64,000 nt of DNA from Ceratodon purpureus (Eukaryota > Streptophyta > Bryopsida > Pseudoditrichales > Ditrichaceae). The notes below the pieces were generated by a model that did not search any database, was not told the DNA's origin, and was given only the letters and a program-made list of their open reading frames with translations. The stretch covers positions 86,432,526 through 86,496,525 of the forward strand of contig CM026426.1 of NCBI GenBank assembly GCA_014871385.1, given 5' to 3'. Of this stretch, positions 1 to 64,000 are shown piece after piece; position 1 is the first letter of the stretch; each line of letters begins with the position of its first letter. The position numbers were made by a program, and so were the translations under genes.

Positions 1-31
1 CCAAAGGTGTCTGCTGATTCCCCCATTTCAG

Positions 32-3000
32 TAATCAATGTTTCCGACCTTTCGGATTCATTTGATCAGCATTACTGTACTTGCGATGTCTCAATCTCTG
101 TAGGTTTTGGTACTGTACATTCTGAGATCCATTCTCCACAGTACATGCCTACATCTCCAGTTTACATGCCTACGTCCCCTCTCTATGAGCCTACTTCCCC
201 TCGCTACATGCCCACTTCTCCTATACAGGATTCACCACCGATGTCTGCACCCTCTCCATCCTCGCCTATTAGAGTGAGGCGGCCAAGCCATGTTGTTTTT
301 GCCCTTCCGGCAATTTTACCATGCCCTGTTTAACAAACGAGGCGTTTCTGGAGGAGGCGCCGTCATTGGAACCGTAGACAGTCTAGGGAGTATTATAGGC
401 GATCATCACGTCGATAGAGTCTTCAGGCTTAAATGATATTGAACTTGTTGTATTCGAAATATCATTATGAAGTGATTTCATATTTCTCTATTTTGCAAGA
501 CTTTCTAAGTTTTGATTCCAACATTAATTTACACACCGTTTTACAGGTTACTCAAACACAAGAAGCGTTGGAAAAACCATCTTGTCCGGAAGACTTGAAG
601 ACAGCTTTAGAAGGCGAATTGCAGCACCGTAAACAATACAAGCTGGACTCCATTGGCGTCATCAACAAACTCAGGATTCAACCTGAAAGGAAGTCCCGCT
701 TAATGGTGCCCCTGTGCAGGATGATTTCAATGGCCAAGGTTAGACCAGTGGGCGAAATGGGGGTACAGCACTTGGAGCGGGAGTTTGTTAAGGGGTATAG
801 AGATGGGGACTGCGTCATGTACATATTCATATACAACAGTGAAGAGCAAACAAAGGATTTTACGGCGGAGACCATAGCTGGTTGGAGCTCTTTATAGAGG
901 GCCGCGAGTGATCGTTTTGATGATGAGATCGGTGGAGACGAGGAGTGGATGCAATTCACCAACAAGATGTTCTTTGTCTGGGAAGGTAACCACCGCCTCG
1001 CTGCCTGGCTCCGACATATAAACAAGCACCATGCGGACGACCCAGCATGGCACATCTCAGTACATTGCATTATACTAGACCCCCGCGGCCATGTGGGCAA
1101 GTTGCTTCACGCCATGCACGACATTAACTGGTAAATATCTCCGTTGTTATCCTTCTTTGTGCACACTCAAACCTTTGAGCTACTGCATTTTATTCCTCTA
1201 ATATTCAACTTTGTTTTTCAGGTCAACTGAGAATGACCACGTCAAGAGTAATCTTCTAGCAAAGTTGTTTCGAATCCGCTCATTCGGGATGATGAAACTG
1301 GAGGATTTTAAAGACCTCCTGAGCCCTGAAGAATATGATGCATGTCTGAAACACAAGCCACCTAATCCGTCGTGGTTTCCCTTGACAACCAAGATTTTTA
1401 TAGCATTTCTATACCGTGTAAGTGTTGCCGCCATCCATTCTTCGCTTCTGCAACTTGGATAAATTCCAATATCCTGATAAATACTTTTGTTTCAACAGCG
1501 GGAAATCGCACAAGCCTCCGACGACGCAGCGAGAGCCTACTTTGAGAAGACGCCTGAGGAGGATCAAACTGCAAATGCAGTTTGGGATGTCATGAATGAC
1601 GCATCTGAGAAAATGGTCGAATCCATCAAGAAGAAGGACTTCACCAAGTACTTGGCCATTGCGAATCCCAAGAATGGTGACGACTTCCTCAATGAGGTGA
1701 CACACTCACTAATGCCATTTACAATAGTTCGTATGTCAACCTGATTTCCTTACTTTGTAGCGTCTAAAATAATCACTCTTCATGCAGATCAATCGACATT
1801 ACAGTGACTTCTCGAAACCGGAGATGACCCCCGGAGAAAATTGTCCCAGCAGCAGTTGAGCCCAAATACAAGGCTCGCTGGTTGAGGTGGTGGAACTCAT
1901 CCCCAAATTCCAGACTATCTTACAGATTCCTTCCGCTCGAATTCAAGGAAACCGACCTCGACCCTTGGTTGAACAAGGCTTCATTTTGGGCTGGGGTATA
2001 TTTTTTTCATTTATTATTCAAATATCATTATAGTGTTTATTTTTCTTAACTTCTACCTCATTGCTAATATATTCTCGTCTATATTATAATTGGAGGAAGC
2101 TGTCATCAATGAAGTCGAGGACATATGCAAAGCGGAGAACATCATCATCAATTGGAAGGATTTTCCTGATGTTCAAGAACCGGGGCCTTATGTTGAGAGT
2201 TCACGTATTCTTTTATGGGACAAGGCCTTCCCGACGTTCCTTGGAAAGAAGGCCGAGAAGGTTTATGACAAGAAGTCTAACTTCGCTAAATTCCCTGGAA
2301 CCGCTGAGGTTGTCAAGCGGGTTACTTACTGGTACGTATGTTATCTTCATCACATTCGTTTTCCGCAATAATGGGCTGTATGTATTTCAGTGATGCTAAC
2401 CTTCTTTAAAATTGTTTATTTAGGTACTTTAAGAGAGAGCTTGTTCCAAAGGGCGTCCTCACCGTCCAGGAGCTGCCTAAGTACTTTAGTGCTTAGACGT
2501 CGAGAACCTCGGACCAATGTATCTATTCTCCACAGCAGTTGAAAAGGTACAAATCTCCTCACTTGCTTGAGGGATGCTGGTACCTTGATTGTTTTCGCGG
2601 TTTCACTATTGACTCTGAGGTGGACATCAAGACTTTACATGATGCCGGTGAGGTAGTGGCCGAAGAAACGGTGGATGCTACTGAAGATGACGGAGGCCCT
2701 GAAGACCAATCATCGGCTCCTCCACCGAAGAAAGGTAGAGCTCGGCAACTGAAATCTTTGCGATCACATTCACAAGCTTCACAGCAAACTGGTGCGGCGT
2801 CTTCCGCTCCAGACCAGACGGCACCAGAGCCCTCTACAGGTAATGTGGTTACGAAGCCTTCTTCAACTTCTTCACCGGGTCCTTCGGAGATCAGTGCTTC
2901 GGAGATCACCAGAGGTCTCCTTGAGCAGAGGAAGGCCAAACTATATCCTCAAACAACTTCTTCCGCTGGAGCTTCGATTTCCACACATGTTTCCGTCTTC

Positions 3001-4514
3001 AACCCATCTGTGGATTCCATGTTACGGCGAAATAAGAGACAGGAGAGAAAAGGTGGCGACCCGGATTGGATCAAGACTCAAGACTTCATTCGCAAGGTAT
3101 GTTCCGATATTTTGACATTTAATGGATTCTGCCACCTCTACTCGCTATGTAGTTACTAACTCTGCTTTCTTGTTTCCTCAAGTTTGGAGCAGGCCGCGAA
3201 AACAGAGTTCCGGACCGGTGCAAACAAGAGGACCATCTGGGAGTCGACTTGATCATTGCCGACATCCCTGAGAATCTTCCTGTCCCATCCGTTTCCGTTC
3301 CCCCCACGAGTATTCCGCCTTGGAACTCTCGCGAGAAGGATTATATATTCGACATCTTCCGTTTTGTAGATAATTACCTGCAGAAAGATGGTGCCATCTG
3401 GCTCATCTACAACACTGATGAGAAGCTGGCTAAGGATATCAAGGAAGAAGCTGATGGTGGTGACTACGTGCTTTTCAAGGACTGGTGGGGCGTCAATGTC
3501 CTCGGCCTCACTTCTCCTACGAACCCCGAGAACTTGGTAATTTCCCTAAACATACCCTTCCCTTTACTTATTGATAACCCTTCCGATTAATTTTACTCAC
3601 TAGTTTTGCTTGACTGCAGACTATGCAGTTTTGGATTCGCGTCTACGTTCGTAGTGGCAGTACTTTCTCCTTCCAAACGAAGAAATCCGAGCTGATACAT
3701 GGGCTCCTCAACATTACCGAGAGTGATGCCATTTTCAACTTCACCGATCTGGAATCGCAGCTCATGAATGGGGGGGTGCCGTGGAGAGGCCCAAGGGAGA
3801 AATCCCCTGAGATGATGCAGGGCATAATTGAGGAGCTGTCAAAGCCCGGCAACATAGTTCTTGATTGGAATGCTGGGACAGGTAACTCTTCTTACATATC
3901 TCTGCTTTATTATTCCTCTCGTTTTTCCCATAGTTTCTCATTTCTTTGTTTCTCTCCGAGTTTCAGGGGCCTCCATCAAGGCTTCCCAGGCTATTGGTCG
4001 TCACATTCTCGCTTTTGAGGAGGACGAAGCCATATTCAACGCCCTACTCAAACCGTGCATGGCTAGACCATCCGCCATGGGCCCTCCTAAACATCCTAGG
4101 CCGGCAGCAGTAGACGAAGCCCCTCCAAAGAGACCAAGACCTGATAAGTGGTGTAAGTCTTCTATTCTTTGTTCAAATTATCCAAGTATTACTTCTCTTT
4201 GCAGCTCTACGTACTCGATCTAACCACAATCGGTTCTCTATTGCAGAGTAGTTTCAGCAACACCGCCACGTGGGCCAAGAGCAGTGTCCACTCCATCGTG
4301 GCGTCTTCATTCCAGCCCGATTTAGCCTTTCATACTTCCGGACTACGCAGAGGACTTAGCAAAGGCATTTCAATCTGGAGCCCTCACATATGTTCCTAGT
4401 CGGCCAACTACTTTTGATCCCAGGGCTCTTCTATTCGTCGATGACGAGGCGGTAGAAGGAGATTCAGAGTCATCTAGTTCTGAGAGTGGAAGTAGCGATT
4501 TTAGCATGTTGTGA
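32..4514 (+). CDS. ParB-like / beta-class DNA methyltransferase-like gene, copy A (5' incomplete, decayed)
   Basis: I recognise domains but no named gene. Exons fit GT-AG borders at about 32-409, 547-1130, 1222-1417, 1499-1696, 1788-1995, 2088-2331, 2424-3096, 3183-3536, 3620-3881, 3967-4152 and 4247-4514. In order they encode four CTD-like heptads, a region with [10 protein letters not shown] (975-1009) resembling the G-x-HR-x-x-A core of ParB nucleases, a Pro/Ser-rich linker with basic patches (about 2670-3000), DLIIADIPE (near 3247) and, later, VLDWNAGTG (3856-3881 plus the next exon). Catalytic motif IV before SAM-binding motif I is the order of beta-class amino-methyltransferases (CcrM, PvuII type). 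The usual D/S-PP-Y/W motif is changed to DIPE, so catalysis is doubtful. Copy B at 47180-51718 has the same exon plan. A carries in-frame stops (for example TAG at 895-897 and 2494-2496, where B reads on) and a lost acceptor near 2088, so this copy is probably a pseudogene. Domain calls are inference from motifs; the exon plan is seen. Confidence 0.7.
142..225 (+). repeat. four RNA polymerase II CTD-like heptads
   Basis: Four uninterrupted 21-nt units encode [21 protein letters not shown] and YMPTSPI. The spacing and the Y-x-P-T-S-P-x pattern are those of the Pol II CTD heptad YSPTSPS, with Met or Glu at position 2. Copy B keeps three units at 51609-51547. The units lie in the first visible exon of the methyltransferase-like gene, just after an acceptor-like AG at 30-31. 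Confidence 0.85.
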
Positions 4515-4805
4515 GTTTGAAGGAGGCTTCGGTCTATTGTTGTTTTCATTTAATTTGAATTGATTTAATTGGAGTTCATTGCGTAATCCTTCGTCTACTC
4601 TACTACCCTAAACCTAAACTTGTTACGATTCTCATTTCCAAATCGTCTCCTTGTATGTAGAGGATGAAATGTCACAACTGTAATGCTCAAAATATAATAT
4701 GAAGAATGAAATGTTACAAAAGAAATGCTCAGAATTTAAATTGCGCTGTAATTTATATTTTAATCATTCAAAATCCCACATTTGCATAGCCATGTTACCT
4801 ATTCT

Positions 4806-5920
4806 TGACTTGGTGTACATCTTGGTTTCTGCTACTCCATTATTGTACACGAACTCTGAAATATTCCACAAACATTTAAGACCATTTCTTTTAGTTGGTC
4901 TCGAGTTGTTTTATTCCTAGAATCCTCTATATTATCTAAAACCATCATGCTGGAATACTCGTATCTAGATCCAATAAGGGACCAAATCTAAAGGAATGTA
5001 TTCGAACACCCCGCTAGACTTCACAGTACTAATCCTTCGGAGGATATACAGTCCAACTCTTGTCGATATCAAACCAGCAAGTTTCGCCATCCGATATGAT
5101 CACTTCGGGCAGATGAACAACTGGATTCTCATCGACGTTCGATGGCAATGGATACGGGATTAGGGACAACTCCATAATACGGAGAAGCTCATTGGTACAA
5201 AGCACTGTCCAACGCCTTTCACCTTCACCAACATGGAGGCTTCCGATGTGCGTAAACGGTGGCAGGTCCATGCCTCGTTCTCTGGCGCGCTCCACCTCCA
5301 ACAGCCAGGGCCGCAGCTCCTGATAACTCGCCGGTGCCTTTGGGGGCAAACCTACAGCCGCTCTCGTCCCCCTCGATCTCGCATTACACACCTTCGGCAT
5401 CGCGCAACACACTAAATTGTTGTAGTCTTAAAACGTTCCAGGCAAGCTTGCAAATTGACCCCCCCGAACTCTTATGCTATCTTCGCATACAGCACAGAAT
5501 GCCAAGGACTGTGTCACTATCCTAATACGCCACCTAGAAACAAGCTAAAGAAACCAAGAGTGACCTCCTTCTCTGGAACCCAGCTTACCAAGTGCTGTTC
5601 CTTGATGAAAATCTCCTACTTGTATCACTCAAATGAAGATGCTTCGCTGCCTAGGAAGAGAGAGTAATCTTCGATGAAGACAAGGACTCTAATAAGGTAT
5701 ATTTTGGTTTCAGCAGTTTAGATATTTTACACGAATTTTGAAATATTCCAGGAAGTTTTCAAACCTTGCCTCCTTTATGTTCTGTGAAAGTTGTTTTTTT
5801 CCTTGTGCATTTGCATAATCCTATGAAAGAATTATTTGTTTGATCTAAAACTTAACGCCTGATCATTGTATCTTGCCTAAACCCATGACAAATCTAAAGG
5901 ATTGTATGCATGACGTCATC
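4806..5920. repeat. direct duplication of a ~200-bp non-coding block around a small reverse gene
   Basis: The block at about 4806-5010 (it contains the phrase ending in GAAATATTCCA) recurs in a diverged form at about 5690-5920. In copy B there is a single counterpart (about 45970-46200 on the other strand). In A the two blocks bracket the reverse ORF at 5029-5412, as if a cassette had been inserted with, or by, duplication of its flank. Confidence 0.6.
5029..5412 (-). CDS. unrecognised 127-aa ORF, convergent with copy A
   Basis: A single open frame on the opposite strand, tail to tail with the methyltransferase-like gene. It has no signal peptide, membrane segment or domain I can name. The middle is acidic and rich in Arg/Glu, and the C-terminus is Trp/Asp-rich (CWFDIDKSWTVYPPKD). 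It occupies the position that the F-box-like gene (46285-46848) holds in copy B, but the two proteins do not look alike. It may be the last exon of a longer gene, because no TATA-like or other start context is clear. It could also be a chance ORF, but its length and its place between repeated blocks argue for a real, perhaps broken, gene. Confidence 0.4.
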   Translation of the reverse strand: MCCAMPKVCNARSRGTRAAVGLPPKAPASYQELRPWLLEVERARERGMDLPPFTHIGSLHVGEGERRWTVLCTNELLRIMELSLIPYPLPSNVDENPVVHLPEVIISDGETCWFDIDKSWTVYPPKD

Positions 5921-6171
5921 ATGACATCAGCCCTAATTTGTATCTTAGAGAACAAACGTAATAAATTCTTACCAGAGGTAACCCTGATTTCCACGGTAAT
6001 ATACTCTTTTCCTAAAAAAAGTGTCAAAATCAAGCCTTAATTTAGTAATTTTCCACGGTAAAAGGGTCTACTTTGCTTTTGAAAATTTTGCTAATTGTCA
6101 ATTCTGTGCTCTCCATTTTGTGCTCTCCGCTCTCCGCTCTACGCTCTCCGCTCACATACGAACTTTCCCCA
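5905..6171 (+). repeat. shared non-coding tail of copy A (homologous to 45697-45970)
   Basis: This stretch contains GCATGACGTCATCATGACAT, a purine/pyrimidine-poor middle, then iterated CTCCGCT units (6119-6155) and a final CTTTCCCC. The same sequence in the same order is read on the minus strand at 45970-45697 next to copy B. Similarity stops abruptly after CCCC in both, which marks a shared boundary. The palindromic TGACGTCA is a bZIP/CRE-type core but is not shown to be functional. Confidence 0.8.
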
Positions 6172-8663
6172 TTGGCGGGAGTGCTGGAAAAGGGTCGGGC
6201 GCGGCGACTGCATCCCATGCGAGGGATGGGGGGAACGATCGGACGGGATCGGCATGGGGGCCATCCGAGGCAGATGAGGAGAGTTCCGGGCTAGATGTGG
6301 CTATGGTCGGATTGGAAGGAGTCGTCAACGCGACAGTAGCCTCCTTTTCTGGAGCTGACATAGACCTTGACATGGCGTACGATGGGATCGGGAATGGGGA
6401 CCCGGGTTTAGGTAGGTCGGACGAGGGTTTGGGTGCGTTGGACGAGGGTTTAGGTGGGTCAGACCACAGATTCGGTGGGAGAATCGCTGCGACAACCACA
6501 CGGGATTGGCGAATGCCCGGGTCGGAGCACGGGTTATTCGGACAAGGTGCAACAACTAGCATTGCCCATCACGATCCTCCTCAGCCGAGAGGTGCAACAA
6601 ATGTTGTATTAGGAGCAGACCCGATAATGCGGCGACTGCTAGAGGAAGTTTTTGCCAAACATGACGGGGACGTTCGCGAATTAAAAGCAACAATAGGTGG
6701 TTTGGAACTGAAGATAGAGGCTCTTCGCGCGTCCGACAGCGGGGACCAGATCGCACGAACGCCGGACACAGAGTTGATGCGAGAAAGGGACGAGGCGTTG
6801 AGATCCGCTGATAGAGCAGAGGCACGGGCTAATGCATGGGAAAAGGATATGAAAGCCTCCATGTACGCAGCAAAATCGGCCGAGGACCTGACCACGCAGT
6901 TAAATGGCCAACTCACGGATGCCGAGGAATGCATTCTGGCGTTGGAAACGGAATCGAGGGAGATGAGCGTCCGACTCGAAGATGCGGAAAAGCGAGCAAC
7001 AGCGGCGGAAGCCTGATCCACAGAGCGGGGTGTTCGACTAGAGGAATCCGAGATACGTGCGAAGGCAATGGAAGACGAATGTCGGAGACTGTCTCGCCAA
7101 CTAGAGGAGGAGAAGAAGAATTCATCGAAGCAAGGAGTGATCATCCTGTCAATGGAGTCCAAAATGGAAGATCATAAGAAGAAGGCTTCGGACGCAATAG
7201 CTTTGGCAAAGAAAAAGCAGGAAGAACTAAACGAGCTCTGGGAGGTCGCCCAGACGAGCGACAACTTGATACGTGCGGAGGCAGAGGCGGAGAAAGAAGC
7301 AAACAATGCCATGGTGGTGGAATTGGAGACAGAGAACCTGCGACTACTAGAGGAGGTATCACAGCTTGGGAAGGCCACTGGCGCTGTGAATGAAGGTGGT
7401 GCCAACGATGATCAAATGGAGCGCTTGTCCGAGTCATTAACTCACGAGCAGAAGGCATTACTCATGGGTGCGCTTCAAAAAACGGAGGATATGTACGTGA
7501 TCGCCATCCTTGCATTAGCGGGACGACTTCAGTACGAGAAAGAATTTGAGGCAATTCAGAAAGAGTGGGTGGAGAATGCGACACTTGCTACTCACCTCTT
7601 GGCCGCCTTTACAGACGATGTACCCTCCGCAATGGAAGGACAGTCCGGAGATGCGGTCCGGCACGGGCAGCATTCAGTGGGAGAATATTGCTGAGGTGAA
7701 TCATCAATGGAAGCGGGATCAGCAATGGAGGATGGGCAAGACGCCTGAAGAGCTGACGGCGCTCACTTGGCCCGTCCCGCACGAAATGACAAGTGACGGA
7801 TCCAATTGCGTGCGTGTCCAATCTGCTCGTCCCGCACGAAATGACAAGTGACGAATCCAAGATGACGTGCGTGTCCAATCTGCTCAGCCCCTCTCCATCC
7901 TCGCCTGTATTTGACATTCGGATTGAGGGATTTCATGCCCAGGGGCTGGGTGTACGATCCAAGAGAGTTCGACAAGGACTTCCGGCTCGGGGATTTCAAG
8001 GAAAAACCAATGGAGTGGGTCTGGCAACTACACATGTCGCAGCTCAAGATGTGGTACCAATTTGAGCCTACGGACTTGCTAAAGAGGCCGAAGACCATTA
8101 TGCAAGCGGCCGATTTGTTGTATCCAGTGAAGCCTGTCGATGATGGAATCAGGCAATACTTTTACTAGATGTGCAAACACTACTACGACCGTGCAAAGGG
8201 CCAGCTGGTCCCAGGGGACAATCCAAATCGAGTGAATTCACAAGGATTGCCTGCGACACCTTCCGACATATTGGCAGGATTTCCAAACTGGAATAGGGAT
8301 GCTAACAATACAAACGAGATGATTTACGAACAGGGTTACCACACGATGCGGCTACAGATTCTCGCTTTCGAAGAATTGTTATGCAAAATTCTCCTCGCTA
8401 CCAAGAAGTGGCTGGATAAGAAAGGACCGAGGCCTAAGCCGAAGGTTCCCAAATGTTGTCAACGCGTGTTATCAAGTGGTGCTTCGACTTCAGGAACTTT
8501 CAGGGGCCACACCAAGGAGCGCGACACCGCAGGGGAATTCCAGGAGGAACGCGTCATGAACTCGTTCGAGTGCCACGAACCCAAGCCAGTCGGCACCTCC
8601 TTCCAGAGTCCCAACACCGCTGATTCCGCCATCCCAGGGCCCAACGCAACCTGGCCATGGTAG
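6172..8663 (+). pseudogene. coiled-coil protein gene, 5' truncated and decayed
   Basis: Successive frames encode a Gly/Asp-rich N-terminal part with a short repeated peptide (GLGRSDEGLGALDEGLGG, near 6400-6470). A long Glu/Lys/Ala-rich heptad-type coiled coil (about 6630-7560) follows, then a globular tail (7911-8560) with many Trp/Tyr, including WVYDPREFDKDF and LHMSQLKMWYQFEP. I do not recognise the tail. In-frame TGA (7014-7016) and TAG (8166-8168) codons and at least one frame change break it. The 5' end is cut exactly where the tail of copy A stops (6171), so copy A's element border probably removed the promoter and first exon. It is the first of three decayed genes in the same orientation (with the kinase-like and RING-like genes), set off by GTCCG-rich DNA. 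Confidence 0.5.
7774..7885 (+). repeat. tandem duplication, two units of about 55-58 bp
   Basis: Units 7774-7828 and 7829-7885 both begin GTCCCGCACGAAATGACAAG and end GTGTCCAATCTGCTC. They fall where the reading frame of the coiled-coil gene is lost, so the duplication may be part of its decay. Confidence 0.85.
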
Positions 8664-8884
8664 TGCAGCGTCCGGATCAGGTGATATAGTGCAATTGGAC
8701 GATTCGGAGTGAGATAAACTCCTAGAACTGTATAGAGTGATAACCATGAACAATGTTTTATTTTGTTTCATAAGTATAGTAACCATTGCATAAAGATAAC
8801 TTTATTCGGCTTTTTCCTTTCCCGAAGACTCACCTAGAGTCACAATCGTGTAAGACAGGATATATGCCATCTGAACAGTATCAT

Positions 8885-9202
8885 TCCTTCAATCCGCGCA
8901 TGCGTCCGAGTCCGAGTCCGCCCATGCGTCCGAGTACGCGTGGTGCAATCACCGATCGACCCGTCCGCTCGCATCATAAAATCGTGAGCCCACGCGGACA
9001 TAGCAACCCCCCCGTCCGACGACCGGCCTCGTCCGCATTCACAGTCCGCCAAGTCCGACTGTGCGATTTGACCAACCCGCTAACCCTAAATCGCTCACAG
9101 GCCTAGATCCTACGTTTGCCACCCGACCAATCCCTTCCAAGGGTGATCGCCAAGCAATCAGTTATTGTCCCAGATCAATGATCTTCCTCGTCTCCTATAT
9201 AA
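8885..9202 (+). promoter_or_regulatory. GTCCG-rich upstream region with TATA box, before kinase-like gene
   Basis: 8885-9085 is dense in GTCCG/CGTCCG pentamers, unlike the coding DNA on either side. A TATA-like TATATAAA lies at 9195-9202, about 240 bp before the likely ATG, and an intron-like pyrimidine tract and CAG end just before that ATG (9428). Similar GTCCG-rich DNA precedes the RING-like gene (11640-11990) and follows it (14523-14990). The promoter role is inferred from position only. Confidence 0.4.
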
Positions 9203-9434
9203 ATGTGTCCCTTTACTTTCCGCTCACTTTCCTATCCTCTCTAGGCCTCTCGTTGGGATCCGAGACTCTATTACGTCCGTCGGGACAACGGCACTGCGCG
9301 GGTCCGGAGGGTCAGTAGAGCACGGGACCGATTTCAAAGACAAACCCTTGCTAATTTATTTCAAGGTTCTGAACTCACTCGCCTACCCCAAAACCAATTG
9401 CTGATTGTTCTGTTTTCTTCTTTTCCAGGGAACC

Positions 9435-11369
9435 ATGGCAAACGAGATTGGACCCATACATTAGGAATGGCGCTCCGACGGGAGCCCCACCGGAGCACTC
9501 GGGGTGGGCGGGGGGCGTGGCGGGGAGAGAACCAGGTTTAATCAGGAATTCTCCCCGATGGAAAACCTCGGAGGAGGCCACTTGCAGGGAGCGCGAGGAA
9601 CGCGGGGAGGCCATGGTTCCCGGAGTCACGGCTCTCGTGGAACCCATGGATCTGGGGGGCGACACGGCGCGATAGGGAGGCACGCTGCGGAAAACATCTG
9701 CAACCAAGGCACTAGGGCTGGTCCAGCGAGCTCAGGAAGTTCTAGCGGAGTACAAGTACCCGCCATGGAAATCCTCTTACCACCTAAACCACTACCTAGG
9801 GTATTGTGGACATCGGCACGGTCCGACCCGTTTCCGCCGTCTACTGAAGAGCATAGGGGAACTAAGCGGGCAGGGGGGTCGCAACGAACGGAGTCTGGAT
9901 CGACCGCGTCCGGTTCCGAGGCTAGGAAGCACAAGCATCGAAAGAAGGTAGCCAAGGACGACCAGCATTCCACAGAGGCTAGACTTTGCTGTAGAAAGCT
10001 AATCCTGGAATGGTTTGCAAGCCAGAACATGCCATACTTGGAGAGTACATTCTTCAATGATGGTCCGGCAGGACTCGAGAAAGCTTTGAATGTTGTGAGG
10101 CTACTACTGCAAGAGGGCATGGTGGGGAATGAGTTCCACGAGGATAGAGGGAAGAGCAATTGGGGACAGTGGATCGAGGAATAGGTGCAGGAGGCATTGT
10201 TCAATTCAACAGTGCCATTTAACATGTTGTGTGGACCTGGTTTGGGATGTAGTTGGGGAAACTCCGAGCTGCTACAGAAGCTGGAGAATTGGAAAAGAGG
10301 CGCTATCCTTGCGAAGGAGAAGGGAAGGACTACATTGCCGAAGTTTGTCGGGAGAGCTCTGGCCGACGACATCGCTACTTGGGACAGAAACGGTCTGAAG
10401 TGGCTACCGAAGGGTTCTTACGCCATCCCCGTAGACGAAAATAGTTTTCAGGGTTTGTTTGGAATCGTGCGCAGGGTGCGAATTGCAGAGGCATGTTTCA
10501 TCCCGGAGTGGCTTCATTTTGCAGGGAAGACCATGAAGGTGACTGACTTCAAGACAAGTCGCGATCAACGCTCTATCGAGGCAATGTCATGTCCAGTTGA
10601 TCACCCTGGTGTGATTAAGCTGCAATACCTAAACCGGAAGACGCTAGAGTCGTACTCGCTATGGTGGAACGGAGGCTCTTTGAAGAACATGCGTGCGTTC
10701 GATTTGAAATTTGGAAAAACCCATGAAATGGAACTCCTCAAAGACGCAGGTCTGGACTTCGAGGCCCGGAAGAAGCTGGTCGTTTACCGAAAAAATTGAG
10801 CTCACTTGGCCTGGGCTCTCATGTGCATTAAGGATGTGGTACACGGCCAGGAAGTGCTACACTGCGACCTACACCCTAACAATGTCATGCTCCACTTTCC
10901 AACAGACCGCGACGGAGCTATTTTCATAGGTATATGTGACTGGGGAATGGCTTCTTTCATGCCCGAATCGGCCCCTTCGTACTACGAAGTACAGAGCGAA
11001 GACGCGACAAAGAAGCACATGGAAATGTACAGTTGTGCCGCTCCGGAGTTGTTCCATGTGCATGGCTCTAGAGGCTCATCCCAATCCCCACGTCGCATGG
11101 CAAAGCAGCACCCACACACGTACAAATCAGAGTCCTATAGCGTTGGAGTACTCGCAAGGCAGATTTACAACTCCGACTCGACATCGGTTCTATTTCCGCA
11201 AAACCGCGAGCCTAACGGGGTTTAGATGCGCTTTGAGCAGGGTTTAGACAAAATGACCCAGATCAACCCGGCTGCTAGACAAACTGTCACACACGTCGTG
11301 AGGACGTTGAAGTTGCCACCTTACAATCTGCAAACACCGAATATGTGTTTCCGGGACACCCATTCATAA
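9435..11369 (+). pseudogene. protein kinase-like gene, decayed
   Basis: ATG at 9435 follows an acceptor-like TTTTCCAG. A Gly/Arg-rich and Ser-rich N-terminus (to about 9960) leads into a helical region and then a kinase fold: FGIVRRVRI (Gly-loop-like, near 10460), FAGKTMK (candidate VAIK lysine, near 10524), HCDLHPNN (catalytic loop, HRD replaced by HCD, near 10860), ICDWGMA (DFG replaced by DWG, near 10935), CAAPELF (APE, near 11036) and YSVGVLARQIY (near 11135). The set of catalytic residues is present, so the ancestor was probably an active Ser/Thr-type kinase, possibly of the fungal FunK1-like style (weak). In-frame TAG/TGA codons (9462, 10182, 10797, 11223) divide it. It lies between two GTCCG-rich segments and has the same orientation as its neighbours. 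Confidence 0.6.
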
Positions 11370-11639
11370 ATTACATGTGAGTATGCAAAACTCCTTAGAA
11401 ACGTCTTGTCCAACGCGTAGGTACCGCTTCTTAGTGGTCTGACAATTTGAATATAACTAGATCATTCTGAACACCAGGGTCCGACTTTGCATTTGTCTAG
11501 GTTAGGCGCATAGGAGGTCATGTACCGACTCTGAAACGATCAATTTGTAAATAGAGTTTGTTTATCACATTCCTAACCCCGAAGCCATGATAGAGTGATT
11601 GTAATTCCACGATATTGGGACCAGAGCCCTAAACACCCA

Positions 11640-11990
11640 ACGTTTATTCCACGCGGGACCCTTTCAAAATGGTCCGGCGACGCGGACCACCCCCTTGCCC
11701 ACTGTACCAGCGGATGGTGCCCGTTCACATCGAATCCGTGCAATCCGACACCCTCCCGCAGTTACCAGTGTCCGACATCTAGTCCGCCCACTCCGCGTAC
11801 TCATTGTGCCCGCTTTCCATTCCGTCTAACTCGCGTCCGAATCATGCCCGCTTACCAGTCCGCCCCAGTCGCGTCCGCATATCATTGCCATCCGACCCTA
11901 AACCCCGATCCGCATCCGTCGGTCCGGCCTCAATCGTCCGCTACATCAAACCACATCCATCTTCAAACCTGGCGACGAGGAATGTCGGAA
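11640..11990 (+). promoter_or_regulatory. GTCCG-rich region upstream of RING-like gene
   Basis: Dense TCCG/GTCCG pentamers with phrases such as GTCCGCCCACTCCG, which are shared with 14620-14790. No ORF here is convincing; the open frames follow from base composition. A promoter role is inferred only from its recurring place between the cluster genes. Confidence 0.35.
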
Positions 11991-12599
11991 AGACCGGACG
12001 ACTGGCCGACAAATACGGCTAGTGTCCCGTGCTTAGGCCGAGGCAATGTCACAAATCCTCTTCAACAATGTGAAATTCAAACTGTGACCAACTCATGAAC
12101 GAAAATTCCCAATAGAACTCACAAACACGAGAGTTGATCGGTGTGACACTTCAGTAGAATTTTAAAGTGCATAGATTTTTTTGAATGCAATGAATTTCGT
12201 GTTAATCAATCTATTAAACCATCTATTACCACACAGCCTACAGGACATTTGAAACACCATATTCATGTTGCAATGATGGAGCCTACTTGGATACACTGAG
12301 TGTAGAAGGAGGAGTACGAAGATATGAAGTCCTGAAGGGTATGTTGTCAAGTCACAGTCGCCAATCCGAACTCAACCCCTCAAATCACCATAATGAGATG
12401 ACCACCTTGGCGTTAAATATGGCGGCTACCTGTAGGGGTAGCCATAGCCAGGGCAGTTCCATTCAATCCACGCCATCGCTAAGAGTTTTAATTGGAGTCG
12501 CCATTGCATTCTGGTTCCGATTTGTAGTTCGATGGTCTGAGGTTGCAAGGGTCCGATCGAAGAGGAGGGATATACCTGTTGCGAGTGAGAAGGGTCAGA

Positions 12600-14076
12600 A
12601 TGGGAGAAGTTGGGAAGGAGAGTTACTTTCACGTGAAGGTCGGGTTGCCAAATGCAGGTTTGGACTCCGCCTTCGACTGCAACCATGTCAGCAATGAGGA
12701 GCTGAGGTCCATATTCGGAGAGAAGGTTCCTGGCAAGGGATATCTCTTCGAAGGAGCGAAATCAGGAAAGGTCAAGGCGAGAGTGTTGGGGCTGTACCCA
12801 GCGATCTCTCAAATTCCCGAGCTTTCTGTTGGTTTGTTCCTCCCGGAGAGCTTCGCGAAAGCGGTCGTTTCGGAGGTTTTCCATCGCTACCTAGTGGACT
12901 GGGTAAAGTATGCGGAGGATCGCTAGAGGGGTAAGAAAATCAAGAGCGGAAACGACCTCACAGTCCTGTTTTGCACCCCTGACCGGAATGCCACCTACAT
13001 CGAAATCCTCTCTAAGGGCTTGGAAGCCGAGATTGCGGACGCTGAGTAGGACTGCGAGACGGCCGTGGCAGCCCATAGTGTTGCACACAAACGGGCTGCG
13101 CTTCTGAGGCAAACGGCCAAGCCACCGCTCACGGATATGGAGAGGTACAAGCTTCAGATCAAGCTGAGGTACATTGAGGAGACTGTAGACTCCTCGGAGG
13201 CAAAACTGCAGAAGTGAGGGGCGATGAAGTCCATCGTCGAAGGCTCTGCTGATGAAACATTCCTGAGGTTCTTCGAGGACGAAATCCACGGCGAAGAGCA
13301 GAGAATCTTGGAGGCTGGGGAGGAAGTGCAACGTATGAAGGAGGATTTAACTGAAACGTTGGCGAGGGATCTTGCGGGGGCCATTGAGGATGAGAAATGC
13401 CTGTCTTCTGCAAAGCACGATGCAAAGGACAAGGTGAAGGGCTTGAAAGAAAATCTCCGCCAGCTTCAGATATGGTCGTCTACATCAATGTTCCGTGCCC
13501 CCAGTCCTCGAATCGCAGCGCCCACGCAGAACATCGACTCAATTACCCTTACAGTGCAAGGTTGCTCCCTTTGTAACCAAGGGTTTCCGGCGATGGACCT
13601 CGTGACTGCTTCCTGCGCTTGCCCATACCACCCGTTGTGCGCTGCAGTGCGGACTTCGCTTGGTCAAAACTACGCAAGATGCGGGGAGCATTTCGCAGAG
13701 AACTGGTTGAACAACTTCGGCTTTTTCAAGTGCAAAGGTACGTCAATGTCGCGCATGTGCATTGATTTCTAGTATTGCTGAATCCGTTGTGGAACCGAAT
13801 ATAACATACTTCTGACTTATGCGTCTGTATCTTGCATCTGATAAGCAATTTTTATTGAAATTCGTTTTTGACATGGAGTTGTGCATTAGAGTGTCCATTG
13901 CGCTGGTTCGAAACTGATATATGAGTTTTGCTACAACAGCGCGAGTGGAGATTGGCAGTGCGCCGGATACCGAAGAGGGAGAAAAGAAGCGCAAGCATTT
14001 GAACTTGGACATTGGAGGGTGGAATCATGCGCGCAAGGACAAGTCGACCTCTACATGCCGCCGGAAATCAAAATAG
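12600..14076 (+). pseudogene. coiled-coil / RING-like zinc-binding protein gene, decayed
   Basis: The frame starts at ATG 12600. The N-terminal ~110 residues form a compact domain (GLPNAGLDSAFDCN, YLFEGAKSGKVKARVLGLYP) that I do not recognise. A charged coiled coil follows (about 13070-13470), then a Cys/His cluster (13559-13735): CSLCNQ, SCACPYHPLC and RCGEHF, with spacing like a RING or RING-variant E3 domain. A GT-AG intron at 13738-13939 leads to a short basic last exon ending in TAG at 14074-14076. In-frame stops (12924, 13046, 13215) mark decay. If the RING reading is right, the ancestor may have been a ubiquitin ligase (inference). Confidence 0.5.
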
Positions 14077-14522
14077 TGTTTTCCACCTCCAATTTCTTGG
14101 AAGACTGCGACTGTATGCAAGCAACGGAATGGATTGCATTGTGACTATGCAGTGAATTTTCGTACAATAGCTTAGACAATTTACCTTTTCTAAATTCCCA
14201 ACTGTGTACCTGAACCAGGAAAAATTTGATCACAGACTATTTGTAAGGAATTTTCGGACCTATACTCGTTTCATAACTAAGCTTCTATCACGGTAGTCAT
14301 GTTTTTTATAAGGAACTTTCAGAGCTATACTCTTTCACTGACTAAATTTCTACCAAGACAACCATGTTTTAATGGATACAGGTCGATTACAATATATAAT
14401 CTGATGGAATTCAATGTCGGTTTGAGAAGTAGTTGGTCAGTGTGTCACTTCAGTAGTGTCAGATGGTTCAGATTTCATATTTGCTCGTTAACCAGTTGAG
14501 TTGTGTGAAAATTGAAGATAAT

Positions 14523-14990
14523 ATGTTCCCAATACCCCACTGCATCGCGGACCACCCTGTATGTGTTCGTTCACATCGCGTCCGCCCGGTCCGACAATTA
14601 CCGTCCGCAATACGATCGGCATCAAGTCCGCCCACCCGGATACGCATTATGCCCGCCTACAGGCCCATCCGAGCCATGTTCCCAACACCCCACTGCATCG
14701 CGGACCACCCTCTATGTGTTCGTTTACATCGCGTCCGCCCGGTCCGACAACCTCCGTCCGCAATACGATCGGCATCAAGTCCGCCCACTCGGATACGCAT
14801 TATGCTCGCCTACAGGCCCGTCCAAGCCATGTCCAACTACCAGTCCGGCCCTCTCGCAAACTTCCCCGGCATCCAACGCTCGTGTTCCTCCTCAAACGTA
14901 CGCCGAGAAAACACGTCCGCCCCTGAACCCTAAAGCAGTTGCCCGTCTCTGTCCGCCCGACTCCGCCGTCGGAACTCCTCCGCACACCCA
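14523..14990. repeat. 153-bp tandem repeat in GTCCG-rich DNA
   Basis: Two nearly identical 153-bp units (14523-14675 and 14676-14828) are followed by the first bases of a third. They begin ATGTTCCCAA and contain repeated GTCCGCC motifs. The GTCCG-rich character continues to about 14990. This segment lies after the RING-like gene, where a further gene of the series might be expected, but none is found. The three long ORFs here overlap in all frames and are a composition effect. Confidence 0.85.
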
Positions 14991-15189
14991 CGTCATCGTC
15001 CTGGACCACCGCAATGCCAAGTAGGACGCCACGTAACAGGGCCGAGTAACTATTTTACCCACGCTACTCGCAGGACCTAAAGGATCCTACGCTGAGCCCT
15101 GTTATGACGTTGGAGGATCCCCGTCACGACCCATTCGGACGTCGCGACGGGATAGTCACAACCCGACGGCATAGAAAACCTTGGGGACC

Positions 15190-16663
15190 TGCCATAAATA
15201 TGTCAAAGCAGGTGGGATCTTGAAACTTTACATTGAGAGCTATGTTGTTATAGTCTGTGCATGACTTCCTTGCCTTGGGACTTATTGCCGGTCAGACCGT
15301 TAAAGGGTATGTAGCGTGCCCCGTTTGCGGTGGAAGTACAATGGCTGAGCACTCTCGGTCCCTGAGATAAATGGTACACATGGGGCATTGAAGATGTCTT
15401 CTCCATGATCATAGATTTTGGAGGGCTAGGACGGCGTTCAATAGGGAGCCAGAGCATGGCGATTTGCCCATCAGAAGGACATGTATTGAGGTAATGACAT
15501 AGTGGAGGGAAAGATCGGAGTGGCTAAGCCATGGAAGGGTTGAAGACTCAGCCGACAATCCTGTCAAGGCCCATTGACATCAAAGTATTCTTTTTGCTCT
15601 TCCTTATTGGAAGGTACAGTCTCGGTATCCCATCAGCTATATTGATTAGTAATTTGAAGGTGGTATCATTACTCTCCTACGGTCAATGAAGTATGTTGTT
15701 TTACTTGCGTATGTACTCGGTTTCTGTGGTCAATGCTTGTATCATGGCATTGTATGTGCAGTAGATTTATAGGAAGTCTACGAGTTTTTTTAATCTAAGT
15801 TATTAGTCCACTATCCCAAACATTCTTAGTCAACATCATTAGAATACGATGGAATTTTTGTCGCAGTCTATCGATGAGTTGGTTCAGCCCTAGAAAATGC
15901 CAATGTTTGAAAAATGATGTCGGCCATATTTGCTTTTTATGCCATTGAGGTTGTTGATAATGGAGTCTTTAATCTGCATACACTCTGCCTATTGTCGATG
16001 ATTCACATTAGCCTGGTTTTGACATTATAGATGGAATAGAAAGCATTGCTTGTTCTTTTTACGTTCTGTTAGTACTCATGTCAGTACACAGAGTCATTTT
16101 GTCTTGGTGTATACTAGCCGACTAACATCTTTCTTCATTATCACTGATAGATATTGTATTTTATTACATTCCTTTGACATTTAGTGATTGCTTGACACAA
16201 TTTTACTTTATTATTTTTTTGTGTACCACTAGATAGCTTTATATTGTTTTTGCCTTTGTGTGAGTTTGTTTAAACCTGAACTTATGATTTACAACACGGA
16301 TATGTCCTACCCGTAAGGCTGTAGACGCCTATTTGCTTTAATAGTTATGGACCCTATCCATTCACTACTGCCGGTGGAAGATGGAATGCTAAGTCGTGGA
16401 AAATGCTTGTGTGGACTCAATCTGATTGTTTGACATGTATAGGATTTGCCCGTGCAAAATCTCGTGGATGTAATGCATGTCGGAAAAAACATTGCCGAGA
16501 ACCTCTTGAAAACACTTTTTGGTGAAAAAGATGGTCCAAGTGTGAGGCTTGACCTACAGCAATGAAACATCAGACGACATCTCTGGCTTCAGCGAGTGGA
16601 CGGGCAGCAGCAGCAACGGGCCTATATACCTGATGCACCTTACGTGTTAACCAAAGATTAGCA
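15190..16663 (+). mobile_element. CACTA (En/Spm) tnp2 transposase remnant
   Basis: The translation contains LGLIAGQTVKGYVACPVCGG (15275-15334), then MGH and a DHRF-RARTAF stretch (to about 15450). Much later come LVDVMHVGKNIAENLL (near 16455), an RLDL motif and PYVLTK (to about 16660). These are the successive landmarks of the tnp2 transposase (FPAYG-LSGW-KG-ACP-C; LDVMHIEKN; ARLDL). Stop codons interrupt it and it lacks both ends. The sequence between about 15500 and 16400 has no recognised coding and may be intron plus decay. It ends where Gypsy integrase sequence begins, so the Gypsy remnant appears to have joined or cut it. A second tnp2 remnant lies in the matching place after copy B (45186-45690). 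Confidence 0.7.
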
Positions 16664-19600
16664 AGAGCTATTTCTTGACCCGGTTTGGTTGCCCCCTGGA
16701 AATTGTGTCTGACCAAGGCTCTCATTTTGTTAACGCACTCATTGAGGACTTATTAGATAACCACATCATTAAGCACAGAACAAGCACGGTTTAATATCCC
16801 CAAGGAAATGGCCAAGCAGAATCTACCAATAAGACCCTGCTCAACATGTTACGTAGGTTAATCCATGCTAATCAGAGTGATTGGAATGATTGCTTACCTT
16901 CTGCCTTGTGGGCTTACAGGGTTGCCACCAAGACATCCACACAGGTCAGTCCATTCGAGATGGTCTACGGGACTCAACCCCTCCTGCTAACAGAATACAT
17001 AGCACCAACGTTTCAATCCCTGCAGCCCAGGGACTATACGCCACACAGAGTCTTAGCGGCCCTTCTCCAGGACATACACATTTTAAAAGAAGTCCGCGCT
17101 TTTGCAGTTAAAAATATTGTCCATAAGCAGGAGTTAATGGCCTGTTATTTTCAATCCACCAAACCGGTCCGAGCATTTCAAAAGGGTGACCAAGTTCTCT
17201 GGTGCCCCATGGATCGCAAGCTTCGGAAGACTAAATTTGAATCAGTATGGCATGGACCTTACCGAGTTTAGCTCGCACTGCCCAATAACATTGTCCTCTT
17301 GGTCAACAATGATAACTTTGATAGCCATGCAACAATTGTAAATTCAACCAAACTCAAACACTACCATTCAGTGACATCCATAACTGCCCCCACGCTCAGC
17401 CTTGTGGATATTTATATAAATTTGGCAATCGAGGCCCAAAGTCATACAAAAGATTTACATCAAGCGCAACAAAGTGACCCCTCTGCCCCCATGGATAACT
17501 TGGAGGTCCATGTAAACCATGTCCAGGTGTGCCTACATGGCAGCGAGGATCCGCTTGGAAGTCAGGTTGATAGGACAACCCAAGGTCACCTCGGCTCTCG
17601 AATCATTAGGCCTCCGCCGCCACCATCTACGCTAGCCTCTAGGCCAGCCCCTCCTATCCCCAACCATCCTTGTCAATTCCCATCTGTCCCATCAAGGCCG
17701 CCAAGGTTCCCATGCTCATCATCAGCCGCCAAGGAATCCCCTCATCTTCCTTCCCTTCCATGGACATACCTTGGTGCTTCTTCTCCACTACAGACTCATA
17801 GTACCCGCGCTCTCTCATTCTGCCATACCTGCGCCTTCGTCCCTTCCCCACCTCCCTGCTTCATTCTCACCACCCAGCATACCCGTCTCCTTTTTTTGCT
17901 ACCTCATTCTCTTCTTCTCTACAGCATGTCTGCGCAGAATCCGCCACCACCGTTAGTTCCCAGGGAAAGCAGGAAAAAGCACCCTCCATTCTATGTACCC
18001 AGGATGGTCATGGAGTGGAAGCGCCGTCCTGATCCGATTTGGCTTACCGATGTGGGCCTGGGCAGGTCCAGGACATTGCTCGAAGGCAAAGTCAACATCA
18101 AGCAATGCAAGAAGTTTGTAGCATCCATGTGCACGCGCGTCGAGGCCGAACTTTACCCATCCGGCTTTGTAGACGACATGCTGGTCTCTTTCTCCGCCAG
18201 ATATCTTCATAAGTTCTTCGGCTGGGATGGCTTGGGCGCCACAGCTTGGCGCAGCGACTGCCAATTCCCTCAGCCCAATGTTGCAGCCCGAGGACCTGCC
18301 CAAGGTACGAGCTAGCTCAAGGATGACAAGAGGTACGATGTGTTTGCCCTGGGTAACCATTTACAAGATCCCTGGTTTTTGAGGATGAGTGGAATACTCA
18401 CTAAAGTTTATTTTCAGAATAATTGTAATGGAATATTACCATCATACTTAGCTCTCCTCCTCATGGCAGACCAAGGCGAGCGGATCAACTGGAGGCTGTT
18501 GGTGGAAGAAAACTTCCGCATTCACTTGGAGGGGTACAGACAAAACCCCAACTATCACAGCCCCATAGGACCCTTCCTTACCGCCTACATCAACCATTTC
18601 CTGACATTCCAACGCCGCTACAACAAGGCGCCACTCATGGGCACCTTCCTCGATGTGCAACGCGAAATTGTGGCGGCTACGGCTCGCGATCCAGCCCAAC
18701 CTGGCCCTAGTAAGCGCCCCAGGAGTACCGAGGTGACCAAGGTAGCAGACACGCCTGCCAAATGGGGACCCTACACCTCCTAGTTCCACACCCACACCAA
18801 GGCTTTCTCAAAGTGCGTAGAGGAGATGCTGCAGTGGGTGCATACCACCGTGCAGGAGAAGGCGGCTTTGACAAACACACACAAGGAGTTCGAGGAACGT
18901 GCCAAACGGAAGATCAGCTTGGCTGTCCAAGGAGCTTGGGAGCAGGCTCAGCGAATTCTGGAAAGCATACATGCGGAACATCGCCAACAGTTAGAAGAAA
19001 CAAACCAGACTCTCATAAATCTACGAGACCAAGTTGCTAACCTCGAACTGGAGTTAAGGGCCACACAAGATTACATGGATGCCCGTACCAAGGAGAAGTC
19101 ATGCGCCGTGGAGCGAATTCAGCAGTTGGAGCAACAGGGTCAGGAGTACTTAGCCTGATGCAAGGCCTTAGCAGCACATAACGAGGCTCTCAAATAGGGG
19201 CAGGGAGCACAGGGTGCCGAGGATTTGTCCCATCTCCAAGAGCAAAAAGTTGCAGCCGAGCTTGCCATGCAGAGTTTCGAGGCAAACAAGGTTGGGTGGA
19301 TACACAATGCAGCCGTGGTGATCGCCTCCAATGCTTACCTGTGGCTCGAAAGTCATCCACCAACTGCTACGGATCCCCCGCAGGATTCATCAATCATTGC
19401 AGCGATAATGCACTGGTGACCATGCAACTGGAGCAATCTGAGAATGACTGGGAAACCATGGACATGGGAGTCATGTCTCCACTTCCACAACTCGAGGAAG
19501 AACTGGTATACGACAGCCCTGCTAGAGAGGAGCCTCAGCTGGGAGCCTTGGTCATCACGGATTTAGAGAAACGGGCAGAGCGTGTTGACATTCCCGAGCA

Positions 19601-20607
19601 GTTCACGGATCCGGAAGACACACCCCAGCCCTCACCACGCCTGCCCCAACCCGCCCAAGCTTCACCAAGTTATGTCTTACCCACGGTATCCACGCGCCCT
19701 AAACCTTTTAAAAAACATAAAATTACTTTGCAGAAAATAGAAGAAGAGTTTAGCCTCGAGGATCAGGCCAGCGATGAGGAGGAAGCTAAGGAAGAGTTAG
19801 CAACTGCCATCGAAGAAGTCCAGCGTTATCTTTCTGCCAACCCTGATCTAGTCGCACTGTACAGCAATCCCGAAGCTAATCATGTCCAATGTCCTGCATG
19901 CAATAAAAATTTAGGCAAGACTATACATGATGTGTATCAGCATTCAGTGACATCTAGGTCAAAACACAACCTAATCCACAGGGGTGTTGGTGCAGCCATA
20001 GCTGCCCTGTATGGTAACCAAGCTCCTCCCCGACGCCGCGCACAGCTGCTGCCCGAGGGGACACGACCGGATCGAAGACCTGCGTACCGAAGTAGCCGTG
20101 GCTGACTCGCAATCCGGGACGGATTGCACTCTTTGAAAGGAGGAAAAATGTTACCTGGCACCCCAAGCACGGCAGTCAGGAATAGCAAAGACGGTGCAAC
20201 TAGCAGTAAACTAGCGGATTGATAGGAACTAGTTAGTATAAACAGGGTAGACAGAGATGAACTTACACTCCTCGGTTTTATCAATCAGAGTCGAGTCTTA
20301 GCCTTGACCTTGTTGTCACTCTCATTTTGTATCCAGGGGCCTCGGTGCTCCTCGGCGGCCATGGCCTACCAATTAAATGCAACTTTGTCTCTTCCCCTAA
20401 CCTGCATCTCTGAGTTGGGCTGTTGTCTACTTTCCATCGTACATGTGTTACTGAGTACTCTGCTTTCTTTTCTCCTCTACTTGTGTGTTGTGAATCCTGC
20501 TTCCTTGGCTGCTCGGACTGGGAGTCATTAACCCTAACTTAGTCGTCCTTAGTACACCAGCACACTCACTCGTCCCGCTGGGTGTCTAGTTCTCTAAGGA
20601 CCTAACA
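16664..20607 (+). mobile_element. Ty3/Gypsy LTR retrotransposon remnant, 5' truncated
   Basis: Fossil element. It begins inside the integrase (DQGSHFVNALIEDLL near 16710; NGQAES near 16808), continues through the integrase C-terminal part to about 17390, and carries a further coding stretch after integrase (about 17580-20105). A polypurine tract (20136-20147) and a 3' LTR follow. Protease, reverse transcriptase and the 5' LTR are not in the window. The post-integrase part is Pro-rich, then coiled coil, and ends in a Cys/His motif (CPACNKN...H); I do not recognise it. The element is broken at several places. Age cannot be judged, since only one LTR is present. Confidence 0.75.
20149..20607 (+). 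repeat. 3' LTR of the Gypsy remnant
   Basis: Starts TGTTACC right after a purine-rich tract and ends CCTAACA, so it has short TGTTA/TAACA ends as LTRs do. Length is about 459 bp. No second copy is seen in the window, so the end at 20607 rests on the terminal motif alone. Confidence 0.55.
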
Positions 20608-22162
20608 CATCCGCGTGCACACTAGTTCTTTGTTGTGAGTATACCAAGGATACCTAGGCAGCAGAGCAACAGTGCACCCTCTAGACTAGAGGGCCTCGAC
20701 AGTAGTTCGCTACCTTGGAGAAGCCTTGGCAGGAGACGAAGTCCAAGTCCCAACCCCTGGACTCTTGGTACCTTTGGCCGCGTTCCCTCCTTATACTGTG
20801 CCTCCCTGACACCGTGTATCACCGTAAGAGTGATTTCCACACTAAAAGACCCTTCCTCACCTCGCAGCTTCATGACATAACCCCAGTTAACAGATACTTA
20901 TGATGGGTATTTTCCTGAGGTCGTGATGTAATGCATGAGGTTTTCATGATAAGTATTTTATAGAGAGTTACGAGAGTTGTCTAAGTATGCTTCTCTTCAA
21001 GATATTTTCAAGTTCTTGTGATAATTCTTATTTGGTCTTTATGATGGGCATTGCTCAATCATGAAGGTGCATCCTTTTGTTTAGGCACAATTGTTCTTGT
21101 GTGCTTATCCCCTCCAATTTTTTTTCTCTTCGGAGTTCAATCATTTATTTCAAAGGCTTGTTTGATTATAGTTCTGGTTCTATACATTTCTTCAACACGA
21201 TCTATATCTACAAGGATTTAATGACTCTAAACTAATACAAAGTCAAACATGAAGACAAATGTGGAAAATAGCTTGCATCAACATATATTATAAATCATTT
21301 GTTCCAAGCTTAAGGCTTCTATATTTCCTATCTAACACTAATTAAAAATTCCATACTCCTTCTTACCTTCTTCTTGAACCTTCACTCCAACCTGCAAAAA
21401 CATACCAAGGAATTCTCTATAAAAGATGAGACTTGCAACCCTAAATCCTAAAACATATTTAATTAAAAATTGTGGATCCAAGGTGAAATGCGCAAAACCA
21501 ATGAAAGCAAGATACAAAACAAGTAATGTGAAGCAGTGAAGAAACAAGAATATTAAATTAAATTAAATTAAGTAAGAACTAGCACCTAGAGGGGGCAACC
21601 TTACGCTGCAAGGGCGACGCTAAATAAATCATGTGCAGCATGATTCTTGAACGAGGGAAACAAGGTTCAAAGAGGAATTCAGAAAGCGTTGTCAAAAGCA
21701 GTTTAATTATTTTTGTGGAAATACAAACTTAAGTCCTGATAATGCAAAGCGATACAGTCCATGTTGAATCCAAAGGACAAATTTATTCATCTAGTGCCAA
21801 GGGGATTTGTTAACACAAAAGACTACTCATCGACAACAGGTTTTTGGTTGAGTGCACACCACATAGTGATGTTTAAGATCAAACTCCACCAATGGCATGG
21901 CAGCACAAGTACATGCTGACAAACAATTACTTACTTTCGTTGGTTAGCAAATTCCTAGACGTTTGTGAAATAACTCTTGTTATTGCCTAGTGATGAGAGT
22001 CAAATGCACACATTGATCAAACAATATTACACCAATATTTAGGGAGCTGTCTATACCACACAAAACATTTGCAATATTTGTTTTTGATAAATCCAAACTG
22101 CCATGCACATCTCTTAAGTACCAGATTGGATGGTGGACCGTACTAAAGTCTAGAGCATGTGT
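20608..22162. other. no gene recognised
   Basis: AT-rich non-coding DNA. The first ~270 bp has a higher GC content and may be part of an older LTR-element leader. A short (TTAAA)n stretch lies near 21550. Nothing else is supported. Confidence 0.5.
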
Positions 22163-22167
22163 GTGTT

Positions 22168-22487
22168 TGTTGTATTTGTATTCTCTACATCACGATATGG
22201 ATACAAGAAATCAATACAACAATCAAGTAGTTATGATAGGTTCTTGCGACTCCCTGCTCTCACTTAGCAAGAACAGTGTGAATAGTGAACTCTCTCATAT
22301 AAATAGTGGTGTAGTGTGACGTTAAAAAGTCTAGATTATGTAATGTTGTACCAAGCCTTTGGTACAACTCTCTTGTATGAGACTGGGTTTTAACATAGTG
22401 TTGTGAGCTTTAAGTATTTGCATAACTGAGCTCTTGTGTATGCCTGTGTTATATGTATGACTACAGTATTGTTAGTAGACTACAACA
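22168..22487 (+). repeat. 5' LTR of Copia element
   Basis: Begins TGTTGTATTTG and ends ACTACAACA. It includes a TATA-like CATATAAATAG near 22297 that could be its promoter. Confidence 0.92.
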
Positions 22488-25400
22488 GGTTATAGGCCTT
22501 TCTTGCGTAACTTGCAAAGCTGCGCAGCAATCGTTGTCATCAGTTTCTTTTAGTCTACGTTGCTTTGAATAAGGTGTCAGTGTGCATTATTCTCGCATCT
22601 TTTTCGTGCGGACCGTGGCTACAGTACCCATGTGTCTACAGTACTGTGCCTACAATACTGTGTCATCTTTTTGCAAGTCTACTTGTGTCGTCAACTTGTA
22701 GCCCTATTTGATTAAATATCCTGTCTCTATTACTCTGCATACTTTCCCACCATGGATTCTTCCTGTGATCACGGGAATATAGACCAATTCAATGGTGAAG
22801 ACTTCCATCTTTGGAAGTTTTAGTTATAGGCTGTATTTCTTGGCAAAGAACTCATGGACTATGTCGATGGCAGTATTGTTGCGCCTGAGAACACAGCTGC
22901 CAACACGGTTGCATATACCGAATGGGTCAAGAAAGACAATCAAGCGTTTAGTCTTCTGTGTCAAGCACTTGACAAGAAATACTTGAGAAACGACAGTAGC
23001 TATAAAACGTCCCATGCAATCTAGTTCAAACTCAAGCTTCTACATGAGCGTAATGCAGCAGAGAATGTGCATGTTCTTCAGCTGTAGTTTTACAAGTGTC
23101 AGCTCGGGTCTGACGGCAGTATATCAACATATCTTGGAGAGATTGATCTCATTGTCACACAGCTAACTAGTCGCGGAGATAATACGTTCAATGACAATGC
23201 TATCATTTCCAAGATCTTGTGCAGCTATGACCACTTCTTATCCAATTGGAGTATCATGCCAGCAGCAGACAAGACGTTGGATAACCTCATTCTGCATCTT
23301 CTAACAATAGAGGAGCGCATCAAGAATCGCGCTGAGACTGATGCTGCTGTAGCTACCGCATTTCTTGCACAGTCAAAAGGCAAGGGTGCAGCTTCTTCTT
23401 CAAGATCAGAGCACACAGCCAAAGAGCGTGTAGCTAGGCGGAAGGAAATCAACAAACGACAGAAGAATACGACACGTTGGCGGTGCATTAAAACTAGACA
23501 CTGGGGCCGTGAGTGCACTACCTTTGAGGAAGAATAGAAGGCACATCAAGATTCTCAGAAGCGCGTCAAAGAACCAGCAAAGGATGTCAAGACTGCCAAA
23601 CCTGATTTCTACAAAACTTTTGTTGCTTGTTGTGATGGATTCACTAGTGAGACTCATTACTGGTTTGTTGATAGTGGTTCAACAAAACACATGTGTCATG
23701 ATTGTTCAGCAATTTCTACGTTTTGAGACCTTTTCCATGAGCGAAGATTTGTTCAAGGTATTGGCGGAGCAGTGTTGCAAGTCATGGGCATTGGAAACAT
23801 TGTTATCAAGATTGAAGGTGTTGGTCATGACACCTACGGAGTGCTATAAGGGGTCATCCATGTTCCCAACCTTGGGCGTAATCTTTTTTCCACGTTCGTT
23901 GCGGCTTAGCGAAAGATGTATACATTACATACTGATATCAACTGTCAGCTGGTGGAAGATGGGAAGATAGTCATACGTGGCGCGATACACTCCCATCTAT
24001 ATCGACTTCTTTTCCAAGTAGTTAAGCCGAAGAATACAAGCATTGCCATGACAGCCAGCTCATTTGGTACTTCTTCCAAAGCCGATAGCACCCAAAGCCT
24101 TGACAAGTGGCACCGATGACTTGCACATGTAAGTCATTCCACTATTCGTATCATGGCATCAAAAGGTATGGTGGATGGATTCACCATTGACAGTGGCGCT
24201 CACAAGTTTTGCCGAGGGTGTGCTTACGGTAAGCAACACCGCAACCCTTTTCCTGTAAACGAACCGCGTGTTAGATCCTTACTACCGGGTGATTTAATTC
24301 ACACAGATTTAGGCGGTCCAGTACCTGTGGCATCAGTGGGAGGCTCTCTGTATTTTGCTCTTTTCAAAGACGATAGTACAGGATATTTTGTCATTGACTG
24401 TATCAAGACAAAGCTCAAATCCCTTCGTTGTTTCAAACGTTTTTGTGCTTAGCTAAAGCAAGAAACATGGCATAGTATAAAATATGTGCGCAGTGATCGT
24501 GGATTAGAATACACTTGGGCTGCGTTCCAACAATATCTTGAGGACTAGGAGATTGGTCAGCATTTGGCTGCCGCATTCACTCCTGAGCAAAATGGAGCCG
24601 CAGAAAGGGACAACCGAACCATTCTAGAAGCCGCACAGAGCATGTTGTTTGCTGCCAACATTCAAGAGCGATTCTAAGGGGAGGCAACAACAACTTCAGT
24701 GTACGTCATCAATCGGACAGCCACACGTACCCTTAATGGCATCACACCTTACGAGGCCTGGCACAAGGTACGACCGTCCGTATCACACATTAGAATCTTT
24801 GGTTCCGACACCTATATGCACGTACCAAAGGAAGCGAAGCACAAACTCTTTCAGAAGAGCAAAAAGGGAGTACTAATGGGAAATTCCTCAACTAGCAAGG
24901 CGTACAGAGTTTGGTATCAAGATACCAGGACGATTATTGAGAGTTGAGACATCCTTTTTGATGAGGACTTAGATCTACCCGTCATTACAAGAGGTAGCAC
25001 TGTGCAAGTATGGCTTGATGAACAACTCTGCAGCCTTGGTCAAATCGCCCCACCGCCAGTAGGAGCAGCCATACCTCCAGTGGAAGCAATCGCACAACCA
25101 AGTAACCTTGGAGGAGGCATTGTCGCACGTGTAGGTAGACAACCTCAACCTATTCCAATTATAGCTCCTTCCCAACCCGAGGAACCAAGCAGTCCTCGTC
25201 TCCTCAATCTACCCAATAGTAATACCACAGCGTCTGGTACTTGATCACCCCACAGCCATGATAGCCCTGCACATAGCAAAGGAGAATTAATCAGCAATTC
25301 TGACAATGAGTTACATGAACCTGAACTTCAGCAAGATATGCAGCCACTAGCAGAATGGCATGACACTGATGAGACTCATGATCAACCTGAAGTAATAGTT

Positions 25401-27152
25401 CTTCAGGAAGCTTTCACTCCACCATTAGCTTCTCGTCAACGAAATCCTCCAACCAAATTAGGAGATTGGATTATCTCATCAATCGCAATACTTACGCGTG
25501 TGTAGCCACACCAACACCTGATGACAACCCCATTGAGCCTGCCCCATATAAGGAGGCAATCTCATGCCCTCAAAAGCATGAGTGGAACAAGACAATGCAA
25601 GAAGAATATGATTTGCTTATCACGAATCATACATGGGATCTTGAACCTCTTCCCCCAGGTCGAAAAACCATTAAGTGCAAATGGGTTTTTAAGCTAAAGC
25701 TTGGTGGAGATGGAGAAGTGCAGCGTTATAAAGCTCGACTCTGTGCAAAAGGGTTCACACAGCGCCAAGGCATCGACTATACACAGACATACAGCCATGT
25801 TGTCAAGTTCGACTCTCTTTGATGTATCTTGTCCATTGCTGCAGCAAAAGACCTCGACATCACGCAATTCGACATCTGCACTGCCTTTCTCAATGGAGAA
25901 ATTGAAGAAGTAATTTACATGGATTAGCTTCTTGGTTTTCAAACACGAGAGCAGACATACAAGTTTGCCGCTTACACAAAGCTCTCTATGGACTCAAGCA
26001 GTCCTCACGCGTATGGAATAAGGAATTCGATGCGTTCCTCAAGACTTTCAACTTGCAAGCGTCCACAGCTGAGTGTTGTGTATATGTCAGCAACACATCT
26101 CCAAAGCTGAGCATTGCCATCTGGGTGGATGATGGCATAATTTGCAGCAAGTAATCGAATGCGATTGAGTCCATTTTTGGCTTCATGGACGGTGCCTTCC
26201 AGAAAACCAAGGGTCTTGCTGACTTGTACATTGGCCTCCACATCATGCGTGACCAAAATTGCCGCGTTCTCACAGTGGACCAGAGCAAGTATGTGCAGCA
26301 GGTATTGAAACGCTTCCAACATGAACAGTGCAATGCTGTCACAATGCCGGCTAATCCTAGCAGTGCCGCGGATCTCAACACCAACATAGGTGACAGAGTC
26401 TCTTACCCTTTCAAGGAGTGTGCCGGTTGCTTGGAGTGGACCGCGTTTGGAACACGTCCCGACATCTCTTACTCTATAAGCAACGTGTCCAAATTTAGCA
26501 ACACACCAGCCAAGCCCTATGTTAACGCCCTAAAGCGGATCATGCAGTATCTCAAAGGCACCATCAACATGCGAATCACCTATGGTGGCACGACCACAGA
26601 CAATAGACTTGTTGCATATTGCGATGCAGATTATGCTGCGGATGTTGATGACAGGAAATCGCGCTCTGGGTTCGTGTTGCCTGTAAATGGAGGACCCATT
26701 GCATGGAGCAGCAGGAAGCAGACATGCACGGCCAGTAGCACCACTAAGTCTGAGTACATCGGGGGTCACCTTGCCAGCCAAGAGATCACGTGGATTTGCT
26801 CTCTACTCAGCAATTTGGGAGCTCATCAGCCTTACCCGACAACTCTTCATAGCAATAACCAGTCTGCCATCAAACTGGTCAAGAATTGTGTGTACCACAG
26901 ACGGACAAAACACATCGACCTCAAGTACCACGTTATCCGTGACTGCGAGCAAAATGGGGTCATCGCGATTACCTACATATGCAGTGCTCATCAAATTGCC
27001 GACATCCTAACTAAGCCCCTTCCTCAAGATAAGTTTCAGCGCATGCGTCACATGCTTGGCCTCACAGAGCAATCAGTATGAGCATAGTGCTGAAGTGGGA
27101 GACTTTGTTTAGTTGTTCCTTTTATTTATATCAGCACAATGCTGAGTGGGAG

Positions 27153-27468
27153 TGTTGTATTTGTATTCTCTACAACACGATACTGATACAAGAAATCAGT
27201 ACAACAATCAAGTAGTTATGATAGGTTCTTGCGACTGCCTGCTCTCACTTAGCAAGAACACAGGACAGCTCTCTCTCATATAAATAGTGGTGTAGTGTGA
27301 CGTTAAAAAGTCTAGAGTATGTAATGCTGTACCAAGCCTTTGGTACAACTCTCTTGTATGAGACTGGGTTTTAACATAGTGTTGTGAGCTTTAAGTATTT
27401 GCATAACTGAGCTCTTGTGAATGTCTATGTTATTTGTATGACTACAGTATTGTTAGTAGATTACAACA
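27153..27468 (+). repeat. 3' LTR of Copia element
   Basis: Matches the 5' LTR over its full length with scattered substitutions and a short altered segment near 27258. It is followed directly by the second copy of the target duplication. Confidence 0.92.
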
Positions 27469-27473
27469 GTGTT

Positions 27474-29888
27474 TGCACTATATGCATGTATTGAGAACTA
27501 TTGTTGTATCGGAACCGTCCTCCTTCCACCAGTTCTTCCATGAACAAAAAGACATGAGTAGGTTGCTTACCTTTCATAATTTAAATCATGCACAAAAATC
27601 ACAAGTTGAATAAAATCCCAATGTACCAAGCGACGGCATGTGCGACTTGGGCAAGGGCGGGATTTTGTGCAACTAGTGCAACTTCAATCCTCGGCGACCG
27701 AGGGAGGCGGCAAAGGAGACGTCTGTAGGGAGGCGAAGAGTTGAGGGTAGGGGGAAGTGCTTGACAACGCAGGTTTGGCGACCACAGCGAGGGCGAGAGC
27801 AGAAGAGCGGAGAAGAAGAAGCAGGGTGATGGAAAGCGAGGAGTGGGCAAGAGTGACGGGGAGGCGGGGAGCGAAGAAGAAGGGAAGTGGGTTGGTAAGC
27901 AGGGAACCTCAAGGAATAACCTAACTTGGGTTACTATGAGGAAGGGGTTGGATGAAGCCCCACATTCCATCCATGAAGGTTCGAGTGTGGGGATTGATCC
28001 TCTTTAGGCCTATTGAACTGTTTAAGCACTCACATCCAAGTACAAAAAACGCTTATTCTCCCTAGTAATATCGACAAAGTTAATGTAGCAAAAGGTGGCA
28101 ACATCGTAAGCTGCAGCGGAAATTGATCTCGACTCATAGGACATGAAAATTAGATTGTAAATTTCAATGATGAGTACAATGTTTAAAGAATAAAAACAAC
28201 AATCCAATTTCTAACTATTCATTGTTGCTCTGAATGTTCAACTGATTGTAATTATGTGAAAGAATTTTCTCTTCAAAGCACACAAGCATGCTTCAAAGAA
28301 AAACCCTTTCACCATAGTTGGTTTTAATACATGTGATTATAGTGGTATTTATGAGTATGAATTGATTGAATATGATCCAGAATAGGGTCCTTGGTTGCCG
28401 AATATACCTTTAAACTGCGGATCATAGATCATGAAACATCTATTAGATCTTGAAACATCGGTTTTAGCGTTGTTGCCTTTTGTTTCACTCAACGTCCCAT
28501 GCAGTTGGAGTGACCAACCTTAAACCACTAACAAGTTTTGAATCTCTCATAAGATCTGACAAACTCTTTCCATCCAACAAACCGTGAACACATCCGAGAA
28601 TCTAGAAACCCTAACAAATTTTTTAAACATCCAAGCAAATTAGTAAATCCAAAATCCAAGAAAATTGTCACATACCTTGTCTTTTAGAATTCTTCATGGC
28701 CTCAAGTTGCATTGCGTCCTTCAATTGGATCAACGTCTTCACTTCATTGTTCAACCAATTTTGCTTGTTGTCTTCATCTTTAGTCATAATTTCTTTTAAT
28801 TTTGCATTTATTTGTACCTTTATCTACAAAGGAGCTACTACTACTTCCAAATCGTCATTGTTACCAACCACTTCTTTTTGTGGATAGCTTCTTTATGTGC
28901 ATCTTTTCCCTTACTACCATACTTGTACTAGGATTGTAAAAAATAATGTCTCTTGTAGAATTTCTATAGAGTAATGGTAAGAGAAAAAGATCAATGAAGC
29001 AAAAGAGATGGAGCAAAAGATGATTCAAGAGAGGCAAAGAGAGAGAAAAACTCTTGGAAGGAATATTTACCATTCTTTGATTGATGGACGGAATACTCAC
29101 AATTTAACAGAGACACACAATGGGTCCCAAATTTCAATTTTGAGCCAAGACGGCTTGAAGGTTTGGCATCAAATTAAGGCGACATAGAACACTATTATTA
29201 TTGGTATTATATGTATTGGGCACTTAAGGTGAATAATATGACAATGTGATTTTTATATTAAGTAATTCAAGGTGCCTACATGGATCTAGGTGGCAAATTC
29301 TAGGCACATCCACATGTAAAATATTTGTAAAAAATTAAAAATAATGATTTTTCTCTTGTCTCGCTCTTCTCCTTCCACCATTGCCAATCAAAAACTGCAA
29401 ATACCAAGAATGGAACTGAAGCAAAATTGTCACATGCATGAAAATGGATTGAGCCACCTTCCTTCTGGTCCACAAGTTTTGTTTTGTAAGCTTGAGAAAA
29501 CATAATCAAGAAATAAACTGCGATTTAAGTGACATTCAAAAGTGGCAACCAGGACCCAACTGCGTGCTAGAAACAAGCTAAGTGGATTCACGATGCAATT
29601 AGGACTGCAGATAATGAGAATCGAGGGGCCAACAAATGTAATCACAGTTTGCTAATTCGTAAACACAACACACACAAAATAAGTAGCTGATATGCAGTGG
29701 CGAAAGTAGCGGTATTACACGTGAGCTGTTCGCACGTGGACAGTCGGGTTTTGGTGATGATTGGAGCGGAGCGTAGAGCTTGGAGGGGATGCCGGTGAAG
29801 TAATGGTGTGATTGATGGTGGATAGGGTGGATTTCTAGGGTAGTATTTGTGAAGGGAAGGTGGAGGTGGAGGCTGGGGAGGTTAAGTG
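27474..29888. other. intergenic DNA upstream of CUL1
   Basis: No convincing gene. 27660-27900 is purine-rich on the + strand, which explains the open frames on the other strand. 28020-29650 is AT-rich. The last ~190 bp before the CUL1 ATG is G-rich and probably holds its promoter and 5' UTR; no clear TATA box is seen. Confidence 0.5.
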
Positions 29889-32800
29889 ATGACGATGAAT
29901 AACGAGCGGAAGGTGATTGAGTTGGAGCAGGGATGGAACTTCATGCAGAAGGGGATCACCAAGCTAAAGAATCTGTTGGAGGGAGTGCCGGAGCAGCACT
30001 TCAGCTCCGAGGAATACATGTTGCTTTATACGTATCCTGATGTTTCGCAATTGATGGTTTTTTGGGTGGGGGGGGGGGGGGGGGGGGGGGGGGGACGGGT
30101 GGTGGTGATGGGGTTAGGTTTTTGGGGAATTGGATGGTGATGGGGATCAGTGTTGGTAGGGGAATGGGGTGTAATCGGTTTTTGCATGTGGTGGTTGTTA
30201 ATCGTGGTTCGAGTTTCTCCTTAATGTTTTTTTCTAATGCTCCAGAACAATTTACAACATGTGTACGCAGAAGCCTCCGCAGGATTATTCGCAACAACTA
30301 TATGACCGATATAGGGAGTCGTTCGAGGAGTATATCAACTCCAAGGTGAAGCATTCAAACCATTTGTTTTCTCTTCTTCTGGGGGGTGATCAATGAAATT
30401 GGGTGAATCGTTGTTTGCTACAGTGGCTTACTGGAAGGGAGATACGAGGTCCCTCGTTTTGAAATGGGAATGTATTCATCCGGATCTGCAGTTCAGGGTG
30501 ATTGCTGTCGGTGTCAGGGCCTTTTAGAGAGTAGGTTTTCTTGTTTTTATTAATGACAGGGATTAGTTTATTTAAGAGCTAATCTGGTGGTTCTCGTGGT
30601 GTTGTAATGATCTTATTATCTAGGTATTACCTGCTCTTAGGGAGAAACATGAGGAATTCATGCTGAAGGAGCTTGTCAAGAGATGGGATAATCACAAGAT
30701 TATGGTCCGGTGGTTGTCCCGGTTTTTTAATTACCTGGATCGGTATTTCATCGCAAGGCGGTCACTTCCAGCGCTGAGCGAAGTTGGACTGATGTGTTTC
30801 CGGGATCTGGTATGCTGTCTGTAATGAGTTGTATGTGGAACAGTCTGTAATTCATTGCGCTCTGTTGTTTGTAGGCATGTCGTTGCAGTATCGTGCTTCA
30901 GTGTGGACTTAGTGTACTTTTAGTCACGGTTATTTTTTTCGTATTTTTTTTCTTTTCTGTTTTTGCTACACGCAGGTCTACGCAGAGATGAAAGTGAACG
31001 TGAAGGATGCAGTGATTGCGTTGGTTGACCGTGAACGCGAAGGCGAGCAGATAGATCGGGCGCTTCTGAAGAACGTCCTGGGTATCTTCGTGGAGATTGG
31101 AATGGGTAATATGGACGCATACGAGACCGACTTTGAGACGTTCCTGCTTGGAGATACAGCTGCTTATTACAGGAGAAAGTCCTCTGCTTGGATTCAAGAG
31201 GATTCTTGTCCAGACTACATGCTCAAGGCCGAAGAATGTTTGAAGAGAGAGAAGGAGAGGGTTGGGCACTACTTGCATGCTAGCAGTGAGCAGAAATTGT
31301 TGGAGAAAGTCCAGCATGAGCTACTGACCCAATATGAGACACAATTATTGGAGAAGGAGCATTCAGGCTGCCACACCCTGTTAAGAGATGGCAAGGTCGA
31401 CGATCTCTCAAGAATGTATCGGCTTTTCTGTCGGATTCCCAAGGGTTTGGAACCTGTGGCAGCCATTTTAAGGCAGGTATGTCATCTTCAGCTCTCAACT
31501 CAATCACCACCATTTGGAATTTTTAACTCCCGAGGTTCTTCAAAGTGATTTCATTCTGAAGGTAAGAAGCTCTCTAGTATCTGGACGGGATGCAAGAGTT
31601 CTGAGTTTTCTACTGTAGTGCTAATTTTCGTGTTGGGCATTTGGTGCTTGCATGTTAAACAGTTTTTTGTGTTCTTTATTCACATATTCAACATGAACGC
31701 TGAAATGGCTGCCTTGTGCTGTTTTATCTGCAGCACGTCACAGACGAGGGAACTGCGCTTGTTAAGCAAGCGGAAGATGCAGCTAGTACTAAAAAGGTAT
31801 ATCTCCATTTCTCTATTTGGAAGCTTATGCAGTATGTTGCATTTTTTCTGTGCCATGTATTGAGGGATGCACTAATTTTTCACCTGTTAATTGTGTTCTG
31901 TCGGATTTTGTATAGGCTGAGAAGAAAGACACTGTTGGAGTGCCAGAGCAGGTAACACTTTTTGGACCGGTTTTCCTTTTAAATTGCTGCTTCACACGTT
32001 ATCTTGCTGGTTTTACGCTTGGTGGATGTTGTTTGTAAAGCAAATCTTGAAAGAATATGTTGATGAACTGAAGTAACAGTGGTTGACATTGAAAGGTTTC
32101 GGCAGTTTTCGTATTACGTTGTATTAGGTACTGCCTCATTTGAATTAGAGAGGATATGAAGGATCTCACGCATCTTTGGTAGCCTTCTACAGGCCTTTGT
32201 GCGCAAGGTTATTGAACTTCACGATATGTACTTACAATATGTCAGCGAGTGCTTTGTAAATCATTCTCTTTTCCACAAGGTAACTAACCTTACGTTCTTG
32301 ACATGGATTGCAAGTTTTCATGTTCCGGAGCATGCAGTATTCTAAAGCTCTTCCTTGGAGGATTTTTCTTGTCCTGTTTATGGATGGTCTTGTCATTTTA
32401 GGAGAAGTTTCTATGATGGCTTTTTGTGTTGTACGCAGGCTTTGAAAGAAGCTTTTGAAGTCTTTTGCAATAAGGGTGTTGCAGGGAGCACAAGTGCTGA
32501 GCTCCTAGCCACGTTCTGTGATAATTTGTTGAAAAAGGGGGGAAGCGAAAAGCTCAGTGATGAAGCAATTGAGGATACGCTTGAAAAGGTATCGGTTTTG
32601 TATCTATTACTCAAAAGCTTTGTTGTTTACTTCATATCGAAGTCATTCAACAAGAAAGAAACAACGCCTTTAATATAGTGCCTTGTTAATGGCCCTTGAT
32701 ATTTAACAAGGATTTTGATATGTCTGGTGAGTAAATTCGATTCAGGAGGCTTGTGTGCTGTGACATTTTCTTATTATGTTTTATGGGAAAGTGCAGGTGG

Positions 32801-34926
32801 TAAAGCTTCTTGCATACATCAGTGACAAGGACTTGTTTGCAGAATTTTATAGGTGGGTTTGTTATAATTCTTCTAGTTCTGCGACTATTGATTTTCAAGA
32901 CATTTAAGCCACTGTTTGAATTTGTAAAAGCGTGTCCAATTATATTGCCAAATGCCAATGGTCAAGTATTTGTTTGTTTAAGAATCCGTTTGATGTTTGA
33001 GTGGCGAAGATCTGTTGAACACGATATCTTTTGTGCTGTTCTCAGTTGATAAAATCTTGTATTCGTGTATGGCCATTTTTTACGAGGTCTGATTTTCTGC
33101 TTTGTTAATTGCTATAGGAAAAAACTTGCCAGAAGGCTGCTCTTTGATAAGAGCGCCAACGATGATCATGAGCGGAGCATCTTGACCAAGTTGAAACAGC
33201 AATGTGGAGGGCAGTTTACCTCCAAGATGGAGGGCATGGTAATCTCCTTGATGTTCTTAGTTTATTCTTGCTTCACCTTGTCTACTAGATCCTCAGCAAT
33301 CCTGAGGAAGCCTCGCCTCTTTGGGTGTAATTATGTTACCCTGTATTGAATTCATGGAAGTATTGACAGACACTTCGCATTTTATAATCCTGGCAATGTG
33401 AACATGTATAGGTAACAGATCTAACACTTGCTCGCGAGAATCAGTCAAACTTTGAGGAGTATTTAACGGAGAGCACACAGTCTAATCCAGGCATCGACCT
33501 GACAGTGACCGTTCTTACAACCGGGTTCTGGCCTAGCTATAAGTCTTCAGATCTTGCTTTACCAGCAGAAATGGTAAGTGCGCAACTCATTCACGTTACT
33601 TCACGTCTGGCTGAGGCATACCTCTGTTGATATTTAATCTGAATTAACTGGATGGGATTTCTTTTACACAGGTAAAATGCGTTGAAGTGTTCAAGGAGTT
33701 TTATCAAACTAAAACAAAGCATCGGAAGCTGACTTGGATATATTCCTTGGGAACCTGTAACATAACTGGAAAGTTTGATGTCAAACCTATTGAGCTTATC
33801 GTCACAACATATCAGGTAATTTGCATGCGTTCAGGATCTGGTTTTTGAACCGGGAGATTTCTGAGAGCTCATACACATGCATAACTGAAGGTAGTTGTCA
33901 GACCTAATAAGTGCCCTTTACATTCATTTTATTCACTGACATATCCATTGTACGATACTAAGTGTGTTTTTTGTCAGAATGAGTCAGCTATTTGACATTT
34001 TGACGTCTTGCAATGTTAGAGCTACTGTATGTGATAATTTCTTTCACGTGCAGGCCGCTTTGCTTTTGCTCTTTAATGCTGAGGATAGACTGAGCTATAA
34101 CGACATCAAGAACCAGTTGAACCTTACGGATGAAGATATCGTCAGATTGTTACACTCATTATCGTGTGCGAGATACACGATTCTTAATAAGGATCCAAAC
34201 ACGAAGATGGTTGGGCAGAATGACAGCTTCGGGTTCAATACCAAGTTCACTGACAAGATGAGACGGATAAAGGTCTGCATCTTTTCTTTCTTTGTTATTG
34301 TTGTTTAAGTAGATCAAGCATGTCATAGAGGTTCTTACTCGTATATTACTCTCTTGATGTGGCGTCCAGCATTTATAGTTCTTGCAATGAAGTGAATTCT
34401 GGTTAGACCAGAGTGAAGAGCTGTAGCAACTTAGGCCTTGTTAGAAGTTTTTTGTAGGTTGTTATTGTACTTGTGAAATGACTATGTTGTCTGCAATCAT
34501 AGATTCCATTTCCGCCAACGGACGAAAAGAAAAAGGTGATAGAGGATGTTGACAAGGACAGACGATACGCGATTGATGCATCTATTGTGCGGATTATGAA
34601 AAGTCGGAAACAGCTGCCTCATCAACAATTGGTCCTCGAATGTGTTGAACAGCTTGGACGGATGTTTAAGGTGCGCTCTCCTTCTATTACATCGGTGTGC
34701 TCTATTTCCAGCTTATTATGTATGAAGTATTATATAATTATATAGCAAGTATATAGAGTCCTCTGAAATTAATTGTGTGCGAATATGAATCTGGCGTTGT
34801 TGTGTTGGGCTTTATCGGTCTCAGCCTGATTTCAAGGTGATCAAAAAGCGAGTTGAGGACCTTATTGCTCGTGAATATTTGGAGCGAGACAGGGATAACC
34901 CCAACATGTTCAAATATGTGGCTTAA
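29889..34926 (+). CDS. CUL1: cullin-1, scaffold of SCF ubiquitin ligases
   Basis: Fifteen exons join at GT-AG borders without a frame break: 29889-30031, 30246-30345, 30624-30809, 30976-31476, 31734-31796, 31916-31951, 32193-32279, 32439-32588, 32797-32852, 33118-33238, 33412-33573, 33672-33815, 34054-34272, 34503-34670 and 34825-34926. They give 745 residues, against about 738 in Arabidopsis CUL1. The N-terminus ([19 protein letters not shown]) is the SKP1/F-box-binding cullin repeat. The middle carries the cullin homology region ([20 protein letters not shown]). The C-terminus has the winged-helix/neddylation site VRIMKSRK with Lys at about residue 689, and ends YVA. CUL1 bridges SKP1-F-box receptors and RBX1 in nucleus and cytoplasm, and neddylation of the lysine activates it. 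The small extra length is at the 31734-31951 exons ([10 protein letters not shown]), a variable loop. No damage is seen, and this is the only clearly living host gene here. It lies between the inverted copies A and B. Confidence 0.97.
30068..30094 (+). repeat. G27 homopolymer in CUL1 intron 1
   Basis: An uninterrupted run of 27 G lies 36 bp downstream of the first donor site, inside a wider G-rich intron. It could form G-quadruplexes in DNA and in the pre-mRNA. Its exact length may be affected by sequencing. Confidence 0.95.
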
Positions 34927-35937
34927 ACGACGCTAACTGAAGCCTCGTTATACTGTGAGAACTAAGGCTGGAGGTATACGACTGAAGATTGAGTTGTCAA
35001 TCTGGAAACGCATTTGAAGATTTGGTAACATGTCACGCTCGTCTTCTTGCTGTATCCGATCTCATTTTGTTTAATTTCGGTGAGATTGTCCCGAAAGGCT
35101 TGGGGTTCGGTACCTGATTTGTGACGTCATACAATAGTGGTTAAGTACGATTTTGCATTGCCACTGTTTTTTTGTTATGTGTAGAAGGGTAGCTAGCACA
35201 ATAAGCACATCTAGCACTACCACAACTCACGTTAGATAGGGGACAAATGGATGGGAATGACGTGTATGAAAGCCCTGTAATGACCTGAACATTTCGCACG
35301 GTCCTCAATGTCCTCAATGACCTGTACATTTCGCACAAGACTTGTACATTTCCCAAGAGGTCTAGTACAACCAACTGTAGCTGCCCTATAGTATCTTCAC
35401 TGAGCAATATGCCATCCGCAACAGATTAGGTTTTACACAATGATAAAGCTGCTCTGATATGTGGTTGTCCTAGCACATTGCTCGAATGTTCTTAATGCTC
35501 GAATTCTCTTCCCATTCTTTGAACAGACGGGGAACATGCATCTGAATTTATTGCAACAGTGACGTATGCCCACTTCGTCAGCCACCCAACTAGAGTCACC
35601 CAACTAGAGAATGTGGAGGTAATTTTTGACGGTAATGCTCCATCTTTATGCAGCTTTAGCATTTTGAACATGCCACACGATCTTCAAGATGCATCTACTA
35701 AATGAGCTACATGTGTCTTTTCTGCAAATATATAACAAAGACTCATTGATTGTATCACCGTCGATAGTAAACGAGAAGCAATACTTCCCTTCAAAGTAAC
35801 AGGTGTTGCAAATACTGTTGCTTTGGCAGGTCGTCTTTTGAGCGTGCTTAACTCTGTGAATCAGGCTGTCAGCGACAGAAACCACCTCGGTATGTGCACG
35901 AAACAATAATTCATCATTATTCCCAGAAACTAATCTA
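34927..35937. other. CUL1 3' flank, no gene recognised
   Basis: Contains the presumed CUL1 3' UTR and AT-rich spacer. Around 35279-35350 the phrase GACCTGnACATTTCGCAC repeats twice in a short tandem. No coding region is supported. Confidence 0.5.
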
Positions 35938-36312
35938 AGGTAGTGCTGCCAAAAACCGTCCCGTCCCAAAAACCGTCCCGTAGGCTTGACATAGGCTGTC
36001 CCTGAGACTGTGCAAAATCATTTTAATTCTATCTATGGTTGCAGAAATTGAGTGCTTTTGATTGGTGCAGAAACGTCCTATTCTCATAATCCAAGTGGTC
36101 ATATTAACCATGACTCTAGGGATGGTTAGTGGCCCCTCTAGGGCTGACCATTCAAAAATTCATAGGAAATTGTAGACTTACTCAAAAAATGATTTTTTTT
36201 TTTGGAATGACTTTGCACTAGCTTTGCACTTCATCCAAAAATTATAAAAATATTCCACCACTATTCCAAATGAGCAAACCTGAAATTCAGACGGTTTCTG
36301 GGACCACTACCT
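35938..36312. mobile_element. MITE with TA target duplication (mariner/pogo type)
   Basis: 375 bp with terminal inverted repeats: the left end AGGTAGTGCTGCCAAAAACC is matched in inverse by the right end over about 23 bp with four mismatches. TA flanks it on both sides (35936-35937 and 36313-36314). It has no coding capacity. Its terminal AGGTAG is shared with the pogo-like element at 57455. Confidence 0.7.
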
Positions 36313-36314
36313 TA

Positions 36315-38157
36315 TATCGACATTCAAAATGATAGATTCAAAATGGAAGTACAATATCGGCGAATGCAATACGTATGTATTCTAATACATCATCCGGATT
36401 TGTTGTCATTTGATGGATGATACAAAAAATTTCAAGTAGAGAACAGTATTGTCAGAATCAAGAATTAAAAATGTACCTGAGCAGCATAGAATCAAGAATA
36501 AAAAATGCAACACACAAGTATTATAGGACTTCCAATCATACACGGTTATATTGCTTTAGAAGATGAGTATCGACATCCAACATCATAATGTACTTCTTAA
36601 GAGAAAATCCAAGCTTAGCTTGTGCACTGATCGGTACATATTCTAGGGGAACTAGGGCCTTTTCTTACTAACATATATTCCATAGGATTATCAATCTAAA
36701 GGACAAATACAACTTTATCCAAAAGTCTTCACTAAAAGGTCACAATATCTTAACACCAAGCACCAGTTGTTTATTTTTCAGATAGTGAATATATTCGCTA
36801 ATCTGGCCAAATATTTGTTGTTTGAACTTCAATCTCCTCCCAAGCCCTTCTGCGGTTATAAAATAGTGTATTGTACCCCGATGGATCCAAGTAGCTCCCA
36901 TCTTGTCCAACTGCTAGAATTGCAATACTTGCATAGGCAAGTAACCTCTTACCTATCTCGTGATAAGTAATTGTTTAGGCTGAAGGATTTGCCATATACG
37001 GTCCAGGTATAGAGCCACGCAATCAGAAACAGGGCCAACACTGGCTCCTTTGATTAAAATACAGTGTGGAATATACGGGAAGTTGTCAATGGTAATTCCA
37101 TTGGTGAGTGATGTCCATGAGAAACAATCCTCCTCGCTGGGATCTAAGTGAAGGAAAACCAACAAAAGAACTTTGAACAAGCAACCTGTAGACAAAGATT
37201 TAAACCATCGACCATTCAAGACAGGATTTGACATAATAGACTTGTCATTCAATTAAAAGTCTGAGCCATTGCTGTGAGAATCATCCGACACCACTTGAAC
37301 CCCGCCATAGAAATCAGACTAGCGCATGGCTTTGCCAAAAAACAAAGCAAGAACTTCCGGCATCATTGTTGGAGCGGAGAAGTCTAAACCAATGTTCAAG
37401 ACAATTGATGTCGCAGCTGATAACACTTCCTTCACCATCGAGAAAGTTGAGCTTATGTGGAGCAATTGCTAAAACGGACACACAAGAACCAACCACATAC
37501 AAAGTTAAGGAGCAAAGACAACACAATGCGCCACTAGAACTGGAAGCGAGGGTAGGAGGCAATATCAATAAAAGTAGAGTACTCAGTATATGAATGGCTC
37601 CGCCTCCTAGTTTCCAGGGAGGGCAAACTATATTGACAAGGATGTATTTGGACCAGAATAATGATACGATACATGTACTCAGAATTAAATAATGAACAAT
37701 TGGAGTAACTTCTAATATAATCCAACCCAGGAAGACATCAATGAGGGGAAGTGCAATCCTTCATGTGAGAACCTGCGTAGTCATAGTTATAACACATCCA
37801 TTCCCTGTAATAGTATATAACAAACTCAAATCATAACTGTAGGATCAATATCTGAATATGCTAATTGCAAGGACCTACAGACATTATGGACATTCATAGG
37901 CAAGAGAAATGGCACTCCTAATGTCAATATGGGTGTAGAGAAACTTAAGTACGTTGCATTTAAAACGGTATGTTTGATATCAAATGAACGAGTGACCACG
38001 GAGTGCAGAGTCTTAAGAAAAACGGGTCAGCATCCAAAGGAGCGAGACGAGGTACATAGGAAAGTCAGTGAACCGGGACTTGACTCAAAATGAGGAGTGT
38101 ACTTCTCTACTGTCTAGCCCTATTAGTACTATTGTCGCTTCCTATCTCTACGGTGTC
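36315..38157. other. no gene recognised
   Basis: AT-rich DNA with only short, unconvincing frames (for example minus-strand frames at 36953-37252 and 37314-37568, which resemble no family I know). Confidence 0.45.
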
Positions 38158-38252
38158 ACTACAGTAGCACCGCTGCCCCTGTCCTAGCTGGCAGTGTTAG
38201 TAGTCTTTGTCCCCGCTGGCAGTGTTAGTAGTCTTTGTCCCCGCTGGCAGGG
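38158..38252 (+). repeat. possible CACTA element end with subterminal tandem repeat
   Basis: CACTACAGTAGCACC at 38158 fits the 5' terminus of CACTA transposons. It is followed by a ~32-bp unit (GCTGGCAGTGTTAGTAGTC...) present twice and partly a third time at 38189-38252, which resembles CACTA subterminal repeats. The partner end was not found, so this is tentative. Confidence 0.35.
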
Positions 38253-38541
38253 TCTTCCATGGTGATCTTGGTCTTCGATTCTTCGTGTTGCCAAGAGTAT
38301 TGCCGGTAACACCCCTCATGTACAAGCCATTGTGGACATAACATGCGTAGATGAGCGAACGACATCCACACAAGTTAAGGCAGACGGCCTCATTTGCAGT
38401 CAGGCAGTAGACCCACACAGAAACGCTATTAGGTCTGTTGGCATTGGCAGAGACGTTTGCGGTAAGTGATCCCTCGATACTAATTAATGTTGTCTAGGTC
38501 TCAACCTTGTGTTTCATTGAATATGCTGTTTTACTTAGTCG

Positions 38542-39530
38542 ATGCCATCACACAGAAAATTCAGGCAACGGTGGACGACAAGGGCGGCCATCAGGCTTCG
38601 TAGTTGCCAGCCAAAAAAACAAGAAACAATGAGAGCAGACGACGGAGTTGAGAAGGGCTTGCTGATGCACATGGCCGACAACAAAGAGTCCCTAAGATGT
38701 GCCGGCCAGGCATTGAAACAGAAGTTAGCGCGTCAGAAGAGGAAGCCGAAAAGGCTTTCTGACCACTCAGAAACCCAGGACTTGACACCTAGATCCGGAC
38801 AGGTACAACATAGTACTCCCTCTGTTTCTGAAAGAAATGGTGTTTTCCATTTTAGGCCGGGATTAAGTACAGTGACGCCGCCTTGACTCTGTAAATGCAT
38901 CAGCTGCCAACCTGCTAAGCTGCCATTAAAATAAACTTTCTGAAATTCAATCAGGCAATCAGCTGGTGTCACCTTGCTGATTTCAGGTTCATGGCAGGTT
39001 CCTCCTTTAAATTCTTGACGGTGGACTTCCTGGTAATGATGAAACCATTGTTTCTTTGTGAAACAAAGACTTTGTAGAAAACACCATTTCTTTCAGAAAC
39101 AGAGGGAGTAATTGCATTGAACTTTGAGTCACGGGTCTTCGTTAAAGGTAACTCGTACTCAAAGATGCTAGATTTCCTGTACGCAATAATGTGACTGAAG
39201 TTAGATTGTCTGTTTATGTCGTCTCTGCAGGATCCGATACGGGCACAAAAGATTGTGTGGATTTTACACCCGGAGCACCATGGAACAGTGATTGCTCAAG
39301 GAAAAGCGGAAGCGCACTTCCAGATGGCAAAGTCAAAAATTCCCGTGGACATGCCTTGCGAGCATGGAGTGCAGTGGGTCCACATTCAATCTGTGTTTGT
39401 TCCAAGCATATGCCCGATGTACTCTTCGCGGCAACGTGGAGTTCGAATAATGGAGGACGCAATATCGAGCGAGGCGGGGAATGACGGATGGGTCAAGTGG
39501 AACACGAATTACCTCCGCGAGGTAATGTGA
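38542..39530 (+). CDS. small two-exon gene, possibly En/Spm-associated
   Basis: Exon 38542-38802 and exon 39231-39530 join in frame at GT-AG sites, giving about 186 residues; earlier exons are possible. The first part is basic and helical (KQKLARQKRKPKR). The second (IVWILHPEHHGTVIAQGKAE...GVQWVHIQSVFVP) is a compact beta-rich domain that loosely recalls the conserved domain of plant En/Spm Tnp1-type proteins: a Val/Gly turn, a central Ala-rich strand and a Trp before the last strand. That match is weak. The intron contains a complete Stowaway-like MITE. If 38158 is a real CACTA end, this would be an element gene near the left end. Otherwise it is a host gene of unknown function. Confidence 0.4.
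38816..39108. mobile_element. Stowaway-like MITE with perfect 32-bp terminal repeats
   Basis: 293 bp flanked by TA (38814-38815 and 39109-39110). The ends CTCCCTCTGTTTCTGAAAGA... match their inverse copy at 39077-39108 for 32 of 32 bases. The CTCCCTC start and TA target are the hallmarks of plant Stowaway (Tc1/mariner) MITEs. It lies wholly within the intron of the small gene around it. The perfect ends suggest a recent insertion. Confidence 0.9.
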
Positions 39531-40850
39531 GTGCCTACATTTGAATCGTGTAGTAGAGTAATTGAGAATAAAAGTAGCAGTCCCACATGCTGGAGCTTAG
39601 TTATTAGGTTCCTTTCGTGAACTGGTGCTGGCGTGGGTTCAATCAACCGTATGTATGTCAAACTACGTAGGTGAAATTTTTGTAGTCGTTGCGTCGAGAT
39701 TCTGTCGATCTGTTATGTTATATCGTCATATTCAACAACACCGGTGGTGACACTTCAGAGGAACACCGAATTTTAATTCAGGACATACGTCGTTGCTTCA
39801 AGATATGTATGTATGGTATTGATCTTTCTGTGTTCTAACATGAGTAGTATGTGATGCATTATAATATGTTCGTAAGAGTTCATAATCAGTGGAGATGGAG
39901 TATGAGTTTTATAGAGGAATGGAACAGAACCGCGGCTATGCATGGGAAATAACAGTGACAATGTATAGGGCATGCATCAGAACTCATAATTGCAATGATA
40001 GTAGTCATGACTCATCACCAATGGTAAGATAAGTAGCAATGCAATGAGGCTCGGACACAAAATCTTTGTCAATTGAGAAACCCGGGTTACATTGGCACGT
40101 CAGAATGTAGAGCAAAAATTTAACATTTCCAATCTCTGGTGCAACGCTCTGCGTACGTAGGACGTGAAAATACCGGTAATTTAAACCACTAGTAGCTCCC
40201 AATAATTTAGGCACCATGAGGGCCGGTAAATTAAAAGTATCAAATGATAGGAAATGCAATTGATCCAACAACTAGGCCATTCTGTAATTGAAAGGTTAAC
40301 ATTCAAATTATTGAACGGATGTCCTGAATTTAATCCGTCAATGGAGAACTGTTACATCTACTGGCCAGAAATTTAGCAATTGAACGAACCAAATCCATTC
40401 CATCGGAGGGTTCAGCGATGAATAATTGAACGGCATCTAAAGAAACAATCGGACGGCCAATGGCCACGGTATCACACAGCTGTACCCTTTCCCTCGAACG
40501 GCTAGATATAAAGAATTGAACGGTACCCTGCAAAGTCATTGGACCATCCAGATTCACTTCATCGTACGGGCAGAACACCGTTTCCAGGGTAGACTAGGGT
40601 TCAAGATTGAACGGCCCACAGTAACCGCACCAGATGTCAATACGGCAGCCCGGAGCAAGGAAAACAAAAAACAAAAAAAATAAAATCGAAGGTGAAGAAT
40701 GGGTAATTCAATAGCTTCTGTAAGTTTACAAGGCTCTGTGAGGTCGCCATGTTCTGCGGCAGGCGACGACAAGTTTCCTGTCGCTTGCGGTACTCTCTCA
40801 TGGCCTTTTCGAGGATAGTCCGTTTTGAGGAGAACTGAAAACATCACAAT
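39531..40850. other. intergenic, with recurring ATTGAACGG motif
   Basis: No gene. Between about 40312 and 40600 the motif ATTGAACG(G/A) occurs five times at uneven spacing (about 45-92 bp), in a segment with other short echoes (CCATCGGAGGG, AATCGGACGGCC, CATTGGACCATCC). It could be a decayed tandem array or a cluster of binding sites. Confidence 0.45.
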
Positions 40851-41241
40851 CTAGTGAGCAGGGATTTTTTTAAGTTTTATAGAGGGAGGTGCGAGACGCT
40901 TCCTGTAACTCTGAGGTGCGGTAGAAGTGGCTCTATAGTGTAAAAATTCAGAGGAAAACATGGCGATTATTTAAAATTTGGGAGATATGGATTTGGCGAT
41001 GACATTACTGTTTTGATGGCAGAACTGTACAAACTCCTGGCGACTAAGTAATAAAAAAAATTGAGAAATTGGCTACTTATCATCTCTACAGTAAGCAAAC
41101 TTGGCGAATTCAGAATTCAAAACAAAGCAACAGTGGCGAATTCAGAATTCCTAACAAGGCAACAGTTGCGAATTCAGATTTATAAACATACATAAAACAC
41201 ATACATGAACCACATACACAATTCCGAGAAATTCCAAACAA

Positions 41242-41295
41242 GTGCTAGGGGGAATTGAACCCCGGCTTTGCAGCCGTGCCCATTGCAGCTAGCAC
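41242..41295 (-). other. tRNA-like fold within hAT 3' region
   Basis: On the minus strand, GTGCTAG and CTAGCAC form a perfect 7-bp acceptor-type stem. Inside are a hairpin CGGCT-GCAA-AGCCG and a T-arm-like GGGGTTCAATTCCCC that matches the Pol III B box (GGTTCAATTCC). At 54 nt it lacks a D arm and a normal anticodon loop, so it is not a usable tRNA. It may be a tRNA-derived relic carried by the transposon. Confidence 0.4.
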
Positions 41296-41390
41296 TCCCA
41301 CCCACCCACCACAAGTTAGTAAAATTCTTTTAAAAATTCATGACTTGCAAAAGCTTGCCGTCATGATGGAAACAGAGGTTCTCGAAATCC

Positions 41391-44120
41391 TTACATGGTA
41401 GCACCCCTTCTTACTTTTCCATCCCTCCAGTGACTGATTGCGGTCTGATAAGGGAACGTTTCCTGAGTGTAGAAATCCTGAGCATACACTTTAACACAGG
41501 TATCAAGGTGCCCCCCCAATCGATTACGTAGCTTTGATTTCATGAAGGAGAGAGTACTAAAAGTTCTCTCATCCTCCACGCTTCCAAGTACTGCGGTAAC
41601 TGCCAGTTCTGCCACTTTGATCCATTCCGAAAGCCGGGACAACATAAGACTGTTTTGTCCAACAGTCCGCCACAATTTGGTCAAAGGATTAAAATCCCGA
41701 GGCTCCTCCATGGCTGCTGAACAATTGCTCTTCATTGTTAGTTTGAAAAGCGAGGTCTGCACAAGCAATGTCCGAGCATCCAGCAGGGGATCAACCTGCC
41801 GAAACTTGGACTCTTTTTTGGTGCCCAAATTCACTGATCTCGGCACACAGTACTGAGCCTTCAGAGTGGCCATATGGAGAGGAAAGAGCTCATCGGCATT
41901 AGGCTGGAGCCAAAACTGCGGGAAAACCACAGAAAGAGAATTCATTAGTTCACAATTCGGGAATCGAAGCTCTAAGTCGCCCCTAAGCTGCAGTGCAGCC
42001 TCACGGCACTGTCCCTTTATGGAGGCCACGATCCGCTCAAGGTCAGCCTCGGTAACCGGCAGCTTCTTCCCAGTTGCAGCACACATGGTGTGTGCACAAT
42101 ATGTGTGGCCATCTATCTTGAATGCCAAGCACTGAGCTCCTGTATTCAGGTCTGTGGTCCACTCCTGCGTGACGGCATAGGACTTGTTGTCCAAAATATC
42201 TCTAAACATCTGGAAATCGGGTCTCTGAAAGGCAGTGTCAGGGTCATCATAGAGCCGGTACAGCTCTCCAATGCAAATTTTCACTGCAGCTACGTAATCA
42301 GAGACAAAAACATGGCGACTTTGAGCAAATTTCATAAGAGAGTTTACTGATTTAAGCAGGGGCAAGAGACACGGCAAAGACAGCAAAGTACCAACATCAC
42401 AGAGGGCTTCGTAACACTGCCTGGCTGAATCTCGCGCAGCCATTTGCTTCTCAGTCATTGCTGGCTCCTTCACAGCTGCATCTTCTTCCATTTTCACAAT
42501 GAGGGTTTTGTACTCGCCCATGAGCCTCCTGAGCGGATCCAGTAGAGAAATCCACCTAGTTTTCACATTTCGAAGTATTGCCAAACCCTCTGTTTCCACC
42601 ACGTCAGCAAGTTTCTGGAACTCAAGATGTCGTTTGGAGCTATGGCTGAAATACGAGTAAGTAACATGACACAAATCCTCCAACTTTTTAACCAAAGGCA
42701 AATTCGACAGTGGCTCAACAGCCAGGTTCGTTCTATGAGCAAAGCAATGTATTACAAATAAAAAAGGCGCCACATGTTCTTTCAATTGCACTCCCACCCC
42801 TGTCTTACACCCCTGAAACACTGCAACACCATCTGCGCCGAAGCACATGAGCCTCTCGGCAACCTGCTCAGGGTTCAAGCCAGTGTGTTGCGAGACCATA
42901 GTCTCGACAGCCTCTCTGACTGCATTTGCAGAATTCCCATCCACCAACCTCAACAAAGCCAATAGAATTGAAACCCGACGAAATCCAAGACAAATGTACA
43001 AGTGAATCGACAGCCAAGACTGCCCGTCCACTGACGTTACCTCATCAGCCGAGAGGCTGAAGAATCTAGCTTTCCCGATCACCTCCTTGCTGTGATCTGC
43101 CAAGACATGGCCAATTGAGTCCGCCATCTCCCATCCGGCCATGGAGCTCCAGTGATTGCGAGGACAGTCCGGCACGTTCAGCTGCTCATAGAGCTCCCTA
43201 CAGTTTTCGAAATCTGTCACTGGGCGCCCATGCCGCAAGAGCCAGAATACTGATCGAAACTGCACGAGCTTCCTCCTCCGCTCCATAATGGCGTCACGAG
43301 ACACCATCTGCACAATTGTATCCCCGGACAGGCCCTGCCGGGCAAAGTAAGATTTCTCGTTCTTCACATGAGCGTTATTAGATAAAAAGAAATACTCACC
43401 CACCTTAACTTTCCCGACGGTAGCAGTTGCTTTCCTACGCCCTGCATGTTTCCAGAGAGAGTCAATCTTCGGAACTAAGAGTTTCTCTCGCCCCTCGATT
43501 GTGCTACAGATAGCGCAACGCACTTGCACCACCTTCCCCTCTGAATTGACAACACTCTCAGCCCAGGGGAGGCGGGCAGCCCACGCATCTTGCCAGCGGC
43601 GGTTGGCTTCGTAGCCACGCCTGCGCACCCGAGCCCTCTCATGCTCTTCGGAGCCTGCAACAGTTTCCAGTATCACGGTATCAGCAGGCACCATTCGCTG
43701 CATGGCCGCTTGTGTCCGGCAAGAGACGCGAGACGAGGACCGTGGACGAATGCGGGCAGAGGGGGGGGCGGATTTCCCGATTGGGGAGCACTGCTTCTGC
43801 GGAGGGGGGGGCGTCACTCCCGTGACGATGCAGTCACTCCCCTCACTGCCTTGCGGTAGGGGGGAATGCTGCACATGGTTACTGCATTGTTCCGTGGCCG
43901 TCTCCGGAGGGGGGGACAAATCCCCCCGCTGAAGCTCTTCCTCGTCTTGATCAAATCGGGAACCATCCGGGCCGGGGCTCCAAGAACCAGAGTCATCGCT
44001 CTCCTCCGACACCCTCCCTGCGTACAGAAACTTCTCCATGCAACTCTGACCCATTAAACCCACAAAAAACCACGCACAACTTTCCCAAATCCGTACCACC
44101 AAAGAAAGGAACATGCACAC
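41391..44120 (-). CDS. hAT transposase, open reading frame of 909 codons
   Basis: Unbroken frame. Residues ~200-225 hold a BED/TTF-type zinc finger (CAIC...H). The RNase H-like core shows SADEVTS (Asp ~359, first catalytic residue) and GADG (Asp ~430), then CFAHRTNLA (~459). The C-terminus has VEDERTFSTLSFMKSKLRNR (~850), which carries the catalytic Glu region and the hAT dimerisation domain. The first ATG gives a hydrophobic start; internal Met at residues 23 or 28 may be the true start, since the Ser/Pro-rich segment after them looks like a usual N-terminus. It binds the element ends and cuts and pastes DNA in the nucleus. The overall style is closer to ZBED5/DUF4371-type hAT proteins than to Ac (inference). 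Confidence 0.92.
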   Translation of the reverse strand: MCMFLSLVVRIWESCAWFFVGLMGQSCMEKFLYAGRVSEESDDSGSWSPGPDGSRFDQDEEELQRGDLSPPPETATEQCSNHVQHSPLPQGSEGSDCIVTGVTPPPPQKQCSPIGKSAPPSARIRPRSSSRVSCRTQAAMQRMVPADTVILETVAGSEEHERARVRRRGYEANRRWQDAWAARLPWAESVVNSEGKVVQVRCAICSTIEGREKLLVPKIDSLWKHAGRRKATATVGKVKVGEYFFLSNNAHVKNEKSYFARQGLSGDTIVQMVSRDAIMERRRKLVQFRSVFWLLRHGRPVTDFENCRELYEQLNVPDCPRNHWSSMAGWEMADSIGHVLADHSKEVIGKARFFSLSADEVTSVDGQSWLSIHLYICLGFRRVSILLALLRLVDGNSANAVREAVETMVSQHTGLNPEQVAERLMCFGADGVAVFQGCKTGVGVQLKEHVAPFLFVIHCFAHRTNLAVEPLSNLPLVKKLEDLCHVTYSYFSHSSKRHLEFQKLADVVETEGLAILRNVKTRWISLLDPLRRLMGEYKTLIVKMEEDAAVKEPAMTEKQMAARDSARQCYEALCDVGTLLSLPCLLPLLKSVNSLMKFAQSRHVFVSDYVAAVKICIGELYRLYDDPDTAFQRPDFQMFRDILDNKSYAVTQEWTTDLNTGAQCLAFKIDGHTYCAHTMCAATGKKLPVTEADLERIVASIKGQCREAALQLRGDLELRFPNCELMNSLSVVFPQFWLQPNADELFPLHMATLKAQYCVPRSVNLGTKKESKFRQVDPLLDARTLLVQTSLFKLTMKSNCSAAMEEPRDFNPLTKLWRTVGQNSLMLSRLSEWIKVAELAVTAVLGSVEDERTFSTLSFMKSKLRNRLGGHLDTCVKVYAQDFYTQETFPYQTAISHWRDGKVRRGATM

Positions 44121-44653
44121 AACCCAAATTGCAACACAAATTGCAGCACAGGGGGAGTCAAGCAGTGCAATTGCAACACTAATCGCAGCTTCACATTCCA
44201 GTGCGAGAGAGGTGAGGAAGAAGCTCGTGTTCTCCTCCTCTTATCTCACGAGAAGCAATTGGCGACACCTCGATCCACAACCTAAACCCCCTGATCCTGA
44301 AATTGCGAATCCCCATTTACGAAAGCTGCAACGGTGGCTCTGGAACAAGTTGTTTCGGGAAGAAATTGGCGATCTGAGTCAGGGCTGCAGGGGCTCCAAA
44401 TAGGAAGAAAGTGGCGAGGGCATGGCGCTGAGCAGGAAGATGGTGGCAACATGAGTAGGATTGAGACCCGCATTGTGGGCGAGGTGACCTGCTCAAGGGC
44501 GGCTGTGGTGGCGACGTGGGCCATGAGTGGGCCATGATGTGGGCGACAGGTTGAAATTTTTTATTTTTTTTTTAACGAAGGGTAATTCGCCAGGTAAAAA
44601 ACAAGGTAAGATCCTGGCGACAATTCGCCCTTATAAAATTCACTGCTAGTGAG

Positions 44654-45185
44654 TACCCGGTATAGAAGCGACCTAGGAAAAAACCCCATTGTCTACTAGT
44701 GTGAGCTTCAACATTTCATTTTAAATACTTTGGTTCAACATTTAACTTACTACGGAAAAAGGAGATTCAACCAAAAATTGAATTGTAAAAAATGCATAGT
44801 TACTGTGGTGCGTTAGATGGACGTACTTGAATCGTCATAATTAAATGAAAGAAGTGTTACGTCTTTCTGCGTATGTTACTCTGGCTACAATCACGAATAA
44901 CACTCGCTACTGCAGGACACAGATCTTTGTAACCACTACAGAGACCCTCGATACTAATTAGTAAGGCATCCCTGCAAGCACGCTCTAGTCATTTTATTCT
45001 AAATCAAAACATTTAACAATTCAGTGACGAGAAACCCACGTTTGATAAAGGGTTACAAATAGAAGCCCACGTACCTTATTGTAAAAAACAAAAACATAAA
45101 ATAAGAATTAAAACATGAACAAATAAGTGAGTGCATACATTTTTCAAAAATGAAATAAACTTGACACAACTATGGGGCGTACCTT
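44654..45185. other. spacer with possible CACTA terminus
   Basis: No gene. CACTACAGAGACC at 44934 could be the inverted terminal motif of an element whose tnp2 fragment (45186-45690) and cargo lie to the right on the minus strand. No three-base target duplication can be confirmed. Confidence 0.3.
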
Positions 45186-45690
45186 CTAGTAAGGGAGAGC
45201 ATAAAAGATGCTTGCCTTTTTCACACCATGTTGTTTTACACGATCCCTCTCGCCGTCTTCTACACCTCCGTTTCTAAGGTACTGTGCCATGTCCCTTCCT
45301 TCCTGAAGCAATTGAGTTCCACTTCTTTGCTCAAGCCTAGTTTGGTTCTCTCCTTCTCCGTTGAACTCTGACCTAGCTCGACGGAATCTATGGTTCAAGG
45401 GCAGAAATCTCCTTGCACCAACATAAATCATCTTGTTGCAATTTTGTGAGTGCTCAGCGTCAGTTTCGCTCCCACATATTGGATAGGCGAAATATTCTTG
45501 AACAATATGTCCAGCAATCAATCCTAGTGTTGGAAAGTCTGAGACCGTCCACATCAAAATTGCTATCATCGTAAATGAACGTTCAGGCACAGGCTTGAAC
45601 ATATTTATAGCTGACACTCCATGCCATAGACACAGCAAATCAGTCACCAACGGCTCCAAAAAAATATTGATGTTATCTAAAGTAGGAGCA
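45186..45690 (-). mobile_element. CACTA tnp2 transposase fragment following copy B
   Basis: The frame 45659-45186 reads FTMIAILMWTVSDFPTLGLI, then AGHIVQEYFAYPICGSETDA, then a GARRFLPLNHRFRRARSEF block. These match the tnp2 landmarks WTINDFPAYG, the ACP-C motif and GHRRFLP-HKWR-F. Only the N-terminal to central part is present; LDVMHIEKN and later parts are missing. It begins within about 40 bp of the shared tail boundary of copy B (45697), whereas in copy A the corresponding tnp2 sequence starts some 9 kb after the boundary. Confidence 0.7.
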
Positions 45691-45696
45691 CGGGGT

Positions 45697-45970
45697 CAGG
45701 GGAAAGTTTGTATGTGAGCGGAGAGCGGAGAGCACAGAATGGAGAGCACAGAATTGACAATTAGCCAAATTATCAAAAGCAAAGTAGACCCTATAACCGT
45801 GGAAAGTTACTAAAATAAGGCATGATTTTGTTACTTATTTTAGTAAAGGAGTATAATTCCGTGGAATTCAGAGTTATCTCTCATAAGAATTTCTTACGTT
45901 TGTTTTTTGAGGTACAAATTAGGGCTGATGTCATGATGACGTCATGCATACACTCCTTTAGATTTGGTCC
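45697..45970 (-). repeat. shared non-coding tail of copy B (homologous to 5905-6171)
   Basis: On the minus strand it reads from the GACGTCATCATGACATCAGC region to the CTCCGCT iterations and terminal CTTTCCCC. The rest of the ~200-bp upstream block (46000-46200) also matches A. The identical end point in A and B makes this a real boundary. Confidence 0.8.
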
Positions 45971-46284
45971 CTTATTGGATCTAAATACGACTATTCCTGC
46001 ATGATGTTTTTAAATCACAACAATAAAGATTGAATAGATAATATAGATAATTATAAGGAAAAATAAAACTCGAAACAAGCAAGAAGAAATGGTCTTAAAA
46101 CTTCGTGGAATATTTCAGAGTTCGTGTACAATAATGGAGTTGCTGAAACCAAGATGTATACCAAGTCAGACTGCATGTCTTGGTCGAAGAATTCTCCGTC
46201 TTTAGATAAGACCATTCCTAGCTTAAGTGTCAAGCAACGATCTATATAAACCTTGGCAGACGTCCTTGAAGTTGTATTAGCTCA

Positions 46285-46848
46285 ATGGTTTCTGTAGAAC
46301 TTAAGCTTGTACTTGCTAGGGAGTTGTTTGAAGGTATGGGCGATTCATTTGAGGTGGTTGCCTGTGAAACGATTTTACAGGATTTGCTTAAGCGGATGGC
46401 GGATGGGCCTAACCTCTGGGATCATATAGGTAGTAGTGCCACGCAGGGTTGGACTCCTCCGACTGTAATCACGTTTGAAGACGTCGAGAACGCTCGTGTT
46501 GTGTCAAAGAGGTGGAACCGTGAGATTGACAACAGTCCTGAATACGCATGCCTTCGGCTAGCTAGGTGGGATTACTTTTCGTACAAGGGTCGCCATTGGA
46601 GTCCGAAGGACGAATACGAAGTTAATTGGTTCAACATCAACTGGAGTGTTTTTAGGAGTTGTTGGAAACTTGCAACTCCAATTTACAACGAGAGGTTAGA
46701 GACAGCGTCCCTTGGAGAACTTAGTTGCGTTGAGTTAGATCACTTGAGGACATTGCTATGGGCAAATGGGAATGAGGTCTTGGATGTGCCGGAAGGAGAG
46801 AAAATTTCTCCGAGAGATGGTATCTGGATCTCTCCCAAGAATAAGTAA
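46285..46848 (+). CDS. F-box-like small protein, convergent with copy B
   Basis: An uninterrupted 187-aa frame. Residues ~28-85 (ETILQDLLKRM...FEDVENARVVSKRWNREIDN) resemble the second half of an F-box, where V-S-K-R-W-N and a following Leu-rich turn are common. The C-terminal half (WDYFSYKGRHWSPKDEYEVN) has no repeat such as LRR or Kelch. If it is an F-box protein it would bind SKP1 and recruit targets to CUL1 complexes; the match is partial and the function is inferred. It lies tail to tail with the methyltransferase-like gene inside the shared block. Copy A holds an unrelated ORF in the equivalent place. Open frame and intact start suggest it could be expressed. Confidence 0.45.
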   Translation: MVSVELKLVLARELFEGMGDSFEVVACETILQDLLKRMADGPNLWDHIGSSATQGWTPPTVITFEDVENARVVSKRWNREIDNSPEYACLRLARWDYFSYKGRHWSPKDEYEVNWFNINWSVFRSCWKLATPIYNERLETASLGELSCVELDHLRTLLWANGNEVLDVPEGEKISPRDGIWISPKNK

Positions 46849-47179
46849 CATGACTATGGAAATGTGAAATGTTGTTCATTGATAAAGAAAATAATTAGAG
46901 TACTGTATGTATTTTGAGCATTTTAGTACTGTCTACAGTTCTGAACAGAATTTGCAGACTAAAATAACTTCTCACTGAAGTGGTTTTCCCTTTAAGCACA
47001 TGAGAATTGAGAGCTAAAAAGTCTTGCAATTGTAGACCTTTACATACACGAATATAAACCGGAAATGAGAATCATGAATACTTTCAGTGGTTTGCAATAG
47101 AGTAGACGATGGAGTATGTAATCAACTCTAATAAAATAAGATAAAATCAAATGAAAACAATGATAGACCGAGGCCTCTT

Positions 47180-50100
47180 TCAAACTGAGAACATGCTACA
47201 ATCGCTACTTCCACTCTCAAAACCCAATGACTCTGAATCTCCTTCTACAGCCTCTTCATCGACAAATACAAGGGCCCTGGGATCAAAAGTATTTGGCCGA
47301 CTAGGAACATATGTAAGGGCTCCAGATTGAAACGCTTGTGCTAAGCCCTCTGCGTAGTCCGGAAGTACATAAGGCTGAAATGGGCTGGAATGAAGACGCC
47401 ACAATGGAATGCACACGGGTGTTGGCCTACGTGGCGGTGTTGCCGCAACTACTCTGCAAGAGAAAATCGGTAGTGGTAAGAATGAGTGGGTGAAGATCGA
47501 ATCAGTAAAGAAGCAAAGAGAACTAGCCCTGAAGTTAGAAAATGTAAAGTAGAACTTACAGTACTTATCTTGTCGTGGTCTCTTTGGAGGTGCTTCTTTA
47601 ACTGCTGCCGGTCTAGGATGTTTAGGAGGGCCCATGGCGGATGACGTAGCCATATACGGTTTAAGAAGGGCGTTGAATATGCCTTCGTCCTCCTCACAAG
47701 CTATAATATGACGACCAATACTCTGGCAAGCCTTGATGGAGGCCCCTGAAACATGTAGCACAAGAAAAGAAAATTAAGACTCTGTAGAGAAAATCATAGA
47801 AATGGAAATGCAGAAACAGTTTATATAAGATTACATGTTGCAGCCTTCCACTCAAAGACTATGTCTCCGGGCTTGGACATCTCTTCAATTATGGTCTGCA
47901 TCATCTCATGGGCTTTCTCCCTTGGCCCTCTCCACGGTACGTCCCCATTCATGTGCTGCGATTCCAAATCGGTGAAGTTGAGAATGGCATCACTCTCGGT
48001 AATGTGGAGGTCGTTGTATACGACATCGGATTTCTTCGTTTGAAAAGAGAACTTCGATGGGGGATGGCCACCACGGATGAAGACGCGCACCCAAAAGCGA
48101 AGAGACTGCGAGACACCAAAATATGTGAGTGTAAATAATAAGAAAGTTTAGCACAATGCAAAGACAAGGAATGATTATGATGTACATACCAAGGAGCCGG
48201 GGATCGTAGGGTGAGCCAAGCCCAGTGCATTGAAGCCCCACCAGTCTCGGTGCTGCACAAAGGCATTGTCCTTAGCCTGTACAGAAATATGCGCAGCCAG
48301 ATCTTGGTCGTTGTTGTGGATTATACAAAGAGCACCATCGTTCTGCAAGTAATGTCTTGCAAATTCAAAGATGTTCCGCACATAATTTTTATCACGAGAG
48401 TTCCAAGGTGGAATGACGTCGGGGGGATCGGACACCAAAGGGACGGGAAGATTTTCAGGGATGTTGGCAATGATCAAGTCGAATCCCAAGTGATTCTACT
48501 CTTTGCAACGATCAGAAACTCGGTTTTGGCGGCCTGCTTCAAACTAGAGGAACCAAGAAAATAGAGTTAGACTCTATAAGATTTACAGTAATGTACGTAT
48601 TGAAGGGAAAGCACTAAGCAACAGATCATACCTTTCTAACGATGTCTAGAGCCTTGTTCCATTCGTGATCGCCACGCATGTCTGAGAGCTCTTTATGTCG
48701 AAGCATAACTGAATCCACAGAGGAGTTGATGACATAAACCTGTGTAGATAGCGGAGTTCCAGCGGAAGAAGTAGTCTGCGGAAACTGCTTGGCCTTCCTT
48801 TGCTCAAGGAGACCTCTAGTGACCTCGGAAGCACTGATCGAGGAAGGAGCCGACGAAGAAGTTGGAGAAGGCTTTGTAACAACATTACCTGGAGAGGGCT
48901 CTGGTGCCTTCTGACCTGGCGCGGAAGACTCCGCACAAGTTTGCTGTGATGCCTCTGACTGAGAACGCAGAGATTTTAGTCGCCTTCCTCTCTCTCTCTT
49001 TGGTGGAGGTGCAGATGATGGATCCTGCTATCTTTCCTGATCTTCTGCATCATCCACCGAGTCTTCGACCACTACCTCACCCCCATCATGTAAAGTCTTG
49101 ACGTCCGCCTCTGAGTCAATCGTGAAACCACGAGAGTAATCAAGATACCAGCATCCAGCTTCCAAGTGAGGAGATTTGCACCTTTTCAACTGCTTAGGAG
49201 AATAGATACACTAGTCCGAGCTTCTTGACGTCCAAGCACTAAAGTACTTAGGGAGCTGCTGAACCTTGATGGCCCCCTTTAAAAGAAGCTCTCGCTTGAA
49301 GTACCTAAGGAAACCAATATGTAGAAGGTTAATATCAGAAAGATAAAGAGACCTCATTATGGAATTTGAATCTGACAAAGGAAAGTAACGTACCGGTAAG
49401 TAACCCACTTGACAACCTGAGCGGTTCCAGAAAATTTAGCAAAAATGGACTTCTTGTCAAAGGGCTTATCAGCCGTCTTTCCAATGAACGTAGGGAAGGC
49501 CTTGTCCCACAACAGAATACGTGAACTCTCCACATAATCGCCCGGCTCTTGGACTTCAGGAAATGCCTTCCAATTGATAACGAGGTTCTCCGCCTTGCAT
49601 ATGTCCTCAAATTCGTTGATGACGGCTTCCTCCAACTGTAATTCAGAATTCAATTCATTAGCAATGAGAAAGAATCGAGGAAGAGAATAATGGATAATGT
49701 AATTGGAAAGGTTTTTTAAGAAACATTACCCGAGCCCAGAATGAGGCCTTGTTCAACCATGGGTCAAATTCGGTATCCTTGAATTCAAGTGGTAGAAATC
49801 TGTAAGACAGTTGGGAACTCAGAGATGAATTCCACTACCTCAACCAACGAGCCTTGTATTTGGCCTCAACGGCTGCTGGAACAATCTTCTGGAGCTTATC
49901 GAGTGACATCTCAAATTTAGGGAAGTCACTGAAATGCCGATTAATCTGCAACAAGTAGAGGAGTTTTAGAAAATATGAATACAAATCTGTTGTAGTAAAA
50001 CGAAATACTGAAGTCAACCAGGGTCAGGGTCTCACTTCATTGAGGAAGTCGTCACCATTCTTGGGATTTGCAATTGCCAAGTACTTGATGAAGTCCTTCC

Positions 50101-51718
50101 TCTTAATGGATTCCACCATGTTGTTTGAAGCCGCGGTCATGGCATCCCAAACATCAGTCACGGTTTGGTCTTCAGTGGCTGTTTTCTCCTTGTACATCCT
50201 TGCAGCTTTGTCAGAGGCAACCACGATTTCTTGCTGTGAAACAAAGTTATTATTTTGTGAGTTTGCAAACCTGCGCAATTCAATTGTCGAATGGAAGCAT
50301 GAGGGAGGGCGGAACAAGTGCTTACACAATAAAGAAACGCGATGAAGACTTTGGTTGGCAAGGTAAACCATCGAGGAATAGCTGGTTTGTGAGTCAAAGA
50401 TAATTGATACTTCTCTGGTGTAAGTAGATCCTTGAATTCCTCCAATTTCATCACACCAAAGGAGCGAATACAAAAAAGTTTTGCCGGAAGATTACTCTTC
50501 ACGTGATCATTTTCTGTAGATCTGTACGAATAGACGGTAGTTAATAAAATGCATAAAGTACAAGTTCAAGCAGCTTGCAAGAAGTGTGGACAAAAAAGAT
50601 GGAGTAAATTTGTACCAGTTGATGTCGTGCATGGCATGAAGAAGGTTTCCCACATGACCGCGTGGGTCAAGAACAATGCAATGCACGGAGATGTACCACG
50701 CTAGATCTTCGCTATGATGATTGTTGATATGTCTGAACCATGCGGCGAGGCAATGGTTACCTTCCCAGACATAGAACATCTTCCCAGAGAAATCCTTCCA
50801 ATCGGGGTCAGCCAAGAGCTCATCTTCGAAAGCATCATTCACTTTCTGCCAACAAGGGCTCCAGTTAGCCTTGATCTCCTCAGTGACATCGACTGTATTC
50901 TCTTCGTGGTTGTACATGGAAATGTACATGACTTGGTCTCCATCTCTGCAGCCTTTAACAAACTCTCGCTCCAAATGTTGAACTCCCATTTCTCCTACAG
51001 GTCAAACTTTTGCCATTGAGAGCATTCTGCAAAGGGGAACTAGGATACGCGACTTTGTCTTTGGGAGTATTCGGAGATTGTTGATGACGCCTACGGAGTC
51101 CACTTTGTGCTGTACACAATGTCCCAATTCACTGTCCACCGCATTCGTCAAATCAGAAGGACAAGATGGCGCTGGTAACATATCCTGTGTCAGAGTTACG
51201 TGCCATAAGTCATACATTCTCAGACTTGATTTCAAGATAAGGATCATATGAAATGAAACAATTATGAAGAAGAATAGAACAATAGCCTCTTGTACCGATA
51301 CATCGCTTTTGGAAAACCAATCATCAGCAACAGTAGTAAGTAGTACATAGGCCACTATGTACGTGGAGCACGGCTATAATACTCCCTAGCCTGTCTACAG
51401 TTCCAATGACGGCGCCTCCTCCAAAAACGCCTCGTCTGTTGCACCGTGCATAGTAATATCGCCGGTAGGGCGAAGACAACATGGGCTGGCCTCCTCACTC
51501 TAATAGGCGAGGAAGGAGAAGGAGGTGACATCGGGGGGGTACCAAGTCGTGGAGAAGTAGGCATATAGCCCAGGGATGTAGGCTCATAGATAGGAGACGT
51601 AGGCATGTACTGAGGAGAGTGGACCTCGACAGGTCCACTACCTAAACCTACAGGGTTTCCTAAATCACACCTACAGTAGGGCTGATCAAATGAATCCGAG
51701 AGGTCGGAAACATTGATC
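47180..51718 (-). CDS. ParB-like / beta-class DNA methyltransferase-like gene, copy B
   Basis: Same exon order as copy A, read on the minus strand, from an acceptor-like AG near 51719 to a TGA at 47180-47182. Blocks include: three CTD-like heptads (51609-51547); [11 protein letters not shown] and WEGNHCLAAW (ParB-like; Arg of the core replaced by Cys); [17 protein letters not shown]; a Ser/Pro/Gln-rich linker (about 49090-48640); DLIIANIPEN (near 48480; motif IV position, catalytic residues changed); and VFEWKAAT (about 47850; motif I, more eroded than in A). The last exon ends in acidic Ser/Glu clusters ([17 protein letters not shown]). It has at least one in-frame TAG (49211-49213) where A reads Gln, so it is probably decayed too. 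The two copies decayed at different places, so the ancestor was intact when they duplicated. A Copia remnant abuts the first visible exon. Confidence 0.7.
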
Positions 51719-54700
51719 ACTGTGATTGGAGAATTGACTCAATACAAAGGTGCGTTGGAAGCTTTCGAGGCCTGCTGCTTCGAATTGAGGAAGCTCGGTC
51801 GTCTGTGCGAAGCACTGGTTCAACATTGAGCCTTCGATGGTATGTTTGCAGGGGAATAGGGATACGCTGAGCAACATCTGGGCTGGTTGACTGCTTGACG
51901 GGGAATGCATCTTGTGGCTCTCCACTGATCTGCTCATGCAAGGGGCGAGCATGTGAATAAGCTGTGAGATCACCGGTAGCGAGTTCACCTGAGCGAAGAG
52001 GAAGGTGTAGAGTTGAACCAAGTGGAGTCGATGTAGACGGAGGGCCAGCCGCACATCGAGATGGTGAGGTGTTCAGATCCATTGGACCTGTGCTTGGCGA
52101 TGGTGTCGAAGAAACAGCTGCACGATCCTGAGCATGAGTGGCGGTGATATCATCAAGAAATGACCAATCAGGTTGAAGGCTTGGACACGGAGCTGCTTAG
52201 GCGCCCTTGATGGATTGGTCACAGGGAAACACCGTTTCGTCGAAATGGATATCTTTTTAAATTATGATGCGGCGACTTGAACGATGATAATTGCGGAAGC
52301 CTCGTGACGTAGCGTCATATCCCAAAAAAATGCATTTGGTGGCACGTGGTGCCCACTTCTTCTGATCTGGAGAAGTGTTGAGTACAAAACTCCTACATCC
52401 AAAAGTGCGAAAGTGTGCCACTTAAGGAACATGGCCAGTAAGCTTCTCGAAAGGTGTCATTCCGTTGTTAGCTTGAGTTGATGTCTTGTTAACTATGTAA
52501 GTAGCTGTTGACACAGCCTCAGTCCATAGATGAGCCGGAATGTGACTGGCAAATACCATACACCGAGCCTTGTTAAGTAAAGTGCGGTTCTTTCTCTCAG
52601 AAATCCCATTCTGATGAGGAGTGTAAGTCTGAGAGAGTTGACGTAGGATCCCAGCTTCGTCACAAAATCTCACGAATTCATGAGAGATGTATTCTCCACC
52701 ATTATCTGACCTTATTGCCTTGAGTCGATAACTACTCTGTAGCTCCATCATTTGCTTGAAATGCTTGAACTTGGTAAGTGTATCAGACTTGCGTTTGAGA
52801 AAATATACCCAAGTATACCTGCTGAAGTCATCGGTGATGGTTAGAAGATACTGGGAGCCTGAAAGTGACGCCACTAGGGGACCACAAAGGTCTGAATGGA
52901 CGAGTTCAAGAGGGTAGCTTGTGCGTGCGACTAAAAATGAAGGATTGAGTGGCGCTGCTGGCCGAGGTTGGGTCCTTCGAGGCTTGGGAGTCCTTGCTTG
53001 CTTTCCTTGAGAGCAAGCTGAGCATGAAGGACCGGCTGATGAGAGAGCTGGAAGTCCCGTGACACGATGTGTTGAGTGCATATATGAGAGAACTTTGTAA
53101 CTGGAGTGGCCAAAATGACCATGCCACAGTATTGTTGAACGCTTTCCCGGGGTTCCTTCAGCAAGATTGATCAACAAATTTGGTGGACTGAAGCGATACA
53201 AACCATTCCTTCTGTCTCGCTGGCCAGTGGCGATAATCTGATGTTCATCTGGGGTGGAGCAGTTTCGAAGTACACAGAAACTATCTGAGTCAAATAGAAT
53301 CTTGGGTTTTCCTTGTCCATCAGTAAAAGAGCCGACAGAGAAGAGGTTTTTAGTCACTCTAGGCACATACAGAACTTCATCAAGCTTTATTGATCCTGAG
53401 GAAGTGAGAAACTCCATCTTCCCCTTGCCAGCAACATTGAGTGATTCACCTCCAGCGGTACTAATTCTGGAGTGACGTTCATCTTCTAAATCGCTAAGAA
53501 GATTCGTGGAGCCTGTCACATGTTTCGAGGCTCCACTGTCTAAGAACCACATCTTGCTATCATCTGCTAAGTTTACCTCTGTGAAGTGTGCAGCTAGTTC
53601 TGTCTCGCTCTCAAAGAACTCATCGTCTTCGCTACCAGGGCCGCTGCTGAAATTGTCCACTAAGTTAACCGATGCCTTTGCTTCACGACTCGCCTTCTGA
53701 TTCTTAATCTCAGCCGCCAGTATCGGACAATTGTGCATCCAATGATCGGTTGAACCACACAAGTGACATTCACCTGAGTCACTCTTTTTCTTAGGTTGGC
53801 CTCCATCGCCGCCAGAGCCGCTCCTTCGACCACTTGAGTTGGTCGGTCTGCAATTACCGGTGCCAGAGTACTTGGCAAGAAGTGTCTCATGATCGGTCTG
53901 CTTGGTGTCACCCCTTATCTCTTGCCTAATCTCATTCTGCAGCAATGTCACTGTGAGTTCAGAGAAATTCGGCAAAGCAGGAAGATACATAAGAGTATAC
54001 ACAAGTCCCTCGTAGCTCCTTGGCAGCGCCAACAAAACATGTTCTACTATCTCACAATCACGAAGCACTTCTCTGATACTGGCAAGATCATTGATGAGTG
54101 TCTTGACGTGCTCGAGGAACTCTGACATGGACCTCCCTTCCTCCATTCTCAGGTTGCTAAACTTTCGCCGTAGCATCAGCTTCCGTGAGTTAGTGCCGCT
54201 AGCGTAGAGGTCTTTGAGAACAGTCCAGCATTGAGCTGGATCGGTGATGCTCGCTATGTGGGGTATCACGTTGTCTGAGACAGAGAGCGCAATGATTGTG
54301 AGGGCCTTGTTCTTCAGTGCCTATAGGGCAGCAACATCGGTAGGGTTTGTCGGTGCTACAGTCCCGGGAGGGGATCGACTATCCGCCATGCATCGTCTCG
54401 GTTGAGCAGGTTCTTCATTTTGAAGCTCCATACGGAATAATTGGTAGTACATCAAGCTTCGAGGAATCTGTCATGAGTGACTGGTTGGTGGCCATGCTGA
54501 TACTTAACTTTGGACTGATCTAAACTGATCTGCAACTTAGACTGGCTATTTGGCACCTCGATTCCCCCTAGGACACTGATCAACGACTCTACATTCTTGA
54601 TCGATAGTTCCAAAACAGGGACTAACAGCTGGTAGCCACAATAAATCCTTGCTCTAATACCATGTGGGAGGACGGTGACTCTAACTTAAACCAAAAAATT

Positions 54701-55044
54701 CACATAAGTACCCAGACACTGTAGTGCCATATATAGGAGTACTTCAAGCGTCAGCCCACTAACTAAGCTGATACTTCTGTTACTAACGGCCTAGGTTCTA
54801 CATGGTGGTTCTACTCAGTGTGATGAGTGCTCCTGTACAAAACAGGTAGTAACCCTGGAACCGTTTGGAATGGAGTGCCAACAAGGCACAATGCCTATCT
54901 GGACATTCTTTATGCCAACAGATGGAGCGTCCGCGTTCATTGTGGGAAACTACTCTTCTGATACACAAACCAATTGTGAAAAAGACTAACAAGGATAACA
55001 AAACAATCTAGCGCCATCTAAGGCTAAGAAGTACTGTTCCAACA
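51719..55044 (-). mobile_element. Ty1/Copia LTR retrotransposon remnant, 3' truncated
   Basis: Fossil element on the minus strand. A 5' LTR (54663-55044) is followed by a tRNA-Met-type primer-binding site (TGGTATTAGAGC, 54662-54651 region). Then come Gag (to about 53700) with a CCHC-type zinc knuckle (CHLCGSTDHWMHNC), protease (WFLDSGASKHVTG) and integrase (HSDLCGPL; DDFSRYTWVYFLK; SDNGGEY). It stops in the region between integrase and reverse transcriptase; RT, RNase H and the 3' LTR are missing. The Gag-to-integrase part is open over more than 600 codons, so it looks fairly young with few breaks apart from the missing end. The cut coincides with the start of copy B. Confidence 0.85.
54663..55044 (-). 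repeat. 5' LTR of the truncated Copia element
   Basis: On the minus strand it starts TGTTGGAACAGTACTT, a typical Copia LTR start, and ends CCCACA directly before the primer-binding site. Length is 382 bp. No second copy lies in the window, so the outer edge rests on the motif. Confidence 0.7.
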
Positions 55045-56382
55045 GATCATTCACCGGGTGACCATGGTGTGAATCCGCACTTTCTGACCAGGCTGTGAGC
55101 AGGCAATGTATCTGTGAAATCCTCGTCTTAAATGCTACGATCATGCAAATCATAGACTGAGAAGTAGGGCCTGACGTTATCATGATCGTCTATTCTCTCC
55201 TATAGTCCGCATGTAGCATGTTTGGATGTACACGTTCCCTAGAGTGGTTGCAGTTAATACCACTTAATTGCAGCAATTTATCACTTAATTGGGGTCGTAC
55301 CCAACTTTGTGGACGCCAAATCACGTTTGCCAGATCCAACATATCACCAATGCGGTGTGTATTGAAGGTAGGGTTTTTCTTTTCTTATTGATGGAGAGAG
55401 TAGGAACCCCGATGCCGCTAATTTTGTTTTTGCTTTTATATATAATTTTTATTGCAATAGCTTCTTATGCATGCGCAAAAGTTCCTCTTGTTTGCAGCAA
55501 ATGCGGTGATAAGGTTTATTGTCTCCAACTTCATCCTCTCTCTCTAAGACCTGTAAATTTGTTTGTAGTATGTTTTTGCTCATGTGTAATCTATAGCGTC
55601 AGCTTCTGGTGGTTGTCTCCTTCGTCGAGAGTTGGACTCTACGATTTGCACGACCGCATTTCAAGTCGCCTTCGCGCATAAGAAGGTAACTTTCACATGT
55701 AATCCTTGTTTTATTTTTGTAGCATTGCTCGTCCGTCATTTTATTTCAAGGCTAAGGAATTGGGGGTTCTTCCTTCTACGTCTTCAATGATGCCAAGTCC
55801 CCATCGTTTTTGGTAACGTTGTAACGGTGATGGTGCCAGGGTTAATCCTCCATGTCCTAATGCAAACCTCCGGAGGGGGACCAGAGACCGAGTATTCTTT
55901 TTTTATCTTCACGCTTGATTCTTCCAAACCCCCCTCATGTAACAATAAGCTAGATAACCCTGTAGAAACTATCATCCTATTGCTGCTCTCTCCATCTCCC
56001 TACAGTAGTTATGGGAGTTTGGAATATACTTTGAATACTATCAAATAAAGATACAATTCATTAGCGGACTAGGATTACATGCTTATTAGTATCGAGATTG
56101 ACTATTCTGGTTTTGACCAATTTGCATGCAGACTTCAACATACTAGAACGCGTCTAATTTTTATATGCAGCCCTGTTTTACACAAATAACAAATAACTTC
56201 ATCTTTATCCACGTACCAAGTCGAACATACATAGGTGAATTTACCGAACTCCATGACATGATCTCGTATATTTTTTTTAATCAATGATGAGTGAGCCTCG
56301 TTCAATTTTGGTTATTACAGGCGGAATGGTGGGAGCTCACATGTCGATGCAAAAGTTTACTGCCTTGATCCATTAGACAGTT
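55045..56382. other. no gene recognised
   Basis: Mostly AT-rich. A 130-codon frame at 55289-55681 has a hydrophobic segment but no supporting context. Nothing else stands out. Confidence 0.4.
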
Positions 56383-56667
56383 ATGGCACCCAGGGGAGGA
56401 GGACGCAGTAAATGGGGACCTATAGCATGGAACAGCGGTCGTCAACATAGCTTGGTAGCCGCTCTTCAAAGTGTTATCCCATCTATGTTGGAGGACAAAC
56501 AGCGGCCTCAACAAAAGTTCCCACAAAGACTTGATGCGGCAATAGCCCTTACAAGAGAATATTTGAAGACTACTCGTCCTAAGTCTGTTTCTGCATCTCA
56601 ATCCTTGTTGCGCGCACATAAGGTGGAGGCACCCATAGCCGACCAGGTACCTATAACTAATCAGTAG
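56383..56667 (+). CDS. unrecognised 94-aa ORF, overlapping a MITE
   Basis: The basic Gly/Arg-rich start (MAPRGGGRSKWGPIAWNSGR) and helical body look protein-like, but I know no family. The last ~15 codons lie in a MITE, so the native C-terminus has been replaced or the frame is accidental. Presence of the same ORF elsewhere without the MITE would be the test. Confidence 0.25.
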   Translation: MAPRGGGRSKWGPIAWNSGRQHSLVAALQSVIPSMLEDKQRPQQKFPQRLDAAIALTREYLKTTRPKSVSASQSLLRAHKVEAPIADQVPITNQ

Positions 56668-57051
56668 ACTTCTCCATTTCCGACCTCCATTTCCAACCAC
56701 TTACTGTTCAAAATCTTGGGAGATCTAGAAGAAAGTATCAAGCATGATTGGTAGAAAGGGAATCAAAGAGAATCAAAGGGAATCATATGGGAATATTTTG
56801 GTAGTAGCACAGTGATCAAGTTTTGGTGTCATGGTGGTCGGTTTTAGGTGGGCCTACACATCGGTTATATGTATTACAAAAAAAATGTCTTTCAAAATTC
56901 ATAATAAATTAAATATTGAAGTAAACATGACATTTAAAGTTGCATTCCTCCTTAAACCTATTTCCCCTTCAAGGAAAAATCTCCCTCAACTTATACACCT
57001 CCAATCTTAGTGGAAAATCTTTTAACTGCTCGGTTATAGGTGCCTCCACCT
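56621..57051. mobile_element. MITE with TA target duplication (AGGTGG ends)
   Basis: 431 bp. The left end AGGTGGAGGCACCCATAGCC and the inverted right end match for the first 13 bases and about 25 of 28. TA flanks both sides (56619-56620 and 57052-57053). Non-coding. The ends resemble in style the AGGTAG ends of the MITE at 35938 and of the pogo-like element at 57455. Confidence 0.75.
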
Positions 57052-57344
57052 TACAGCATCATCTAAGAGCCCAGCAGAGGATACTCCCTGTACATTTTTA
57101 ACTCCTAATACAGTGAAGACTGGCTGCTTTTTTAATTCAGTGATGTTTGCTTCACCTCTAATTATTCATTGATTCCATAGCTAGTCATATATGGTTTTCC
57201 ATAGGTCCCTAAAATTGGTCTGTACCTGTACTTATAGCAGACATATATGTGTTTCCCTTCATTGCATGTTGTGCACTTGTTCTATGCTTACGTGAAGTAT
57301 TAAATTGATATTGTGATTACTCTAACATAGGTCTAACCCACACG

Positions 57345-57452
57345 GAGGCAACTTGGACGAACGGCAGTGAGTTGGACGAATAGCATTGGTTCAAATGCTC
57401 ATTTAAACCAATGCTATTCGTACAACTCATTGCCGTTCGTCCAAGTTGCCTC
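57345..57452. repeat. 108-bp near-perfect hairpin, 53-bp arms
   Basis: Left arm 57345-57397 and right arm 57400-57452 pair at 50 of 53 positions around a 2-base loop; the arms begin GAGGCAACTTGGACGAACGG. The phrase TTGGACGAA occurs twice in each arm. The pogo-like element starts 3 bp beyond the right arm. The bases past the far end of that element (GTGTGTGGGG at 61972) resemble the inverse of those before the left arm (CCCACAC), so the fold-back was probably slightly longer before the insertion. Confidence 0.9.
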
Positions 57453-57631
57453 TAAGGTAGAATGCCCTTAAATGAGGGCTCATAGTGCATTGATGTGGAA
57501 TTGTGTAGGTAGGTGGTTATGTCAGGATTTCATGCAGCAGCGCAGTTATGAGGTTCATTAGTACTATTTAGAGGGAGTGTGTAACCAATAAAATGAGGCT
57601 AAGTGAGCAATTTTAAGAATTTTGATTTGGT

Positions 57632-57633
<2 letters not shown>

Positions 57634-57721
<88 letters not shown>
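57634..57721. repeat. (TA)n microsatellite, about 88 bp
   Basis: Uninterrupted alternating T and A inside the 5' region of the pogo-like element. Because pogo inserts at TA, it is also a possible insertion target. Confidence 0.97.
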
Positions 57722-57725
<4 letters not shown>

Positions 57726-58286
57726 GATTGACGACTTCTGTGATTAGGTGTAATCTATTTTATGACGGCTGCAATCCCATATTTACATTCTGGGCATGAC
57801 GGCTATTACTTCAATACACCATGATCATGCATGCATTGATGGTTCATGTCCACAAGTAATGCTGTAAGCTTAGCAGGGCCATTCACTACACAATGAGTCC
57901 TTGAAATCAAAGTGTGGGCAAAAGCAATCAACTTAGGTTTAGGAGCATGCTAAACGAGGTGGAGCGACCTGCAAGACTTTTTGGAGTGCATGTGACGAAC
58001 TACTGAACTGTTCAGATCGTCGACAACTCATGCGAAGCTGGTCAGGTACAAAGGGACTCACTAATTGGTAATAGGAGTTAGAATTCTCATGAAGTGTTGC
58101 CTCGGCATTCTACCCGATGAATTGTTAACTACAATTGAACACTGTCTAATGGGATGCGGCATTACCGAAACTTGCAGCAATGGCACTGGGTACATGCAAT
58201 CGCACCAGCATTGTTGGTGTTTCCGAGGCAGCGGCACTAGGCATAGTTGACAGGTTCCTACCTACATTCGGACAAGAGCGGCATAT

Positions 58287-61200
58287 ATGGCAGCAATTCA
58301 CCTCGGCGATGTCGAGAACGTCAACTGGAGCGATGAAGAGCTGCAACCGAATGCAAGCAAGGAGTGCTCCGACGATGACTACAGTAGCGGGAGCGAGGAT
58401 GAGAACGTCGGAGACGAGATTGGCCCCCTCAATTACACTCCACTGGAGTTACCTCACGGCCATCAGAGGAGGACCGCAAGGGCCTGCCCACAGTCGGGGA
58501 GCACCGTGCCACAACATCGGAGTCTTCGGTCTCAGGCTACCTGCGCAAGGGGAACAGAGAGGCGCGAGGCTGGCTCGCCCTCCCCTGCATTTCAACGTGT
58601 GCGTAGCCGGTCGGGGGCAGAGGTATGCACATTCACCAATCGCACCCCACCGCAGTCGACTAGTAGAGTGCGTTCCGCGGCTGAAAAGACTGCGCCTGCA
58701 CAGTGTGAGAACCGCATGGGTGGGACGAGGCCTGTAGCTCAGAGGAGGCGAATTTGCAAAAATGGCAACTCGAGCGATGATCAGCTCCGTCGTGCCATTG
58801 CAGGAGTGGACGATGGACTCAGTATGCACAAGGCTTCGGAGCAGAACTGCATACCACTCAGTACGCTCAGGGACTGGTTACAGGGGCGTACAAGAAGCCG
58901 CATTAGAGGCAGGAAGGGTGTCCTCACGGCTGACAAAGAGTCACAACTCGTGGAGTACCTGATAAAGATGTGTGACGCTAGATATGGTCTGTCACCAAAT
59001 GGATTGAAGATGAAGGTCTACGAGATCACGAAGAACACGTGCACTCCCTTTCGGGACGGGATTCCTGGAGGCGGATGGATGTGCTGGTTTAGAATTCGGC
59101 ACCCTGAACTTTCAATTTGAGCTGCTCAAACACTTGAGACAGCAAGAGCGAAATCAATGTGTCTAGAGAATGTGGCGACACTATACAACAATTTACAGGA
59201 ACTGTACAACATGCACCAGTATCCACCTCATCGCATTTGGAATTGCGATGAGTCCGGAGCCCAAGAAGGTGCGTTCTAAACTTGTGATCATTTGACATTG
59301 CACTTGCATTACCTATGCAACATGAACTGAAATAAAGAACAGAGCAGCTAGTGGTGCCCAAGCCAGTGACCCGGGGTGCCCGAGCCAGTGACCTAGGGTG
59401 CCCGAGCCATTGACCTGGGATGCCCGAGCCAGTGACCTACCTTCGAAACTTACCTTAATTGCTTTGCACAGGAAGGAGCGGAGGCGCCATGGTCATTGCA
59501 AAGGTTGGTGCGAGGCGTGTGCACACAGTTGTTCCTAATCAGAGGGAATGGCTATCAGTTCTTGTATGCATTAATGTAGCTGGATTTGCCATCCCTTCGT
59601 TCTATATTTTCAGAGGGAAAAGATTTGGACAGAATTACATCAAAAATTGTGAGGACGGTGCTACTATGGCAATGCAGCCTCGGGCCTGGATGACAACTTA
59701 CCTGTTCAGCGCGTGGATCTCTCACTTCATCACGGCAATTCGAAAGTTTGATGAAATCTCACCGGACAGCCGTCACCATCTGATCCTCGATGGCCATAAT
59801 AGCCATGTCACTTTAGAAGTGGCAAAGACAACAACAGATGTTGGGTTGGATTTACTAACCCTGCCCTCTCATACTTCGCATGCCTTGCAGCCTCTGGACG
59901 TGGGAGTATTCAAGCCGTTCAAGCAAAGCTTTCGTCAGTATCGGGATTACTGGATGTCTAGACACATAGATGTTCCAGCGACTAAAGTCACTCTAGCGCA
60001 CTGGTTTAGCCTGGCTTTAAGAAAAGCACTGTCTGATCGAAATATACAAAGTGGGTTTCGGAAAGCTGGAATCTATCCAATCAATCGACAAGCAGCTGAA
60101 CATTTTTTTGCAACAGCAAGTGTGTATGTGAACTGTGATCCACAGGGAACAGAAAATATACCAAGTGAAGCCGGCGAAGGGAGAGAGAACGCTGCCGGAG
60201 ATCTCGAAGGCGGCTCCTCTCGGTCTGTAGGTTCGGAGGAGCAGTGCCGAGCATCACGGCCAAGGGAGCTCTTACATGCAGCACGGTCATCGGAGCAATC
60301 GCCAGCAGAGGAGGCAGGTGATGCGGCGCAGGCTACATGTCACGATGTCTCAGCAGCAGACGGGTCGGGGGCAGTCGCCGAAGGGGAGACCGAGGTGGAT
60401 TTAGAGCGCGAGTTTGCGGAGGCTCCCAACGCCACAACATCTCACTACTTCGTGGGACTCGAGCACTGTGACGTTGCTGAAGATGAGGACATCGCGAGTC
60501 TTGATCCCGCCAATGCAGAACCACAGTCTACAACTTAGTTTCTGCAGTTGCCCACCATCACAGCTCGGACATCTGGGAGACGCAAAGATCCAATAATTGA
60601 GTTCTCCAAGTCCATCATAATCACCTCTCATCAGTATATGGAGGCAGCTGCAGCAGTGAAGGAATCTAAAGAGCGAGACAAAAAAGAAAAAGAACAAGCA
60701 CGAATCGCAAGAGAGGAAAATAAAAAAAGAAAAGCGCAGCAGCGGGAGGAGAGCAGGCTCGCAAAGCTGCTGAGCGGGCGGAGGCATTGCGGCAGAAGGA
60801 CGAGCGCGCTATCCACAGAGCGGAGGAGCAGGCTAGGAAAGCTGCCGAGAAGGAAGCTCTGCAACGTGCGAAAGCTGCGCGGGCCTATGAAGTCCAATGT
60901 GCGAAGCTGGCGAAAGCTGCAGATCGGGCTCGCTTAGCTACTGAACGTAGCATTACTCGTAGAGCAAGGGCAACAAAGACTGCGGAAGGACGGCAAACCA
61001 AATTGAGTCACGAGACTGCAACAAATCTCGGAGATCTACGCAGTGGAGACGAAACATTCGTACCTCCATATTTCAGCCAAGTGCACCACGTCCCACTGTA
61101 CGTACCCGAAGCAACACTCCCACCTTTCACACAACATCAGCTACCAGGCCAGTTATTCTTCCCCTCCTCTTCAAATGAGCCTCAATTTTCACAGTCTAAC

Positions 61201-61311
61201 GTCCATCCGCAGTCTACGCTACCCCAACTACAACAGAACAGAAATGTCGGCGCTCAAAGATTTCCAAGGTACACAACCTATCCCTGGACCACAAGGGAAG
61301 AGGACAGGTGA
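58287..61311 (+). pseudogene. pogo-like transposase (HTH_psq, CENP-B-type HTH, DDE_1), lightly broken
   Basis: An acidic and Arg-rich N-terminus leads to a psq-type HTH (LRRAIAGVDDGLSMHKASEQ...LRDWLQGR, 58780-58900), then a CENP-B/Tc5-type HTH with GWMCWFRIRHPELS (59072-59117). An in-frame TGA at 59118-59120 replaces an expected Arg. The catalytic core has NCDESG (59243-59260, first Asp), ILDGHNSH (near 59787, second Asp) and LQPLDVGVFKPFK (near 59890, third acidic). A GT-AG intron (59269-59471) splits the core in frame. After about 60110 the protein is acidic, then strongly coiled coil and basic (60620-61000), with one TAG (60536-60538) and a frame change near 60780. It would bind the terminal repeats and cut and paste the element. 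Confidence 0.8.
59353..59440 (+). repeat. 22-bp minisatellite, four units
   Basis: Four units of GGTGCCCGAGCCAGTGACCT-type sequence, 22 bp each and 1-3 differences apart, in the intron of the pogo-like transposase gene, ending about 30 bp before the acceptor. Confidence 0.93.
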
Positions 61312-61971
61312 AGAACGTTGCCTCGGCCAAGCCACTTAGCCGTTGCATCTCCTTCGACTTTCAAAACCACGGTCTGGACACTGCAGCAACAGCCTAGGTA
61401 ACCACGCGACGAAGTGAAGCCGGCTGTAGGGCATAAGGCGGGAGGGGGTGCGGTGTTGCTCAACTGGTTACGGACTTGGCGGGAGAGGCTCAGAAGGGGC
61501 CAAGCTGGCCACGAGGCATGTCACTTTGGTAGTTCAATTTTGTGTTTTTTTTTAGCCATTTCTGAGGCTCTCCTTGCGCACCACGGGGGCTGGGTCTGAC
61601 TAGCTTTGCTAACTGCACTTGCTGAATTTAGTGCTCGGACACATCCGGTTCCTCAGTGCACCGCTGTCACTTCCATCTCCAAGTAATTTCAATTTAGTCA
61701 CTCTATTTTGCACGGTTTTCTGTACATGCGTGACCCACACAAAGCTCTGGTCTTGCGGATAAAAGGGAGAGTCTATTGTTCGCTTTACTGTCATGTACAC
61801 TTTTGCCTTCAAAAATTTGTTGTAAATTCATTTCTAGCTATTTAATTCTGGAAATTTTTGCATTCACTCTCCCTCTTGTTTATCCATTGAAGAAAAATTA
61901 CAGACTATACTAACAAAGCCCACAACCATGCTAAATCTCTTATTTGAGCGGTTTAAGAGCATTCTACCTTA

Positions 61972-63584
61972 GTGTGTGGGGAGCCATAGTATTCTAAAAG
62001 ACACGTGCCCAGATGTCGTGGGACCCCCGGTTACAGCTGTATTCGGACCCCTCCCGGATCTTGAACCTCATATTGCATACATTTCCGACGACAACGCCAT
62101 TCAGCACGGAGCTTACACTGTACCGTCAAAGCCCGAGCAACGCAATCTCAAGCGGAACGCATTAAACTTTGGGCATGTTGCCAAAGCCACAACAACGCGT
62201 GTTGTCCTGGAAGATTCAGAGGAAGACCTACGTCACTGTGGACGAGCACATGATCAACACATTTCGTCGCCCACGCACCGCTCGTCACGGCCTTCCAGGC
62301 GCTACTCCTCTAGTGACTCCGAGGAGGTAAGTGGAGGTGAATGTGCAACAATGAATGTGCAGTAATTTTATTCTCACTTCTTATATTGTCACTGTTATAC
62401 TGAATCTCAAAGGGTCATATCCATTGTTATAATTTATATTTGCTAATTGCTCGCTGTAGTTCAACCAAGCCTTGTAATTCTTTAATAATATTCAGGCTGG
62501 CTGTAGCAGAGTGACAGGCGACAAAGGAGACGCTGAAGAGATCGCAGACACCGGTCCAGGCGATCACCTTCACATTCGTCCTCATCTCGGACCAGTGCAG
62601 AGTATAGAGTCCATAGGCGACATCGCTCCTCTCGTGGTGACAACCGTGGAGCCGGAAGAGCCTTGCGGCGCTCAGGTGTGACTGAAGACTGTGGAAACGT
62701 AGCAGAACTTGGTGGGAGAAAGGTCCATGACACAACAGTAGTGTCACCCCGCACCGCCACTCCTGCGAGGCCCACACTGTTGACACCGTCGCGGTCCTCT
62801 AATGCCCTCAGCTTGTCTTCGCTGCAAAGGATACCAATCCCTAACGGGACGATGGCAACGTACAGGAAAGGAGCAGCACTCCTGGAGGTCGTTCCACGTT
62901 CCAAATTTCACCAATCAATCTAAACTGCGACAGTTCTTACAGGCGCAATAGACGGTGCCGTGAGCGAGAGATGGAAGAGAGGGCCCAGCGCAAGGAGAAC
63001 AGTGGCAAAAAAAGTTCTACATACACGTAAACGAAGACGGTAAACCATATGGCCTTGGGATTGGCACCTGAAATGATACTCTAGGCAAGGTTGTACGTGG
63101 ATTGGATCCATCGTACATTGACATTCGACACCAACCGTGGCAGCTCATGGATACCTTGGTTCAGAGGCTAAATGAAGATTTTAAATATTCTCACAAGGTG
63201 AATCCTTTATGGCTGTGGTCCCGGATAGGAGCATCCCTTTCTAATTACCGCCATGACTTGATTAAGTTGATTGAAGCAGAGGGTGATTGCCCACAGTGGA
63301 CCAACAAAACCATTTGGACCAAGTTAGTTGCAATGGCAGGTTCTGATAAGTTCAAAGCAAAGTCCCAGCAGATGCGACACGCAAATGCATTGCGGAAGAC
63401 GAAGGGCCGAACCAGGCCTATTGGAGTGGTGGGTGTCACAGAGCCCGTACTAATGAGGTTTGGTAGGACACCTGACCTCGACGAAATAGAAGCCGAAGTC
63501 ACCAGAGATAAGGGATACTTAGGAAAATCTGGACTTCGCAAGTTCCCTTCGTTTATAAATGTTGATGTTGTCAGAGGACGTTGA
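61972..63584 (+). pseudogene. plant transposon protein remnant, Ptta/En-Spm (Transposase_24)-like
   Basis: An N-terminal frame (61976-62330) ends in a Ser/Arg-rich stretch (SSPTHRSSRPSRRYSSSDSEE) at a donor-like GTAAGT. After an acceptor-like TTCAG (near 62494) one frame continues the Arg/Ser-rich character but has stops. The last exon-like part (63096-63584) reads WLWSRIGASLSNYRHDLIKL...IWTKLVAMAGSDKFKAKSQQ...NALRKTKGRTRPIGVVG. This resembles the plant Transposase_24 domain in its W-x-x-I/V-x-x-L-x-N-x-R-x-x-L start, central W-x-x-L-V and K-S-x-x-x-x-x-A-N/R tail. That is family-level recognition, moderately sure. It lies just beyond the pogo-like element; no ends are seen. Confidence 0.4.
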
Positions 63585-64000
63585 CTATCCCCGCTATCTA
63601 TCTTACAATTGAGCATGGTTTGTCTCACTCGACGGTTCCATGGTGGAATCCGTCGAGGAGACATAAAAGATGCGGTGGATGTGCTCAACGGCCGGGTCCT
63701 ACTAGTGCTTGACAAAGAACAATTTGAAGATTCTTTCCGGGCTGCCCACTCAGGACCCAATTTGTCGTTTAAGGGTTAAATCAGTCAGCTTCAGCGAGGC
63801 AGCCTCCTGTTCACTTTGATAAAATGGTAGTATGACCAGGAACGGCCATATAACCAAACACCGACACATGCTTCTTCCATCTACTCCAAAACTTTTTTTA
63901 ATGATTTTTCTCTCCTCACCCGTAATACACTATTCAAAATCGCTCCTCTGCAGCAGTATCAGCTTCGTTGAAGTCCCGGTTCCCTAGGTATTGAAAAAAA
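63585..64000. other. possible 3' part of the same remnant, no clear gene
   Basis: Some codon-like sequence continues to about 63770 (RFHGGIRRGDIKDAVDVLNG) but no full frame is present. The last 200 bp are AT-rich with no feature. Confidence 0.3.

Follow-up and report, generated by a model that had tools for sequence, protein, structure and literature searches.

Two decayed copies of a gene with a permuted methyltransferase domain in the moss Ceratodon purpureus, probably accessory to giant Mutator-like transposons

The VANC proteins of Arabidopsis are described as helping VANDAL elements by anti-silencing, and they target tandem repeats in noncoding regions (PMC10398659, PMC6446971, PMC13317346). 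On the side of the host, the bdelloid rotifer methyltransferase N4CMT is described with a catalytic SPPY motif, a chromodomain, demonstrated activity and a role in transposon silencing (PMC8885841). This study concerns a gene that couples a ParB-like segment to a methyltransferase domain. No description of this architecture was found in the open-licence literature, a scope that takes in few subscription papers and no bioRxiv preprints. The gene was found in a window of 64,000 nucleotides, the whole stretch of DNA that was analysed, on a contig that we take to be a sex chromosome of Ceratodon purpureus. Our main reading, to which we assign a probability of about 0.6, is that both decayed copies in the window stem from an accessory gene of a family of giant, probably Mutator-like, TIR transposons in the moss, and that the encoded protein acts on element DNA. 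The features are as follows.

32..333, + strand: segment of YMPTSP repeats resembling the Pol II CTD, upstream of copy 1, with its own stop at 331-333
547..1130, + strand: copy 1 exon 1, ParB-like segment with the GNHR motif and a stop at 895-897 (reading frames and exon model)
1222-1417, 1499-1696, 1788-1995, 2090-2331, + strand: copy 1 exons 2-5, conserved middle part (exon model)
2424..3096, + strand: copy 1 exon 6, middle part and Ser/Pro-rich linker, TAG at 2494-2496
3183..3536, + strand: copy 1 exon 7, methyltransferase N-part, DLIIADIPE at the motif IV position
3620..3881, + strand: copy 1 exon 8, methyltransferase with RGPREKS and, further on, VLDWNAGTG (motif I)
3967..4152, + strand: copy 1 exon 9, remainder of the motif I region
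4249..4514, + strand: copy 1 exon 10, C-terminal tail
6081..6170, + strand: element terminus beside copy 1, reading inward GGGGAAAGTTCGTATGTGAGCGGAGAGC..., a sharp end common to copy 2
45699..45773, - strand: element terminus of copy 2, reading inward (+ strand) GGGGAAAGTTTGTATGTGAGCGGAGAGC..., a sharp end common to copy 1
47180..51199, - strand: copy 2, ten exons, inverted relative to copy 1, NIPE at the motif IV position, six in-frame stops
51199-50616, 50521-50326, 50233-50036, 49945-49730, 49635-49394, - strand: copy 2 exons 1-5
49304-48632, 48543-48190, 48105-47835, 47745-47560, 47451-47180, - strand: copy 2 exons 6-10
51442..51738, - strand: CTD-like repeat segment of copy 2, similar to the 32-333 segment

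The motifs that an earlier note on this DNA had read as parts of one intron-bearing gene are all encoded in copy 1, where the exon model gives a single chain of ten exons from 547 to 4514 on the + strand. The GNHR-type motif lies at 973-1008 (+) in exon 1, DLIIADIPE occupies 3246-3272 (+), and VLDWNAGTG, split by a splice, about 3857-3883. The note had also called the gene multicopy, which is borne out by the second copy at 51199-47180 (-) and by relatives dispersed in the genome. Exon lengths are nearly equal between the two copies, and the introns show GT donors in 9/9 cases in each copy and AG acceptors in 8/9 cases in copy 1 and 9/9 in copy 2, the last acceptor in the exon model having been picked so as to preserve the frame. 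The CTD-like segment at 32-333, which PF05001 matches short of its cut-off (E=0.0045), is a candidate for membership of the methyltransferase gene as an exon. A truncated copia retroelement adjoins the corresponding segment of copy 2 (51442-51738).

Both window copies are pseudogenes. Copy 1 carries TAG stops at 895-897 and 2494-2496, its exon 4 is shorter than that of copy 2 by 8 bases, resulting in a frameshift, and the AG acceptor preceding 2090 (exon 5) has been lost; the spliced reading of copy 2 contains six in-frame stops. A single intact plant gene is ruled out by these stops, the frameshift and the lost acceptor. Two unrelated genes run together are also disfavoured, since the relatives repeat the exon order and copy 2, stops aside, keeps its exons in one frame over nine splices. 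The exons of the window pair gave a dN/dS of 0.27 (bootstrap 0.23-0.32), with an intron identity of 58%, and the copies diverged under purifying selection. Together with the PF01555 matches given below, these values set the gene apart from a chance reading. Among the relatives, the ParB-like exon and exons 2, 3 and 5 had median dN/dS values of 0.04-0.08 and the motif I exon one of 0.23, so that the latter is under less constraint than the ParB-like and middle exons.

With regard to the methyltransferase domain, the earlier note had proposed a permuted N6_N4 enzyme fold and a search of both copies with PF01555, and its proposal was supported. Copy 1 scored above the cut-off of 26.7 (32.9 bits, E=8.1e-8) and copy 2 under this curated cut-off (20.7 bits, E=4.5e-4), while all 11 family members given matched at E<=1e-3, the best at 6.1e-12. 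The best profile matches among solved structures were CcrM and DpnA (PDB 6pbd, 5hfj). In both window copies and in the relatives, the motif IV region (exon 7) precedes motif I (exons 8/9). By profile and motif order, the domain can be solidly assigned to the permuted N6_N4 methyltransferase family.

The predicted catalytic motif is altered. The motif IV position reads DQPF (11), DTPF (5) or DQPY (1) at 17 loci of subfamily B, DIPE and NIPE in the window, and DVPE in L013; DPPY was found in none of these 20 copies, and the catalytic (S/D/N)PP(Y/F/W), in the form listed in PMC8885841, is absent from the 17 subfamily-B loci, the window copies and L013. In subfamily A and in the single subfamily-C copy read, a glutamate replaces the motif IV aromatic residue, and the segment preceding motif I is RGP(H/R)EK here versus HPTQKP in CcrM. 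Because the catalytic PP motif is missing, the protein is a methyltransferase by family profile and motif order, and a predicted enzyme at most.

Given that motif IV is altered in 20/20 copies read while other exons are strongly constrained, it is quite conceivable, if short of an even chance, that the fold is catalytically dead and retained solely as a DNA- or AdoMet-binding module. Against this, all 17 subfamily-B copies retain an acidic and an aromatic residue in motif IV. The same residues speak for the tentative alternative of an active DNA amino-methyltransferase, in which subfamily B would deposit 4mC or 6mA, whether on element DNA or on the host genome, in the manner of the bacterial-origin enzymes of bdelloids and Marchantia. 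All 17 readable subfamily-B motifs keep D at position 1, P at position 3 and a final aromatic residue, and the first and last positions are those at which changes are described as killing N4CMT (PMC8885841). Moreover, one subfamily-B copy matches nearly the full length of the PF01555 profile (positions 2-218 of 221, E=2e-9), and the motif I exon is under purifying selection. Nevertheless, the first P of the catalytic motif is Q or T in 17/17 subfamily-B loci, and the glutamate of subfamilies A and C, the RGP(H/R)EK segment and the weaker constraint on the motif I exon all weigh against activity.

The claim that a ParB domain and a methyltransferase are joined in one gene held for the joining of the two parts and is less firm for ParB. 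PF01555 matches occur at at least 32 places in the genome (150 of 773 candidates scored), and at each of the 19 loci examined out of these 32, on 12 contigs, additional exons of this gene turned up in matching order. The GNHR segment precedes the methyltransferase in 16 of these 19 relatives, and in the other three the sequence examined stops short of the GNHR exon. VW.GNH...AW is invariant in 15/15 copies, with R in 14/15. PF02195, the search suggested for this part, matched neither window copy and 0/13 members; the DndB profile matched 3/13 (best E=0.015), and the best match in a PDB profile search was a ribosomal protein (E=0.016), so that nothing significant for ParB emerged from Pfam, PHROGs or PDB. 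Profile-profile comparison with a phage ParB-like set gave a probability of 84% with a contig picked by this motif and 13% without it; the score without it, 29.1 over 18 columns, compares with 24.1 for the highest of 60 column shuffles. AlphaFold on the ParB-like exon (two sequences) gave an unusable model with a pLDDT of 37.5. The ParB assignment is therefore at the level of a motif, and the segment is possibly a ParB-type domain.

Phage or bacterial ancestry, inferred in the earlier note, is a possible origin of the gene. Outside the moss, no close relative was found in scans of viral contigs or of bacterial and archaeal genomes, and a tblastn search of phages with the methyltransferase gave weak matches, the best at E 1e-3 among the matches listed (25 of 296 records). 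For the ParB-like part, a plasmid scan yielded no close relative and the viral contigs one 38-residue match, in phage contig L040, picked by motif. Across the viral, prokaryote and plasmid collections, these scans otherwise gave a single match, of 52 residues, in the alphaproteobacterial contig L050.

Two relatives of the window gene lie inside units of about 26.8 kb on different contigs, unit a (C3) and unit b (C1), which share long colinear stretches of 88-95% identity starting from a common sharp edge. Unit b, of 26,787 bp, is flanked on both sides by the 9-bp duplication GTGTTGCCC and has inverted ends of 43 bp matching at 93%. Unit a, whose sequence was examined except for 1.4 kb near one end, has the 9-bp duplication CTACTTGAC on each flank, an additional base being present at one end, and holds both end sequences of unit b. 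The methyltransferase gene of these two relatives is transposon cargo. The earlier idea of a plant gene multiplying on its own is not supported, since two relatives travel in 26.8-kb units with 9-bp flanking duplications and the window copies are pseudogenes.

Both units begin with GGGGAA and have short tandem repeats at their ends, of the form (A/G)TGAGC or GAGAGC; ATGAGC clusters at the ends of unit b, but amounts to only 19 sites in 26.8 kb versus a shuffled mean of 10. They also contain a coiled-coil/RING-like gene and a transposase-like gene of two parts (ORFs of 837 and 507 aa), pieces of which adjoin the methyltransferase gene in L034 and L037 too. The 507-aa ORF showed a weak SWIM match (E=0.62), the 836/861-aa ORF gave no Pfam match to a MULE transposase domain, and zinc-finger-like and DDE-like stretches were read by eye. 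Mutator-like elements make target duplications of about 9 bp and have terminal inverted repeats, though some lack them. Here, the 9-bp duplication was found in both units tested, together with terminal inverted repeats. Units a and b are probably giant TIR transposons of the Mutator-like type, a placement that rests on the duplications, the ends and the by-eye motifs because Pfam gave no MULE domain.

Both window copies stop at one common terminus, which starts with GGGGAA and has short tandem repeats like those of units a and b. A search of the window and of 10 kb upstream revealed neither a second terminus nor a target duplication for them; a flank search gave two one-mismatch matches only, neither adjoining terminus-like sequence, and the transposase ORFs of units a and b had no match within the window.

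Ordinary segmental duplication of a host gene family, with coincidental transposon ends, would fit the strong purifying selection and the varying extent to which copies c to f match one another, the both-sided duplication search having covered units a and b. This is very improbable, since the 26.8-kb units a and b sit on different contigs, share their ends and are each flanked by a perfect 9-bp duplication of their own. An endogenised virus remnant, suggested by the large size and prokaryote-like domains, is hardly credible: no virus hallmark was noticed among the ORFs of either 26.8-kb unit (Pfam covered five ORF stretches of two genes and the methyltransferase gene), and viral contigs gave no close relative of the methyltransferase and one 38-residue, motif-found match to the ParB-like part.

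According to the transposon reading, units a and b would form a sister subfamily to the window copies. The ParB-like segment may bind the element's own DNA, for example the (A/G)TGAGC or GAGAGC end repeats, and the methyltransferase-fold domain may add an amino-methyl mark at the bound DNA or, with its altered catalytic motif, serve as a non-catalytic binding part. Either role could let the element evade host silencing or mark its own ends for transposition, as in the VANC/VANDAL case. The stronger version, a self-marking transposon family of land plants whose ParB-guided, prokaryote-type amino-methyltransferase methylates the element ends and thereby protects or licenses the element, seems unlikely. 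If the transposon reading is right, a strongly selected DNA-modification gene of bacterial type is carried by a land-plant DNA transposon of about 27 kb, and its cargo status accounts for the dispersal of such genes across the genome. It would then be testable whether, in the arms race over silencing, transposons as well as hosts employ amino-methyl marks or methyltransferase folds.

The ParB-like segment shares the YV.(D/N)G(Q/N)H motif with phage ParB-like/DUF6551 proteins (L040, L042-L049) but has no significant similarity to them past it. CcrM and DpnA (PDB 6pbd, 5hfj), the closest structures by profile, have the motif IV and motif I positions that are altered here and lack the added ParB-like segment, whereas the motif order is that of CcrM. 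Like N4CMT, as described in PMC8885841, the moss gene is a eukaryotic permuted bacterial-type N6_N4 methyltransferase fused to another domain; unlike it, the gene lacks the PP pair, has a ParB-like segment and is transposon-borne. Another bryophyte, Marchantia, likewise has a bacterial-type amino-methyltransferase, a 4mC enzyme of bacterial origin (Walker et al., cited in PMC8885841), but it is cited there as acting genome-wide and having no extra domain at either terminus. Pack-MULEs and other gene-carrying Mutator-like elements (PMC6431247) are also plant elements of the Mutator type with other genes; as described there, however, Pack-MULEs carry gene fragments and were at most 7 kb when first reported, in contrast to 26.8 kb and a gene under strong selection here. 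In the accounts of VANC in PMC10398659, PMC6446971 and PMC13317346, no ParB or methyltransferase domain is described and VANDALs are described as non-TIR, whereas the units here have TIRs and their anti-silencing role is conjectural. The likeness to VANDAL/VANC lies in the plan: a plant DNA transposon with an accessory protein gene beside the transposase gene, and tandem repeats at the ends of the units that recall the targets of VANC.

The gene described in the earlier note, which joins a ParB-like motif to a methyltransferase in one intron-bearing unit, was recovered as a ten-exon chain spanning both parts. It is also multicopy, as had been proposed, with a second copy in the window and 19 of 19 relatives fetched from the same genome showing further exons of the gene in unchanged order.

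G000:C6:86432526-86496525: the window, on the 110.5-Mb contig C6 of a 362.5-Mb assembly of 151 contigs
547-4514 (+): copy 1, ten exons, borders modelled by eye from splice signals and comparison of the two copies
51199-47180 (-): copy 2, inverted
32-333 and 51738-51442 (-): YMPTSP/YEPTSP repeat segment, RNA polymerase II tail-like, upstream of copies 1 and 2
5029-5427 (-) and 46270-46848 (+): convergent ORF between gene and terminus in copies 1 and 2, their likeness judged by eye; the latter resembles an F-box below threshold (E=0.072)

The segment with the 11-residue ParB-like motif is exon 1 of copy 1, and exons 7-9 encode DLIIADIPE followed by VLDWNAGTG. Introns measure 81-108 bp, exon lengths are nearly equal between the copies, and the exons of copy 2 keep one reading frame throughout, stops aside. 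Both copies are pseudogenes, since copy 2 has six in-frame stops and copy 1 has stops at 895-897 and 2494-2496 (both TAG), a frameshift in exon 4 and a lost acceptor before exon 5. The repeat segment, whose match to PF05001 is under the cut-off (E=0.0045), could be an upstream exon of the gene or a separate gene.

A six-frame PF01555 search of the genome, in which 150 of 773 candidates were scored, returned at least 32 places, and the 19 that were fetched lie on 12 contigs. The ParB-like exon is present in 16 of them; in L012, L016 and L017 the fetched stretch stops short of it. Matched stretches were free of stops in 12 relatives and held one or two in seven (L010, L012, L013, L020, L021, L025, L026). 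Seven relatives (L009, L018, L019, L022, L023, L024, L027) show every one of the eight query exons without a stop, in matched stretches rather than full gene models. Three subfamilies were distinguished: A (window), B (17 loci) and C (L013, L025). The Ceratodon purpureus genome is reported at 360 Mb, with U and V chromosomes each above 100 Mb (PMC8000587), and from the matching sizes we infer that the window lies on a sex chromosome.

With regard to selection, the window copies gave a dN of 0.18, a dS of 0.67 and a dN/dS of 0.27 (bootstrap 0.23-0.32) over 1045 codon pairs, excluding 9 gapped pairs and 10 with stops; their introns are 58% identical. By exon, dN/dS rises from 0.12-0.20 (exons 1, 3, 4 and 5) to 0.37-0.59 (exons 6-10), with exon 2 at saturation. 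The trend of dS is downward, with values above 1 in exons 1 and 3 and of 0.2-0.3 in exons 9-10, possibly through conversion or exchange of the 3' part. Among the relatives, whose pairs are kin copies and hence non-independent, median dN/dS in the ParB-like exon came to 0.053, from 16 copies and the 19 pairs out of 120 that passed the filter. Query-set exons 2, 3 and 5 had medians of 0.081 (34 pairs), 0.072 (14 pairs) and 0.043 (20 pairs). The median of the motif I exon was 0.23, with 4 pairs retained out of 15 among 6 copies, and that of motif IV yielded zero usable pairs. Within the gene, constraint is strongest in the ParB-like and middle exons.

The two domain assignments of the earlier note fared differently. 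The beta-class one was borne out: the domain has the permuted order, motif IV before motif I, and PF01555 matched all 11 family members given at E<=1e-3. Copy 1 matched at E=8.1e-8 and copy 2 at E=4.5e-4 (under the cut-off), and this part of the window gene also matches phage methyltransferase families. A two-row profile of the window copies reached CcrM at E=5e-4; that of the 11 members reached DpnA at E=3.9e-9 (C-terminal part) and CcrM at E=2.2e-7 (nearly whole). L050, an alphaproteobacterial contig, matches the methyltransferase query at 416-571 (52 residues, 35%). The ParB assignment stood at the level of motif likeness, with no significant profile match: PF02195 matched the exon in 0 of 13 members. 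The profile of DndB, a family grouped with ParB-like folds, matched 3 of 13 (best E=0.015), and a PDB search with the exon gave no relevant match. A motif-driven scan led to one phage contig, L040, whose protein is a DUF6551 member (E=2e-16) with several phage relatives annotated as ParB-like. Profile-profile comparison of the moss exon with the phage set gave a probability of 84% (82% with a longer moss alignment) including the motif-picked L040, and 13% without it (score 29.1, 18 columns). None of 60 column shuffles scored above 24.1, and the reversed control (19.1) and an alignment of unrelated sequences (17.7) also stayed below the L040-free score. A ParB identity is regarded as likely rather than proven.

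The usual PP form of motif IV is absent from all 20 copies read. Subfamily B has DQPF (11 of 17), DTPF (5) or DQPY (1), the window copies DIPE and NIPE, and L013 DVPE. The bdelloid N4CMT is reported to lose its activity when the first and the last residue of SPPY are changed (PMC8885841). At these positions subfamily B keeps D and an aromatic residue, and catalysis by its proteins is therefore possible; in subfamily A and L013 the aromatic is gone.

Units a (contig C3) and b (contig C1), which carry relatives from a sister subfamily, share long colinear pieces of 88-95% identity from a common sharp edge to the fetched end. Unit b measures 26,787 bp, ends in inverted repeats (43 bp at 93%) and has GTGTTGCCC on either side; unit a lies between two occurrences of CTACTTGAC spaced by about 26.8 kb, has an additional base at one of its ends and was read except for 1.4 kb. 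The gene is thus carried by two insertions of one unit type with flanking duplications. The ends open with GGGGAA or GAGGGA and continue in short (A/G)TGAGC repeats. Of the genes between them, a transposase-like one comes first (a pair of large ORFs of 837 and 507 aa, with a weak SWIM match), the ParB-like/methyltransferase gene second and a coiled-coil/RING-like gene, convergent in orientation, third. A 9-bp target duplication is a mark of Mutator-like elements. The units are only probably Mutator-like, because Pfam, despite this duplication, found no MULE domain in the transposase-like gene.

Both window copies share a sharp downstream terminus, GGGGAAAGTT(C/T)GTATGTGAGCGGAGAGC, at 6170 and 45699. 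Because it resembles the termini of unit a and unit b, the simplest view of the copies is that they are decayed relics of elements with that design, for which the window alone is no proof; a search of the window and of 10 kb upstream did not find the other end of either copy. Other pieces in the window are:

52425-54320 (-): copia element, truncated, with gag and integrase domains; it adjoins copy 2 near 51740
12606-13745 (+): homologue of the coiled-coil/RING-like gene (30% over 383 aa, E=4e-47), past the copy 1 terminus and perhaps from another decayed element
45189-45695 (-): tnp2 (Transposase_21) pieces
59459-60535 (+): DDE_1 transposase piece
30913-31545 (+): cullin exon

A further piece of the coiled-coil/RING-like gene lies in L032 (5784-5963).

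On the simplest reading, the gene would encode an element-borne DNA-binding accessory protein: its ParB-like and middle exons are under the tightest constraint, motif IV is altered in 20 of 20 copies read, and a transposase-like gene accompanies it. The methyltransferase fold may add a methyl mark or act as a binding module. Bacterial-type amino-methyltransferases are known from eukaryotes, including a liverwort (PMC8885841), and accessory proteins from plant Mutator-like elements (PMC6446971). The open-licence papers searched yielded no description of the two combined, nor of the ParB-like fusion. VANC provides a functional precedent for such an accessory protein rather than a relative: VANC proteins bind tandem, noncoding repeats in the VANDAL elements that encode them, and silent marks are lost as a result (PMC10398659).
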